From the IMG/VR virus record IMGVR_UViG_3300017917_001675, positions 1 through 49,232 of that record: a stretch of 49,232 bases of DNA, one strand, 5' to 3'. Shown here piece after piece: positions 1 to 49,232 of this stretch. The translations under genes were made by a program, and so were the position numbers. The notes beneath the pieces are model-generated. The model was not told where the DNA came from and did no database searches. It was given only the letters and a program-made list of their open reading frames with translations. Numbering within the stretch: position 1 is the stretch's first letter; each line of letters starts with the position of its first letter. The DNA is from a virus.

Positions 1-537
1 GGTTGCTGCTATGAAACCATGTAAGTTAGCATAATGTTCAAAATTATGTTGAACCATTTTTAAACATTCAAATATTTGTTTACTGCGACTTGATTTTTTA
101 AAAGCAACAACTGTTGCCCAAAGTGTTTGAAAACTATATACGCTTAATACTTCTTGAGGTAAACCAGGTTGCATCAAATAGCTTGTAGTATCATGGCAAC
201 AAAAGTCATTATAATAATTAAAAATATCTAATAACTTGTTTGAATTTACCATATAATCAGTATCAAGTAACAATGTCTCGTCATATGGACTTAGTTCATA
301 TGCTTGATATCTACCTTTATTATACCATGCACCCCAATCACGAAAATTATCTTTATCGGGTTCTACAATAATAGTCTTGTCAAATGTATAATTTGTATCT
401 TCTATTGAAGTAGAATCAGTCACTATCGTGACAGGCATATCTAAAAAATGATTAACTCTTTTTGCAGTAGCAACTGCCATTTTATAATAATTAAATTTTG
501 GCGAGTTGAATGCAAATAGTATAGCACCTCTATTCAT
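1..537 (-). CDS. Glycosyltransferase-like protein (partial, C-terminus beyond window)
   Basis: I translated this by hand from ATG 537-535; the frame is open for 179 codons to the window edge, so the C-terminus is missing. It begins MNRGAILFAFNSPKFNYYK, followed by a hydrophobic strand with T-D-S (VTIVTDS) and, near residue 100, the segment LLLDTDYMV. A hydrophobic strand ending in D-x-D is typical of the metal and nucleotide-sugar site of GT-A fold glycosyltransferases, so a sugar-transfer role (for example on virion or host glycans) is inferred. The ATG overlaps the TGA of the upstream gene (ATGA), which suggests translational coupling. The family assignment rests mainly on the DxD context, and an unrelated protein of similar topology cannot be excluded. 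Confidence 0.6.
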   Translation of the reverse strand, partial: MNRGAILFAFNSPKFNYYKMAVATAKRVNHFLDMPVTIVTDSTSIEDTNYTFDKTIIVEPDKDNFRDWGAWYNKGRYQAYELSPYDETLLLDTDYMVNSNKLLDIFNYYNDFCCHDTTSYLMQPGLPQEVLSVYSFQTLWATVVAFKKSSRSKQIFECLKMVQHNFEHYANLHGFIAAT

Positions 538-845
538 CGTTTGGACTCTAGTTCTTTCCATTCATTATACCACTGGTCCATAACATTATCATGCACTTCG
601 CGTAATTTTCTGTAAAGTTGCATTGCATGAACTTTAACGGGATTATCAAATGAGTCGATTAGTATTACTGTATCCTGACCTGCAGGTGTATTGTACAAAT
701 AGGTTAGTGTTTGGGTGTCGGCTTTCCAAAGTCCACCTTGGTCAGCAACTATTAGTTTGCCTTCGTATTTGTCTTTTAATTGGGCTTTTGCTGAATTATG
801 ATTGAAGCGTGCTTTCGCTTCTACAATTAAAGTTTTGGTATCCAT
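534..845 (-). CDS. Conserved small hypothetical protein (103 aa)
   Basis: This 103-aa protein has a charged N-terminus (MDTKTLIVEAKARFNHNSAK), a central beta-rich part with GGLWKAD, and a helical Trp/Glu-rich C-terminus. I recognise it as the kind of small conserved protein often found beside structural genes of T4-like aquatic phages, but I know no function for it. The start is supported by AGGAG about 6 nt upstream of ATG 845-843. Its TGA overlaps the start of the glycosyltransferase-like gene by ATGA, so the two are probably co-translated. A 46-bp gap separates it from the upstream tail-fibre-like gene. Confidence 0.7.
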   Translation of the reverse strand: MDTKTLIVEAKARFNHNSAKAQLKDKYEGKLIVADQGGLWKADTQTLTYLYNTPAGQDTVILIDSFDNPVKVHAMQLYRKLREVHDNVMDQWYNEWKELESKR

Positions 846-891
846 ATAATACTCCTAAGATTATTTAGAAGTATATTAGGATACCAAAAAA

Positions 892-1842
892 TTAACTTAC
901 TGTGACTGAGCCAGCCAAGGTGATAGTTCCCCAGCTGTTGGCTATATTAGTAACTTCAGGTGGACGAACAGTTAAAGTTGTTGTAGATCCAGATGCTACA
1001 ACTAAACCATTAGGTACTTCATCCCAAACAGTATAAACAGTGATTACATTACCAACGTCACCGTTACTACCGACAGTGCCGTTTGTTTTTACAATTACAC
1101 GAATAAATGTACTTAAGTAACCAGAAGGTCCTGTACTTGCTGTTTGTGTAAAAGCAGTTGTGTTAGTAGTAGTCCAAGCATAATATCCACTGTTAGTACT
1201 GATTGTGGGACTATTACCACCACCTCCGACTTTAGTAACGCCATTATAACTTGTACCTACAATAGTTGCAGTACCAGATGTCACAGAACTTAATACAACT
1301 GTTCCTACATTACTTGCTAAGTTGTTTAATAATAGATTAATTCCAGTACCACTTGGATGCGTACATGTAATTGCTAATTGTCCACCTGAATTAAAAAAGT
1401 ATCTGGCGGCATCACCATTGGCAAATGTTGCTGTATGAGTGAATGTAGCAATGCTGCTCCAAGTACTAACAGTAGTAGCAGTGTTAGAAGTCGTAGAACT
1501 TTGAGTTGCTGCATTATATCTATTAGTATAGATTGTTGTTAAGTTTGTTGGTATAGCAGATAGATATGTTACTGTGCCGCCACTTGCAGGTGCGGTTACC
1601 GCACTTATACTTGAGCCCTGATGTGTAGCAGCATTAGAAGTTTTATTAACTAAATTAGCCCATTTTGCGGCTGTTACAGTATCATTTGTCGCAACAGTTG
1701 CTTCAGCAGTTTGACCATATCCTGCTCCTGCACTACCAACAGCCCAGACAGTGTTTAAAACGTTTACAGTTCCACCGGGGCTTGTACCTATTAAGTTGTT
1801 GTAATCAGATGCTTGTACTGTTCCATACTGTGCGTAAGTCAT
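892..1842 (-). CDS. Tail-fibre or virion surface protein (316 aa)
   Basis: The protein is rich in Thr, Ser, Gly, Asn and Val with almost no charged residues, as is common for beta-structured phage fibre or adhesin proteins. The N-terminus (MTYAQYGTVQASDYNNLIG) resembles a short virion-attachment head. The middle contains repeated Thr/Ser-rich strands, and the C-terminus is a beta-sandwich-like stretch ending in TITLAGSVTVS. It sits directly after another fibre-like gene, with AAGGAT upstream of ATG 1842-1840. A role in host recognition or as a distal tail protein is inferred from composition and position; no catalytic motif is visible. Confidence 0.6.
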   Translation of the reverse strand: MTYAQYGTVQASDYNNLIGTSPGGTVNVLNTVWAVGSAGAGYGQTAEATVATNDTVTAAKWANLVNKTSNAATHQGSSISAVTAPASGGTVTYLSAIPTNLTTIYTNRYNAATQSSTTSNTATTVSTWSSIATFTHTATFANGDAARYFFNSGGQLAITCTHPSGTGINLLLNNLASNVGTVVLSSVTSGTATIVGTSYNGVTKVGGGGNSPTISTNSGYYAWTTTNTTAFTQTASTGPSGYLSTFIRVIVKTNGTVGSNGDVGNVITVYTVWDEVPNGLVVASGSTTTLTVRPPEVTNIANSWGTITLAGSVTVS

Positions 1843-1851
1843 TTTTTATCC

Positions 1852-3057
1852 TTATTTTGTTATTGAAACAATAGCTTCAACTGTTCCCAAATTTTCATCT
1901 ATTTTATCTTCTAAAGCACGACCAATGACATTAAAAGCAGTTGCCTCTCCTTGTTTAGCTGCACGTGCTATTCCTTTACCCGCACTAACTAAACGTTGGC
2001 CTTTTTTAACTTTACCCGTAACTTTAACAGGAACACGTCCTGATACTGCAATAGGCGGGTGAGTTAAATCATCGCCTGCCATGGCGTTCATGATGTAACC
2101 AGCTTTTTCAGATACAACACCAAATACATCTTCACTTAATTCATATTGTACTGCGGTGATTTCTTTTTCTCCGCCAATTTGAACGACAGTACCTGCATCA
2201 TAAACAGCATCAGATTCAAAACGTTCTGCTAAGTCAGCATATGTGCTTTGCCATCTTGCTCCCGAAGCTAATGTCCAAATACCTGAAACTGTTCCTCCTC
2301 CTGCAATATAACTTGTTGTTACCTTTTGCGGGGCAATATTACCGGTAAATTGAGCTACACCTGTTCCTGTTAAGTAGTTATAAACATTAGCATCAGTATA
2401 TGTACCAGTTGGGTTGAATGGAGTACCATCAGCATAGTAATAATAATCTGTTTTAATACCTACAGGAGCAATAATGTTACCTCCGTTTACAATAAGTGCA
2501 TTACCAGATAATCCACCACTGATTGTCCATGTACCTGTGGCTGTACCTGCTGTTGTCGAGGCCCCTGTTGTTATAGATTGAGTCCTTAAACTTGTAATAT
2601 TACCTGTTCCAATGTTTGCTGTACCCGAGTTAATGTTAGCGGTAGAACTTACAAAAATATTAGTGAATACACCATTAGCGCCAGTGACATTACCTGTTGC
2701 TGTAAGATTACCAGCTTGTAAATTCCCGGTAACGTTAACTGCACCAAATGTAGTTGTTCCTCCGCTTGCAGTAGATGTTAATACTAACCAGGAACTTGCA
2801 GTAGTTGTACCATCAGCAGGACATACACACAGTGTATTCGAGTTAGTATTATACCATAATTGTCCCTGTAATGGATTTGCAGGTGGTGTTGAACTAGCAA
2901 AGTTTTCAATCATGTGTACGAAGTTTGTATCTACGTACTGTCCATATCCTGCATAATTCCTTCCGGGAAGTGCTAAACTTGTACTAGTTGTGTTTATAGT
3001 ACCATCAGCAATAGTAGTTAGTGTTGTACCATTACTTTTTACAATTGTATATGCCAT
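1852..3057 (-). CDS. Tail-fibre-like protein with Peptidase_G2-like C-terminal domain (401 aa)
   Basis: Residues 1-100 look like a virion-binding head (GYGQYVDTNFVHMIENF, then NPLQGQLWYNTNSN, a motif common in phage fibre heads). Residues 100-250 are Thr/Gly/Asn-rich repeats (TGN and TAN steps) resembling a fibre shaft. The last ~130 residues switch to a normal charged composition starting at YADLAERFESD, followed by GTVVQIGG and VFGVVSEKAG. That tail resembles the C-terminal chaperone or autocleavage domains (Peptidase_G2 type) of phage tail spikes; the likeness is by eye and no active site has been verified. The gene starts 28 bp after the 206-aa gene and has a GATAAATA element in that gap. 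Confidence 0.65.
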   Translation of the reverse strand: MAYTIVKSNGTTLTTIADGTINTTSTSLALPGRNYAGYGQYVDTNFVHMIENFASSTPPANPLQGQLWYNTNSNTLCVCPADGTTTASSWLVLTSTASGGTTTFGAVNVTGNLQAGNLTATGNVTGANGVFTNIFVSSTANINSGTANIGTGNITSLRTQSITTGASTTAGTATGTWTISGGLSGNALIVNGGNIIAPVGIKTDYYYYADGTPFNPTGTYTDANVYNYLTGTGVAQFTGNIAPQKVTTSYIAGGGTVSGIWTLASGARWQSTYADLAERFESDAVYDAGTVVQIGGEKEITAVQYELSEDVFGVVSEKAGYIMNAMAGDDLTHPPIAVSGRVPVKVTGKVKKGQRLVSAGKGIARAAKQGEATAFNVIGRALEDKIDENLGTVEAIVSITK

Positions 3058-3077
3058 TTTTTACCCCGATAATATAA

Positions 3078-3085
3078 TATTTATC
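3078..3085 (-). promoter_or_regulatory. Putative T4-type late promoter (GATAAATA)
   Basis: The minus strand reads GATAAATA immediately after the TAA of the 206-aa gene and about 20 nt before the ATG of the 401-aa fibre gene. It fits NATAAATA, the form reported for late promoters of T4-like cyanophages (TATAAATA in T4 itself). A gp55-type sigma factor is encoded in this window. Confidence 0.5.
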
Positions 3086-3706
3086 TTAAATTGTCACTAA
3101 GTTAGTTAGAGCTTGAATTCTAACTGTATAATCTATTTGTATTTGCCTATTCAAACTTTTCTGAACAGGATGGAAAATTACATGAGTTAGTAACTTTGTA
3201 AGTGTTTGTCCGAACTCATCAGTACCATAATTTGCTAATAATCCTAATTCATCAAATACAAAGCTGCTGTCAGTTTGAGTACTGTTATCAAATGCTGCCT
3301 GTCCTGCAGGTTCACCGTAATCTAACAAACATTGTACTAAAATGTCTGTATAAACCTTACCCACAGTATGCAAAACAGTCATTTTGTTACGTGTAGGATC
3401 TAGGTTAAAAACGCTAGTATCGTCAACAATTTTAGCGTAGGTTTGATTGTATAGGGCAGCATTTTGTCCAGTTACGTTGGGCGGCAAGTATGTAATAACA
3501 CCAGTCTGGTCTACACTTGCGCCACCGTTTCCAAAAGCCATTTCATAGATTTCACCATATCCACGACTGCTTAATGTGTTAGCTATCGCTTCTGACATAT
3601 TTTCATAATTAATGGCATTCTTTTTATCCACGAAAACTTCCCCATTATTGGGGTCGTAGATTTTTAAAAAACCTTCAATTTTGTAGGTAATTGTAATTCC
3701 GGACAT
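3086..3706 (-). CDS. Tail or baseplate structural protein (206 aa), unrecognised family
   Basis: This 206-aa protein starts MSGITITYKIEGFLKIYDPNNG and contains the motif DPNNGEVFVDKKNAINY near residue 20, followed by predominantly helical segments (MSEAIANTLSSRGYGEIYEMAFGNG). The motif DPN-x-x-EVFV is shared with the tiny protein encoded just upstream. Its place between the giant structural gene and fibre genes suggests a virion component or a fibre connector. Its ATG shares one base with the upstream TAA (TAATG), which is a coupling arrangement. I do not recognise the family, so the function is inferred only from position. Confidence 0.6.
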   Translation of the reverse strand: MSGITITYKIEGFLKIYDPNNGEVFVDKKNAINYENMSEAIANTLSSRGYGEIYEMAFGNGGASVDQTGVITYLPPNVTGQNAALYNQTYAKIVDDTSVFNLDPTRNKMTVLHTVGKVYTDILVQCLLDYGEPAGQAAFDNSTQTDSSFVFDELGLLANYGTDEFGQTLTKLLTHVIFHPVQKSLNRQIQIDYTVRIQALTNLVTI

Positions 3707-3858
3707 TAGTTATCGCCTCGTATTTGTACAAATACTTCTTTAGTATTTGGATCTGAAATACGTAAATGTGATGAAAAATAAAATCCCCCCAATTCATTTA
3801 CTTTGGGTTCAGGTTTTTCTAACTTTTTTTCCTCTTTATTTTCTGTATTTTCAGTCAT
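3706..3858 (-). CDS. Small protein with DPNxxEVFV motif (50 aa)
   Basis: Hand translation from ATG 3858-3856 gives 50 residues ending ...EVFVQIRGDN and then TAA. The first ~20 residues are Lys/Glu-rich and likely disordered. The second half is a beta-like stretch (GGFYFSSHLRISDPNTKEVF). It matches the start of the following 206-aa protein at DPN(T/N)xxEVFV. The gene is tightly packed: its TAA shares a base with the next ATG, and a GATAAATA element lies just upstream. The shared motif and tight coupling argue that it is real despite its size. No function is known to me. Confidence 0.6.
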   Translation of the reverse strand: MTENTENKEEKKLEKPEPKVNELGGFYFSSHLRISDPNTKEVFVQIRGDN

Positions 3859-3862
3859 ATTT

Positions 3863-3870
3863 TATTTATC
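3863..3870 (-). promoter_or_regulatory. Putative T4-type late promoter (GATAAATA)
   Basis: The minus strand reads GATAAATA two bases after the stop codon of the giant gene and only 4 nt before the ATG of the 50-aa gene. It matches NATAAATA. The very short distance means the transcript would be leaderless for the 50-aa gene or would mainly serve the genes after it. Confidence 0.4.
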
Positions 3871-3872
3871 TT

Positions 3873-6800
3873 TTAGTATATATCCTGGTTTAGGAATATT
3901 GCACTGTCAGTTTGACTAATTTGCAATGGATCCCCTTCTGTCGTGTTATAGATGTTAGAATTCCATGTATTGTTATATTCTTCAGGATTTAATAAGTTTT
4001 CTGTTAAAATACTATAAACTGTTGAATATGCCGATATAAATGTTCTTACCCCTGTACCGTTTACACCCCTACTTAGATCAGATATAGAATTTGTAGCAAA
4101 GTCTACGGATCCGAAACGAATTTGTTCTCCGTTTACTAATATAGTATTACCTTCAACTGATGTAATTTCTAATATATCACCTGCAGTAACTCCACTTGTA
4201 ATATTTACAACTGGGGCTGTTTCAAATATACCTAAACTATATTGATTTGTATTAAGCATAGTTGAAGTGGTTTGATTATAAACAGTTGCTTGTATCAAAG
4301 TATTTTTGTCAACGGTTAAGCCTACTGTTATGACACCATCTACAGCAGCAGGTGCAGTGACAGTTTGGTTAACTGAATTCGTAATTCTTGTAACATCATA
4401 AACAGAAATTGAATCGCTTGTAAAAGATACCTCTTCTGTCAGCCAAGTTCTAGCCCATGTGTTTTCTCTATAAACGACTTGAACGTTATTTTTATTCACA
4501 ATCTGTAGATATGTTTCTTCATCAGGTGTTGCTGAGAAAATCATACTAGTAATAATTATCTCATCTCCTGTCATGATAGGAGTTAAAATAGAAAGATAAT
4601 TGTTAGCATTTAATTTCATACTTGATGACGGAACTCTGTATCCATTTATTGTTACCCATAGTCTATCTGTGTCATCTTGTTCCCATTGAGTAACATTCAT
4701 TGTTCCAGATCCATTAGATAATACGAATTCATCGCCATACCGTGTACTAGAAATTGTAAATGTGTTAGGTGTAATAACATCTATCTCTTTTACATAATAT
4801 ACAGTGTCAGCAATAATATTTCCAAATGTTGTTCCGGTAAATATTACTGGAGTACCTATTACCAATCCTTCTGTACTTACCACTGTAATCAAATTATTAG
4901 TTGAAGAAGTGGCTGTTACTGTAGTTAAAGCAATAATATATGCACTATTATTCCAAATATATCCGCCTGATATATACGCAGAACACGTTAATAACGGATC
5001 ATTAGTTGCAGTCAATGAAGGTAAGTATGCAGACGTATATAGGTCTATTAGTGTATCTGATATTACATGCACATAATATGTATTATTGTTGAGTTGCACT
5101 GAACCCAAAACATCATCAATTCTTATTATATCATTGGTTGTAAATGTATGTGATGAAGATGTTTGAACTCTAATTGCAGGTTGACCACCAACAGTTGCTA
5201 TCATTAATGGACTACTTGCAGTACCTGGATCAAACGCCGGGCCACCTAATGTTTGAGATATTGTAAAATCTGTAGAATTTATAATATTAAGAATAAAATA
5301 CACAGTGCCATCGACTTGAATATTTCCCATTGGTGTTACAGAACTATTCTTGAATATAATAGTTTGTCCTACTACAAAGTTTGATGTAGAATCACAGGTT
5401 ATAACATTACCAGTAGAAGTTACACTAGTAACAGTTGTAGTTGCTAATGGTAAACTAATAGTATTATATACATAGGAAATTGCATAAACCTCTTGTGATG
5501 AACTTGCCGTAATAACTTGTGTGTTAAAATATTGTCTATCAGTCAGATTATAAGAAGTCACCGCAACATTTTGTCCAGCACTTGTAACGACCCCTGGATT
5601 AAATGTTATAGTTGATAAATTATAATTAATATTATAGTTACTAGGTGCTATTCGTAGTCCATCTAACTCTACCACTGCATTATCAGGGTTACTTCCACCT
5701 ACATAATTTTCTAGATCATACGGACCATCTAACGAAACATCTGTTGTAATAAGTTGAGTTTCTGGAAGTGTGTAACCATATTGTTCCGGTGTTGTTTCTC
5801 CGAAAACTGTATAGCTAATGTAGTCTGTAGCTTGATTGTAACTATCAGCAAAAATTAATTTTGCAGTTATTCCGTTTGCAGATAATCCATAACTAACATC
5901 ATGTGTAATAGCTGTACAGCTACCGGATGCGTCTGTTAATACTAAAGGATTGCCCGGATTTAACGGATCCTCTATTGTAAATTCATTAGTATCAATTACT
6001 TGTAATATGTTATATTTTACAAAGGAATCTATAACAGTACCAAAAATAGTAGAACCAAACGTTATTGTATCTCCTGGATATCCAGTAAGTAAGTTTTGTC
6101 CCACCATACCAGATGTTGTTTGGCAAACAACAGTATTAGTAGCACTTCTAGTTTCTGTAATAGTATAATTAAAGCCCATTGTCAATCTATTACCATTAGC
6201 CATTATATAGGGGTCAGTCCATATGGCACCTACTGAAGGTATTACATCTACTGTCATATTACCAGTAGCAGTAGATAGACTATAAATTGGTCCTGCTATA
6301 CCATTGTTAATTGTTGAACTTACAGATATCGTTTTACTCTTGTAGCCAACAGACTTAACATAATAAATGGTATCAGCAACTAATCCCCCAAACACAGTTC
6401 CTTGAAATTTTATTGCAGCATTTAAAGTGAACACTGTTACATCATAGCATTCAATCTCATTTGTTAAAGAATCTGTTGAAATGGCATTTGTGAACACATA
6501 TTCAGTTCCTGGTCTTACCACCCCTGATCCAAGATAACTTGGTTTAGAATAATTACAATTTAACTCTATTTCATTAAAACCAGTTGTTTGGTTTGTAAGT
6601 ATTGGATTAAGATTAGTGTTAGATTTGACCAATTCATTTCCGTTTCCAACTGCATATACATCAATACGTATTGTATCTTGTAAATTATAAATTCCTGGAT
6701 TGTTTAAGGTTATTGTTTGAGAGATCCAATCTATAGCATAATCATATGATGACCCTTCATATATTGAAGTGCTTAATCCAGTTGTACTATCAATAATAAA

Positions 6801-9800
6801 AACACTTAATTCTGCAGGTATTTGTACTGCTTCAAAGAAACTAAAGGTGTCATTACCTAACATAGGTATTTCTACACTTACAACTTTATACCCAACATGA
6901 CCATATTCTACAGCTTCCCAAGTTGTACCTGGACGTGTATTAACAAGCATTGTAAGGTTATCAGTTACTACTCCGGGTACTAATTCTTCAGGACCATAGC
7001 CCGACAAGAAAGGTCCACCTTCAACATTATAAAACGTTGGATCAGTTTCAAAGATTGATATTGACTCCCAAGTATCGCAATTATCTATACTTGTCAAAAT
7101 AGTATTATTATCTCCGACAACTATAAATTTATTATCTATATCGTCATATGTGATGCCATTTAAGTTATTTGTAGTATTTGATGTCTTACTAGTCCACGTG
7201 GATCCATCTGATGAAATAAGTATTTTTCCTGAATTACCAACTACCACAAAAAGACCATCTGCATATATTACGTCATTAAGGTCTTCCACTGTTCCTGAAG
7301 TTTGTGCAGCATAACTAAATCCATTAATACTTGTATATATTATACCATCCTGTCCTACAACAACAATTAAATCATTACCTGAAGTTACACCATATAATGC
7401 CTTATTTGTAAAATAACTCGTAACATTAGTCCATGTATCTCCGTTATCTATACTTTGTAAAATCAAATTAACATCAGTTACAGTTAGTCCTGATAATATT
7501 TGACCTTTTCCTACAGCAATCAATCCTATAAAGTTTGTGATAGAAACATAAGATACTCCATATAAAACATTAGTTAAACCATTTGTGAAGGCATATTTTT
7601 CTTGCCATAAAAACGGATTAGTACTTTTAACAATATTTTCACCAACTGCGATATAGGCATTATTTGTATATGTCACACTATTTAAAAGGTTAGACTCTAC
7701 TAATAATGATGAAAAGTCAAAAGTTAGTAAGTCATATGGTGTACCATCATATGGTGTAAATCTTCCTGTAGTGGTCCAAAATACACCATCTTGACTGATA
7801 AACATCGGATTAACATTATTGTTTGCTGTAATAACATATATGCCATTTGCATAAACAATATCAGTAAAGTTTGCAGGACTATTGGTAACAACATTCAAGT
7901 TCCATGAAACTCCATCAACACTTATAATTGCTTCTGAGGCCTTAGGAGTATTACTAGCAGTAACAAATTTGTTTCCATCCCACGCAACTGCAACTGAATC
8001 TATATCTATTGGGTAAAATGGTTGATCATTTAAAATTGTATCTAATGGAAATTCTTCGTCTGGTGCAAATGCATTACCAAAATATACTCCATTTGGGTAT
8101 GTTATGCCAGATACTAATTGTGTTAAATCATTTCCTGGCATGTTAATATAATCATTCCATGCCAATGTATTAGATTTTTCTGGTTTATAATAACCAACAA
8201 TTCTATCTAATGCATTTAACCTTCTATTACTACTTAACAATTCTTCCCATTTACCTAGAACGAATTCAAAATCATTATTACTTACAATACATTGATAAAC
8301 TCTATTATTGTATTTTACAATACTTTGATTAAAGTAGAATGGTTCAGGTAAGAATATGTAATCTCCTGATTTAGCCATATTAAATGATAATCCAGATGTT
8401 GTAGCATTTAGAGCAAAAACACTACCACCAATTGTTGCACTTATCTGTAATGTTGAACCAACAATATTAATAATATAATATGTATTACCTAATGTCATTC
8501 CACCAATAACGTCTGTACTTCCATTTGTAAACACAACTGGATCATTAACACTAAATTGACTAATATCAGAAACTGTTAATCTATTTGTACCTAAATTAAC
8601 CGCTGTAACAGTTGTTGATCTTATACCCTCATAATTAAAATCACTGTAAGATACTGGTACCTGCATTAACGGATCACTATATACCTCAAGTTGATTTACA
8701 TTTATAACTTTTAGATAATATTTTGCAGTAACTTCGTTTGGAGTACCTTCTAAAATAGCCGAAGTTATTGCTCCGTCCCCGTCAATACTGTTAACTGTTA
8801 ATACTAGGTCATTTTGAGGCGAAGTTCCACCTATTGCAGTTCCTAATATTTTAATTTGATTTGTTATGGCATATCCAGCGCCTGCTGTAGTTATGATGGC
8901 TCTATAACCACCTAAAATATAACTGATATCAAATACAGCAGTTGTAACTATATATTGATTTAATGCTACTAAACCAGCTGCATCAGCCAATGCAAAAGTT
9001 GAACCTCCTTTGGTGGTGCTTACTGTTAAATAAGCAGAACCAGTCAATATCATAGTTCCATTATCATTTGTTAAAGTTAATGTAGAACCTGTTAATGTTT
9101 CTTTAATTGTAAAATGAGTACTATCAACAATAGAGTCAACAAAATATTCTTGGTCAAGATTTATTCCACCCAAATCTACTCCGGTAAACACAATTGGCAT
9201 ATCTACACAAAGATAATCGGTGGTATTACATGTAAGTTTGTTACCAGTTGAACTTGTATTAGTTACGGTCACAGTTGTTATACCATTACTAATCACATAA
9301 TATGGGGTACTAGTAACAAGATTACCTATATTAGAATCTACAGTAAATGCTAAGTTATTATAAAAATAACTCAAACTATATGGCACGAATTTTAAAATAA
9401 TACGATTACTAGCAGAAATTGTATTAGTAATAGTTCTTTCTATCAAAGTAATATTTGTTCCAGTCTTGTTAGGATACTGTTGACTAGTTGGATACATGGT
9501 AAATTGTTGGCCATTAATTTGACCCGGACTAATTGGTAACCCTATGTTAATAGTCATTGATCCTGTACTGTCGTACAATTTAACAGTGTCTTTTTGATTT
9601 GTACCAATACATGTTCCTGTAGCGTTAGATAATGCAAAAGCAGGACCATTAATAGTTGTAGAAATTTTAAATGTTGTTGGAGAAACTATTTCGCTAATAT
9701 AATAAACAGTTCCATCTACAATATTACCAAAACTACTTACACTAACACTAGATATTATCATATCACTGAATATGATTGGATCGTTTACAGATAAAAATAC

Positions 9801-12800
9801 GGTAGTATCATCACTGTCTAATGTAATAATATTAGTACTTGTTGTAGTTTGTATAACATTTACCGTAACTGGATCATTATTTTTAGACATAGTAAATGTT
9901 TGTTTATCCACTATACTTGTAATGTAGTAATTGGTGTTTTCAACTACACCACCAAATACGTCACTACCAACACATGTACCATTAGCGTCACTCAATTCTA
10001 ACGCAGGCCCATTAATTGTTTCAGATATAATAATTTCATTATTAGATAATATTTGAGTGACATAATAAGTTTGTCCTGCAATAATATTTCCAAAATTAGT
10101 TACTGGTATAAAGTCAATAACCATATCTCTAAAAGTTATTGGGTTACCAACTTGTAGTGAAAGTGCATTTGTGCAAGTTATAATATTAGTTAATGAAGTT
10201 GTAGTTGTAACTCTTATAGTATTACCTGTAAAATAAACTAGTAAACCAGAATAGAACCCAGTCGTACCACCTTGCCCAGTAAGTGTTAGTGGTATTGTTA
10301 AATAGTTTGTGCCACTAGCTGTTGCTGTTACTGAAAGTATTCCTGGATACTGCATAGTTACTACAGCAATATCTCTTGGTTCTCCTACATACATTGTTAA
10401 ACCAGCTACTGGCGCGCTTGCTGTAGTTAATACTACGGGGTTACTATTTTCATCAACCAAACTAAATTGATTTAGACCATTAATGGTTTCAATATAATAA
10501 GTAGTATTAACTGTTAATCCACCAAATGCTGCGCCTGTAAATTTTACAGGCATACCAATATAAAAGCCTGTAGTGGGGCCTAAATATCCCTCTAAAGGAG
10601 TTCCTCCTTCAGATTCAGTAATTGTTACTAAATCTGGATCACCTATAACATTTACTGTACCTGTTACATTTCTAGTTCTTGATGACCACTTAATTTCATA
10701 ATCTTGTGATACAGAAATCATTTCAAACCCTTGACCTTCTGCACTAGCCAAAATATCTTCAATTGGAGGTTGGGTTGATTGTAAAGTTATTGCAGAACTA
10801 GCAATCTTTGTACTATTGCTAAATTTTCCGGCATAGAATGATCCGTAGAAAGTTCCTGGATTCCATTCTGTAACTTGGGAGTTATATGCAATTCTATCAT
10901 ACTTAAGTGTTATTATATTTTCTCGTATAGGATATGAGCTAGAAATGCATGACGCTCTTCCAGTTAATAGTAGCTTATTAGTATTTCCAGATCCTGTAGT
11001 ATAAAGTTTTACTCTATGAGTATCATTAATTGAATCAGCATAATTTGTATATAAACCTATAACAAATGCAGGACTTGTTTCTAAAGCATTTACATAATAA
11101 TATTGATTACTTACTAAACCACCTATTGTGTTATTTGAATCTTGTGCAACATATTTTACAAGATCACCGGTGTTAAAAATAGGCGTTGATATTACCATTG
11201 TACTTGTATAAGTTTTTACATTTTCAGGTAGAACGGTAACAGTAGCTGCAGGTTCTATTACTATTTCAGGTAATACTGTATATCCTGATCCAGGATCTAT
11301 AACATCAATTCTTAAGATTTTATCCAAATACATAACTGCTTGTAATACTGCAGGTCTACGTGGGGCTGGATAAATTGAGGTGTCAATATGAGCAGTAACT
11401 TGAGGGGGATTCGTGTAGCCCCGACCTGATTCTAATAAAACTACTGCAGGTAAGTCAATATAAATTTCTTCTCCGGGCAAGTGAGTGAAAATCGGAGTAC
11501 CATTTACTCCTCTAGTCAACCCACTTAGGGTATTTGTTGCCTTATCGATGGTTGTATATCCTATTAACTCATATCTTCTATTTGTAGGCTCAGAAGTTGT
11601 ATCATTCGGATCATAGATTTTAATCGTGCCATCTATTGGGAATCCCCATGGATTATCAACAATAATATAGTTTGAATTTAATGTAACATATGAGGCAAGC
11701 GTAGTAATTGGATATTCTGGGTGACCAGTTAAACTTAAACCAAAATTTTGATACCATTGATTATATGATGTAGAATTCCATATCTCATTTGTTGGCAAGT
11801 ATTCATATACGGTATCAGGATTTTGATAAACAAGTTGCGGAGTTATAAATTGTTCTGCATCAGTATTATACTTAGCCGGTAAATCAAAATCAGTTAGATC
11901 ACCTGCAAATGTTTCTATGCCTGTATATTTGAAAAGAAAATCTTTAACAACTACGTGATATGGTTTAACTTCATTTATATAACCTGCAAGAAAATCTTGA
12001 TTATCAGTTTGATAAACTTGTATGGGCTTTAATTCTCTTATAGTATGACTTACATCAACTAAAGATGTTTTATTTAACCATGGCAAGTAATTTTGATACT
12101 CAATAGTTTCACTTTGAATATATTCAAACATTAATATTAATGCTTGGTTTCTAAACAAATTATATTCTGTAGGTAGTTGTTCGTTAAGTGCTCTAATAAT
12201 AAATCTAGTTTCTTCACTAGGATATTCATCATATGGTGTTGTATCAAAGAAGTTATCTCCGAATCCATATCTATCAATAGTGTAATCCCAAAGTGATGGT
12301 TTAAATTGTATAGTACCGTTTTGTAAACCTATACGTTCCCATGTACCTAATTCGGTATATACGTACCATTCGTTAAAACCATCAGCGTTAGTTAAAACTT
12401 TACCTACAGTACCAACGGGCACAGTAAGTGTGAGTAAATCAGAATATATTTGTACTTGTACGTTTGATTTAGTACTGTCATTATATCCGGGTGCCCACCA
12501 AGTGATAAATTCCCAATATCTTTGAACATCAAAGAATGGTAAGTTATTAGAAGGGTTTGTGTCACCTTGAACAAATAAGAATAATGGATCTGCTAAATCA
12601 TATGCGGGGAATTCCTTTAATAATAAATTAGCAAATTCTAAGTAATTCTGTAGGGCAGTAAATCTATTATAGAAGAAACTTTGTCTTGGACGAGCAAGTA
12701 CTCCGGTTTGTACTAATTTAGGTAAGTAAGGATCAGGAACTACTGCACCTGCTTCATCAACGCCAGAAAAACTTTCTAGCATTCTATTATATAAACTTTC

Positions 12801-15800
12801 AGGCCTTTTTATATTGTTGATTCCTGGAAGTCCTGGGAGAAAATCATCAGGATAATTAGCACGAATTAAACTGTAAGAATTGTGTATTACATCATCGTTT
12901 ACGCCTGTACCAAATCCTACATGTAAAATTGCAGTATTTTCTGCTACGTACTCTTGAGTGTTGTATAAAGCAAATACATTCGGCTGTAATGGTGCAAAAT
13001 ATGCTATCCCCGAAGCCTGTGGCGTTAAAATATAATTTTGTATTACTACATCAGTTAACGTTTTTCCTCTATTGTTATAAATTATATTACTATTTTTTAC
13101 CCAGAAGAAGTAATTTGGTATTGATTGTCCATTAGAAGCAGGAGTATAAGATATAGAATATTGATATAAATCATATGGTATTCCCGGTCCTTGATATCTT
13201 ATAGGAGGAACAGTACTATAAATCCATGTATAAACTTCAACTAAGCTGCCCGGAAATACCTTACCCCAATATTTGCTATTATAAACTACATCATTTTGAT
13301 GATAGTTCATGAATTTCATGCTTGAGGTATTTAACCATATAGATCCAATCTGTGCAGCACCCCAAACCATGCTTTGTTGAACTGTTGTGGCTGGACTATT
13401 ATAGCTAGCCGGATCAGCGTTTGTAATATAATCTATATTTTGAACTACAACACCTAATAATTTTCCTTGTAGTGGATCAAAGTAATCTAAATTTGCAAGT
13501 GTTTGAAAATTAAGACCATTATAAATTTGTATGTTTTCAATTCTTGAAACATCAACTACAGGGCAACTATGTCTAAAGACTGACCAATCTTGTTCGCCGG
13601 TCTCATTAGTATAAACTATAACTTGTCCACGAACAGAATCAGGCAGATAATTTGGTGCACCTATTAAAACTATGCCATTATTAAATTCTAATGCGCTACC
13701 ATATAAAGGCTGCACTCCGTTTTGCTGACTTCTAGAATTTATACTTTGTGCATAAACAAAAACACCTAAATTATCTAAACTTTCATTATAATTTTCAAGA
13801 TAATCATACATGTAGACTGCGCCTGTATTATTAAACCAGTCTAAGAATTGTGTTGTATTATTATCAAATAAGGTGTCATTATTATAATTACTATCATCAA
13901 CAAAATCAAATGTAGTAAGTGCGTATCTTGTACCTACAGGGGCGCTTACAACAAAAGAATTAAACTCATTAAATTTAATTTTGGATCCAAATTGTGAAGC
14001 ACCTTGTGCATGTGGACATTTAATTGTTTGTGTTAATGTATATAAATTAAAACCAAGTTGGTTAAACATTGATCCATTGTTAACTGAAATGTTTAATTTA
14101 TCTGTAGCAGAAGCAATATTTACATCTATGAGTGATATTGTAAGGATCCCATTACTTGCAACTGCTTGTACATTCGTTACTTTTGCTGAATTTATAGCGT
14201 TTGCAATAGTATCAGCACCGCCTGAAGGTAAGTATACACTATATCCATTTATAAAAATATATTCGGGATTAAGTAGATTACATGTTTGTGTTCCGGTTAT
14301 ATATCCAAATTTACTTCCTGAATTTGTATAACGATATACTGCACCCTCTCCTAAAGTTTGACTTATTGCTAAAGGTGCACCTATTAAAACTTCAGTGGCA
14401 TAGGTATTGTTAGCTATACCTTTACCAAATTGTTCACCAATTTCATAAACTACTGGATTGACAGTTTGAGCTAAAATAAATTTATTAGTGTCAATGTTTA
14501 TTATATCGCCGGCTGTCAATGTTATCAGTAACCATAACTGGGTTCCTACTATGGCATATTCATTATCTGATAATAATTTTCCGTTTTGATTTACATAAAC
14601 AGGTTGTGATTGTACATGTCCATACATTGTTCCTGATGCAGTAGTTAATGTAACATCAGGTCCTACGGTAACAAATGTTAAGTTAGGAGTAGAATTATTT
14701 AATTGTACTAAAGTCCCATTTGTGTCTTTTATTGTAATAGCAGGATCACCGTTTATATCAGTTGTGATTGTTCTAATAAAATACTTGGTATTTTCTTGAA
14801 TATTTGAATTGTCTGTATTACCAAAAAATTGAATTGGTCTATCTACAACTAGATTATCTGTACTTTCTAACGTGATAGTATCCGCAGCAGCTAAAGTTAT
14901 AATTACTTTACCTGTATATTTGTTTGAAGCAATTGTAAAATTAGAAGTATTGACAATATCACTAATATAATAAACTAAATTGTTAGATACTCCACCAAAT
15001 GCTGTCCCCGTAAAAGTGATTGGATCAAATAAGTTTACTCCACTAGTAGTACTAGATCCGGCTGTTGTAATTCTATTTGTTGTTACTGTAGTATTACTTA
15101 AAGTTAAAGTTATTGTTGTAGGAGCATTTACTAAATTAAATTTCTGTGGCTGATCAACATTTGAATATTGTGCTTCAAAAGTTTGATATAGTCTATCAAA
15201 TATATAGGCTTCTCCGGAATCATTAATATTATTATAATTTTTATTAGGTGCACCCACAATTAGTGTCGTGCCATAATAATCTGTAGATAAACTATATCCA
15301 AAATTATCTCCAGATACTGAAGATGGTATTGAAATTATAGTTGATAATGTGTATTTGTTAGTAACATAGTTTTTGTTATAAACATAAACTTGATTATTAA
15401 CATACGCACTTACATATATCCAATTTGTGTCTCCGGAAAATGCTATTGCAGAACCAAAATTAGTTACACCAGAAGGTGCATAAATTGAATTTTGTATTAG
15501 GCTTAATTTATTTTCTAACGTTGTTTTAATTAATTCATAAACGTTTATATAAGGTGTTGTGTACGTAGGAGCTGCAATTAACACTATATTTTGACTATGT
15601 TCAATAGTAGCGCCGAATGATGCATCTTCAGTGTACGTGGAATATAAGAAATATTCATTTGAATTTGGATCTATAATATATCTATAAACTTCACCTAAAT
15701 CTGCATCACTAATTAAATAACCTAGGTCAGTAGATGCTGCTACCGCACTTCCGTAACTTGAACTACTTGTTTTAGTTAATTCCTCAGTATATTGATAATT

Positions 15801-18800
15801 TAAAGACTTTTGTAGTGTAGCCCAATCGCCATTAGTAAAATTGTCTACCCAAACTTTATTTTTAACAAATTCAAAATTTATTAAGGGTAAGTTATTAATG
15901 TCACTGGGTTTCTCAATTCTTTGATTTTGTAGTTTTAAACCAACACCGCTTCCTGTAATTGTTTGTAAAGATGGAGGAATAGTTACTGGGATGGTAATTG
16001 TATAATTGTTTACTATTTCGCTAACGATATAATAACCATTTACTGAAACATCAAAATTTATTATTATTACTGGATCATTTTTTTGTAAATTATGAGGAGT
16101 TTCAAAAATAATATTTACAGTACCATTTAAATTATTTGTTGATCCTACAATAGGAGCAATAGCTAAAGGAGCAAATATTTGCCAAGTACCTTGAAACTCT
16201 GCTACCCAGATATATTCACCTACATAAATTCTGGTTAAAGGTGTTTTTGATACTGGTAGACCTGAATAGTAATAGCTGTATGTTTTTACATCATTGATAT
16301 TTACGTATCCTGCTGAAGGTAAAAGTCTGTCCGGAGTATCAACGGGTAATGTAGGTAGCACATCAGGAGATGTAATAGGTTTACTATAATTAACCAATTG
16401 ATATAATGGTACTTCTTGTTGCACCCCTTCAGTACTTGTGCCATCCATAAGACCGACAATGCTAGGATTACCGGTTAACAAATTACTATTTAAAGCAACT
16501 TCAAAAAAGTTATTGTTTAGAACTCCACCATATTCACCTGTTTTGATAGCCCAGTTTTCAAACAAGTCATATTGTATGCCACCCTGAGGTAAATTTGCAC
16601 CCTTAAATGCGTTAATTGAATTTCTTGTACCCTTATTTTTAATTAAGTTTTTATAAACATTAATTTGTGTAATGTCAGTTAAATCAACTAATGCAAGATA
16701 ATCTCTAGGTCTATAACCAATTAAACTAAAACTTAATAAATCTGCATCTTGTTCTAAGTTTGCTTGATTAACATCATAATACAATGTACTTTCATAACTT
16801 CTTGTACTTGTATTAGGTAATAAACCTTTTTGTATCTCGTTGTAGTCTGTTTCTTTCCACAAATTTTCTTGGAATACAACAGCAGGTTGAATTATTTTTA
16901 GTGCTGTCCAATATTTGTTTTTATATTTTACAATTGAACCCTTTGTATATTTTGTATCTTTATTCCATGCTAATATATTATCTTGATTTAAAATAAAGCC
17001 CTGTGCTGTAATTGTGCCGTTCCATTCAGCAGTCTTTGTACCACGTACATATACTCTATTTTGACGTAAACCGGTTACTAAATTGTAAATTACATCATCA
17101 AATAATGTTAAGTTGTTAAAAACTATACCATGTTCAAAATTACTAATATTAAATTGACCATATGCTATAGTATCACCCTGATTTAAAGTTTTGACAATAA
17201 AAGAGGTACCATCACGTTGTATATCTAAATCAGATAATAATATAGGATAATTATTTTGATTTAATATAAAATTTTGTTGTTGTAACGTTAAGGGCTGTAC
17301 TATACATCCATCTTTATTAATACTTAAAATATTTGCTGATGGATTTAAATTTACAATACTTCCAGGTTCCCAGCCTGATTGTGCCCAGTATAAAAATTCA
17401 GCAGACATTTGCCTCCATGAAACCTGTATACCAGCTTCTATAGTTTCAAATTGGGCTCCTTGTTGTGCTAAGTATCTACCATAACTTTCTAAAAATTGAG
17501 CTACTTCTTGTACTGTATAAAATTCGTTGCCGTAAGGGATATATTCAACTGTAGAATAATAATTCGTAGCTATTTGAACTGTAATTTCTTCTACTTTTAA
17601 AGTCGTAAAACTTCCATTGTTTATAGGAGGTAATATTTTAAAGTAAGTATTGGTCTGACTATTACCATATACTTTATATGTACCTTCTTTAGTAAGTTGA
17701 ACAATTACTCCACTATAAACAATTCTATCAAATGGTTCATTATCATATAGTAATACTGAATAACTTTCATCAGGAATTAATAATGAACTATTTGTGCTAT
17801 TTACCGAACCTTTTTCTACATAAAATTGTAGATTGGTTTTATCACTAAATCCTGCTAAACGATAAACTAATCTAACATCTAAATTGAATAATAAAGATTT
17901 GATATTATTTGTTGCGTCTATACCGATTTGTTTTTCGTAGTCAACAATCCAATTTATGTAACTTGTTTTAGCCGTGCCATTACCATAAATTTCTACGTTA
18001 TCAATTACTAAATGACTTATATCATTAACTAGGTACTGATTGAAATATGGATTATATCTATAATTGTCAAGGTCCACACCTAAATTGAAAAAATTAGCAG
18101 GTTTTGTTAGTGCTAGTATTCGCATTAAATCAAATGGCCATGTGCTGCTACGACGATAGCTAAATTCTGCAGGGCCTACGTCTCCTACTCGCCAATCACG
18201 TTTAAAACTTCTACCGTCATAATCACCCATGATACTAATAAATGGGCTTACAAGATTACCTGCACTATCAACAGGCAATACTTGTAGTAATTCTGGACGA
18301 ACAAAATTAGGTCTGACTATACCCTCTCCGGTTATTGGATCAATTACTCCATAATCTTTACCTGCTGCTAAGTCACTCCATAGTAATGTGTTATCACTTG
18401 TATAGGGTGCAGGACCATATCTTGTTTCCCAATAATCAGGTTGATCCGTATAACCTAACATTTGCCATGGCATTGTGTCAGGGTTGGCAGTATCATAGAA
18501 ATATTGATAAATTCCTCTCCAATAACCCTGCGATATAACTTGACGATTTATTTTATTACCTGATTGATTATAGTTATAGGTATATTCATTATTAGGGTTA
18601 TAATATTGAGTTTTATAATCTATTCTATTTTGTCCGACCCAATTTAAAAATCCTTGAGTATAAATTTCTAGTATGTCATCATAAGAATATTCAGTATCTC
18701 TAAAAAATCCAGGTAAAACATCAAATTGATTAACTGGATAGGTTGTACCTACTAATTTTAAATTATTATAAATTCTTTGCTCAAATTCAAGTAAAACTTG

Positions 18801-21800
18801 GTCTCTGAAATCATCAAGTCTACCTGTTTCGGGATCATAATTTCCATATAACTTTGTATAAGATCCATCATGTCCAAGAATAAAGTAAGATGGAACATTA
18901 TATCCTGTATCTAGTACAACACTTGGAATTGTTGAAGGATAAAATCCTAACTTAGTTGGTGTATTAGGTACATAACTTCCATATGTTTGATTATATTCAT
19001 TAATAGTTATTATATCACCATCCTGCAAGTCAAGGGTTACAGTAAGTGATTTTGCATCAGAACTTACGATATAATCTTTATTAATAATTAATTGAAATGT
19101 TGTTGGATTATTATTTATTAACCTAGTTAGATAAACTAAAACTCCGTTGTAATTTGCCTTAGTAAAATCATAAATTGCACTTAAAGGATATCTTGTAACA
19201 TCCATTGCATTGGCAAATGTATATGTATTACTAGCATATGGTGCTTTACTGGGTAACATATCACTCCAGAAGAATGATCCTGTATCCCCCTTTGTAGATG
19301 TAATTTGATCTAATGCATCATCTAAAATCTGAGCAGGAGTTTGCTGATATTCATAAGCAGTATTAGAAACAGTATAAACTAATAAATTTTTATAATTAAT
19401 ATACTCGCGGCTATTATAAAGAAGTGCGTTAAACAGATTGTGGTCTTGTTTTCTTAAGAAGGTGCTTGGTAAAACTAAGCTAGCACTATTTTGTATAATA
19501 GCAGTACCATATGGAATTATATTTCCTAAATCTCTAAAATTGTTACTTCCATAAACTTGACCTGTAGTTAAAGGACAATTATAAAAAATGCTTGTATAAT
19601 GATTTCTAATGTCCCCTACATTCAAAACTTGTACATCAGCATTAAATGGATTATTACTTAAATTAATTGGTATAGTATAATAAGCATTTTGACTTACTGA
19701 ATCAGATAACAATAGTATTTCAACAATTGTGTCTTGTGATGTATCTGGAACTGTAAAGTTTACAATTGTTTGAGTATCTGTAACTGTAAATGTATAACTT
19801 GAAGATGATTGTCTTACATTATTAACAAATAATTGAATAGTTGGCCATGGACTTGATTCAATTATTGGTACATCGCAGACAAATAGATTAGTTGGATTAG
19901 TTGCAATATAGTTAAATTGAAATAATTGATATTGTACGCTAGGTCCAACTGCTGTTTGCCAACCAATTACAGGACTGTCATTAGTAATCTCATTATATCT
20001 GTGAACATATCCAGTATTAACTCTTTGATTTTTTGGATCGCCTGCTTTAACATAATCAAAAGTTTCAATATTTATTGATATGTCAAAACTAATATCACCT
20101 GTGTTGCTTACTCCACTGTATCTAATTGGGAACCCTAATATAACATCATTTGTGCCAAAACCTATACCATACGCAAATAATTTTGAACCAGTAAAACTTG
20201 AACTATTGTATCTTTCTTTGTTTCCAAAACTTATTCCATCAGCATCAAAAATATCAAACTTTGGTGGTTGATTAACCGTAAGTTTTTCTTGTGCCATTGT
20301 CCATTGAATGTCATATTGATTTGTTACTATGTTATAGTATGGACCGTAATAAAAATCTTTACCTGCATTTTGAAAACCTTTGTTAACTGCAACCTGAGTA
20401 TCGTAGTCACAATTACCATCTTCTACTTCTGTTAGAGTAATTATAGGTGTAGAGCTTGGAGTAATTTGACTAAATTGAATTTCATAAATTTTATTACGAG
20501 TATCTAAATTAGTATCATTTGCAAAAACAATTCTAGCTCCAGGATAAACACTAAACTCATCTAATTGTAAGTTACAACCAACAATAGATGCTACTGTAGT
20601 AGAACTAAATGTATATGCACCAACCCAACTTACTGTTAATATATATTCTGTAGAAGTTTTGATAACATCAGTAATTTGTGTATTATTTGGTAGTAGGTTT
20701 GTGCTGTCAGTAATATATTGACCCACAACAAATGAACCAGTAACATCTTCAAGATCAACTGTAATTGTTGTAGTTGTTACAGCAGGATTAGAATTGCCCA
20801 CAATTGACGCGGTATAATTTGTCCAAACTTGCGTATCAGGATAATAAGATGTTTGACCTGCTACTTGAGTAAATGCATCAGTTGTTCTAAAGTCCATAAA
20901 ATCAACTGCTGGTTTTCCATAAGTACCCGAGTTAAAAAGTCTTAGGTTTGGATAAAACTCAATTATAGGTCTTTTAGCTTTATTTTCTTGTGTAGCATAA
21001 AGTGATGTTAATTCCGGTTTATTATTGTAAGTTGCTGTGGCATTAATAACATCAATGTGGAACCATCTGTTGCTACGAGTCCAAGCATTTTTATCTAAAC
21101 TATTTCTAGAAATAGTAATATAATCTTTTAAAACAGGAACATTACTACTACCGTCCCAACTACCCACATCATATGGCAGTATGTCATACGGTGTATATAA
21201 GACTTCTGTAAAAATTTCAGGCGCTATTAACGTGCTAGTTGGTATCAATTCAATAGCTGTGCCTACACCTTCTACATAGTATTCACCGTCTTTGTAGCTT
21301 GTAGGATAAATGTCTCCTGAAAATGTAACTTTTAAGCCATTTGTAAACACAATACCATTTGAACTTGTATAGTATTTTTTACCTAATATTTCTGAGTTTA
21401 CATTAATTCTATTAGTATTATTATTTTCAATTAATTTAATTTGTCCAACTTTATTAGGATAAGTTCCGTCTTGATAATACAGAATATCTTTAGGTGCGCT
21501 TATATAAGGAACAAGACTAATAGTTCCTAATGTATTTCTATAAAAAGTTCTTCCAACCCATTCAGTTCCGTATTTAGGTATTATTTTTTCGTTTGTAGGG
21601 ATTGAACCTACGGGTATAAGTTTTAATATAGGATAAGATGAGGTGTCGCTTGGTGATCCTGTGTATACTATTTGATAAAACGTAGCTGATACTTGAGTAT
21701 AATATCCACCTTCATAATTTGTGTCATCTAAACTTGTTCCCGGATATGTATAGGGATTTCCACCGTCTTGGTCATATAATGTAGTATCATAAAATGGACC

Positions 21801-22709
21801 TACAAAACCTTGCTCGTCGGGGATTCCTGTATTGTAAAACATTACAGTTAATCCTTCTAACGCACTTACTCCATCTATTGACTGCAAATCTTGCAGGCTT
21901 GCACCGTTAACCTGATCAAATGGAAGTGTACTTACAACATCTATTGAATTATTACCCGGGAAATCATATTCATCTTGTGCATTTTTTTCAGGTACATTAA
22001 AAGTAATTACACCATTTGATGCGCCATTATTAATAACTCCAAATACTTCACGTGTTTGTATATTGGGTTGATTTGGATCAAAACCTGTTATCCCAGGTGC
22101 ACCTTGTATCCAAAATTGTGTAGCCTGATTTACAGTAAATGTATAGCTTCCACCTCTTAATAAAGTAATTACAGGATTAGTGGTCGAACCTTGTCCTTCT
22201 AATCCAATACTATAGCCATTAGCTACACTTTCTACTATATAATTTCCTGTACTATATATTGTATCAGTTGAAATCTGTACTGCTTCTGGACCCTCTGGTA
22301 ACCAATAATATTGATTAAAATTAATAATTTTATCTAAATTAGTAAAACTATCCCAAGAATAGAATTGACTTTCAAACAATCGGTTATTATTGTCAGTAAT
22401 ACTACCTTCAACTTTTAATGCATCAAGGATACCAGGATAACTGATAAAATCTTGAGCTACTCCGGTATCATTTTTTAGAAATACAACACCAGGATCTAAC
22501 TGGTAATCGGTTCTTATTTTTGTTGGTTCTATGACATATTTGTTTTTTGCATTAACACCATAACCAAATTTACTACCTATATAACCCTGAATACGCATTG
22601 TATTAGGTTGATCAACTACTTGATCTAAAGTTGCACTTAAAAATTGTGCATTAGTTTGAGTCTGAAAAACTTCTGGTAAAAAATTTAGTGTTCTAATTCT
22701 TGTTGCCAT
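3873..22709 (-). CDS. Giant modular virion protein (6278 aa), tail/baseplate-associated
   Basis: This is one uninterrupted frame of 6278 codons, roughly 0.7 MDa. The N-terminus (MATRIRTLNFLPEVFQTQTN) resembles N-termini of large structural proteins in T4-like aquatic phages. It starts 24 bp after gp6, the slot of T4 gp7 and later wedge genes. By eye the order is: head and Tyr/Asn-rich beta regions (1-1900); a CBM5/12-like segment near 1920-1955; seven FG-GAP-like blades at about 2317-3046 interrupted by two insertions; further structural domains with GxGYTxxP and RGVNGT motifs (about 3700-3850); a ~75-residue module repeated many times (about 4020-4780 and 5400-6010); a second CBM-like segment near 4785-4825; and seven Asp-box/BNR-like blades at about 4903-5220. 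No protease, glycosidase or lysozyme active site was recognised. A virion protein joining baseplate to receptor binding is inferred. Confidence 0.85.
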   Translation of the reverse strand: MATRIRTLNFLPEVFQTQTNAQFLSATLDQVVDQPNTMRIQGYIGSKFGYGVNAKNKYVIEPTKIRTDYQLDPGVVFLKNDTGVAQDFISYPGILDALKVEGSITDNNNRLFESQFYSWDSFTNLDKIINFNQYYWLPEGPEAVQISTDTIYSTGNYIVESVANGYSIGLEGQGSTTNPVITLLRGGSYTFTVNQATQFWIQGAPGITGFDPNQPNIQTREVFGVINNGASNGVITFNVPEKNAQDEYDFPGNNSIDVVSTLPFDQVNGASLQDLQSIDGVSALEGLTVMFYNTGIPDEQGFVGPFYDTTLYDQDGGNPYTYPGTSLDDTNYEGGYYTQVSATFYQIVYTGSPSDTSSYPILKLIPVGSIPTNEKIIPKYGTEWVGRTFYRNTLGTISLVPYISAPKDILYYQDGTYPNKVGQIKLIENNNTNRINVNSEILGKKYYTSSNGIVFTNGLKVTFSGDIYPTSYKDGEYYVEGVGTAIELIPTSTLIAPEIFTEVLYTPYDILPYDVGSWDGSSNVPVLKDYITISRNSLDKNAWTRSNRWFHIDVINATATYNNKPELTSLYATQENKAKRPIIEFYPNLRLFNSGTYGKPAVDFMDFRTTDAFTQVAGQTSYYPDTQVWTNYTASIVGNSNPAVTTTTITVDLEDVTGSFVVGQYITDSTNLLPNNTQITDVIKTSTEYILTVSWVGAYTFSSTTVASIVGCNLQLDEFSVYPGARIVFANDTNLDTRNKIYEIQFSQITPSSTPIITLTEVEDGNCDYDTQVAVNKGFQNAGKDFYYGPYYNIVTNQYDIQWTMAQEKLTVNQPPKFDIFDADGISFGNKERYNSSSFTGSKLFAYGIGFGTNDVILGFPIRYSGVSNTGDISFDISINIETFDYVKAGDPKNQRVNTGYVHRYNEITNDSPVIGWQTAVGPSVQYQLFQFNYIATNPTNLFVCDVPIIESSPWPTIQLFVNNVRQSSSSYTFTVTDTQTIVNFTVPDTSQDTIVEILLLSDSVSQNAYYTIPINLSNNPFNADVQVLNVGDIRNHYTSIFYNCPLTTGQVYGSNNFRDLGNIIPYGTAIIQNSASLVLPSTFLRKQDHNLFNALLYNSREYINYKNLLVYTVSNTAYEYQQTPAQILDDALDQITSTKGDTGSFFWSDMLPSKAPYASNTYTFANAMDVTRYPLSAIYDFTKANYNGVLVYLTRLINNNPTTFQLIINKDYIVSSDAKSLTVTLDLQDGDIITINEYNQTYGSYVPNTPTKLGFYPSTIPSVVLDTGYNVPSYFILGHDGSYTKLYGNYDPETGRLDDFRDQVLLEFEQRIYNNLKLVGTTYPVNQFDVLPGFFRDTEYSYDDILEIYTQGFLNWVGQNRIDYKTQYYNPNNEYTYNYNQSGNKINRQVISQGYWRGIYQYFYDTANPDTMPWQMLGYTDQPDYWETRYGPAPYTSDNTLLWSDLAAGKDYGVIDPITGEGIVRPNFVRPELLQVLPVDSAGNLVSPFISIMGDYDGRSFKRDWRVGDVGPAEFSYRRSSTWPFDLMRILALTKPANFFNLGVDLDNYRYNPYFNQYLVNDISHLVIDNVEIYGNGTAKTSYINWIVDYEKQIGIDATNNIKSLLFNLDVRLVYRLAGFSDKTNLQFYVEKGSVNSTNSSLLIPDESYSVLLYDNEPFDRIVYSGVIVQLTKEGTYKVYGNSQTNTYFKILPPINNGSFTTLKVEEITVQIATNYYSTVEYIPYGNEFYTVQEVAQFLESYGRYLAQQGAQFETIEAGIQVSWRQMSAEFLYWAQSGWEPGSIVNLNPSANILSINKDGCIVQPLTLQQQNFILNQNNYPILLSDLDIQRDGTSFIVKTLNQGDTIAYGQFNISNFEHGIVFNNLTLFDDVIYNLVTGLRQNRVYVRGTKTAEWNGTITAQGFILNQDNILAWNKDTKYTKGSIVKYKNKYWTALKIIQPAVVFQENLWKETDYNEIQKGLLPNTSTRSYESTLYYDVNQANLEQDADLLSFSLIGYRPRDYLALVDLTDITQINVYKNLIKNKGTRNSINAFKGANLPQGGIQYDLFENWAIKTGEYGGVLNNNFFEVALNSNLLTGNPSIVGLMDGTSTEGVQQEVPLYQLVNYSKPITSPDVLPTLPVDTPDRLLPSAGYVNINDVKTYSYYYSGLPVSKTPLTRIYVGEYIWVAEFQGTWQIFAPLAIAPIVGSTNNLNGTVNIIFETPHNLQKNDPVIIINFDVSVNGYYIVSEIVNNYTITIPVTIPPSLQTITGSGVGLKLQNQRIEKPSDINNLPLINFEFVKNKVWVDNFTNGDWATLQKSLNYQYTEELTKTSSSSYGSAVAASTDLGYLISDADLGEVYRYIIDPNSNEYFLYSTYTEDASFGATIEHSQNIVLIAAPTYTTPYINVYELIKTTLENKLSLIQNSIYAPSGVTNFGSAIAFSGDTNWIYVSAYVNNQVYVYNKNYVTNKYTLSTIISIPSSVSGDNFGYSLSTDYYGTTLIVGAPNKNYNNINDSGEAYIFDRLYQTFEAQYSNVDQPQKFNLVNAPTTITLTLSNTTVTTNRITTAGSSTTSGVNLFDPITFTGTAFGGVSNNLVYYISDIVNTSNFTIASNKYTGKVIITLAAADTITLESTDNLVVDRPIQFFGNTDNSNIQENTKYFIRTITTDINGDPAITIKDTNGTLVQLNNSTPNLTFVTVGPDVTLTTASGTMYGHVQSQPVYVNQNGKLLSDNEYAIVGTQLWLLITLTAGDIINIDTNKFILAQTVNPVVYEIGEQFGKGIANNTYATEVLIGAPLAISQTLGEGAVYRYTNSGSKFGYITGTQTCNLLNPEYIFINGYSVYLPSGGADTIANAINSAKVTNVQAVASNGILTISLIDVNIASATDKLNISVNNGSMFNQLGFNLYTLTQTIKCPHAQGASQFGSKIKFNEFNSFVVSAPVGTRYALTTFDFVDDSNYNNDTLFDNNTTQFLDWFNNTGAVYMYDYLENYNESLDNLGVFVYAQSINSRSQQNGVQPLYGSALEFNNGIVLIGAPNYLPDSVRGQVIVYTNETGEQDWSVFRHSCPVVDVSRIENIQIYNGLNFQTLANLDYFDPLQGKLLGVVVQNIDYITNADPASYNSPATTVQQSMVWGAAQIGSIWLNTSSMKFMNYHQNDVVYNSKYWGKVFPGSLVEVYTWIYSTVPPIRYQGPGIPYDLYQYSISYTPASNGQSIPNYFFWVKNSNIIYNNRGKTLTDVVIQNYILTPQASGIAYFAPLQPNVFALYNTQEYVAENTAILHVGFGTGVNDDVIHNSYSLIRANYPDDFLPGLPGINNIKRPESLYNRMLESFSGVDEAGAVVPDPYLPKLVQTGVLARPRQSFFYNRFTALQNYLEFANLLLKEFPAYDLADPLFLFVQGDTNPSNNLPFFDVQRYWEFITWWAPGYNDSTKSNVQVQIYSDLLTLTVPVGTVGKVLTNADGFNEWYVYTELGTWERIGLQNGTIQFKPSLWDYTIDRYGFGDNFFDTTPYDEYPSEETRFIIRALNEQLPTEYNLFRNQALILMFEYIQSETIEYQNYLPWLNKTSLVDVSHTIRELKPIQVYQTDNQDFLAGYINEVKPYHVVVKDFLFKYTGIETFAGDLTDFDLPAKYNTDAEQFITPQLVYQNPDTVYEYLPTNEIWNSTSYNQWYQNFGLSLTGHPEYPITTLASYVTLNSNYIIVDNPWGFPIDGTIKIYDPNDTTSEPTNRRYELIGYTTIDKATNTLSGLTRGVNGTPIFTHLPGEEIYIDLPAVVLLESGRGYTNPPQVTAHIDTSIYPAPRRPAVLQAVMYLDKILRIDVIDPGSGYTVLPEIVIEPAATVTVLPENVKTYTSTMVISTPIFNTGDLVKYVAQDSNNTIGGLVSNQYYYVNALETSPAFVIGLYTNYADSINDTHRVKLYTTGSGNTNKLLLTGRASCISSSYPIRENIITLKYDRIAYNSQVTEWNPGTFYGSFYAGKFSNSTKIASSAITLQSTQPPIEDILASAEGQGFEMISVSQDYEIKWSSRTRNVTGTVNVIGDPDLVTITESEGGTPLEGYLGPTTGFYIGMPVKFTGAAFGGLTVNTTYYIETINGLNQFSLVDENSNPVVLTTASAPVAGLTMYVGEPRDIAVVTMQYPGILSVTATASGTNYLTIPLTLTGQGGTTGFYSGLLVYFTGNTIRVTTTTSLTNIITCTNALSLQVGNPITFRDMVIDFIPVTNFGNIIAGQTYYVTQILSNNEIIISETINGPALELSDANGTCVGSDVFGGVVENTNYYITSIVDKQTFTMSKNNDPVTVNVIQTTTSTNIITLDSDDTTVFLSVNDPIIFSDMIISSVSVSSFGNIVDGTVYYISEIVSPTTFKISTTINGPAFALSNATGTCIGTNQKDTVKLYDSTGSMTINIGLPISPGQINGQQFTMYPTSQQYPNKTGTNITLIERTITNTISASNRIILKFVPYSLSYFYNNLAFTVDSNIGNLVTSTPYYVISNGITTVTVTNTSSTGNKLTCNTTDYLCVDMPIVFTGVDLGGINLDQEYFVDSIVDSTHFTIKETLTGSTLTLTNDNGTMILTGSAYLTVSTTKGGSTFALADAAGLVALNQYIVTTAVFDISYILGGYRAIITTAGAGYAITNQIKILGTAIGGTSPQNDLVLTVNSIDGDGAITSAILEGTPNEVTAKYYLKVINVNQLEVYSDPLMQVPVSYSDFNYEGIRSTTVTAVNLGTNRLTVSDISQFSVNDPVVFTNGSTDVIGGMTLGNTYYIINIVGSTLQISATIGGSVFALNATTSGLSFNMAKSGDYIFLPEPFYFNQSIVKYNNRVYQCIVSNNDFEFVLGKWEELLSSNRRLNALDRIVGYYKPEKSNTLAWNDYINMPGNDLTQLVSGITYPNGVYFGNAFAPDEEFPLDTILNDQPFYPIDIDSVAVAWDGNKFVTASNTPKASEAIISVDGVSWNLNVVTNSPANFTDIVYANGIYVITANNNVNPMFISQDGVFWTTTGRFTPYDGTPYDLLTFDFSSLLVESNLLNSVTYTNNAYIAVGENIVKSTNPFLWQEKYAFTNGLTNVLYGVSYVSITNFIGLIAVGKGQILSGLTVTDVNLILQSIDNGDTWTNVTSYFTNKALYGVTSGNDLIVVVGQDGIIYTSINGFSYAAQTSGTVEDLNDVIYADGLFVVVGNSGKILISSDGSTWTSKTSNTTNNLNGITYDDIDNKFIVVGDNNTILTSIDNCDTWESISIFETDPTFYNVEGGPFLSGYGPEELVPGVVTDNLTMLVNTRPGTTWEAVEYGHVGYKVVSVEIPMLGNDTFSFFEAVQIPAELSVFIIDSTTGLSTSIYEGSSYDYAIDWISQTITLNNPGIYNLQDTIRIDVYAVGNGNELVKSNTNLNPILTNQTTGFNEIELNCNYSKPSYLGSGVVRPGTEYVFTNAISTDSLTNEIECYDVTVFTLNAAIKFQGTVFGGLVADTIYYVKSVGYKSKTISVSSTINNGIAGPIYSLSTATGNMTVDVIPSVGAIWTDPYIMANGNRLTMGFNYTITETRSATNTVVCQTTSGMVGQNLLTGYPGDTITFGSTIFGTVIDSFVKYNILQVIDTNEFTIEDPLNPGNPLVLTDASGSCTAITHDVSYGLSANGITAKLIFADSYNQATDYISYTVFGETTPEQYGYTLPETQLITTDVSLDGPYDLENYVGGSNPDNAVVELDGLRIAPSNYNINYNLSTITFNPGVVTSAGQNVAVTSYNLTDRQYFNTQVITASSSQEVYAISYVYNTISLPLATTTVTSVTSTGNVITCDSTSNFVVGQTIIFKNSSVTPMGNIQVDGTVYFILNIINSTDFTISQTLGGPAFDPGTASSPLMIATVGGQPAIRVQTSSSHTFTTNDIIRIDDVLGSVQLNNNTYYVHVISDTLIDLYTSAYLPSLTATNDPLLTCSAYISGGYIWNNSAYIIALTTVTATSSTNNLITVVSTEGLVIGTPVIFTGTTFGNIIADTVYYVKEIDVITPNTFTISSTRYGDEFVLSNGSGTMNVTQWEQDDTDRLWVTINGYRVPSSSMKLNANNYLSILTPIMTGDEIIITSMIFSATPDEETYLQIVNKNNVQVVYRENTWARTWLTEEVSFTSDSISVYDVTRITNSVNQTVTAPAAVDGVITVGLTVDKNTLIQATVYNQTTSTMLNTNQYSLGIFETAPVVNITSGVTAGDILEITSVEGNTILVNGEQIRFGSVDFATNSISDLSRGVNGTGVRTFISAYSTVYSILTENLLNPEEYNNTWNSNIYNTTEGDPLQISQTDSAIFLNQDIY
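4690..6480 (-). repeat. Protein-level module repeats, block 1 (four copies)
   Basis: Within the giant gene, four degenerate copies of a ~75-residue module lie at about 4690-4920, 5205-5430, 5895-6155 and 6240-6480. Each runs as a variable strand with N-x-I-x-C/V, then a P-I-x-F step, FG-x-x-x-x-x-T-x-YY-x, a short F-x-I-S strand and a closing L-x-x-x-x-G-x-M/C. They are diverged at DNA level, so this is not a recent tandem array. Confidence 0.65.
7045..8005 (-). other. Asp-box/BNR-like seven-bladed propeller region inside the giant gene
   Basis: Seven consecutive units follow the pattern L-x-x-(V/I)-x-Y-x-x-x-x-F/Y-(V/I)-V-(V/A)-G-x-x-G-x-I-x-x-S-x-D-G-x-x-W. The clearest are SQDGVFW, SIDNGDTW, SSDGSTW and SIDNCDTW, all Asp-box-like. 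The unit length is about 40 residues, as in sialidase or YCF48-type propellers. No sialidase catalytic residues were identified, so a binding or structural propeller is more likely. Confidence 0.65.
8380..10640 (-). repeat. Protein-level module repeats, block 2 (about five copies)
   Basis: Further copies of the same ~75-residue beta module lie at about 8380-8615, 9045-9280, 9590-9860, 9890-10215 and 10395-10640. The copies at 9590-9860 and 9890-10215 are the most alike: both carry FGNI, V-Y-Y or T-Y-Y-V, I-N-G-P-A and a GTC-(I/V)-G ending. This suggests a duplication more recent than the others. Confidence 0.65.
13560..15760 (-). other. FG-GAP-like seven-bladed propeller region inside the giant gene
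   Basis: Seven segments with the FG-GAP pattern are visible in order: YGSAVAAS, FGATIEHS, FGSAIAFS, FGYSLSTD...LIVGAPNKN, FGKGIANN...VLIGAPLAI, FGSKIKFN...FVVSAPVGT and YGSALEFN...VLIGAPNYL. Each of the best four is followed by a G-x-(A/V)-Y-x-(Y/F) strand. About 240 residues, including two copies of the repeated module (near 14650-15100), separate blades four and five. About 90 residues separate blades five and six. Confidence 0.6.
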
Positions 22710-22733
22710 CTTATTACTCTGTCAATATATTAC

Positions 22734-25700
22734 TTATCTTACCTGTAATTCGGTGGGTGTAAGTGCAGCAATTACGATTACATCATTCGCAGTAGCAGCG
22801 TTTACAAAAATTTCATAAGGCGCACATTTAATTTCGTAAAGATCGCCAAAACTATAATTTGGATTATTTGGAACTAATACTACTGAACTAATGTATTCTC
22901 CTAATTGGTCATGAAGATACGCACTTAATTCACTAAAATAAAATGTATCACCAAAGTTCCAATTATTAATATCAAAATAAGTATTCATCGAAGATAGTAC
23001 TGCACTACGAATTTCACTATTACTTGCATTTGAATTTTGAGATTTAATAACTTTAACTGTTGCACGAAGTGCAGGTGCAGCTTTAGGTCCAAATAATGGT
23101 TTGAAAACTACACTGTTTAAAACTACACTGTCACTTATCATTTTATAATCTTGCAATCCGTTATAAGCAATACTCAATTCATTAATAGTTGGTTTAGGTG
23201 GAATAGGTATAGTATTTGTCGTGTCTTGAATATAATTTGTATAAGCAGTATAATAAGATTGGGTAACAACATACAAATCAATAATATTTGTAGTTGCTGG
23301 ATCTATTCTTGTTGTATTGTTACTATTGTGTCTATATTGAAAAGCTAATCCTTGACGGCCAGGTTGCATACTATATAAACCTGTAGGTTGTTCTACAAGA
23401 AGATAAGAAATAGTTGTTACTGAAGTATCTTGGTATGTAATAAAAAATTTATTTTCACTATAGGCATAGAATAGTGTTTCTACAGGATATTGATATTTTA
23501 TAGTTTCTATTACTGTTTCCGTTGGGTATTGATATACTACATCAGAGGTTGGAATAATTTGTAGTCTTGATAATGAAACTGCGTCTTGAACTAATTTAAA
23601 GAATACATATATTCCTATATTTGTATTACCCCATTGCCAATTTGTAATAGTTGTGAAAAAATCAGGATCAGTTATTACAATTTTATTGTTAACATCAATA
23701 GTACTGACTTCAACTTCAAAATCGTTTACATATCCATCACTCTGAACTGTTTGACCAATTACATTTACAGTTATCGGTCCTGCTAAAGGGTAATTACTTG
23801 TTGGCTGATTATTTGTCTCTAAAACTTTTACATAGTCTTGTAATATTTTTCCAGAAAATGGATCATATACAACTTTTCCTGTTTCAAAGAAAAATCTCGT
23901 GTCTGCCACACTACCAAAATAATAAGTTAATACTCTATAGTTTACATCATACTGGTTTGTATTACCACCCACACTAGTAAATTTTACAAACCAGTCTGGA
24001 TCATCATATGTGCTTACAGACCAACGTTGTTGAGTTGCTAATAAAGAATTATTGAATACTAAAGTAAAATTTTGATTTAATTCTGCTCTTGTAACAATTT
24101 CCCTTATCACAACATTTGGTATTACGTTATCAAATGAAGCAATTACTGTTGTTATAATTGCGCCTGAAGGGACTAGTCCGTTTAATATAATCGGACCCTT
24201 ACCGTTGCTAAAATTACCTCTTCCGTTATTATAACCGTCTCCAGTTACTGAAAGCACAGTTGTCCAAAAGTATGTTTTATCGCTAGGCCCAGCAATACCA
24301 GGAATAAGTCTATTGGAACTATCAAAGTAATAACCACTGGGTGCTACAAACTTGACCATTGAGCCTTTTGTTATATACTTTAAATTTGTTGTATTATATG
24401 ATCCTACAGATACAGGTGTATTGTTATTTGATTCAATATCATAAAAATAACCAGTCACACTATTTGCATCATATGTTGAAGTATTCCAATATACTGAACC
24501 ATAGCCAGTGGATATTGAATATCTAGGATATGTTTCTGTGTTTTGAATATAATACTGATATGCTTTACTTGTTTGCAATGCCGCTGCAAGTGTAGTGGTC
24601 ACAAATGATGTAATATCGCCTACGTTTGTAAATGTAAATTTTAAATTTCCATTTATTAAATCTGTGTTTTGATATATAGCACCGTCATTTGCAAAAGAAT
24701 TAGTGCTGGAGTATTTTCCTGTAGGGTCTAACAAATCTAAATTCTTACTTACACCTATAGAACTACGGTTAATAGCTTTACTTTTAATAATTGAACTGTA
24801 TAATGTATATGGGAAATTGTTATAATCTTCACCATTAACCATACGGTTCTGGGTGTAATAGCGAGCAGGGGCACGTTGTTTAATATTTGCTAATGATTCT
24901 CTTGCCTGTGCATTTGACACTGGTGTCTGTAATTGTAATCCTAATGTAAGTGTTTCTGTTCGTCCTACTCTGCTTATATAAGGTATAGACACTGTTATCC
25001 CCTGCATTTCAGTAGGGTCAATAGTATATGTTAGTGCGTTTCCTGCACGTACATATGCCCTAAATGCCCCAACTGGAATTTCAGAAAATACTCCATCACC
25101 AAAAATATAACTAACTTGGTCATTAAATCTACTTGTTACACTAAAAATTTTTCTTTTGCTAGTTTCTGTTTGTAGATAAGCATCCGCATAAATGTTTTCA
25201 ACTTTTTCCCAAAGAACTCTTGTACCATTATTTGTATTCAATTGATATAACCATGTATCTGTGTTGTTAATTCCTTGAATGTCAACATTTACAATTTGAT
25301 TACTAATTTGTTGTTCTAAATTAAAATTATATGAATTAAGTTGGCCTTGTTTAAAATAAAAGAAAAATCCGGTGTTTGGGCTAGCATATCCAAGCCCATC
25401 ATTTCTATATAAAATATTAAATTTACCACTTGGTGCAGGTGGAATTTCATAAACATTATCACTGTCTACGCTTGTCACACTACATAATTCAAAATTCATA
25501 ACGACACCATCTACAGTGGAACTAAACGGGGCTATTGGTAAATTGTTTGGGGGTATGTTAATTGCATATTCATTTGTGCTTATACCTAAAATAGTTTGGC
25601 TGTTTCCGGGACGTCCAATTTTTTGACTATTAATTAATGTTGCATTGATAATAGTATTATATTGTTGTAGCCAACTATTATTGGCAGGATCATTCCATAA

Positions 25701-26126
25701 TACAGGAACATTACTTAAATTATAACCATTAATATCTAATAAATTTTCAGTAGTTTGAATACTTGTAACTTTTATATACCCTTGTCCTGCAAGATTTCTT
25801 TTAGGAGTATAACTTACAAGATTGGCTAATTTAATTACGCTATCGCGGCGTTCAGCAGTGTCTATAAAATTTTCTCGGGCATTCAAATCACTACGGAATG
25901 CAAGTCCCTGACCCATAAAAGCCATAACATCCATAAGTGCAATAAATTCACTACTTTCAATATAGTCATTAAATGTTTCAGGATAATATGCACGTAAGTA
26001 ATCTATGAAACTTTTGCGTAACGTTTCATAATCATAGCTTCTAAAATCTGCTTCTCGGAAAGTTTGATATATAGCTTTCCAATCGTTTACCCCGAATAAT
26101 GCTGATTGTCTTGAACTTGTTGCCAT
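22734..26126 (-). CDS. 6: Baseplate wedge protein gp6-like (1130 aa)
   Basis: The N-terminal ~150 residues are strongly reminiscent of T4-family gp6: FREADFRSYDYETLRKSFIDY, YYPETFNDYIESSEFIALMD and a LAFRSDLNARENFIDTAERRDSV-type block. In T4, gp6 forms the ring that joins the baseplate wedges. The protein is clearly longer than T4 gp6 (about 660 aa), with extra beta-rich material in the middle and a conserved-looking C-terminus (LSSMNTYFDINNWNFGDTFYFSELSAYLHD) typical of the gp6/gpJ baseplate fold. It follows gp25 on the same strand, as T4-like clusters often do, and is followed after 24 bp by the giant gene. A GATAAATA element lies 18 nt upstream of its ATG. Confidence 0.9.
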   Translation of the reverse strand: MATSSRQSALFGVNDWKAIYQTFREADFRSYDYETLRKSFIDYLRAYYPETFNDYIESSEFIALMDVMAFMGQGLAFRSDLNARENFIDTAERRDSVIKLANLVSYTPKRNLAGQGYIKVTSIQTTENLLDINGYNLSNVPVLWNDPANNSWLQQYNTIINATLINSQKIGRPGNSQTILGISTNEYAINIPPNNLPIAPFSSTVDGVVMNFELCSVTSVDSDNVYEIPPAPSGKFNILYRNDGLGYASPNTGFFFYFKQGQLNSYNFNLEQQISNQIVNVDIQGINNTDTWLYQLNTNNGTRVLWEKVENIYADAYLQTETSKRKIFSVTSRFNDQVSYIFGDGVFSEIPVGAFRAYVRAGNALTYTIDPTEMQGITVSIPYISRVGRTETLTLGLQLQTPVSNAQARESLANIKQRAPARYYTQNRMVNGEDYNNFPYTLYSSIIKSKAINRSSIGVSKNLDLLDPTGKYSSTNSFANDGAIYQNTDLINGNLKFTFTNVGDITSFVTTTLAAALQTSKAYQYYIQNTETYPRYSISTGYGSVYWNTSTYDANSVTGYFYDIESNNNTPVSVGSYNTTNLKYITKGSMVKFVAPSGYYFDSSNRLIPGIAGPSDKTYFWTTVLSVTGDGYNNGRGNFSNGKGPIILNGLVPSGAIITTVIASFDNVIPNVVIREIVTRAELNQNFTLVFNNSLLATQQRWSVSTYDDPDWFVKFTSVGGNTNQYDVNYRVLTYYFGSVADTRFFFETGKVVYDPFSGKILQDYVKVLETNNQPTSNYPLAGPITVNVIGQTVQSDGYVNDFEVEVSTIDVNNKIVITDPDFFTTITNWQWGNTNIGIYVFFKLVQDAVSLSRLQIIPTSDVVYQYPTETVIETIKYQYPVETLFYAYSENKFFITYQDTSVTTISYLLVEQPTGLYSMQPGRQGLAFQYRHNSNNTTRIDPATTNIIDLYVVTQSYYTAYTNYIQDTTNTIPIPPKPTINELSIAYNGLQDYKMISDSVVLNSVVFKPLFGPKAAPALRATVKVIKSQNSNASNSEIRSAVLSSMNTYFDINNWNFGDTFYFSELSAYLHDQLGEYISSVVLVPNNPNYSFGDLYEIKCAPYEIFVNAATANDVIVIAALTPTELQVR

Positions 26127-26143
26127 AAGTGTTCTCTTTTATA

Positions 26144-26151
26144 TATTTATC
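26144..26151 (-). promoter_or_regulatory. Putative T4-type late promoter (GATAAATA) before gp6
   Basis: The minus strand reads TGATAAATATATAAA in the 50-bp gap between gp25 and gp6. GATAAATA fits NATAAATA and sits about 17 nt from the gp6 ATG. This is the best-placed example in the window for a late promoter of gp6 and the giant gene. Confidence 0.55.
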
Positions 26152-26176
26152 ATACAGGAAAACACCAAAATTTAGG

Positions 26177-26626
26177 TTATTGTAATGAGGCTTTATTGCC
26201 TCTGGCATCAAAAAAGACACTGAGTTTTTGTGGATTGTTAAAGGGACTTATAGCTAATTCTACTTCTAATAGAATGCCATTTTCTTTTGGATATGTGTGT
26301 ATAGAATTTAAGATTAATCTAGGATCTAATTTTCCTATTCTCCTAATCTCAGCATCTAGTTTTGACTGTACATCTTTGGTATTAGGATCAAATAAGAAAT
26401 CCCATACCCTACACCCATATGAAGGCTGACCAACTTTTTGACCCCTACGTATGTTGAGTGCATTAATAAAGTCTTGTATAACAAGTTTTTCATCTACTAA
26501 ACGATATTTTTTTCCAAATATAATCGGAGCTGTAACTGATCCTGTTCCACCGTCTATACCCTGAGGTAGTTGTGTAGAACGTGGTTTGTTAGCGTTAATT
26601 GTACTGAATCCAATAAATGTAGGCAT
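26177..26626 (-). CDS. 25: Baseplate wedge protein gp25-like (149 aa)
   Basis: A 149-aa protein of the gp25 (lysozyme-like fold, non-enzymatic) family. Key features are an RGQKVGQPSYGCRVWDFLFDPN core, the LDAEIRRIGKLDPRLIL helix and a final beta-strand pair ELAISPFNNPQKLSVFF. In T4, gp25 helps join the wedge and starts sheath assembly. Its length is close to the T4 protein (132 aa). The ATG lies 11 bp after the gp5-like stop, and an AATAAATA element overlaps that stop. The family call is secure from sequence plus the neighbours gp5 and gp6. Confidence 0.9.
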   Translation of the reverse strand: MPTFIGFSTINANKPRSTQLPQGIDGGTGSVTAPIIFGKKYRLVDEKLVIQDFINALNIRRGQKVGQPSYGCRVWDFLFDPNTKDVQSKLDAEIRRIGKLDPRLILNSIHTYPKENGILLEVELAISPFNNPQKLSVFFDARGNKASLQ

Positions 26627-26630
26627 AATG

Positions 26631-26638
26631 TATTTATT
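26631..26638 (-). promoter_or_regulatory. NATAAATA element overlapping the gp5-like stop codon
   Basis: The minus strand reads TAAATAAATACATT before the gp25 ATG; AATAAATA starts within the upstream TAA. It is only 4 nt from the ATG, so if it is a late promoter the transcript would have essentially no leader for gp25. It could equally be chance in an AT-rich junction. Confidence 0.3.
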
Positions 26639-29600
26639 TAACCTAAATTAGTCTCGCTTGTGAGTAAACTATAAACTTGGTCATTAATTTTCTTAAGTGT
26701 ATCTAAACTATTTAACCAAGCGGTTCGTGCTGCTGCAATTTGAGGGTCTCCTGGTTGTTGACTTAATTTTGCGTTTTCATAAGCAATACGTAAGTTATCA
26801 GTTGTTATCTGTTGTTGTGCTAATTGATCGTACAAACTTGATATTTGTAAGTTTTTATCAATTAACTTTTGTAACTGCTGATTGGTTGGATTATCATTAA
26901 ATGTTGCAGGATTTCCCCCGTAGTTTGGTAGAGGTATTTTAGGGTTATTAAGCATAGAACTCATCTGACCAGTTATAGTAGTTCTACTAAAAGTATTTGT
27001 AGCGACTTTTGGTAGTTGTATTGGTACAGAACCTCCTGAACTTAGTGAACTAATTGCTGCATTAAGTTGGTTGTTTAATCCTAATGGAAGATTGGTTGAT
27101 GCAATTTTAGTTAGAGATGTCAATCCTGATGACAATTTATTCTTAATGTCCGGAGTTAGATTACCTGCTAATTTTGTAATCTCTGAAGCACCCGGTACCG
27201 TATTAACCGCATTTTTAGCATTGTTTACTACATTGCCTACTACTTTAGCAGCTCCCGGAATTGAATTAAGACCAGTAGCAAGACCTGCTAAACCACTTGC
27301 ACCTTGATTTGTATTTCCTGTGCTTGCATTTGCATCTTGTGCAATTTTTCTTATATTTTGAGGTACATTAGGTTTAAGTTTGGGTAATCCGTTAACTACC
27401 GCAGAAAATGCAGCAGCAGCTAATCCTTTTGCAGCATTTATTAATCCTCCCAAACTAGGAGATCCCGCTGCTCCTCCACCAGTTTTACCTTTTAACGCAC
27501 CTGCAATACTACCCAATCCTCCAGTTACTGTTGCAGCAACATTACTCGCTAAATTTCCGGATGATATTAATTTAGCAGGATTACCCAATAATGGGGATAA
27601 TTCACCCTTTACTAAAGTTCCGCTATTTGGTAATGTTCCGTTGTTGGTAATACCATTTGTTAAAGTTTGAGCTAATCCTAGTGTTTTATCCAATCCACTG
27701 TTTGCCACTGACATTACCAATCCGCCTATTTGAGTAGATGATTCTTTTCCTGTAATTAATCCTGAACTTGTTAACTGGGTTTGTGCTTGACGGAAGTTTG
27801 TCACTGTTGCATTTACTTGTGATTGTTGTGAATTAATAAAATTATTCAAGTTTTCTGCGCCTGGTACTCCGGTAAATAAATTGTTGGTTAATGATTGTTC
27901 TAATGTTTTTCCTGCGTTAATCATAGAATTAACCACCGTGCTGGCTCCAGGTTTAAGTATGCCGGCAGCTTCTAACTGATTTGGAGTTTGAGCGAATGCG
28001 CCGATTGCTGCAATTTTTCCTGTACCAGGAATATCTACAACCCCTCCCCCATTTGCTATGACACTAGCAGCAGGACCTGTTTGAGCTAATACAGCAGCCT
28101 GTCCTACTAAAGCAGAAGTAGTATTTTTATCTATTGTGGCACTTATTGGATTAACAGGTGGAACAGTAGAAATAATTTCTGAATTAACACTAGGTACAGA
28201 ATTGTTTGTTATTGTTGGGCTTGAATTTATACCTGCTACTTGAGCACTTGGGTTACTGGGTAGTTCATCATTTGCGTTTCCACTTACTTTTACATCAACA
28301 CCCTGGTTAGCTTCTGTCCATGGCATATGTGTAGGGGCACGACTTGTAATTGATAATAATTTTCCTGGTGCAGCCACCCATCCCACACCTGTGTCATTTA
28401 ATGTGTCGCTATGTGCAACAATAGGAATAAGTTGAACCTCTTTAGGTATAAGTGAAGCATTACCTGTATTCAAATTAATTTTACTGCCATTAAAAAATGT
28501 AACGCTGTCGCTAGCATAACTTGCATCACCGCTACTAAACATACTCATAGCCTGATCTACTTTTACCGTGAATTGACCCATTGTATACTGATTATAATTG
28601 GCACCAATCCTAAAAGTAGCATCCTTATCTACATTTACATTCATATTTTCAGCTAATATATTCAATTGTTTAGCGGCATTGATATTAATATTATTATCAG
28701 CGTGTAAATTCAAATCACCTTGTGTCCGTATGTTTACACTATTAGTTGCAAACATATCAATTGTGCCTTCTTTACCTAATTCAATATAACTTTGACCATT
28801 TGCATGAATAATTGTCATGCATTGACCATTATCACTTAACAATATTTGATGACCTAAACTACTGCGTAGACGTATTAATTGATCCTGACCTAATATATCA
28901 CCGTCATCCATAACAAATGTATGACCTGCTCTACGGCTTGTTACCTTTAAATTAGTATCTTGATTATTTTGTCCTATTGCATTTTTTACAGTTTCATCAG
29001 TATATCCACCTTCGTATATTGGTCTTCCCGGTGTACTAATTCCAAAACCAACTCTGCTAGGACTTTCACGTTGTGCGCTTGAACTAATAGGCCCACGTAT
29101 AGGATCTCTTACTAGGCCTTGTTGTGCAAACGTAGTCGCAATATAACTATGTACCGGTCTTGATTCATTTAAAAAATCTGCCTTCTCTACTAATCCTTTA
29201 TTATTAGTATTCAAATTACTAACAGGTAATCTTTCTGCACCACCTAAACTTGACGACTCACCTGGATTTAATATAACATTTTCATTACTGCCTATTGCAG
29301 GAACCATATGTAATGTTTCTGCTTGTGGTATACAACCTATATAGTATCCATAGTTAATGTCACCATTGATAAAAATACATACTACTGTTGAATTAATATC
29401 AGGTGGACTCATCCACATACCATAACTACTTGGATTTGTTGTATAATCACCATAGTTACTTGTACCACCCGATGCAGTAGTTTGCCCAAAGAATGGCATC
29501 ATATATCCTACAGTAATCCAGCCGCTACTATCATTACTATCTTCTGCGCCTGAGTCACTAATATAAACACGTATGCGCCCTTGTCTTGTTGGGTCAATAT

Positions 29601-29703
29601 TATCTTTAACAATACCTAATATAGGAGTCGTGCGTACAACTGCACCTCCTGCGTCAGGCTGACTTGCTTTTGTTGCACCACGAGGTTTAAATAGGTCTTC
29701 CAT
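26638..29703 (-). CDS. 5: Baseplate hub/spike protein gp5-like, lacking the lysozyme domain (1021 aa)
   Basis: The N-terminal ~140 residues have the gp5/VgrG OB-fold look: ILGIVKDNIDPTRQGRIRVYI, then GWITVGYMMPFFG, WMSPPDINSTVVCIFINGD and YYIGCIPQ. Around residues 300-430 there is a repeated beta-prism pattern (GQSYIELGKEGTIDM, NIRTQGDLNLHADNNININA), as in the gp5 needle. Residues 430-1021 are Gly/Ala/Asn/Leu-rich low complexity with a helical C-terminus. T4 gp5 carries lysozyme between OB-fold and needle, but no lysozyme E-(8)-D-(5)-T pattern is visible here. It neighbours gp25 downstream and the 1048-aa hub protein upstream (5-bp gap). It is probably the membrane-puncturing spike. Confidence 0.8.
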   Translation of the reverse strand: MEDLFKPRGATKASQPDAGGAVVRTTPILGIVKDNIDPTRQGRIRVYISDSGAEDSNDSSGWITVGYMMPFFGQTTASGGTSNYGDYTTNPSSYGMWMSPPDINSTVVCIFINGDINYGYYIGCIPQAETLHMVPAIGSNENVILNPGESSSLGGAERLPVSNLNTNNKGLVEKADFLNESRPVHSYIATTFAQQGLVRDPIRGPISSSAQRESPSRVGFGISTPGRPIYEGGYTDETVKNAIGQNNQDTNLKVTSRRAGHTFVMDDGDILGQDQLIRLRSSLGHQILLSDNGQCMTIIHANGQSYIELGKEGTIDMFATNSVNIRTQGDLNLHADNNININAAKQLNILAENMNVNVDKDATFRIGANYNQYTMGQFTVKVDQAMSMFSSGDASYASDSVTFFNGSKINLNTGNASLIPKEVQLIPIVAHSDTLNDTGVGWVAAPGKLLSITSRAPTHMPWTEANQGVDVKVSGNANDELPSNPSAQVAGINSSPTITNNSVPSVNSEIISTVPPVNPISATIDKNTTSALVGQAAVLAQTGPAASVIANGGGVVDIPGTGKIAAIGAFAQTPNQLEAAGILKPGASTVVNSMINAGKTLEQSLTNNLFTGVPGAENLNNFINSQQSQVNATVTNFRQAQTQLTSSGLITGKESSTQIGGLVMSVANSGLDKTLGLAQTLTNGITNNGTLPNSGTLVKGELSPLLGNPAKLISSGNLASNVAATVTGGLGSIAGALKGKTGGGAAGSPSLGGLINAAKGLAAAAFSAVVNGLPKLKPNVPQNIRKIAQDANASTGNTNQGASGLAGLATGLNSIPGAAKVVGNVVNNAKNAVNTVPGASEITKLAGNLTPDIKNKLSSGLTSLTKIASTNLPLGLNNQLNAAISSLSSGGSVPIQLPKVATNTFSRTTITGQMSSMLNNPKIPLPNYGGNPATFNDNPTNQQLQKLIDKNLQISSLYDQLAQQQITTDNLRIAYENAKLSQQPGDPQIAAARTAWLNSLDTLKKINDQVYSLLTSETNLG

Positions 29704-29708
29704 GTTGT

Positions 29709-32700
29709 TTATACTATCCTAAAATCACTTGCTGTTGCTGTAGTATCGGGCTCAGTTGTTTCATACAAATATCTCTTATTTGCATTTTGTATTATTGCAA
29801 TATTTACTTGATCGACAGTACCATCATCATCTGCTACAAAATAAGAATCATCAATTCCTCCTTCAATTGTTGTTGTTCCAGCGTAAACAATAGGTTCTTG
29901 TACCCCTAAAATAGGTGATTCTGTAGTTTTAGCGGTAGGTGTTACAATTTGATCAGTTTGTGTTACACCACCAATTAGTTGACGATTGCCTTCTACACTA
30001 TCATTTATTGGATAAGCAAAATCTGTAATTGGTTGATCGGGTAATAAATCTTTATTTGTCGAGGTACCGCTTCCATTAGTGGATGTTGGTGAAAAATTAT
30101 CTCCTTGACTAGCCGGCGTTCTTGCATCATTTGCTGTGGTTTGACTTGTTGTTTCTGGTCTCTGATTAGCAGGTGACTGTGCTTTATCAGCTTGCGGGAA
30201 TGTGTTTATTGTTAGTGATAATGTTTGAGTAAATTTACCTTTACTAAACATACTATCTACATCAATGACCATAAAACTTATACCTTTTATTTGTTCCCTT
30301 AGATTTTTAGGTAATCTTGTATAATCTTGCCAAAAGGTAATTGTTTCATTTAATGTCAGTAAACCTACATTATGATCATAATCTACACCTTCTTTAAAAT
30401 CTATTTCAACAAAAACTTGTCCACCATTGGCATTAATTGTTACTCCATCTTTTCCATAAAACTGATTATAAACATCATTTACACTATCTGGACTATCTTG
30501 TATTAGAAAGTCAGGGTCTCCCATAATTGTTACCTTTGATTCTGCCCAATCTCCGGGGCTATTCAAACTAGTTAATACACTATTTTCAGATTCTTTACCT
30601 TCATTTCTTTTACCAGTTTTATCTTCATTTTGTCTTACACCTGCTTTATATGATATACCTGCATCTTTACTTGCACCTGTTGTTTCTGGATTTAGTGCTA
30701 CCATAAAGTATGCATTGTTCAAATCCTGTTCAAAACTTATAACTTCACTATTTTTACCAGTATACCAATATTCATAACGTTTATGCGGACCGTAATAATT
30801 AGGTAAATTTCCTGCATATGGACTAATTAAGTTAGGTGCTAGATAAGGTTGAATTACATAAGTTATTTTATAAGCCCAATCGTTAATAATATTATCATAT
30901 GCATATGGTTCTAAAACCACTCCTAAGTTATACCATTGGAATGTAGCATTTGTATTTTTAACTTCAATGTCATCTTCATTAGGGTTTCCACTATTAGTAG
31001 GTTCAGGGGCCTCTGTTTGTAATGATTTTAAAGCATCGTCCATATATGAACTTTGTGAAATAATGTTAGAAATTGCTAATTGAATGGGTGTATCATTTTC
31101 AAATGTTATTTGTAATTTGTTAGGATCAACAGGTGCTTTAGAACTAGCAGCATCATTTGATTGAACAGTCTTACTAACATTTGCCGAAGCAAATCTAAAT
31201 TTGTCTTTTGTTCTAAGTTTTGATTGTAAAATTGTAGTCTCACCTATAACTTTTACATCATATACATTAGGATGTTCCATTGCAGGTTTTTTTGTTTGTG
31301 GGTTTACATTTTTTGTCAAACCTACTTGTTCTTCATTTAATTTTGTTAATAATCCTTCTGGACCAATTAATGCATTATAAACATTGTCTGCTGTAATACT
31401 AAATCTATGATCTATTCTGCCTCGCTTTAATCCAAATCCTTGACTTGGTGCTAATGTGGCTGCTGTTATTCTATAAGTAGACATTTTTCCATCTAATCTA
31501 AACTTAACATCTGTTATGTTTATATCAAAAAATTTTTCTGCGATACCTTTTAAAAACCCATTTTGCAAATCAGTACCATTTACATCGTCGCTTGATATAA
31601 TGTTCCCATCAATGTCATATCCTACAAATTTAAGACCTACAACAAAAAATTGTTTTAATGGATTAGATGCCTTAGCTGCACCAGGAATATTTGTTTTAGC
31701 ATTTATATCAATAGTAGCTTTTCTTAAATTGCTAAAAAAACTAAATCCATATGGTTCATATATTGTAAACGAAAGTTCTGTTACATTTGTTGCAGTAGTA
31801 GTAGATTTACCATTCGTTGTTGTTTTAATTTTTAAATCATCTATATAAAAATCTAACTCAAATCCAGGTGCACGTTGTTGTGTTTGATTATTAATACCGC
31901 CACTTTGTGCGACAAGAAATACCCCATCTGGATTAGCATATATATTTTTTCTGCTGGTTGCAATAAAAGCGTTATAAGATTCCGGAGTAATCATATAAAG
32001 TGAAATATTATATGTCCAACTTGCAAAAAATGACAATGGATTTTGTAAACGTATTCCGGGTCTATTAACTTTATCAGTATTACTAGATGTATCACTAGGT
32101 TGATTACCTGTACCAGGTGCATTTGCCCCCGCAGCAGCACTTACAACATAGTCAGCTTTTGGATCTTGTGCAACACTATATGTTGCACTAGAATAACCTG
32201 TTGGGACACCCTCAGCAATGCCTGCCTGTGTTGCACTAGGGGTATCTAAATTATCACCGTCAGCCGAACCAATTAAAGTATTTTGAAAACTAGCAGGAGT
32301 AGTTGAATTTGTACTTGTGTTGGGGTTAAGAGAAACAGTTAATAACTGATTATTATTACTATTGGCATTAAAAATTTCACTAGTAGCAGGATTTATTACA
32401 CTTAAACCTGTATTTGTAATAGTAGCTAAGTTATCATCTGTAACTAAATTTGAATTAATTTTTATACCTGGATCATTAGCTTTATTAATAGCATTTAATA
32501 ACTCAGGCAATTTTACATCTCGTTGGTTAATACCTTGAACTGTGACTGTACCTTGTTTTGATTGAACGCTTGAAACTAAAGTTTTTGTTTGTTCAACAGC
32601 TTGTGCAGTTGCGCCTGCTACAACATTATTCAAGTTAGTAATTAAACTTGGTGCTGAGTTATTCCATGGATAAGATACTGTTTGTTCTCTTAAAACTACA

Positions 32701-32855
32701 ATATTGTCATATTGATTTTTTGCATTAGGTTGTCCCGGGTCTTTTAATAACTCACTGATTTGAGTATTGACAACCTCTATAGCAGTAGATACTTGATTTT
32801 CTAAATTTTCAAGGGCTGTTGCAGCTTCAATTATTTCTTGTGCTGAATAAAACAT
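29709..32855 (-). CDS. Large baseplate hub protein, gp27 position (1048 aa)
   Basis: The N-terminal 300 residues are Asn/Thr/Ala-rich and helical at first (SAQEIIEAATALENLENQVST). The core (about 300-560) has conserved-looking blocks: FFASWTYNISLYMITPESYN, GFELDFYIDDLKI, LSFTIYEPYGFSFFSNLRKA and FFVVGLKFVGYDIDG. Blocks of this kind occur in large hub or tail proteins of T4-related phages. It lies between gp53-like and gp5-like genes, where a gp27-type hub is expected. Direct homology to T4 gp27 cannot be shown by eye, so that role is inferred from context. The start ATG directly abuts the upstream TAA (TAAATG). Confidence 0.6.
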   Translation of the reverse strand: MFYSAQEIIEAATALENLENQVSTAIEVVNTQISELLKDPGQPNAKNQYDNIVVLREQTVSYPWNNSAPSLITNLNNVVAGATAQAVEQTKTLVSSVQSKQGTVTVQGINQRDVKLPELLNAINKANDPGIKINSNLVTDDNLATITNTGLSVINPATSEIFNANSNNNQLLTVSLNPNTSTNSTTPASFQNTLIGSADGDNLDTPSATQAGIAEGVPTGYSSATYSVAQDPKADYVVSAAAGANAPGTGNQPSDTSSNTDKVNRPGIRLQNPLSFFASWTYNISLYMITPESYNAFIATSRKNIYANPDGVFLVAQSGGINNQTQQRAPGFELDFYIDDLKIKTTTNGKSTTTATNVTELSFTIYEPYGFSFFSNLRKATIDINAKTNIPGAAKASNPLKQFFVVGLKFVGYDIDGNIISSDDVNGTDLQNGFLKGIAEKFFDINITDVKFRLDGKMSTYRITAATLAPSQGFGLKRGRIDHRFSITADNVYNALIGPEGLLTKLNEEQVGLTKNVNPQTKKPAMEHPNVYDVKVIGETTILQSKLRTKDKFRFASANVSKTVQSNDAASSKAPVDPNKLQITFENDTPIQLAISNIISQSSYMDDALKSLQTEAPEPTNSGNPNEDDIEVKNTNATFQWYNLGVVLEPYAYDNIINDWAYKITYVIQPYLAPNLISPYAGNLPNYYGPHKRYEYWYTGKNSEVISFEQDLNNAYFMVALNPETTGASKDAGISYKAGVRQNEDKTGKRNEGKESENSVLTSLNSPGDWAESKVTIMGDPDFLIQDSPDSVNDVYNQFYGKDGVTINANGGQVFVEIDFKEGVDYDHNVGLLTLNETITFWQDYTRLPKNLREQIKGISFMVIDVDSMFSKGKFTQTLSLTINTFPQADKAQSPANQRPETTSQTTANDARTPASQGDNFSPTSTNGSGTSTNKDLLPDQPITDFAYPINDSVEGNRQLIGGVTQTDQIVTPTAKTTESPILGVQEPIVYAGTTTIEGGIDDSYFVADDDGTVDQVNIAIIQNANKRYLYETTEPDTTATASDFRIV

Positions 32856-33170
32856 TTAGTAACCTAATAGTTGTTTAAGATATTGAGCTTTAGGAACATA
32901 TATTCCTAATCCCGTTACAAAGTCAAATAATGGATCTTTTAATCTGTTTGGATTTCTAGCTGCAAAAACCCACCATAATTTAGAATTTGCATATAAGTCA
33001 TATGCTAATAAATCTGGTCTTTGGTTATATGCACTTGTAATAGTATAATATATATCTGTTGATACAGGGGGTATTATCCTATCAGCCATAAAGTCTAAGA
33101 ATTTACCATTAACTATATTTGTTGTAAAATAAGGGCTTGTTGCGCCATAAATTGTATTAGACATTACCAA
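32856..33170 (-). CDS. 53: gp53-like baseplate wedge protein with LysM-type domain (104 aa)
   Basis: The central block LLAYDLYANSKLWWVFAARNPN, followed by DPLFDFVTGLGIYVPK, is the LysM-like signature shared by T4 gp53 and the P2 gpX tail protein family. gp53 closes the wedge in T4. The protein is about half the length of T4 gp53 (196 aa), with only a short N-terminal extension (SNTIYGATSPYFTTNI). It overlaps the preceding tube-cap gene by 7 bp and abuts the hub gene, consistent with one operon. A start at the second Met (MSNTIYG) is also possible. Confidence 0.75.
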   Translation of the reverse strand: MVMSNTIYGATSPYFTTNIVNGKFLDFMADRIIPPVSTDIYYTITSAYNQRPDLLAYDLYANSKLWWVFAARNPNRLKDPLFDFVTGLGIYVPKAQYLKQLLGY

Positions 33171-34408
33171 ATTCCTCCAGTACCATTCTTACTTCCTCTC
33201 AATAATGCACCAGTAGCATATTGCTCTAAACTAAATCTACTACTAATATCCATTCTACTTACTATTGGTGCACAAGTTATTTGTAATTGAATTTTTGTAG
33301 GTACGTAAGTAGGTTCTTGATTAGTTAACAATTGAAATTTTGGCGGTAAAGCAACACCACCTGGTGCTATGCCTTGCAATCTAGTATCGCTCGATGAGAA
33401 AGAATTATCACGATTGTTATATGCAGACATATCTGTTCCTGCAGCGACGGTTGCACTTCCTGCCCTTATATAATCAACGTCTGTAGGTAATGTGTAATTA
33501 AAACTTGTAATTACCAGAGGATGCTCATCAAATTGGTAGGCTCCTAATCCAGTAAGGTAACATAATGGAGGAGGAGTTCCTAATTTAGGATTTTGATCTT
33601 GACCATAAAACATTTTAGTAACTGATCTAAAAAAGTGAATTACTGCTAAAAGGTAATTAGCTTCCCAAGTATCTTGTGCTGTAAAATCTCCGGTAATACC
33701 TACTGAATCTATACTACTACTTCTATATTGAAATATTTTATAATTGCTATGTGTCAAATCCTGAGGCTCATAGTTTGCGTTATAGGATATTTGTATTTGC
33801 GGAGTATAGGGAAAAATTACTCCGTCAGTTTGAGCTAACGGCCATAAAATACCTGGGTTTGGCGCATTATAAAGATAATCAGCATTAACTGCTAATCTTA
33901 ACTTAACTCGCCAATCGCCTGTTTGTTCATAATTTGCAGCATCTTGTGCTGTTGCTTGACCTCTGGTGTTTTCTAAGTCTAACGTTATTCCTCGAAGCCC
34001 ACCAGTAGCTGTTCCTGGAGTGGGAGTTGGGCTGGTAGTACTTGGATTTGCAGTAGGGTCTTGGTTACTAGTAATTGTAGTGCTGTCTGCTATAGGAACA
34101 TCTACTGTAGTTGTAGCATCTGGATTTGGATTTGCAGTAGGATCTTCGGTTGTTGTTACTGTAGTTTGCTGTTGATTTATTTGTTCTTGAATGCTACCTA
34201 CAATATTAAAGTAATTAGTCTGAATGCTTCTAAGAGCTTCTAAATCTCCCGCTTCCAAACCTAAACTTGCTATATAGGATCCTGATAAAACCCCGATAGG
34301 ACCAATGGTTCTTCCGCTAGGAAGAGTTATTGTTAATTCTAATATTCCATTAGAATTATTACTACCGGTAATTATTGATCCTGCAAAATTGACTGTGCCT
34401 GATGCCAT
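33164..34408 (-). CDS. Baseplate tail-tube cap/initiator, gp48/gp54-like (414 aa)
   Basis: Residues 1-90 form a beta domain plus helix (LEAGDLEALRSIQTNYFNIV). Residues 90-145 are a Thr/Pro/Asn-rich linker with repeated DPTANP (ATEDPTANPNPDATT, then SNQDPTANPSTTSPTP). The rest has tube-protein-like strands: GVIFPYTPQIQISYNANYEP, ITGDFTAQDTWEANYLLAVIHFFRS and LTGLGAYQFDEHPLVITSFNYT. This layout resembles the gp48/gp54 tube-cap proteins that start the tail tube on the hub. It is the first gene of the leftward operon, with AAGGA upstream of the ATG. Whether it corresponds to gp48 or gp54 cannot be decided by eye. Confidence 0.65.
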   Translation of the reverse strand: MASGTVNFAGSIITGSNNSNGILELTITLPSGRTIGPIGVLSGSYIASLGLEAGDLEALRSIQTNYFNIVGSIQEQINQQQTTVTTTEDPTANPNPDATTTVDVPIADSTTITSNQDPTANPSTTSPTPTPGTATGGLRGITLDLENTRGQATAQDAANYEQTGDWRVKLRLAVNADYLYNAPNPGILWPLAQTDGVIFPYTPQIQISYNANYEPQDLTHSNYKIFQYRSSSIDSVGITGDFTAQDTWEANYLLAVIHFFRSVTKMFYGQDQNPKLGTPPPLCYLTGLGAYQFDEHPLVITSFNYTLPTDVDYIRAGSATVAAGTDMSAYNNRDNSFSSSDTRLQGIAPGGVALPPKFQLLTNQEPTYVPTKIQLQITCAPIVSRMDISSRFSLEQYATGALLRGSKNGTGGIW

Positions 34409-34534
34409 GTTAATCTATTCCTTATTACTATTTAGCGATAAATAAATATGCTAATTTTCCCAATTCTACTTTCCATTTGTTGCTTTATAGCAACATTTGC
34501 TGTATACTTTTCTCATCAAAAACTACGGAGAAAT
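34409..34534. promoter_or_regulatory. Divergent intergenic region between tube-cap gene and gp55
   Basis: This 126-bp gap separates the leftward baseplate operon from the rightward gp55 operon. On the plus strand it holds GATAAATA at 34437-34444. An AAGGA-type ribosome site for the leftward gene lies near 34419. An ATG at 34448 would add 29 hydrophobic residues to gp55 but has no ribosome site. Confidence 0.5.
34437..34444 (+). promoter_or_regulatory. Putative T4-type late promoter (GATAAATA) before gp55
   Basis: GATAAATA on the plus strand, about 90 nt before the preferred gp55 start, fits NATAAATA. A late-type promoter here would make the late sigma factor partly self-activating. Confidence 0.45.
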
Positions 34535-35440
34535 ATGAGTTTACCAACTAAAAAACCAGTCAACTATCTTAATAATAAAGATATTTTAAAAGAAATACAT
34601 GAAAGCAAAAATGCATATTGTACATATACAAAACCAGAATATCACAGATATGATTTTATTGTAGATATGCCCCATGCAAGCATAGAAGATAGTCTAAAAC
34701 ATGCTAATAAACGCACAGTTTTAAAAGAAGCCAAAGAAAACCGTGCAGCAAGATTAAGTACTGAAACTGGTGAAAAAATTGATTATAAATCTATTCCGGT
34801 TACTGATTTAGTATTTCGTGTTATGACTTGGGACCATATTCCCGTAGCACCCAAACAACCACGAAAAACAGTAAAAAAGAAAACAGCAAAAGATATCTTT
34901 GAATTTGAAGATGATGATCCAGATGAGATTTTTGCTGATTTAGAAGATCCTACAAATAAAGATGAAGTTGATGACATGGTTCATGTCAAAGTTAACTTCC
35001 CGCCATTCCAACATTTTAAGATTGACGAAAATGGAACTTTTTACTGTGTGGGTAAAAGTCATTGGGTAGGTGATTTAGAGAATGGCGAGTTTAGCAAAGA
35101 CCATGGACAAATTACTAACAAACTAGCCAAAATGTATATTATGATGTGTGAAAAATACGCTATGAAGTTTAACTGGCGTGGGTACACATATAACGATGAA
35201 ATGCGTAATTCGGCAATATTACAATTAACATATGTTGGGTTACGCTTTAACGAAGCAAAGAGTCAGAACCCATTTGCTTATTACACAGCAGCAATAACCA
35301 ATAGTTTTTGCCGTGTGTTAAATTCAGAAAAACGCAATCAAAATATTCGTGATGACATACTAGAAATGAATGGATTAAATCCAAGTTGGAGCCGACAAGG
35401 TGTTGGCATAGGTGGTATGTCAATGACTTACGAAGAATAA
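34535..35440 (+). CDS. 55: Late transcription sigma factor gp55-like (301 aa)
   Basis: The C-terminal ~100 residues carry the gp55 sigma-region-2-like signature: LAKMYIMMCEKYAMKFNWRGY, then YNDEMRNSAILQLTYVGLRFN and NPFAYYTAAITNSFCRVLNSEKR. In T4, gp55 directs RNA polymerase to TATAAATA late promoters together with gp33 and gp45. I chose ATG 34535, which is preceded by GGAG at 34527. The upstream in-frame ATG at 34448 would add an implausible membrane-like N-terminus. The protein is longer than T4 gp55 (185 aa), with an N-terminal extension and an acidic stretch (FEFEDDDPDEIFADLEDP) before the core. A perfect hairpin terminator follows the stop. Confidence 0.85.
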   Translation: MSLPTKKPVNYLNNKDILKEIHESKNAYCTYTKPEYHRYDFIVDMPHASIEDSLKHANKRTVLKEAKENRAARLSTETGEKIDYKSIPVTDLVFRVMTWDHIPVAPKQPRKTVKKKTAKDIFEFEDDDPDEIFADLEDPTNKDEVDDMVHVKVNFPPFQHFKIDENGTFYCVGKSHWVGDLENGEFSKDHGQITNKLAKMYIMMCEKYAMKFNWRGYTYNDEMRNSAILQLTYVGLRFNEAKSQNPFAYYTAAITNSFCRVLNSEKRNQNIRDDILEMNGLNPSWSRQGVGIGGMSMTYEE

Positions 35441-35445
35441 TTACC

Positions 35446-35474
35446 AAAGCCGTTGATAATTCAACGGCTTTTTT
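35446..35474 (+). terminator. Rho-independent terminator after gp55
   Basis: A perfect 11-bp stem (AAAGCCGTTGA / TCAACGGCTTT) with a TAAT loop is followed by a T run. It starts 5 bp after the gp55 stop and ends 14 bp before the gp47 start. Confidence 0.9.
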
Positions 35475-35475
35475 G

Positions 35476-35481
35476 TATAAT
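35476..35481 (+). promoter_or_regulatory. TATAAT box directly before gp47 (tentative)
   Basis: TGTATAAT follows the terminator, 7 nt before the gp47 ATG. A host-sigma -10 box here would give a leaderless transcript, and no clear -35 is possible inside the terminator stem, so this is weak. It may reflect a processing site or chance. Confidence 0.2.
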
Positions 35482-35487
35482 ATAAAG

Positions 35488-36501
35488 ATGAGTAACCTTT
35501 TTAAGAAAGCCGCTGTATTCACCGACATTCATTTTGGATTGAAGTCTAACAGCCTACAACATAATCAAGATTGTTCAAACTTTGTAGATTGGTTTATTGA
35601 TAAAGCCAAGAAGGAAGGGTGTGAAACTTGTTTCTTTTTGGGTGATTATAATCACCATAGAGCAAGCATTAACATCCACACACTACAGTTTGGATTACAA
35701 GCATTGGAAAAACTAAATGCTAACTTTGATATTGTCTATTTTATACCAGGCAATCATGACCTTTATTATCGTGATAGGCGCGACATTCACAGTGTTGAGT
35801 GGGCTAAACATTTACCTAAAGTCAAAATCATTAATGACTTCTACAAAGAAGGTGATGTAGTTATTGCTCCCTGGCTTGTAGGTGAAGATTATAAAAAAAT
35901 ACAAAAACTAGGTGGCAAATATTTGTTTGGTCATCTTGAGTTACCAAGGTTCTATATGAATGCACTAGTTGAGATGCCCGATCATGGTGAAATAAACGAA
36001 GAACACATGAGTGGATTTGATAGTGTATTCAGTGGGCATTTTCATAAGCGTCAGGCAAGAAAAAATATCTGGTATATTGGTAATGCTTTCCCACATAATT
36101 ACGCAGATGCGGGAGACGATGCGCGTGGTATGATGATATTAGAATGGGGCAAAGACCCAGAGTTTCATAGTTGGCCACGACAACCATTGTATCGTGTACA
36201 CAAACTAAGTGATATCTTAGATAATCCAGAGGGCTTGTTATTGATTGACAGTCATGTTAGAGTACACCTTGACATTGATATTAGTTATGAGGAAGCCAAT
36301 TTCTTGCGTGAAACATTTATCCCAGAACATAAACTTAGAGAAATGACACTGATACCTATGAAAGGTGAACAGTTAGAAACGCAAGGCTTTGATGGACTAC
36401 GCTTTGAAAGCGTGGATCAGATTGTGATTGACCAAATCAATGCTATTGAAAGTAACAGTTTTGATAAGAAAATACTGTTAGATATATACAACAACTTATG
36501 A
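35488..36501 (+). CDS. 47: Recombination endonuclease subunit gp47 (Mre11/SbcD-like, 337 aa)
   Basis: A calcineurin-like phosphoesterase with the metal motifs in order: FTDIHFG (near residue 12), LGDYNHH (near 50), PGNHD (near 88), GHLELPR (near 149) and SGHFHKR (near 183). With gp46 it forms the Mre11-Rad50-type nuclease that resects ends for recombination-dependent replication in T4. The start ATG 35488 (MSNLFKKAAVFTDIHF) places the first motif correctly. An upstream in-frame ATG at 35386 lies inside gp55 and would read through the terminator, so it is rejected. Its TGA overlaps the gp46 ATG (ATGA), as expected for a stoichiometric pair. Confidence 0.93.
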   Translation: MSNLFKKAAVFTDIHFGLKSNSLQHNQDCSNFVDWFIDKAKKEGCETCFFLGDYNHHRASINIHTLQFGLQALEKLNANFDIVYFIPGNHDLYYRDRRDIHSVEWAKHLPKVKIINDFYKEGDVVIAPWLVGEDYKKIQKLGGKYLFGHLELPRFYMNALVEMPDHGEINEEHMSGFDSVFSGHFHKRQARKNIWYIGNAFPHNYADAGDDARGMMILEWGKDPEFHSWPRQPLYRVHKLSDILDNPEGLLLIDSHVRVHLDIDISYEEANFLRETFIPEHKLREMTLIPMKGEQLETQGFDGLRFESVDQIVIDQINAIESNSFDKKILLDIYNNL

Positions 36502-38252
36502 TTTCACTAAAGAATATAACTTTAAAGAATTTTTTATCTATTGGACAAGTAACACAAGCAGTTGACTTTGACAAAAAAGACCTAACACTAATTCTAGGTG
36601 AGAACTTAGACTTAGGTGGTGATGGTGCTAGAAATGGTACCGGTAAGACTACACTTATTCAGGGACTATGCTATTCATTGTTTGGTGTACCTATCAACAA
36701 TATTCGCAAAGATAATCTTGTCAATCGTACCAATGGCAAGAACATGCTTGTTACATTAGAGTTTAATGTCAATGGCACAGACTATAAAATTGAGCGTGGT
36801 CGTAAGCCCAACATACTAAAGTTTTATGTAAACGATGTACAGCAAAAGGCTACAGAAGACCAACAGGGTGAAAATAAAGAAACACAACAGGCAATTGAAA
36901 AAATATTGTGTATGACGCCCGATATGTTCCGTCATATCGTAGCATTGAATACGTACAGTGAACCTTTCCTAGCACTTAAATCAAACGAACAACGTGATAT
37001 TATTGAGCAATTGCTTGGAATTACAATTCTTAGTGAAAAGGCTGAAGTCATCAAAGATTTGATTCGCCAAAGCAAAGATGATATTCAACAAGAAGAATTT
37101 CGTATCAAAGGTATTGAAGAAGCCAATAAACGTGTAAAAGAACAAATTGATAGTACAAAGCGTAGACAGAAACTTTGGCAAACTAAACACGATGAAGATT
37201 TAGAAAAACTTGCTATTCAGTATACAAGACTTAGCCAAATTGATATTGAAACTGAATTGCAGGCTCATAAAGATTTAACTGAGTATAACAAAAAGCAAGC
37301 AGAACTTATACAAATTAACAGTGATATTGCTAGGCTTACCACAGCCATATCAAAAGAAAATAAGAATGTTGATAAACTACAAAAGGAAATCAAAACATTA
37401 GAAGAACATAAGTGTTATGCTTGTGGTCAAGATTTCCATGATGAACAACATAATAAAGTTTTAGAAAGCAAGAAAACATCGTTAAATGAAAGTTTGCTTG
37501 AGTTGCATGGCTATAATGACGAATTGACTAATAAACAAAGTCAAGTATTTGTATTAGGTAAACAACCCAAAACACACTATGACACTGAAGCAGAAGCAGT
37601 TAAACATAGTAGTGAGTTGGCTAATATACTACAACAAATTGAAAACAAAACTAACGAAGTTGATCCATATAGTGAGCAAATCACTGAAATGGAAAGTCAA
37701 GCATTACAAGAAATTAGTTTTGATACCGTAAATAAATTAACTAAAACTATGGAGCATCAAAAGTTCCTACTTGACTTATTAACTAGTAAAGATAGTTTTG
37801 TACGTAAAAAGATTATTGACCAGAATTTAAGTTATCTCAATCAACGACTAACTCATTACCTAGATAAAATTGGACTCCCACATACAGTTATTTTCAAAAA
37901 TGACTTACAGGTTGAGATTACAGAATTGGGTCGTGAACTTGATTTTGATAATTTGTCACGCGGGGAACGAAACAGACTGATTCTTGGTCTGAGTTTTGCT
38001 TTCCGTGATGTTTGGGAAAACTTATACAGTCCAATCAATACATTGTTTATTGATGAATTGATTGACTCAGGGCTTGACACGATGGGCGTTGAAAACAGTA
38101 TTGCTATTCTTACAGATATGTCACGTAGGCGTCATAAGTCTATTTGGCTTGTCAGTCACCGTGAAGAATTAGCAGGACGTGTGCCCAACGTGCTCAAGGT
38201 TGTAAAAGAAGGCGGTTTTACGTCTTATTCTAGCGCAACTGAAGTAGGATAA
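36498..38252 (+). CDS. 46: Recombination endonuclease subunit gp46 (Rad50/SbcC-like, 584 aa)
   Basis: An SMC-type ATPase. Walker A lies around residues 44-52 (ARNGTGKTT), a coiled coil flanks a zinc hook CYACGQ near residue 305, the ABC signature LSRGERNR is near 486, Walker B TLFIDELIDSGLD is near 515, and an H-loop SHREE follows. The length is close to T4 gp46 (560 aa). It is translationally coupled to gp47 by ATGA. Together they process DNA ends and support recombination-driven replication and packaging-ready DNA. Confidence 0.95.
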   Translation: MISLKNITLKNFLSIGQVTQAVDFDKKDLTLILGENLDLGGDGARNGTGKTTLIQGLCYSLFGVPINNIRKDNLVNRTNGKNMLVTLEFNVNGTDYKIERGRKPNILKFYVNDVQQKATEDQQGENKETQQAIEKILCMTPDMFRHIVALNTYSEPFLALKSNEQRDIIEQLLGITILSEKAEVIKDLIRQSKDDIQQEEFRIKGIEEANKRVKEQIDSTKRRQKLWQTKHDEDLEKLAIQYTRLSQIDIETELQAHKDLTEYNKKQAELIQINSDIARLTTAISKENKNVDKLQKEIKTLEEHKCYACGQDFHDEQHNKVLESKKTSLNESLLELHGYNDELTNKQSQVFVLGKQPKTHYDTEAEAVKHSSELANILQQIENKTNEVDPYSEQITEMESQALQEISFDTVNKLTKTMEHQKFLLDLLTSKDSFVRKKIIDQNLSYLNQRLTHYLDKIGLPHTVIFKNDLQVEITELGRELDFDNLSRGERNRLILGLSFAFRDVWENLYSPINTLFIDELIDSGLDTMGVENSIAILTDMSRRRHKSIWLVSHREELAGRVPNVLKVVKEGGFTSYSSATEVG

Positions 38253-38288
38253 ATTTTAACACACACGTAGCCACATATAAGTAAAGAC

Positions 38289-38846
38289 ATGCCAAGTCCA
38301 CAAAAAGCAAAAGGTTCAGGTTTTGAGCGAGAAATTGCTAAATACCTTACGGAAACATATGGGGAAAGTTTTATACGTGCCCCAGGTTCCGGTGCTTATG
38401 TGGGCGGAAAAAATCAAATTCGTAAAGAAATATTACATGAGGGACAAATTCGTTCTTTCAAGGGCGACGTAGTTCCAGGACATTCATTTACCAAAATGAA
38501 TGTTGAATGTAAATTTTACAGTGATTTTCCGTTTCATCTATTACTTACAGGAGACTGTAAAGTTTTAGATGGTTGGCTAGAACAACTCATGGATGTAGCA
38601 GACGAAAATGATTGCAATATTCTTTTTATGAAATTCAATCGCAAAGGACGCTATGTTTGTGTACAAAGCAAACTAACATGGGTAAGTGATAACTTCACAT
38701 ATTATACATCTCAAAAAACTGGCGACTGGGTAATTTTTGAATTTGAACAATTTTTTAAACTAAACAAAGACCTTCTTAAATCATACTCAACATCAATAGA
38801 CACCGTGTCACAAAAGTCAGAACAAATAATCACTTTACAAGTTTAA
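38289..38846 (+). CDS. PD-(D/E)xK nuclease, Holliday-junction-resolvase-like (185 aa)
   Basis: The arrangement GSGFEREIAKYL (E13/E15), RAPGSGAYVG, KGDV (D60) and NVECKFY (E73-C-K75) is the resolvase-type PD-(D/E)xK active site: a helix with Glu, then GD, then ExK on the next strand. Archaeal Hjc and several phage resolvases share this layout. The role proposed is cleavage of branched DNA before packaging, replacing T4 endonuclease VII (gp49), which is unrelated. It follows gp46 by 36 bp on the same strand, fitting a recombination operon. Another function within the superfamily, such as restriction-like or repair nuclease, is possible. Confidence 0.75.
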   Translation: MPSPQKAKGSGFEREIAKYLTETYGESFIRAPGSGAYVGGKNQIRKEILHEGQIRSFKGDVVPGHSFTKMNVECKFYSDFPFHLLLTGDCKVLDGWLEQLMDVADENDCNILFMKFNRKGRYVCVQSKLTWVSDNFTYYTSQKTGDWVIFEFEQFFKLNKDLLKSYSTSIDTVSQKSEQIITLQV

Positions 38847-39337
38847 CATTAGGGTAAAAATTTGCTGTCCGTGTTGACGGACCTCCTTGAAGAAGCGTGA
38901 AAGATCGCCGATGGATCTGGAGTAAGCATAGTAATTTTACTATGGGTATACCGAGAGGGCAATCGATAAAAGCGAACCCTCAACAAGTCAGTAACTATTT
39001 TGTCTTGATGTTACTGAATGTGCGTTGCGGTGGCGTATATTACAAAATTGTTGATAATATATGGCTACACTACAGGCCGTAAACTTTACAGAGCAACCGG
39101 TAGGATATCGTGTCAACAAATAGGCGATGATATTGGCAAAGACAACAATGGATGATGGGCATGGCATGTTCCATTTGGTAGTGCTGAATAGCACTACCAT
39201 GGCTTCCAAGCGGCAAATATTAGTTCTCTAAAACAAACTAGTTTACCGTAAGAAATAAGAACGAGCGATAGCGAGTTCTTAGATGAACGAAGTTCATCTT
39301 TAATAATAACCGTAGTCTGATAAATGAATAGTTACGG
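38847..39337 (+). ncRNA. Candidate large structured RNA in convergent intergenic region
   Basis: This is 491 bp without a convincing gene, dense with inverted repeats. Hairpins (stem/stem) are: 38867-38872/38877-38882 (6 bp, perfect); 38902-38906/38914-38918; 38927-38933/38938-38944 (7 bp); 38955-38959/38977-38981; 38989-38995/39010-39016 (7 bp); 39171-39185/39190-39202 (13 bp with a TT bulge and GAAT loop); 39256-39262/39275-39281 with tandem G-A pairs and a GATA loop; 39282-39288/39292-39298 (7 bp, GAA loop); and 39307-39314/39333-39340 (8 bp). GTAAACT/AGTTTAC (39079-39085/39240-39246) could close a larger domain. GNRA and GAA loops are purine-rich only on the plus strand, which suggests that orientation. 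No tmRNA, RNase P, group I or group II core was recognised. Confidence 0.5.
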
Positions 39338-39568
39338 TTAAAAGAAGGGCAACTGACTCTTTTTAGTCGTTTCTAAGTGGCTTTCTACGATATCACCTAT
39401 AATTTTTCTCTCATCTAGGGACATATTCAACACATCTTCATATGTTGCACCACCTCTCATATACCAGCTTAATGTCAAAGCCTGTTTTCTAATTTCTAGT
39501 ACTTCTTTTTCCATACCGTCAATTAGCTTCTGTACGCCGAGGTGGTCTAATCGTAGAAGCCTTAACCG
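39338..39568 (-). CDS. Frameshift extension of the gp26-type chaperone (MRGG domain; 58-aa ORF if started at ATG 39514)
   Basis: The frame is open from inside the end of the gp26-like gene to TAA at 39340-39338. Read by -1 frameshift at 39574-39568, it adds 76 residues, for a fusion of about 351 aa. The extension has a helical run (LDHLGVQKLIDGMEKEVLEI) continuing into KQALTLSWYMRGGATYEDVL and ending QLPFF, which I recognise as a small conserved protein of T4-like phages. The codons before ATG 39514 read as good helix, favouring the fusion. Independent initiation at ATG 39514 has no clear ribosome site. Either way it would assist tail or hub assembly. Confidence 0.75.
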   Translation of the reverse strand, partial: RLRLLRLDHLGVQKLIDGMEKEVLEIRKQALTLSWYMRGGATYEDVLNMSLDERKIIGDIVESHLETTKKSQLPFF

Positions 39569-39574
39569 AAAAAA
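39526..39574 (-). promoter_or_regulatory. Putative programmed -1 ribosomal frameshift site
   Basis: The minus strand carries the heptamer T-TTT-TTC at 39574-39568 in the correct phase of the gp26-like frame (X-XXY-YYZ). It is followed by GGT and the TAA stop. After a 7-nt spacer comes a hairpin: GCTTCT (39560-39555) pairs with AGAAGC (39531-39526), with an additional ACG/CGT step inside. The -1 frame downstream is open for 76 codons. Confidence 0.7.
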
Positions 39575-40392
39575 TCGCTTACATTAAGTGTAAATTCTTG
39601 GTCGTACTCATGTTGACAGTTTATGCATTTTAACTTTAATGGTTTAAGTTCTGCTTGTGAACGTAGACTTGCATTATAATCACGTATATTTGTATACGTA
39701 TCTTTATCACAATTTAACAAAAAGTCTAAAATATATTCTTTTTCTTGTACATTTGCTGTAGGTGTTTTAATACTCATTATGGTTAAACATAATGTTTGCA
39801 TAGTTAAATCTGTTACTGCTTTTAATGCATCTTGTGTTTTCTTTCTTTTTACATCTTCATCTTTTTCTGATTCAAATGCTATAAAGTTTCTTTGTATTTC
39901 CATTTGTTTTAGACCAGTTTCATTCATTTCTTTATATGTCAACGGTCTAAATTTTATACTTAATTCATGCAAATTAAGTTCACTTTCATAGTCAGCCGCA
40001 CGTAATTCACTTAGTACAGCAGCTAAATTTACACCATAATCTGCTACATTTTTACAATTTGGGCATTCACTGGTTATTGTCATTTCACTTCCACCAGAAG
40101 CCGAACGTATAGCAATTAGTATTGCGTCCAAATCAATACTATTAATAGCCCATGGATCTCGTATATTTGGAACACAGCTTTTAATTATTTCTATTACGGC
40201 TGTTCCATTAAACAGTGCATCTGGAGTTTTTGATGTAATCTCATCAATTGCAGTCATTGGATAGACGGGCAGCTCTCCAGACTCGGGCATATCTATTACG
40301 CCCTGTTTATATAATTTTCCTCCACTTGGCAAACGAAGATATATTGCTGGTCTACGAAAATATTGTTTAAGTGGATTGTTTTGTATTGGCAT
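39562..40392 (-). CDS. 26: gp26-type baseplate hub / tail assembly chaperone (276 aa)
   Basis: The protein shows the conserved N-terminal pattern of this T4-phage family: YLRLPSGGKLYKQG, then GELPVYPMTAIDEITSKTPD, NGTAVIEIIKSCVPNI and IDLDAILIAIRSASGG. It has two CxxC pairs (CPNC near residue 113 and CINC near 260) that could bind zinc. In T4, gp26 belongs to the hub assembly pathway. The gene lies head-to-head with the tape-measure gene, as tail chaperones sit beside tape measures. AAGGAAA precedes ATG 40392. Its last codons form a -1 slippery site, and it is probably expressed as short and long forms. Confidence 0.75.
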   Translation of the reverse strand: MPIQNNPLKQYFRRPAIYLRLPSGGKLYKQGVIDMPESGELPVYPMTAIDEITSKTPDALFNGTAVIEIIKSCVPNIRDPWAINSIDLDAILIAIRSASGGSEMTITSECPNCKNVADYGVNLAAVLSELRAADYESELNLHELSIKFRPLTYKEMNETGLKQMEIQRNFIAFESEKDEDVKRKKTQDALKAVTDLTMQTLCLTIMSIKTPTANVQEKEYILDFLLNCDKDTYTNIRDYNASLRSQAELKPLKLKCINCQHEYDQEFTLNVSDFFG

Positions 40393-40427
40393 ACGGTTTC
40401 CTTCTAAAAATATGGATTTTACCCAAT

Positions 40428-40435
40428 AATAAATA
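40428..40435 (+). promoter_or_regulatory. Putative T4-type late promoter (AATAAATA) before the tape measure
   Basis: AATAAATA fits NATAAATA and lies about 51 nt before the tape-measure ATG, leaving room for a leader that includes the hairpin at 40448-40466. Confidence 0.45.
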
Positions 40436-40447
40436 CTAAAAGATATT

Positions 40448-40466
40448 TAGTGGCTTAAAACCACTA
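40448..40466 (+). promoter_or_regulatory. 5'-leader hairpin of the tape-measure transcript
   Basis: TAGTGG and CCACTA pair around a CTTAAAA loop. The hairpin lies about 10 nt before the AAGGAAA ribosome site and is not followed by a T run, so it is not a terminator. It could stabilise the mRNA end or bind a regulator. Confidence 0.35.
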
Positions 40467-40486
40467 CAAATTAAAAGGAAACTATT

Positions 40487-43400
40487 ATGGCGTTAGATGA
40501 ACGTGCATTAGAAGATGCAATGAATAGAATGATTCAGGCAGCTAATGCTAGCGGAGATGCATTTGAACGTATGGCTGCAGCACAAGTTGCAATGTCTAAC
40601 GCTATGGGCGGCAACAGTAAAAAAGCATTAGATGACTTTTATAAAGGAATACAAGGTTCTTCAAAAGCATTACAAGAACAACGCAACAGAGCCAGATCTG
40701 AAGAAGAACATGCAAAGAAGGCAAAAGAAGCACAAGACAACCTAGTTTCATCACTAAAAAATGGATTAAAGGGTTTACAGAATTTTGCAGGTGCAGCAAA
40801 TAGTACGGAACAAAGTTTTAGTAAGTACAATCAAGGTATGCGCTCAATGGGCGATGCTGCGTTTGAAATAGGAAAACAATTTGGCCCATTAGGAACTGCA
40901 ATAGGAGCTACGGTAAAAGCATTTACATTGGCTGCTGAAAGGGTGAATGAACTTAATGATACATTACTAAAGTCATATGACGATTTTGGTAAATTAGGTG
41001 CTACTGCAGGGCTAACAACAAAAAACATTTTAGATTTAGGCAGGGATGCAGGCTATAGTAGTAAAAATTTAGGTACATTTACTAAACAAGCTGCAGGTTT
41101 GGGAGAAGCACTAATAAACTTAGGTGGCTCAAGTAGCGAAGGTGTAAAAGCATTCAGTCAGATAGCAAAGATAGGTGATAATGCCCGTAAAGAATTTAGT
41201 AGAATGGGTATAAGTCAGGCAGAAGTCACTGAAATGCAAGCCAACTATATTAAGCAAGTTGCAAGCGCAGGTGGTAGTCTAAGAAAACCAATCAATGAAC
41301 TACAAAAAGAATCTTTAGGTTATATAACAAATTTACAAAAATTAGCTGAACTTACGGGCGTTGACATTAAGAAAATGGAAGAAGCTCAAAAAGCAGCGAT
41401 GCAGCAAGAAAACTTTAATGCCTACATAATGAAAAAAGAGGCAGAGCGTGATCAATTAAGAGCGCAAGCTGCACAAGCAGAAAAAGAAGGAGACACAGAA
41501 AGAGCTAAGGCATTAAAAGCACAGGCTGATCAAACAGATCAAGTTATTAAAACTAAGAAGGAATTTGCCGGTTTAGCTCAGGCAACAATGTCACAGAAAA
41601 ACGCATCGGCTGCGTTAGAAGCGATTTCTACAGATAATGCATCTACATTTACTGAAAGTAATGCACAATTGTTAAGAGCAGGAATTGATATTTCCAAAAT
41701 GAATCAAGAGATGAATAAAGGAAATGATCAAACTATAGAATTACAAAAGAGTCAAGCAAAGGCAGTTGAGGATTATAACAAAAAGTTTGGTGAAGCTGGT
41801 TATGCGTATGGAGGCGCAAGTAGAAAATTACAAGAAACTATGGGCGTTGATAATAAAATGCGTGAGCAAGCAGGAAAAAATTCACGCCTATTAACTGAAG
41901 AAGGTTATCAGCAAGCAAAGAAAGACAAAGCATTAAAAGATAAAGAATACGATGAAAAAGCTAAAAATTTACAAAAAGAGAAAGATGCAGCTACAGAAGC
42001 AAGAGCAGCACAGGAAATTGCTGAAAAAGATTTCCAACAAGCTCAAGATAGATTAACTGATTTGGTTCGCGGGCCCATAACTCAGGTTTTTAGTTTCTTC
42101 CAAACTAAGTTATTAGAAGTGGCAACTGGTTTAATTGACATGGTCAGTTTTGTAATTGAAAAATTTGGTGATGTTAAAAATCTTATAAGCAGTTTGTGGG
42201 ATGGATTATCAAGTATTGTAAGTAAGGTAGGAAAATTCTTAGGTATTAGTTCAGAAGCAGCTTCACCACCAAAACCTCCCGAAGCCAAGGCAGCAGAAAC
42301 TGGATCTAAAACTGCGGCAACAAAAGCAGAACCAAATACTCCAACTGCTAAACCTGCAGGAACCCCAGATACTACATCCAAAGCATATGCTGATGCAAGT
42401 AAAAAATTAGAGCAGACTAGAAGTCCAGGTACTGTAGTTGCCCAACAAGCACCTCAAGCAGCACCTCAGGCTGGATCACCTCAAACAGCGCCGCAGACTA
42501 CAACAGCTACTGCAACATCTAGGCAAACACCACCTACTGCAAGACGAGTAGATAGATCCGAATCATCTGATATACTAGGTATTGATGCATTAGACAAGTT
42601 TGGTAATACATTGGAAAGTTTGAATAAAACTTTAAATGTTACGAAAACTTCATTTGCTAGTGTAAATGAGAATTTAAAACAACTTATAGACAATCAGAAA
42701 GAAGAAATAGAAAAACAAGAAGATGCTGCATCTGGAGCAGGAGGAACAGGTACTGCTTATGGTAAAAGTATGCCACAAATAGGACGACCTGCAATGCCTA
42801 GTATGCCTGTGATAACTAGACAACGCACAATGCCAGGTGGGGTAGCAGCTGGTGGTGCAGGTGGTATGGGTACGCCACAAGTAGGAGGTAGGCCACCTGC
42901 AGGAGGAGGAATGGGCGCGCCTGCAATGCCTAGTATGGGAGGAATGACTACAAAAGGGGATAGTCCTGATATTTCTAAAGAAGCATCAGCTACAGGAGCA
43001 CAAGCACCCAAAGCTAAACCATCACAAGGGGGTGGCGGTGATTTAGGTGAAGCAGAAATCAAAAAAATGATTATGCAACATGAGGGAGTCCGCACAAAGC
43101 CATATAAAGATACAAAAGGCCTATGGACAGTTGGTGTAGGTCATTTGATTGGTGATGGAAAAACATTACCTGATGCATGGAATCGTGAATTTAGTATGGA
43201 TGAAGTAATGGCCATATTTGATGAAGATTATAAGCATCATAGACAAGCAGCAGAAAGTATACCTGGATTTAATAAATTAGGTTCAGGTGGTCAAGGTGCA
43301 TTAACTGATTTAACATTTAATATGGGACCTAGTTGGTATAAGAAGTGGCCAACGTTTCAAAAACAACTATCATCAGGAGATATTGAAGGTGCTGCTAGTA

Positions 43401-43780
43401 ATTTAGAGGGAAGTGCATGGTATAAACAAGTTGGAAGAAGAGCCCCAACTGTTGTTAGCTTGTTAAGAAATACAAAAGTTAGTGCAGCAGAAGGTGGATT
43501 AGCAAGTGGTCCTATAGAAGGGTATCCTGCAACATTACACGGTGAAGAAGCAATTATACCATTTGACCCAAATAGTATACTTAGTGAGTTGATGAAAGCT
43601 CCTGCTAGTGATTTTAAAACACCTAATCAAAATATAACTTCAACTACTACCCAAAGTAACGATGTTACACTATCATTAGAAATGCTAGATGTTATTGCTG
43701 ATAAATTGGATACTATGATTGAAAAAATGAGTGAAAGCAACAATACTCAGGGACAATTATTAAAGTATTCTAGGGTTTAA
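40487..43780 (+). CDS. Tape-measure protein with embedded T4-type lysozyme (1097 aa)
   Basis: Residues 1-590 are long charged helices typical of tape measures (LRAQAAQAEKEGDTERAKAL, LKDKEYDEKAKNLQKEKDAA), with Ala/Gly-rich hydrophobic stretches (FGPLGTAIGATVKAF; VATGLIDMVSFVIEKF). Residues 600-850 are Pro/Ala/Gly/Met low complexity. Residues about 856-995 form a phage lysozyme (GH24) domain: MQHEG with E866, YKD with D875 and GLWTVGVGH with T881. These have the same spacing as E11, D20 and T26 of T4 lysozyme. The C-terminus (EGGLASGPIEGYPATLHGEEAIIPF) is the usual tape-measure ending. The role is to set tail length and degrade peptidoglycan locally during DNA entry. It replaces T4 gp29 (590 aa) by position and type. 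Confidence 0.85.
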   Translation: MALDERALEDAMNRMIQAANASGDAFERMAAAQVAMSNAMGGNSKKALDDFYKGIQGSSKALQEQRNRARSEEEHAKKAKEAQDNLVSSLKNGLKGLQNFAGAANSTEQSFSKYNQGMRSMGDAAFEIGKQFGPLGTAIGATVKAFTLAAERVNELNDTLLKSYDDFGKLGATAGLTTKNILDLGRDAGYSSKNLGTFTKQAAGLGEALINLGGSSSEGVKAFSQIAKIGDNARKEFSRMGISQAEVTEMQANYIKQVASAGGSLRKPINELQKESLGYITNLQKLAELTGVDIKKMEEAQKAAMQQENFNAYIMKKEAERDQLRAQAAQAEKEGDTERAKALKAQADQTDQVIKTKKEFAGLAQATMSQKNASAALEAISTDNASTFTESNAQLLRAGIDISKMNQEMNKGNDQTIELQKSQAKAVEDYNKKFGEAGYAYGGASRKLQETMGVDNKMREQAGKNSRLLTEEGYQQAKKDKALKDKEYDEKAKNLQKEKDAATEARAAQEIAEKDFQQAQDRLTDLVRGPITQVFSFFQTKLLEVATGLIDMVSFVIEKFGDVKNLISSLWDGLSSIVSKVGKFLGISSEAASPPKPPEAKAAETGSKTAATKAEPNTPTAKPAGTPDTTSKAYADASKKLEQTRSPGTVVAQQAPQAAPQAGSPQTAPQTTTATATSRQTPPTARRVDRSESSDILGIDALDKFGNTLESLNKTLNVTKTSFASVNENLKQLIDNQKEEIEKQEDAASGAGGTGTAYGKSMPQIGRPAMPSMPVITRQRTMPGGVAAGGAGGMGTPQVGGRPPAGGGMGAPAMPSMGGMTTKGDSPDISKEASATGAQAPKAKPSQGGGGDLGEAEIKKMIMQHEGVRTKPYKDTKGLWTVGVGHLIGDGKTLPDAWNREFSMDEVMAIFDEDYKHHRQAAESIPGFNKLGSGGQGALTDLTFNMGPSWYKKWPTFQKQLSSGDIEGAASNLEGSAWYKQVGRRAPTVVSLLRNTKVSAAEGGLASGPIEGYPATLHGEEAIIPFDPNSILSELMKAPASDFKTPNQNITSTTTQSNDVTLSLEMLDVIADKLDTMIEKMSESNNTQGQLLKYSRV

Positions 43781-43807
43781 AACTAAATAAGTGACAAAGA
43801 TAATTTT

Positions 43808-45592
43808 ATGCCATTAAAACGAAAATTTACAAACAGATCGGGTATATCTAGTCCTATTGCAGGTGGAAATAGCAATAGTGGTTCTTGGAATAGCGGTGCG
43901 GGTATGACGCAACCCACAGACGGCGGCTGGACAAATAACGATTTTGGTTATAAAAATTATCGCAGCAGATTACCAGAAGTTTATACTGGACATCCAAACC
44001 GTATTGAACGTTATAATCAATATGAAATGATGGACGTTGACGCAGAAATTAATGCATGTTTGGATATTATAAGTGAGTTTAGTACACAGAAAAACGAACA
44101 TAACAAAACACCCTTTGATATAGAATTCAAAGACGAACCAACTCAACACGAAATAGAATTGCTTAAAACGCAACTTCAGCAATGGTGTAAACTTAATGAG
44201 TTTGATACTAGAACGTTCAAAATATTCCGTAATGTTATAAAGTATGGTGATCAAGTATTTGTACGCGATCCAGAAAACTTTAAACTATATTGGGTAGACA
44301 TGGTTAAAGTTATTAAGGTTATTGTTAACGAAAGTGAAGGTAAAAAGCCAGAACAGTATGTACTAAAAGACCTTAATATTAATTTACAAAACTTAACAGT
44401 AGCACAAAAAACTAATACTGATTTTGCTGCTAACCCTGCAACAGGTTTAGGTGGCACAGGTGGAGGAGCACAAGGTGGTGGTTATACTGTTCCAAGTATG
44501 CCTTATAATACATCAGGTTCACGATTTGTATTAGGTCAGAGTGAAAGTGCTATTGATGCAAAACACATCGTACACTTAAGTTTGACGGAAGGTTTAGATA
44601 GATTCTGGCCGTTTGGACAATCAATATTAGAAAACATTTTCAAAGTTTATAAACAAAAAGAATTACTTGAAGATGCTGTATTGATTTATCGTGTTCAACG
44701 CGCGCCAGAGCGTAGAATGTTTAAGATTGACGTTGGTAATATGCCAAGTCACTTAGCAATGGCATTTGTTGAGCGTATTAAAAACGAAATACATCAGCGT
44801 AGAATTCCAAGTACATATGGTGGCCAAAGCGTATTAGATGCAACATATAACCCATTAAGTATGAATGAAGATTATTTCTTCCCAGTTACAGCAGATGGAC
44901 GAGGAAGTAGTGTTGAAGTTTTACCCGGTGGGCAAAACTTAGGTGAAATAGATGACTTACGTTATTTTAATAACAGATTGGCTCGTGGACTTCGTGTCCC
45001 AAGTAGTTATTTGCCCACCGGACCAGACGATAATACCACGCCGTTAAGTGATGGGCGTGTTGGAACTGCTATGATTCAAGAGTTCCGATTTAATCAATAT
45101 TGTGAAAGATTACAGAAATATATAAGTCAAAAACTTGATGAAGAATTTAAGTTATTCTTGCGTTGGAGAGGATTTAATATTGATAGTGGATTATTTCAAA
45201 TTAATTTTAATGCTCCACAAAACTTTGCCGCATATCGCCAAAGTGAATTAGACACAGCCCGAGTCAGTACATTTACTAGTATTGAACAATATCCATATAT
45301 TAGTAAACGATTTGCTCTTGAAAGATTCTTAGGATTAACCGAAGAAGAAATTAGTAAAAATGAAAAGTTATGGCGTGAAGAACACGGTAAAGATCAAGAT
45401 GTTGAACCTTCTGGTAATGATTTACGTAGTATTGGTATAAGTGCAGGTGATTTAGAAAGTGATGCTCAGGCGGGTGAAGAAATGAATGCACCTGAAACTC
45501 CGGATCAAGGTATGGAACCAGCTGGTGCCGTAGCAGCAGATTTACCTGGGGCAGCACCAACGGCACCAAGTGCCGCACCCGGTCAAATATAA
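43808..45592 (+). CDS. 20: Portal protein gp20 (594 aa)
   Basis: Typical T4-family portal signatures are visible: RSRLPEVYTGHPNRIERYNQY, MMDVDAEINACLDIISEFST, FKIFRNVIKYGDQVFV, LEDAVLIYRVQRAPERRMFKID and ARGLRVPSSYLPTG. It forms the dodecameric vertex through which DNA is packaged and on which prohead assembly starts. Its length is close to T4 gp20 (524 aa), with a Gly/Ser/Asn-rich N-terminal stretch and an Ala/Pro-rich C-terminal tail. It follows the tape measure by 27 bp and leads the prohead block. Confidence 0.95.
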   Translation: MPLKRKFTNRSGISSPIAGGNSNSGSWNSGAGMTQPTDGGWTNNDFGYKNYRSRLPEVYTGHPNRIERYNQYEMMDVDAEINACLDIISEFSTQKNEHNKTPFDIEFKDEPTQHEIELLKTQLQQWCKLNEFDTRTFKIFRNVIKYGDQVFVRDPENFKLYWVDMVKVIKVIVNESEGKKPEQYVLKDLNINLQNLTVAQKTNTDFAANPATGLGGTGGGAQGGGYTVPSMPYNTSGSRFVLGQSESAIDAKHIVHLSLTEGLDRFWPFGQSILENIFKVYKQKELLEDAVLIYRVQRAPERRMFKIDVGNMPSHLAMAFVERIKNEIHQRRIPSTYGGQSVLDATYNPLSMNEDYFFPVTADGRGSSVEVLPGGQNLGEIDDLRYFNNRLARGLRVPSSYLPTGPDDNTTPLSDGRVGTAMIQEFRFNQYCERLQKYISQKLDEEFKLFLRWRGFNIDSGLFQINFNAPQNFAAYRQSELDTARVSTFTSIEQYPYISKRFALERFLGLTEEEISKNEKLWREEHGKDQDVEPSGNDLRSIGISAGDLESDAQAGEEMNAPETPDQGMEPAGAVAADLPGAAPTAPSAAPGQI

Positions 45593-45600
45593 GATAAATA
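45593..45600 (+). promoter_or_regulatory. Putative T4-type late promoter (GATAAATA) after gp20
   Basis: TAAGATAAATAAGAACATG: GATAAATA directly follows the gp20 stop, 5 nt before the next ATG. It fits NATAAATA and has the same stop-adjacent placement as the element at 3078-3085. Confidence 0.4.
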
Positions 45601-45605
45601 AGAAC

Positions 45606-45833
45606 ATGAAACTTTTTGAAATGTTTGATCCTGCTATACCTGGTTATCAAGATGAAGAATCTGATAACAGTAAACCAGAATGGCGTGAAAGTCGCAAAAC
45701 AAAATTAACATTACGACAAATCCGTAAGTTACGTAGAATGAATGATGTTCGTAACTTTGAAAAAGCCAAATATCTTAAAAAAGTTCGTGAACAATACGGT
45801 GCTCAACCTGCTGCCGAGCAACCAACTTTATAA
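45606..45833 (+). CDS. Small conserved protein in the gp67 position (75 aa)
   Basis: Starting at ATG 45606 gives MKLFEMFDPAIPGYQDEESD, followed by a basic helical part (SRKTKLTLRQIRKLRRMNDVR, KYLKKVREQYG). Small proteins beginning MKLFxMFDP directly after gp20 are a recurring feature of T4-like aquatic phages, at the place of T4 gp67 (prohead core). A longer version from ATG 45570 would overlap gp20 and lose that conserved start, so it was rejected. The function is inferred from position. Confidence 0.75.
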   Translation: MKLFEMFDPAIPGYQDEESDNSKPEWRESRKTKLTLRQIRKLRRMNDVRNFEKAKYLKKVREQYGAQPAAEQPTL

Positions 45834-45874
45834 TCATTTACACAATATAATAGTACTCTCCTGGCAAAAAACGC

Positions 45875-45904
45875 AAAAAAAACGCACATTTTGAGCGTTT
45901 TTTT
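45875..45904 (+). terminator. Terminator hairpin after the gp67-position gene
   Basis: An A run plus CGC pairs with GCG plus a T run across a loop (AAACGC-ACATTTTGA-GCGTTTTTT). The flanking A and T tracts make it plausible in both directions. It lies about 40 bp after the small gene and 53 bp before the prohead core gene. Confidence 0.75.
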
Positions 45905-45956
45905 GTAATATAGATTAAATAATTCTACAAAGCCATTTCAATCAGGAGAACAAATA

Positions 45957-46826
45957 ATGGACAACAAAAAATTTGAACAACTCATTGACCTAATTATCAA
46001 TGAGAACGAAGAACAAGCACGTGCGCTTTTCCATGATATCGTTGTAGAAAAATCCCGTGAGATTTATGAATCAATGATGGATGAAGAGGGCATGGATGAG
46101 GGCGGTATGCATGGTCAAGTAGGTGATTTACTTGACGAAATCAGTGCAGAAGAAGAAGGCATGACCGAAGATGAAGATGAATTAGCAATGGGTGATGACG
46201 ATGAAGATGAAGTTATCGACATTGATGCTGATGACACAGAAGATATGGGCGACGAAGAAGAAGAAATCGAAGATCGTCTAGTAGATATCGAAGATAAACT
46301 TGACCAATTAATGGCTGAGTTTGAAGAAATCATGGGCAAAGAAGGCGAAGAAGCCGGCGAAGAAGAAATGGATATGGGCGCTGACGAAGAAGAAGCTGGC
46401 GAAGAGGAAGAAGAAGCCGGTGAAGAAATGATGGAAGCCGAAGATGATTTAGAAGAAGCCGAAGACATGGATGAAGATGAAGTAATGGAAGCTATCACAT
46501 TAAAGAAAGTTTCTGTAACACATGGCGACAATGGTTCTAATGCTAAGTCAATTGCACTTCATGAGCCAAAAATTAAAACAGCTGGTGTAAATCCTGTTAA
46601 GTTTAGTGGTGCTGCTGAAACAGTTCCAACAGGTCCAAAAGGCCCAAGCAATGCTTACTCTAAGGGTGAAACACAAGTAAAAGACGCTACTAAGTGGAAA
46701 AATGCTCCAGCACAAGCTGGTCAAGACTTAGAAAAGGCTCCAACTCCTAAGAAGGGTGACAATGGTTCTAACACAAAGAGCCCACTAGGCGAGAGCAAAA
46801 AAATCGTAAAGAAGATTGTTAAGTAA
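45957..46826 (+). CDS. Acidic prohead core protein, gp68-like N-terminus (289 aa)
   Basis: The N-terminal 45 residues (FEQLIDLIINENEEQARALF, then DIVVEKSREIYESM) match the helical start of T4-family prohead core proteins. Residues 45-180 are extremely Glu/Asp-rich with a helix EDRLVDIEDKLDQLMAEFEE. The C-terminal part is basic and ends KKIVKKIVK. Two similar segments, GDNGSNAKSIALHE and GDNGSNTKSPLGE, each end in L-x-E, the cleavage pattern of the gp21-type prohead protease. AGGAG precedes the ATG. It probably forms part of the scaffold that is digested during maturation. Confidence 0.75.
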   Translation: MDNKKFEQLIDLIINENEEQARALFHDIVVEKSREIYESMMDEEGMDEGGMHGQVGDLLDEISAEEEGMTEDEDELAMGDDDEDEVIDIDADDTEDMGDEEEEIEDRLVDIEDKLDQLMAEFEEIMGKEGEEAGEEEMDMGADEEEAGEEEEEAGEEMMEAEDDLEEAEDMDEDEVMEAITLKKVSVTHGDNGSNAKSIALHEPKIKTAGVNPVKFSGAAETVPTGPKGPSNAYSKGETQVKDATKWKNAPAQAGQDLEKAPTPKKGDNGSNTKSPLGESKKIVKKIVK

Positions 46827-46840
46827 GGAATCTGAGATAA

Positions 46841-47476
46841 ATGGCTTTGTATCTCAAAGAAAATCTGACTTTCGACCGTGCCCAAATGGTGGTCGAAAGT
46901 GCAGATGAAGGCAACGGAAAATCCCTATATATGAAAGGGATTTTCATTCAGGGTGGGGTAAAGAACGCTAATGAGCGCATTTACCCTGTTTCTGAAATTG
47001 AGTCTGCTGTTAATACTCTCAATGAACAAATAACAAACGGTTATTCAGTATTAGGTGAAGTTGATCACCCTGATGACCTCAAGATTAACTTGGATCGTGT
47101 ATCACATATGATAACAAGTATGTGGATGGACGGTGCAAATGGTTTCGGTAAACTTAAGATTTTACCTACTCCAATGGGCGAGTTAGTTAAAACTATGCTA
47201 CAGAGTGGTGTGAAACTAGGTGTTTCAAGTCGTGGTAGCGGCAACGTGAATGACTTGGACGGAAAAGTCAGTGATTTCGAAATAGTCACTGTAGATATTG
47301 TTGCACAACCTAGTGCTCCAAATGCTTATCCAAAAGCGATTTATGAAGGTATGATGAATATGCGTCATGGTCATAAATTGTTGGATATTGCTAAAGAAGC
47401 TAGAGGCGACAAAAAAGTGGAAAAGTACTTGAAAGAGGAAGTAATGCGCCTCATCAAGGACCTCAAAATCAAATAA
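46841..47476 (+). CDS. 21: Prohead maturation protease gp21 (211 aa)
   Basis: This is a herpesvirus-type serine protease of the T4 gp21 family. The catalytic region shows GEVDHPDD (H76), GVSSRGSG (Ser129/130) and FEIVTVDIVAQPSAPNAYP, in the expected order, after the conserved ERIYPVSEIESAV block. The length equals T4 gp21 (212 aa). It cleaves core and capsid proteins at (L/I)-x-E during head maturation. It sits between the core protein and gp22, as in T4. Confidence 0.93.
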   Translation: MALYLKENLTFDRAQMVVESADEGNGKSLYMKGIFIQGGVKNANERIYPVSEIESAVNTLNEQITNGYSVLGEVDHPDDLKINLDRVSHMITSMWMDGANGFGKLKILPTPMGELVKTMLQSGVKLGVSSRGSGNVNDLDGKVSDFEIVTVDIVAQPSAPNAYPKAIYEGMMNMRHGHKLLDIAKEARGDKKVEKYLKEEVMRLIKDLKIK

Positions 47477-47488
47477 AGGGGAAACAGC

Positions 47489-48595
47489 ATGTTTGATGCT
47501 ATCAAGCCATTACTTGACAGTGGGTTAATCAATGAAGATGTCGGTGCTCAGTTAAATGAAGCATGGGAATCTAAGTTAAATGAAGCCCGCGAACAAGTCC
47601 GTGCAGAATTACGTGAAGAATTCGCACAGCGTTATGAACACGACAGACTTGTGATGGTTGAAGCCCTTGACAAAATGGTTACAGAAAGCCTACAATCTGA
47701 GATTGAAGAATTTCAGGCTGAAAAGCAAGCAATGAACGAAGACCGTGTGCAGTCACAAATTAAACTACGTGAAAATGCACAAAAATTCAACGAGTTTATG
47801 GTTACAAAATTAGCTGAAGAAATTCAAGAATTACGTAATGACCGTAAAATTCAAAAAGAAAGCCAACAAAAACTTGAGCAATTCATTGTTCATGCACTAG
47901 CGCGTGAAATTAAAGAATTTGCACAAGACAAACAGGCAGTAGTTGAAGCAAAGGTTAAGTTAGTTGCTGAAGGTCGTAAACAACTTGAAGCATTGAAGTC
48001 ACGTTTTGTGACTGAAAGTGCTAAGAGAATGAACGCTGCAATCACCAGTCAACTTAAGGGTGAATTGGGTCAACTCAAAGAAGATATCAAAGTTGCAAAA
48101 GAAAACAACTTTGGTCGTCGTATCTTTGAAAGTTTTGCAAGTGAATTCAGTGTTACACATTTAAATAGTAAAGCTGAAACACGTGAACTTATGGCTCAAC
48201 TAGCTAATGTTGAACAACAATTAGCAGAATCACAAGAGAAAATCAACGAAACTACAAAGTTAGTTGAAAGTAAAGAACGTGAAGTACGTATTATTAAAGA
48301 GTCTAATCTACGTGAGAAGACAATGACCGAATTGCTTGGAACTCTAAATGAGGAAAAAGCAGGTGTAATGCGTAACTTACTAGAAAGCGTTCAAACACCA
48401 CGTTTGAAAGCCGCTTTCGATAAGTATCTTCCAGCGGTACTTAATACTGGAACTGAGAAAAAGCCAACACAAAAGGCTATTATCAAAGAAAGTATAGAAG
48501 TAACTGGGGATAAACAAACTGCCAAACAAGAAGTTGAGATAGACGATAACGATAGTAATAATGTTATTGACCTCAAGCGTTTAGCAGGGCTATAA
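47489..48595 (+). CDS. 22: Prohead scaffold protein gp22 (368 aa)
   Basis: The protein is almost entirely charged alpha-helix and coiled coil (RAELREEFAQRYEHDRLVMVEALDK type), with the conserved gp22 patch KAAFDKYLPAVLN near the C-terminus. It is the main internal scaffold of the T4 prohead and lies directly between gp21 and gp23, as in T4. GGGGAAACAGC precedes the ATG. It is longer than T4 gp22 (269 aa). Confidence 0.92.
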   Translation: MFDAIKPLLDSGLINEDVGAQLNEAWESKLNEAREQVRAELREEFAQRYEHDRLVMVEALDKMVTESLQSEIEEFQAEKQAMNEDRVQSQIKLRENAQKFNEFMVTKLAEEIQELRNDRKIQKESQQKLEQFIVHALAREIKEFAQDKQAVVEAKVKLVAEGRKQLEALKSRFVTESAKRMNAAITSQLKGELGQLKEDIKVAKENNFGRRIFESFASEFSVTHLNSKAETRELMAQLANVEQQLAESQEKINETTKLVESKEREVRIIKESNLREKTMTELLGTLNEEKAGVMRNLLESVQTPRLKAAFDKYLPAVLNTGTEKKPTQKAIIKESIEVTGDKQTAKQEVEIDDNDSNNVIDLKRLAGL

Positions 48596-48627
48596 AAATA
48601 AAAGACATAATATAGGAGAAACATAAA

Positions 48628-49232
48628 ATGTCAAAAGTTCTATTAGAAAGCCGTTGGGACGAGACTAAGGAAGCCCTACTAGAAGGCTTAAAAGGCACTC
48701 GTCGCTCAACAATGAGTGTTTTATTAGAAAACACAAAGAAACAGTTACTTGCTGAAAGTTCTGCAGGTACAACAACAGCTGGTAACATCGCTACACTAAA
48801 CCGTGTGATTCTTCCAGTTATTCGTCGTGTTATGCCAACAGTTATCGCTAACGAGTTGGTTGGTGTTCAGCCAATGACTGGCCCAGTTGGTCAGATCCAT
48901 ACACTACGTGTTCGTTATGCTCAGTCATTAACAGACAACAGTGCAGCGCAGACAAGCGTAACAGCAGGTGAAGAAGCATTAAGCCCATTCAAGATTGCTC
49001 AGGCTTATTCTCGCACACCTTATGCAACCGATACTACAAATTCTTATACTGCTAATGATACAGCAGCATTAGAAGGTAACGGTGGTAAGCAGATCAGCGT
49101 ACAAATCTTACGTCAGGCTGTTGAAGCTAAGAGCCGTAAGTTACAAGCACGTTGGACATTCGAAGCTGCTCAAGACGCACAAAGCCAGCATGGTATTGAC
49201 GTTGAAGCAGAAATCATGGCCGCTCTAGCACA
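48628..49232 (+). CDS. 23: Major capsid protein gp23 (partial, N-terminal ~201 aa)
   Basis: Hand translation from ATG 48628 gives MSKVLLESRWDETKEALLEG and then, around residues 57-80, NRVILPVIRRVMPTVIANELVGVQPMTGP, the diagnostic gp23 block. The gene runs off the window. AGGAG lies upstream. LLAE at residues 40-43 fits the (L/I)-x-E gp21 site, so mature protein would begin about S44. It forms the HK97-fold hexamers of the head. Confidence 0.95.
   Translation, partial: MSKVLLESRWDETKEALLEGLKGTRRSTMSVLLENTKKQLLAESSAGTTTAGNIATLNRVILPVIRRVMPTVIANELVGVQPMTGPVGQIHTLRVRYAQSLTDNSAAQTSVTAGEEALSPFKIAQAYSRTPYATDTTNSYTANDTAALEGNGGKQISVQILRQAVEAKSRKLQARWTFEAAQDAQSQHGIDVEAEIMAALA

Follow-up and report, generated by a model that had tools for sequence, protein, structure and literature searches.

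The presence of one very long open frame directly after gene 6 of a T4-like phage raises the question of whether it is a real gene and, if so, whether its product corresponds to gp7, to a fusion of gp8-gp12 or to something else. The frame lies in a 49-kb linear IMG/VR fragment (49,232 nucleotides; hereafter the window). The original prediction of a single ~18.8 kb stop-free frame next to gp6 was borne out in length and position; the strand, which had been left unstated, is the minus strand. Read from 22709 to 3873, the frame contains 6278 codons and is free of stops and of N. Its calculated product has a mass of 694 kDa, in agreement with the expected ~0.7 MDa chain, and a pI of 4.3. The corresponding frame of the plus strand has 481 stops over the same interval, and the longest stop-free runs in the five other frames are just 52–147 codons. 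The chance of a stop-free run this long at the same base composition is ~10^-228.

A frameshift or assembly error had been a concern from the outset. The source is one metagenomic contig, and one relative (L030/L115; contig L205, around 3288) does carry a broken giant frame, in which ~59 codons have been lost and the reading frame changes. This break is probably an assembly fault, and no break of this type was found in the giant frame of the window. Mis-assembly, or an artificial fusion of several genes, is strongly contradicted by three observations. Intact homologous frames of 5.9–6.6 kaa are present in independent IMG/VR metagenome contigs, GC3 is even along the whole frame (0.15–0.20) and, in two close pairs of relatives, every 500-codon stretch along the gene has a dN/dS of 0.05–0.22. 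An excess of third-position changes is also seen between the giant gene of the window and its nearest relative. Because independent contigs keep frames of this size and purifying selection spans the whole frame in relatives, the giant gene is no assembly artefact, and the probability that we assign to such an error is negligible. Positions 3873–22709 are one real, intact, large gene.

The giant lies in a module of baseplate and tail genes on the minus strand. In the direction of transcription, the module comprises a gp53-like wedge protein (32856–33170; PHROG_7145, hhalign probability of 85% to T4 gp53), a 1048-aa virion protein (29709–32855), a gp5-like hub protein with an OB domain (26638–29703; profile match) and a gp25-like wedge protein (26177–26626; PHROG_43 and PHROG_261). 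These are followed by a gp6-like wedge protein of 1130 aa (22734–26126), which matches PHROG_10646 (E 1e-255) and PHROG_219, "baseplate wedge subunit" (E 3e-19), and aligns colinearly with T4 gp6 by hhalign (E 0.001). Twenty-four bases separate the stop of the gp6-like gene from the start of the giant. Beyond it are a 50-aa open frame (3706–3858), a 206-aa protein of PHROG_11259 (3086–3706) and a 401-aa tail-fibre-type protein (1852–3057), all on the same strand. The 50-aa frame, with a DPxTxEVxV-like motif, recurs at the same spot in relatives, including PA5oct (gp356) and Atu_ph07 (gp179), and the 206-aa protein lies where PA5oct has gp357, whose annotation records detection by ESI-MS/MS. 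The C terminus of the 401-aa protein shows a weak match (2.6e-5, just under the Pfam cut-off) to Peptidase_G2, an autoproteolytic/intramolecular chaperone domain.

The plus strand encodes a late sigma factor, SbcD, SbcC, RusA, a 1097-aa protein with an endolysin domain (40487–43780), the portal and a prohead protease (46841–47476). The match of the gp5-like hub to the hub-plus-lysozyme family PHROG_13211 is limited to the first part of that family, whose lysozyme part is found on the separate 1097-aa protein; judged from these profile matches, the tail lysozyme seems to have been split off gp5 in this phage. The annotations of CBB, PBECO4 and PA5oct show largely the same gene order as the window, and its source is therefore a T4-like jumbo myovirus.

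The giant itself matches PHROG_10938, a virion structural protein profile of 3324 positions, in three consecutive pieces with E values of 5e-122, 2e-82 and 2e-51, the match extending over its core within the first 3700 residues. BLAST retrieved homologues in 84 cultured phage records, every one at <60% identity, and at least 599 IMG/VR stretches match the N-terminal patterns; closed frames of family members range from 2.6 to 6.6 kaa. All the Rak2/PA5oct/Atu_ph07-type jumbo phages inspected have a PHROG_10938 gene of 3.3–4.5 kaa after gp6 or in its place. The homologue lies directly after gp6 in PA5oct (gp355, 3857 aa), Atu_ph07 (gp180, 4449 aa), Vibrio 2.275.O (3771 aa), PBECO4 (gp538, 3333 aa) and CBB (CBB_236, 3340 aa), and after a long gene at the gp6 position in SCTP-2 (3807 aa). 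Position and family thus support the claim of a giant virion-type gene at the place of T4 gene 7. On these matches, the window giant is assigned to the PHROG_10938 family as a large addition to an already known kind of giant gene.

Virion presence is recorded for two shorter homologues and is predicted for the window giant. For CBB_236, 21 unique peptides covering 7.7% of the protein were detected in virions (PMC5259590); PA5oct gp355 carries an ESI-MS/MS annotation. A search for a published virion location of PHROG_10938-family proteins found none. The peptide coverage published for the homologues would also be compatible with processing of a precursor into several mature virion chains; in T4-like phages, head proteins are cleaved by a prohead protease, and one such protease is encoded in the window. 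The substrates of the T4 prohead protease are, however, head proteins, tail proteins not being cut, and the giant frame yielded no match to an autoproteolytic domain. We regard processing of this kind as highly unlikely.

The protein can be divided into a conserved part and a clade-specific part (all coordinates on the minus strand). The N-terminal region, residues 1–620 (20850–22709; PHROG_10938, E 7e-47), is conserved apart from clade-specific insertions at ~170–440, and is followed by a conserved core at residues 720–2160 (16230–20552). A beta-propeller-like stretch covers residues 2170–2960 (13830–16202), with FG-GAP_2 over 2466–2504 and two embedded beta repeats at 2536–2695. The second conserved core block, residues 2960–3660 (11730–13832), contains a helical segment (3498–3541) and a ~95-residue domain like the head domains of phage tailspikes. 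The core common to the window giant and the cultured phages amounts to ~3.3 kaa; past ~residue 3960 the sequence is clade-specific. This part comprises a first array of ~80-residue FCCH-like beta repeats (residues 3960–4780; 8370–10832), an Asp-box (YCF48/BNR/Vps10-like) beta-propeller region (residues 4880–5240; 6990–8072) and a second array of FCCH-like repeats (residues 5400–6010; 4680–6512). The conserved C-terminal domain (residues 6050–6278; 3876–4562) carries an RGVNGT motif and a GDPLQIS tail.

Structure prediction, which had been proposed as a check, was carried out for two segments. The AlphaFold model of residues 1000–2160 is a confident single unit (pLDDT 83, pTM 0.76), and that of residues 2960–3760 has a pLDDT of 79 and a pTM of 0.44. 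The 1161-residue predicted unit at 1000–2160 (16230–19712) is conserved across jumbo phages. It has no whole-fold match in the PDB, just a CBM5/12-like (chitin-binding) subdomain at ~1914. The second model contains the tailspike-head-like domain; otherwise, its long viral-library matches are to uncharacterised phage proteins and the Atu_ph07 homologue. In the PDB fold search, the matches listed for both models were just these short-domain ones, and a PDB sequence search with the core alignments gave chance-level matches or none.

To what does the additional length correspond? The window giant has 16 copies of the ~80-residue beta repeat, which matches Pfam E1_FCCH weakly, mostly in the two arrays that flank the Asp-box propeller. 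There are 8–16 copies in the long clade and none in any tested homologue of 4450 aa or less. The extra length of the long clade comes largely from these repeats and the beta-propeller. In a tree of the core, all proteins of 5.9–6.6 kaa form one clade (support 1.0), sister to proteins of 4.0 kaa. Since the long proteins are monophyletic and the shorter homologues tested lack the repeats, the extra size was probably acquired once, in one lineage, through multiplication of the repeat.

T4 gp7 (1032 aa) directly follows gp6, the same position as the giant, and identity with gp7 was part of the original prediction. A profile built from eight gp7s and compared by hhalign with every segment of the giant gave probabilities of <1%; the similarity sought was to the helical domain and domains V and VI. 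The Pfam domain Gp7_6th was matched in T4 but neither in the window nor in five large relatives or four cultured phages, and no homology to T4 gp7 was found by BLAST, profile-profile comparison or Pfam. Orthology with T4 gp7 is therefore not supported by sequence. In addition, gp7 does not appear in the 50 top PDB matches listed for the two models, which cover residues 1000–2160 and 2960–3760 of the 6278. As a control, hhalign recovers gp53, and gp6 only weakly; because gp6 itself is barely recovered by the same method, a very remote relationship to gp7 may still exist. For the window giant, "gp7 slot" is a positional label. The 1048-aa protein was also considered as the real gp7 and was rejected, as it has no match to the profile.

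The suggestion that gp8-gp12 functions are combined in the giant chain is not supported. No gp8-gp12 domains were found in it by Pfam or hhalign, tail-fibre-type genes stay separate just downstream, and P-SSM2 and other cyanophages with gp7-slot genes of 3–8 kaa keep separate gp8-type wedge genes. Weak matches to gp9/gp10 N-terminal pieces sit elsewhere in relatives, outside the giant gene: in a 2801-aa frame of one relative (G020, a 263.7-kb contig; 171370–171630) and in frames of 848–1765 aa in others. The gp8 domain (PF09215) is absent from the five large relatives and the four cultured phages. Since the jumbo relatives yielded no homologue of gp8, the giant may have taken over its role.

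Taken together, we think it likely that this single intact gene encodes a very large structural protein of the virion in a jumbo T4-like myovirus of the Rak2/PA5oct/Atu_ph07 type. The protein would consist of a core with repeat arms and is probably built in beside gp6 at the wedge. The most likely form is a scaffold at the wedge periphery with variable arms for surface contact. Its location at the wedge, a role similar to that of gp7, the number of copies and contact with the host are inferred as follows. The ~3.3 kaa shared core would pack against the gp6/gp25/gp53 wedge, with one or a few copies of the giant per wedge. The clade-specific repeat arrays and propellers would project as long arms, making the baseplate wider and either touching the surface of the host or bearing fibres; the size was probably reached by multiplying the ~80-residue repeat within one lineage. 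Contact with surfaces is a typical function of propeller, tailspike-head-like and chitin-binding-like domains. The lack of a sequence match to T4 gp7, and of a fold match in the two models, is a point against this explanation.

The same lack of gp7 homology, together with the long beta-repeat architecture, would fit a virion protein outside the wedge, such as tail whiskers or another peripheral fibre, that is merely encoded after gp6. Indeed, whisker-bearing relatives exist in which no gene has been assigned to the whiskers (PMC5259590). However, the order gp53-gp5-gp25-gp6-giant is conserved, and GAP32 carries a homologue of the giant; the authors of the CBB study reasoned that whisker genes are expected to be absent from GAP32 if that phage has no whiskers (PMC5259590). 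A location outside the wedge is therefore considered unlikely. Also doubtful is an extension of the wedge model in which the two repeat arrays and the propeller are built-in adhesive arms of ~2300 residues on the same chain as the wedge protein, replacing or supplementing the short tail fibres. If so, the extensions would be covalently fixed to the baseplate and their length set by the number of repeats. A structure of the homologue from a cultured phage (PA5oct, CBB or PBECO4) would account for the baseplates of a phage group that is widespread and mostly uncultured.

Three kinds of protein in the slot after gp6 can be compared with the window giant. T4 gp7, which forms a heterotrimer with two copies of gp6 and is present in six copies per baseplate, is six times shorter, with no detectable sequence similarity and no fold similarity in the two partial models. 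The PHROG_10938 giants of PBECO4, CBB, PA5oct and Atu_ph07 occupy the same slot and share the core (residues 1–2170 and 2960–3660) at 23–34% identity; the window giant is 1.4–1.9 times longer than these proteins and has the FCCH-like repeat arrays, which these known proteins lack. The family forms a graded series of ~2.6–6.6 kaa, along which enlargement through multiplied repeats can be traced.

The third kind is found in cultured cyanophages (Kyanoviridae), T4-like phages that, like the window, have a single huge gene directly after gp6. The original comparison was made with T4 alone and missed these public giants: P-SSM2 gp7 (5195 aa) and the proteins of ACG-2014f (4225 aa), S-CAM9 (3884 aa) and Syn1 (3274 aa). 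A claim of record size for the window giant is rejected, since CPXG_00128 of P-RSM6, in the same slot and with its frame checked, has 8573 aa. In S-SSM7 (L211), two genes for ~3000-aa proteins (7562–16585 and 17651–26656) are both labelled gp7, and between them lies a gene with the annotation baseplate wedge tail fiber connector. Divergence of gp7 among T4-like phages has been noted earlier (PMC3037559). The N-terminal part of the cyanophage giants matches T4 gp7 around domain V (profile probability of 84%), a match that the window giant lacks; P-SSM2 gp7 matches PHROG_2885, PHROG_4406 and PHROG_701, none of which is matched by the window giant in the PHROG profile search. In contrast, residues 5083–5215 of its propeller are 35–46% identical to segments of the gp7-slot proteins of S-SSM7 and S-CAM9, and a module near 3720–3790 also matches cyanophage giants (hhalign probability of 74%). 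Giants in the slot after gp6 are thus found, with no detectable common core, in at least two T4-like lineages, the jumbo phages and the cyanophages, and the identity in the propeller indicates that accessory modules are common to both.
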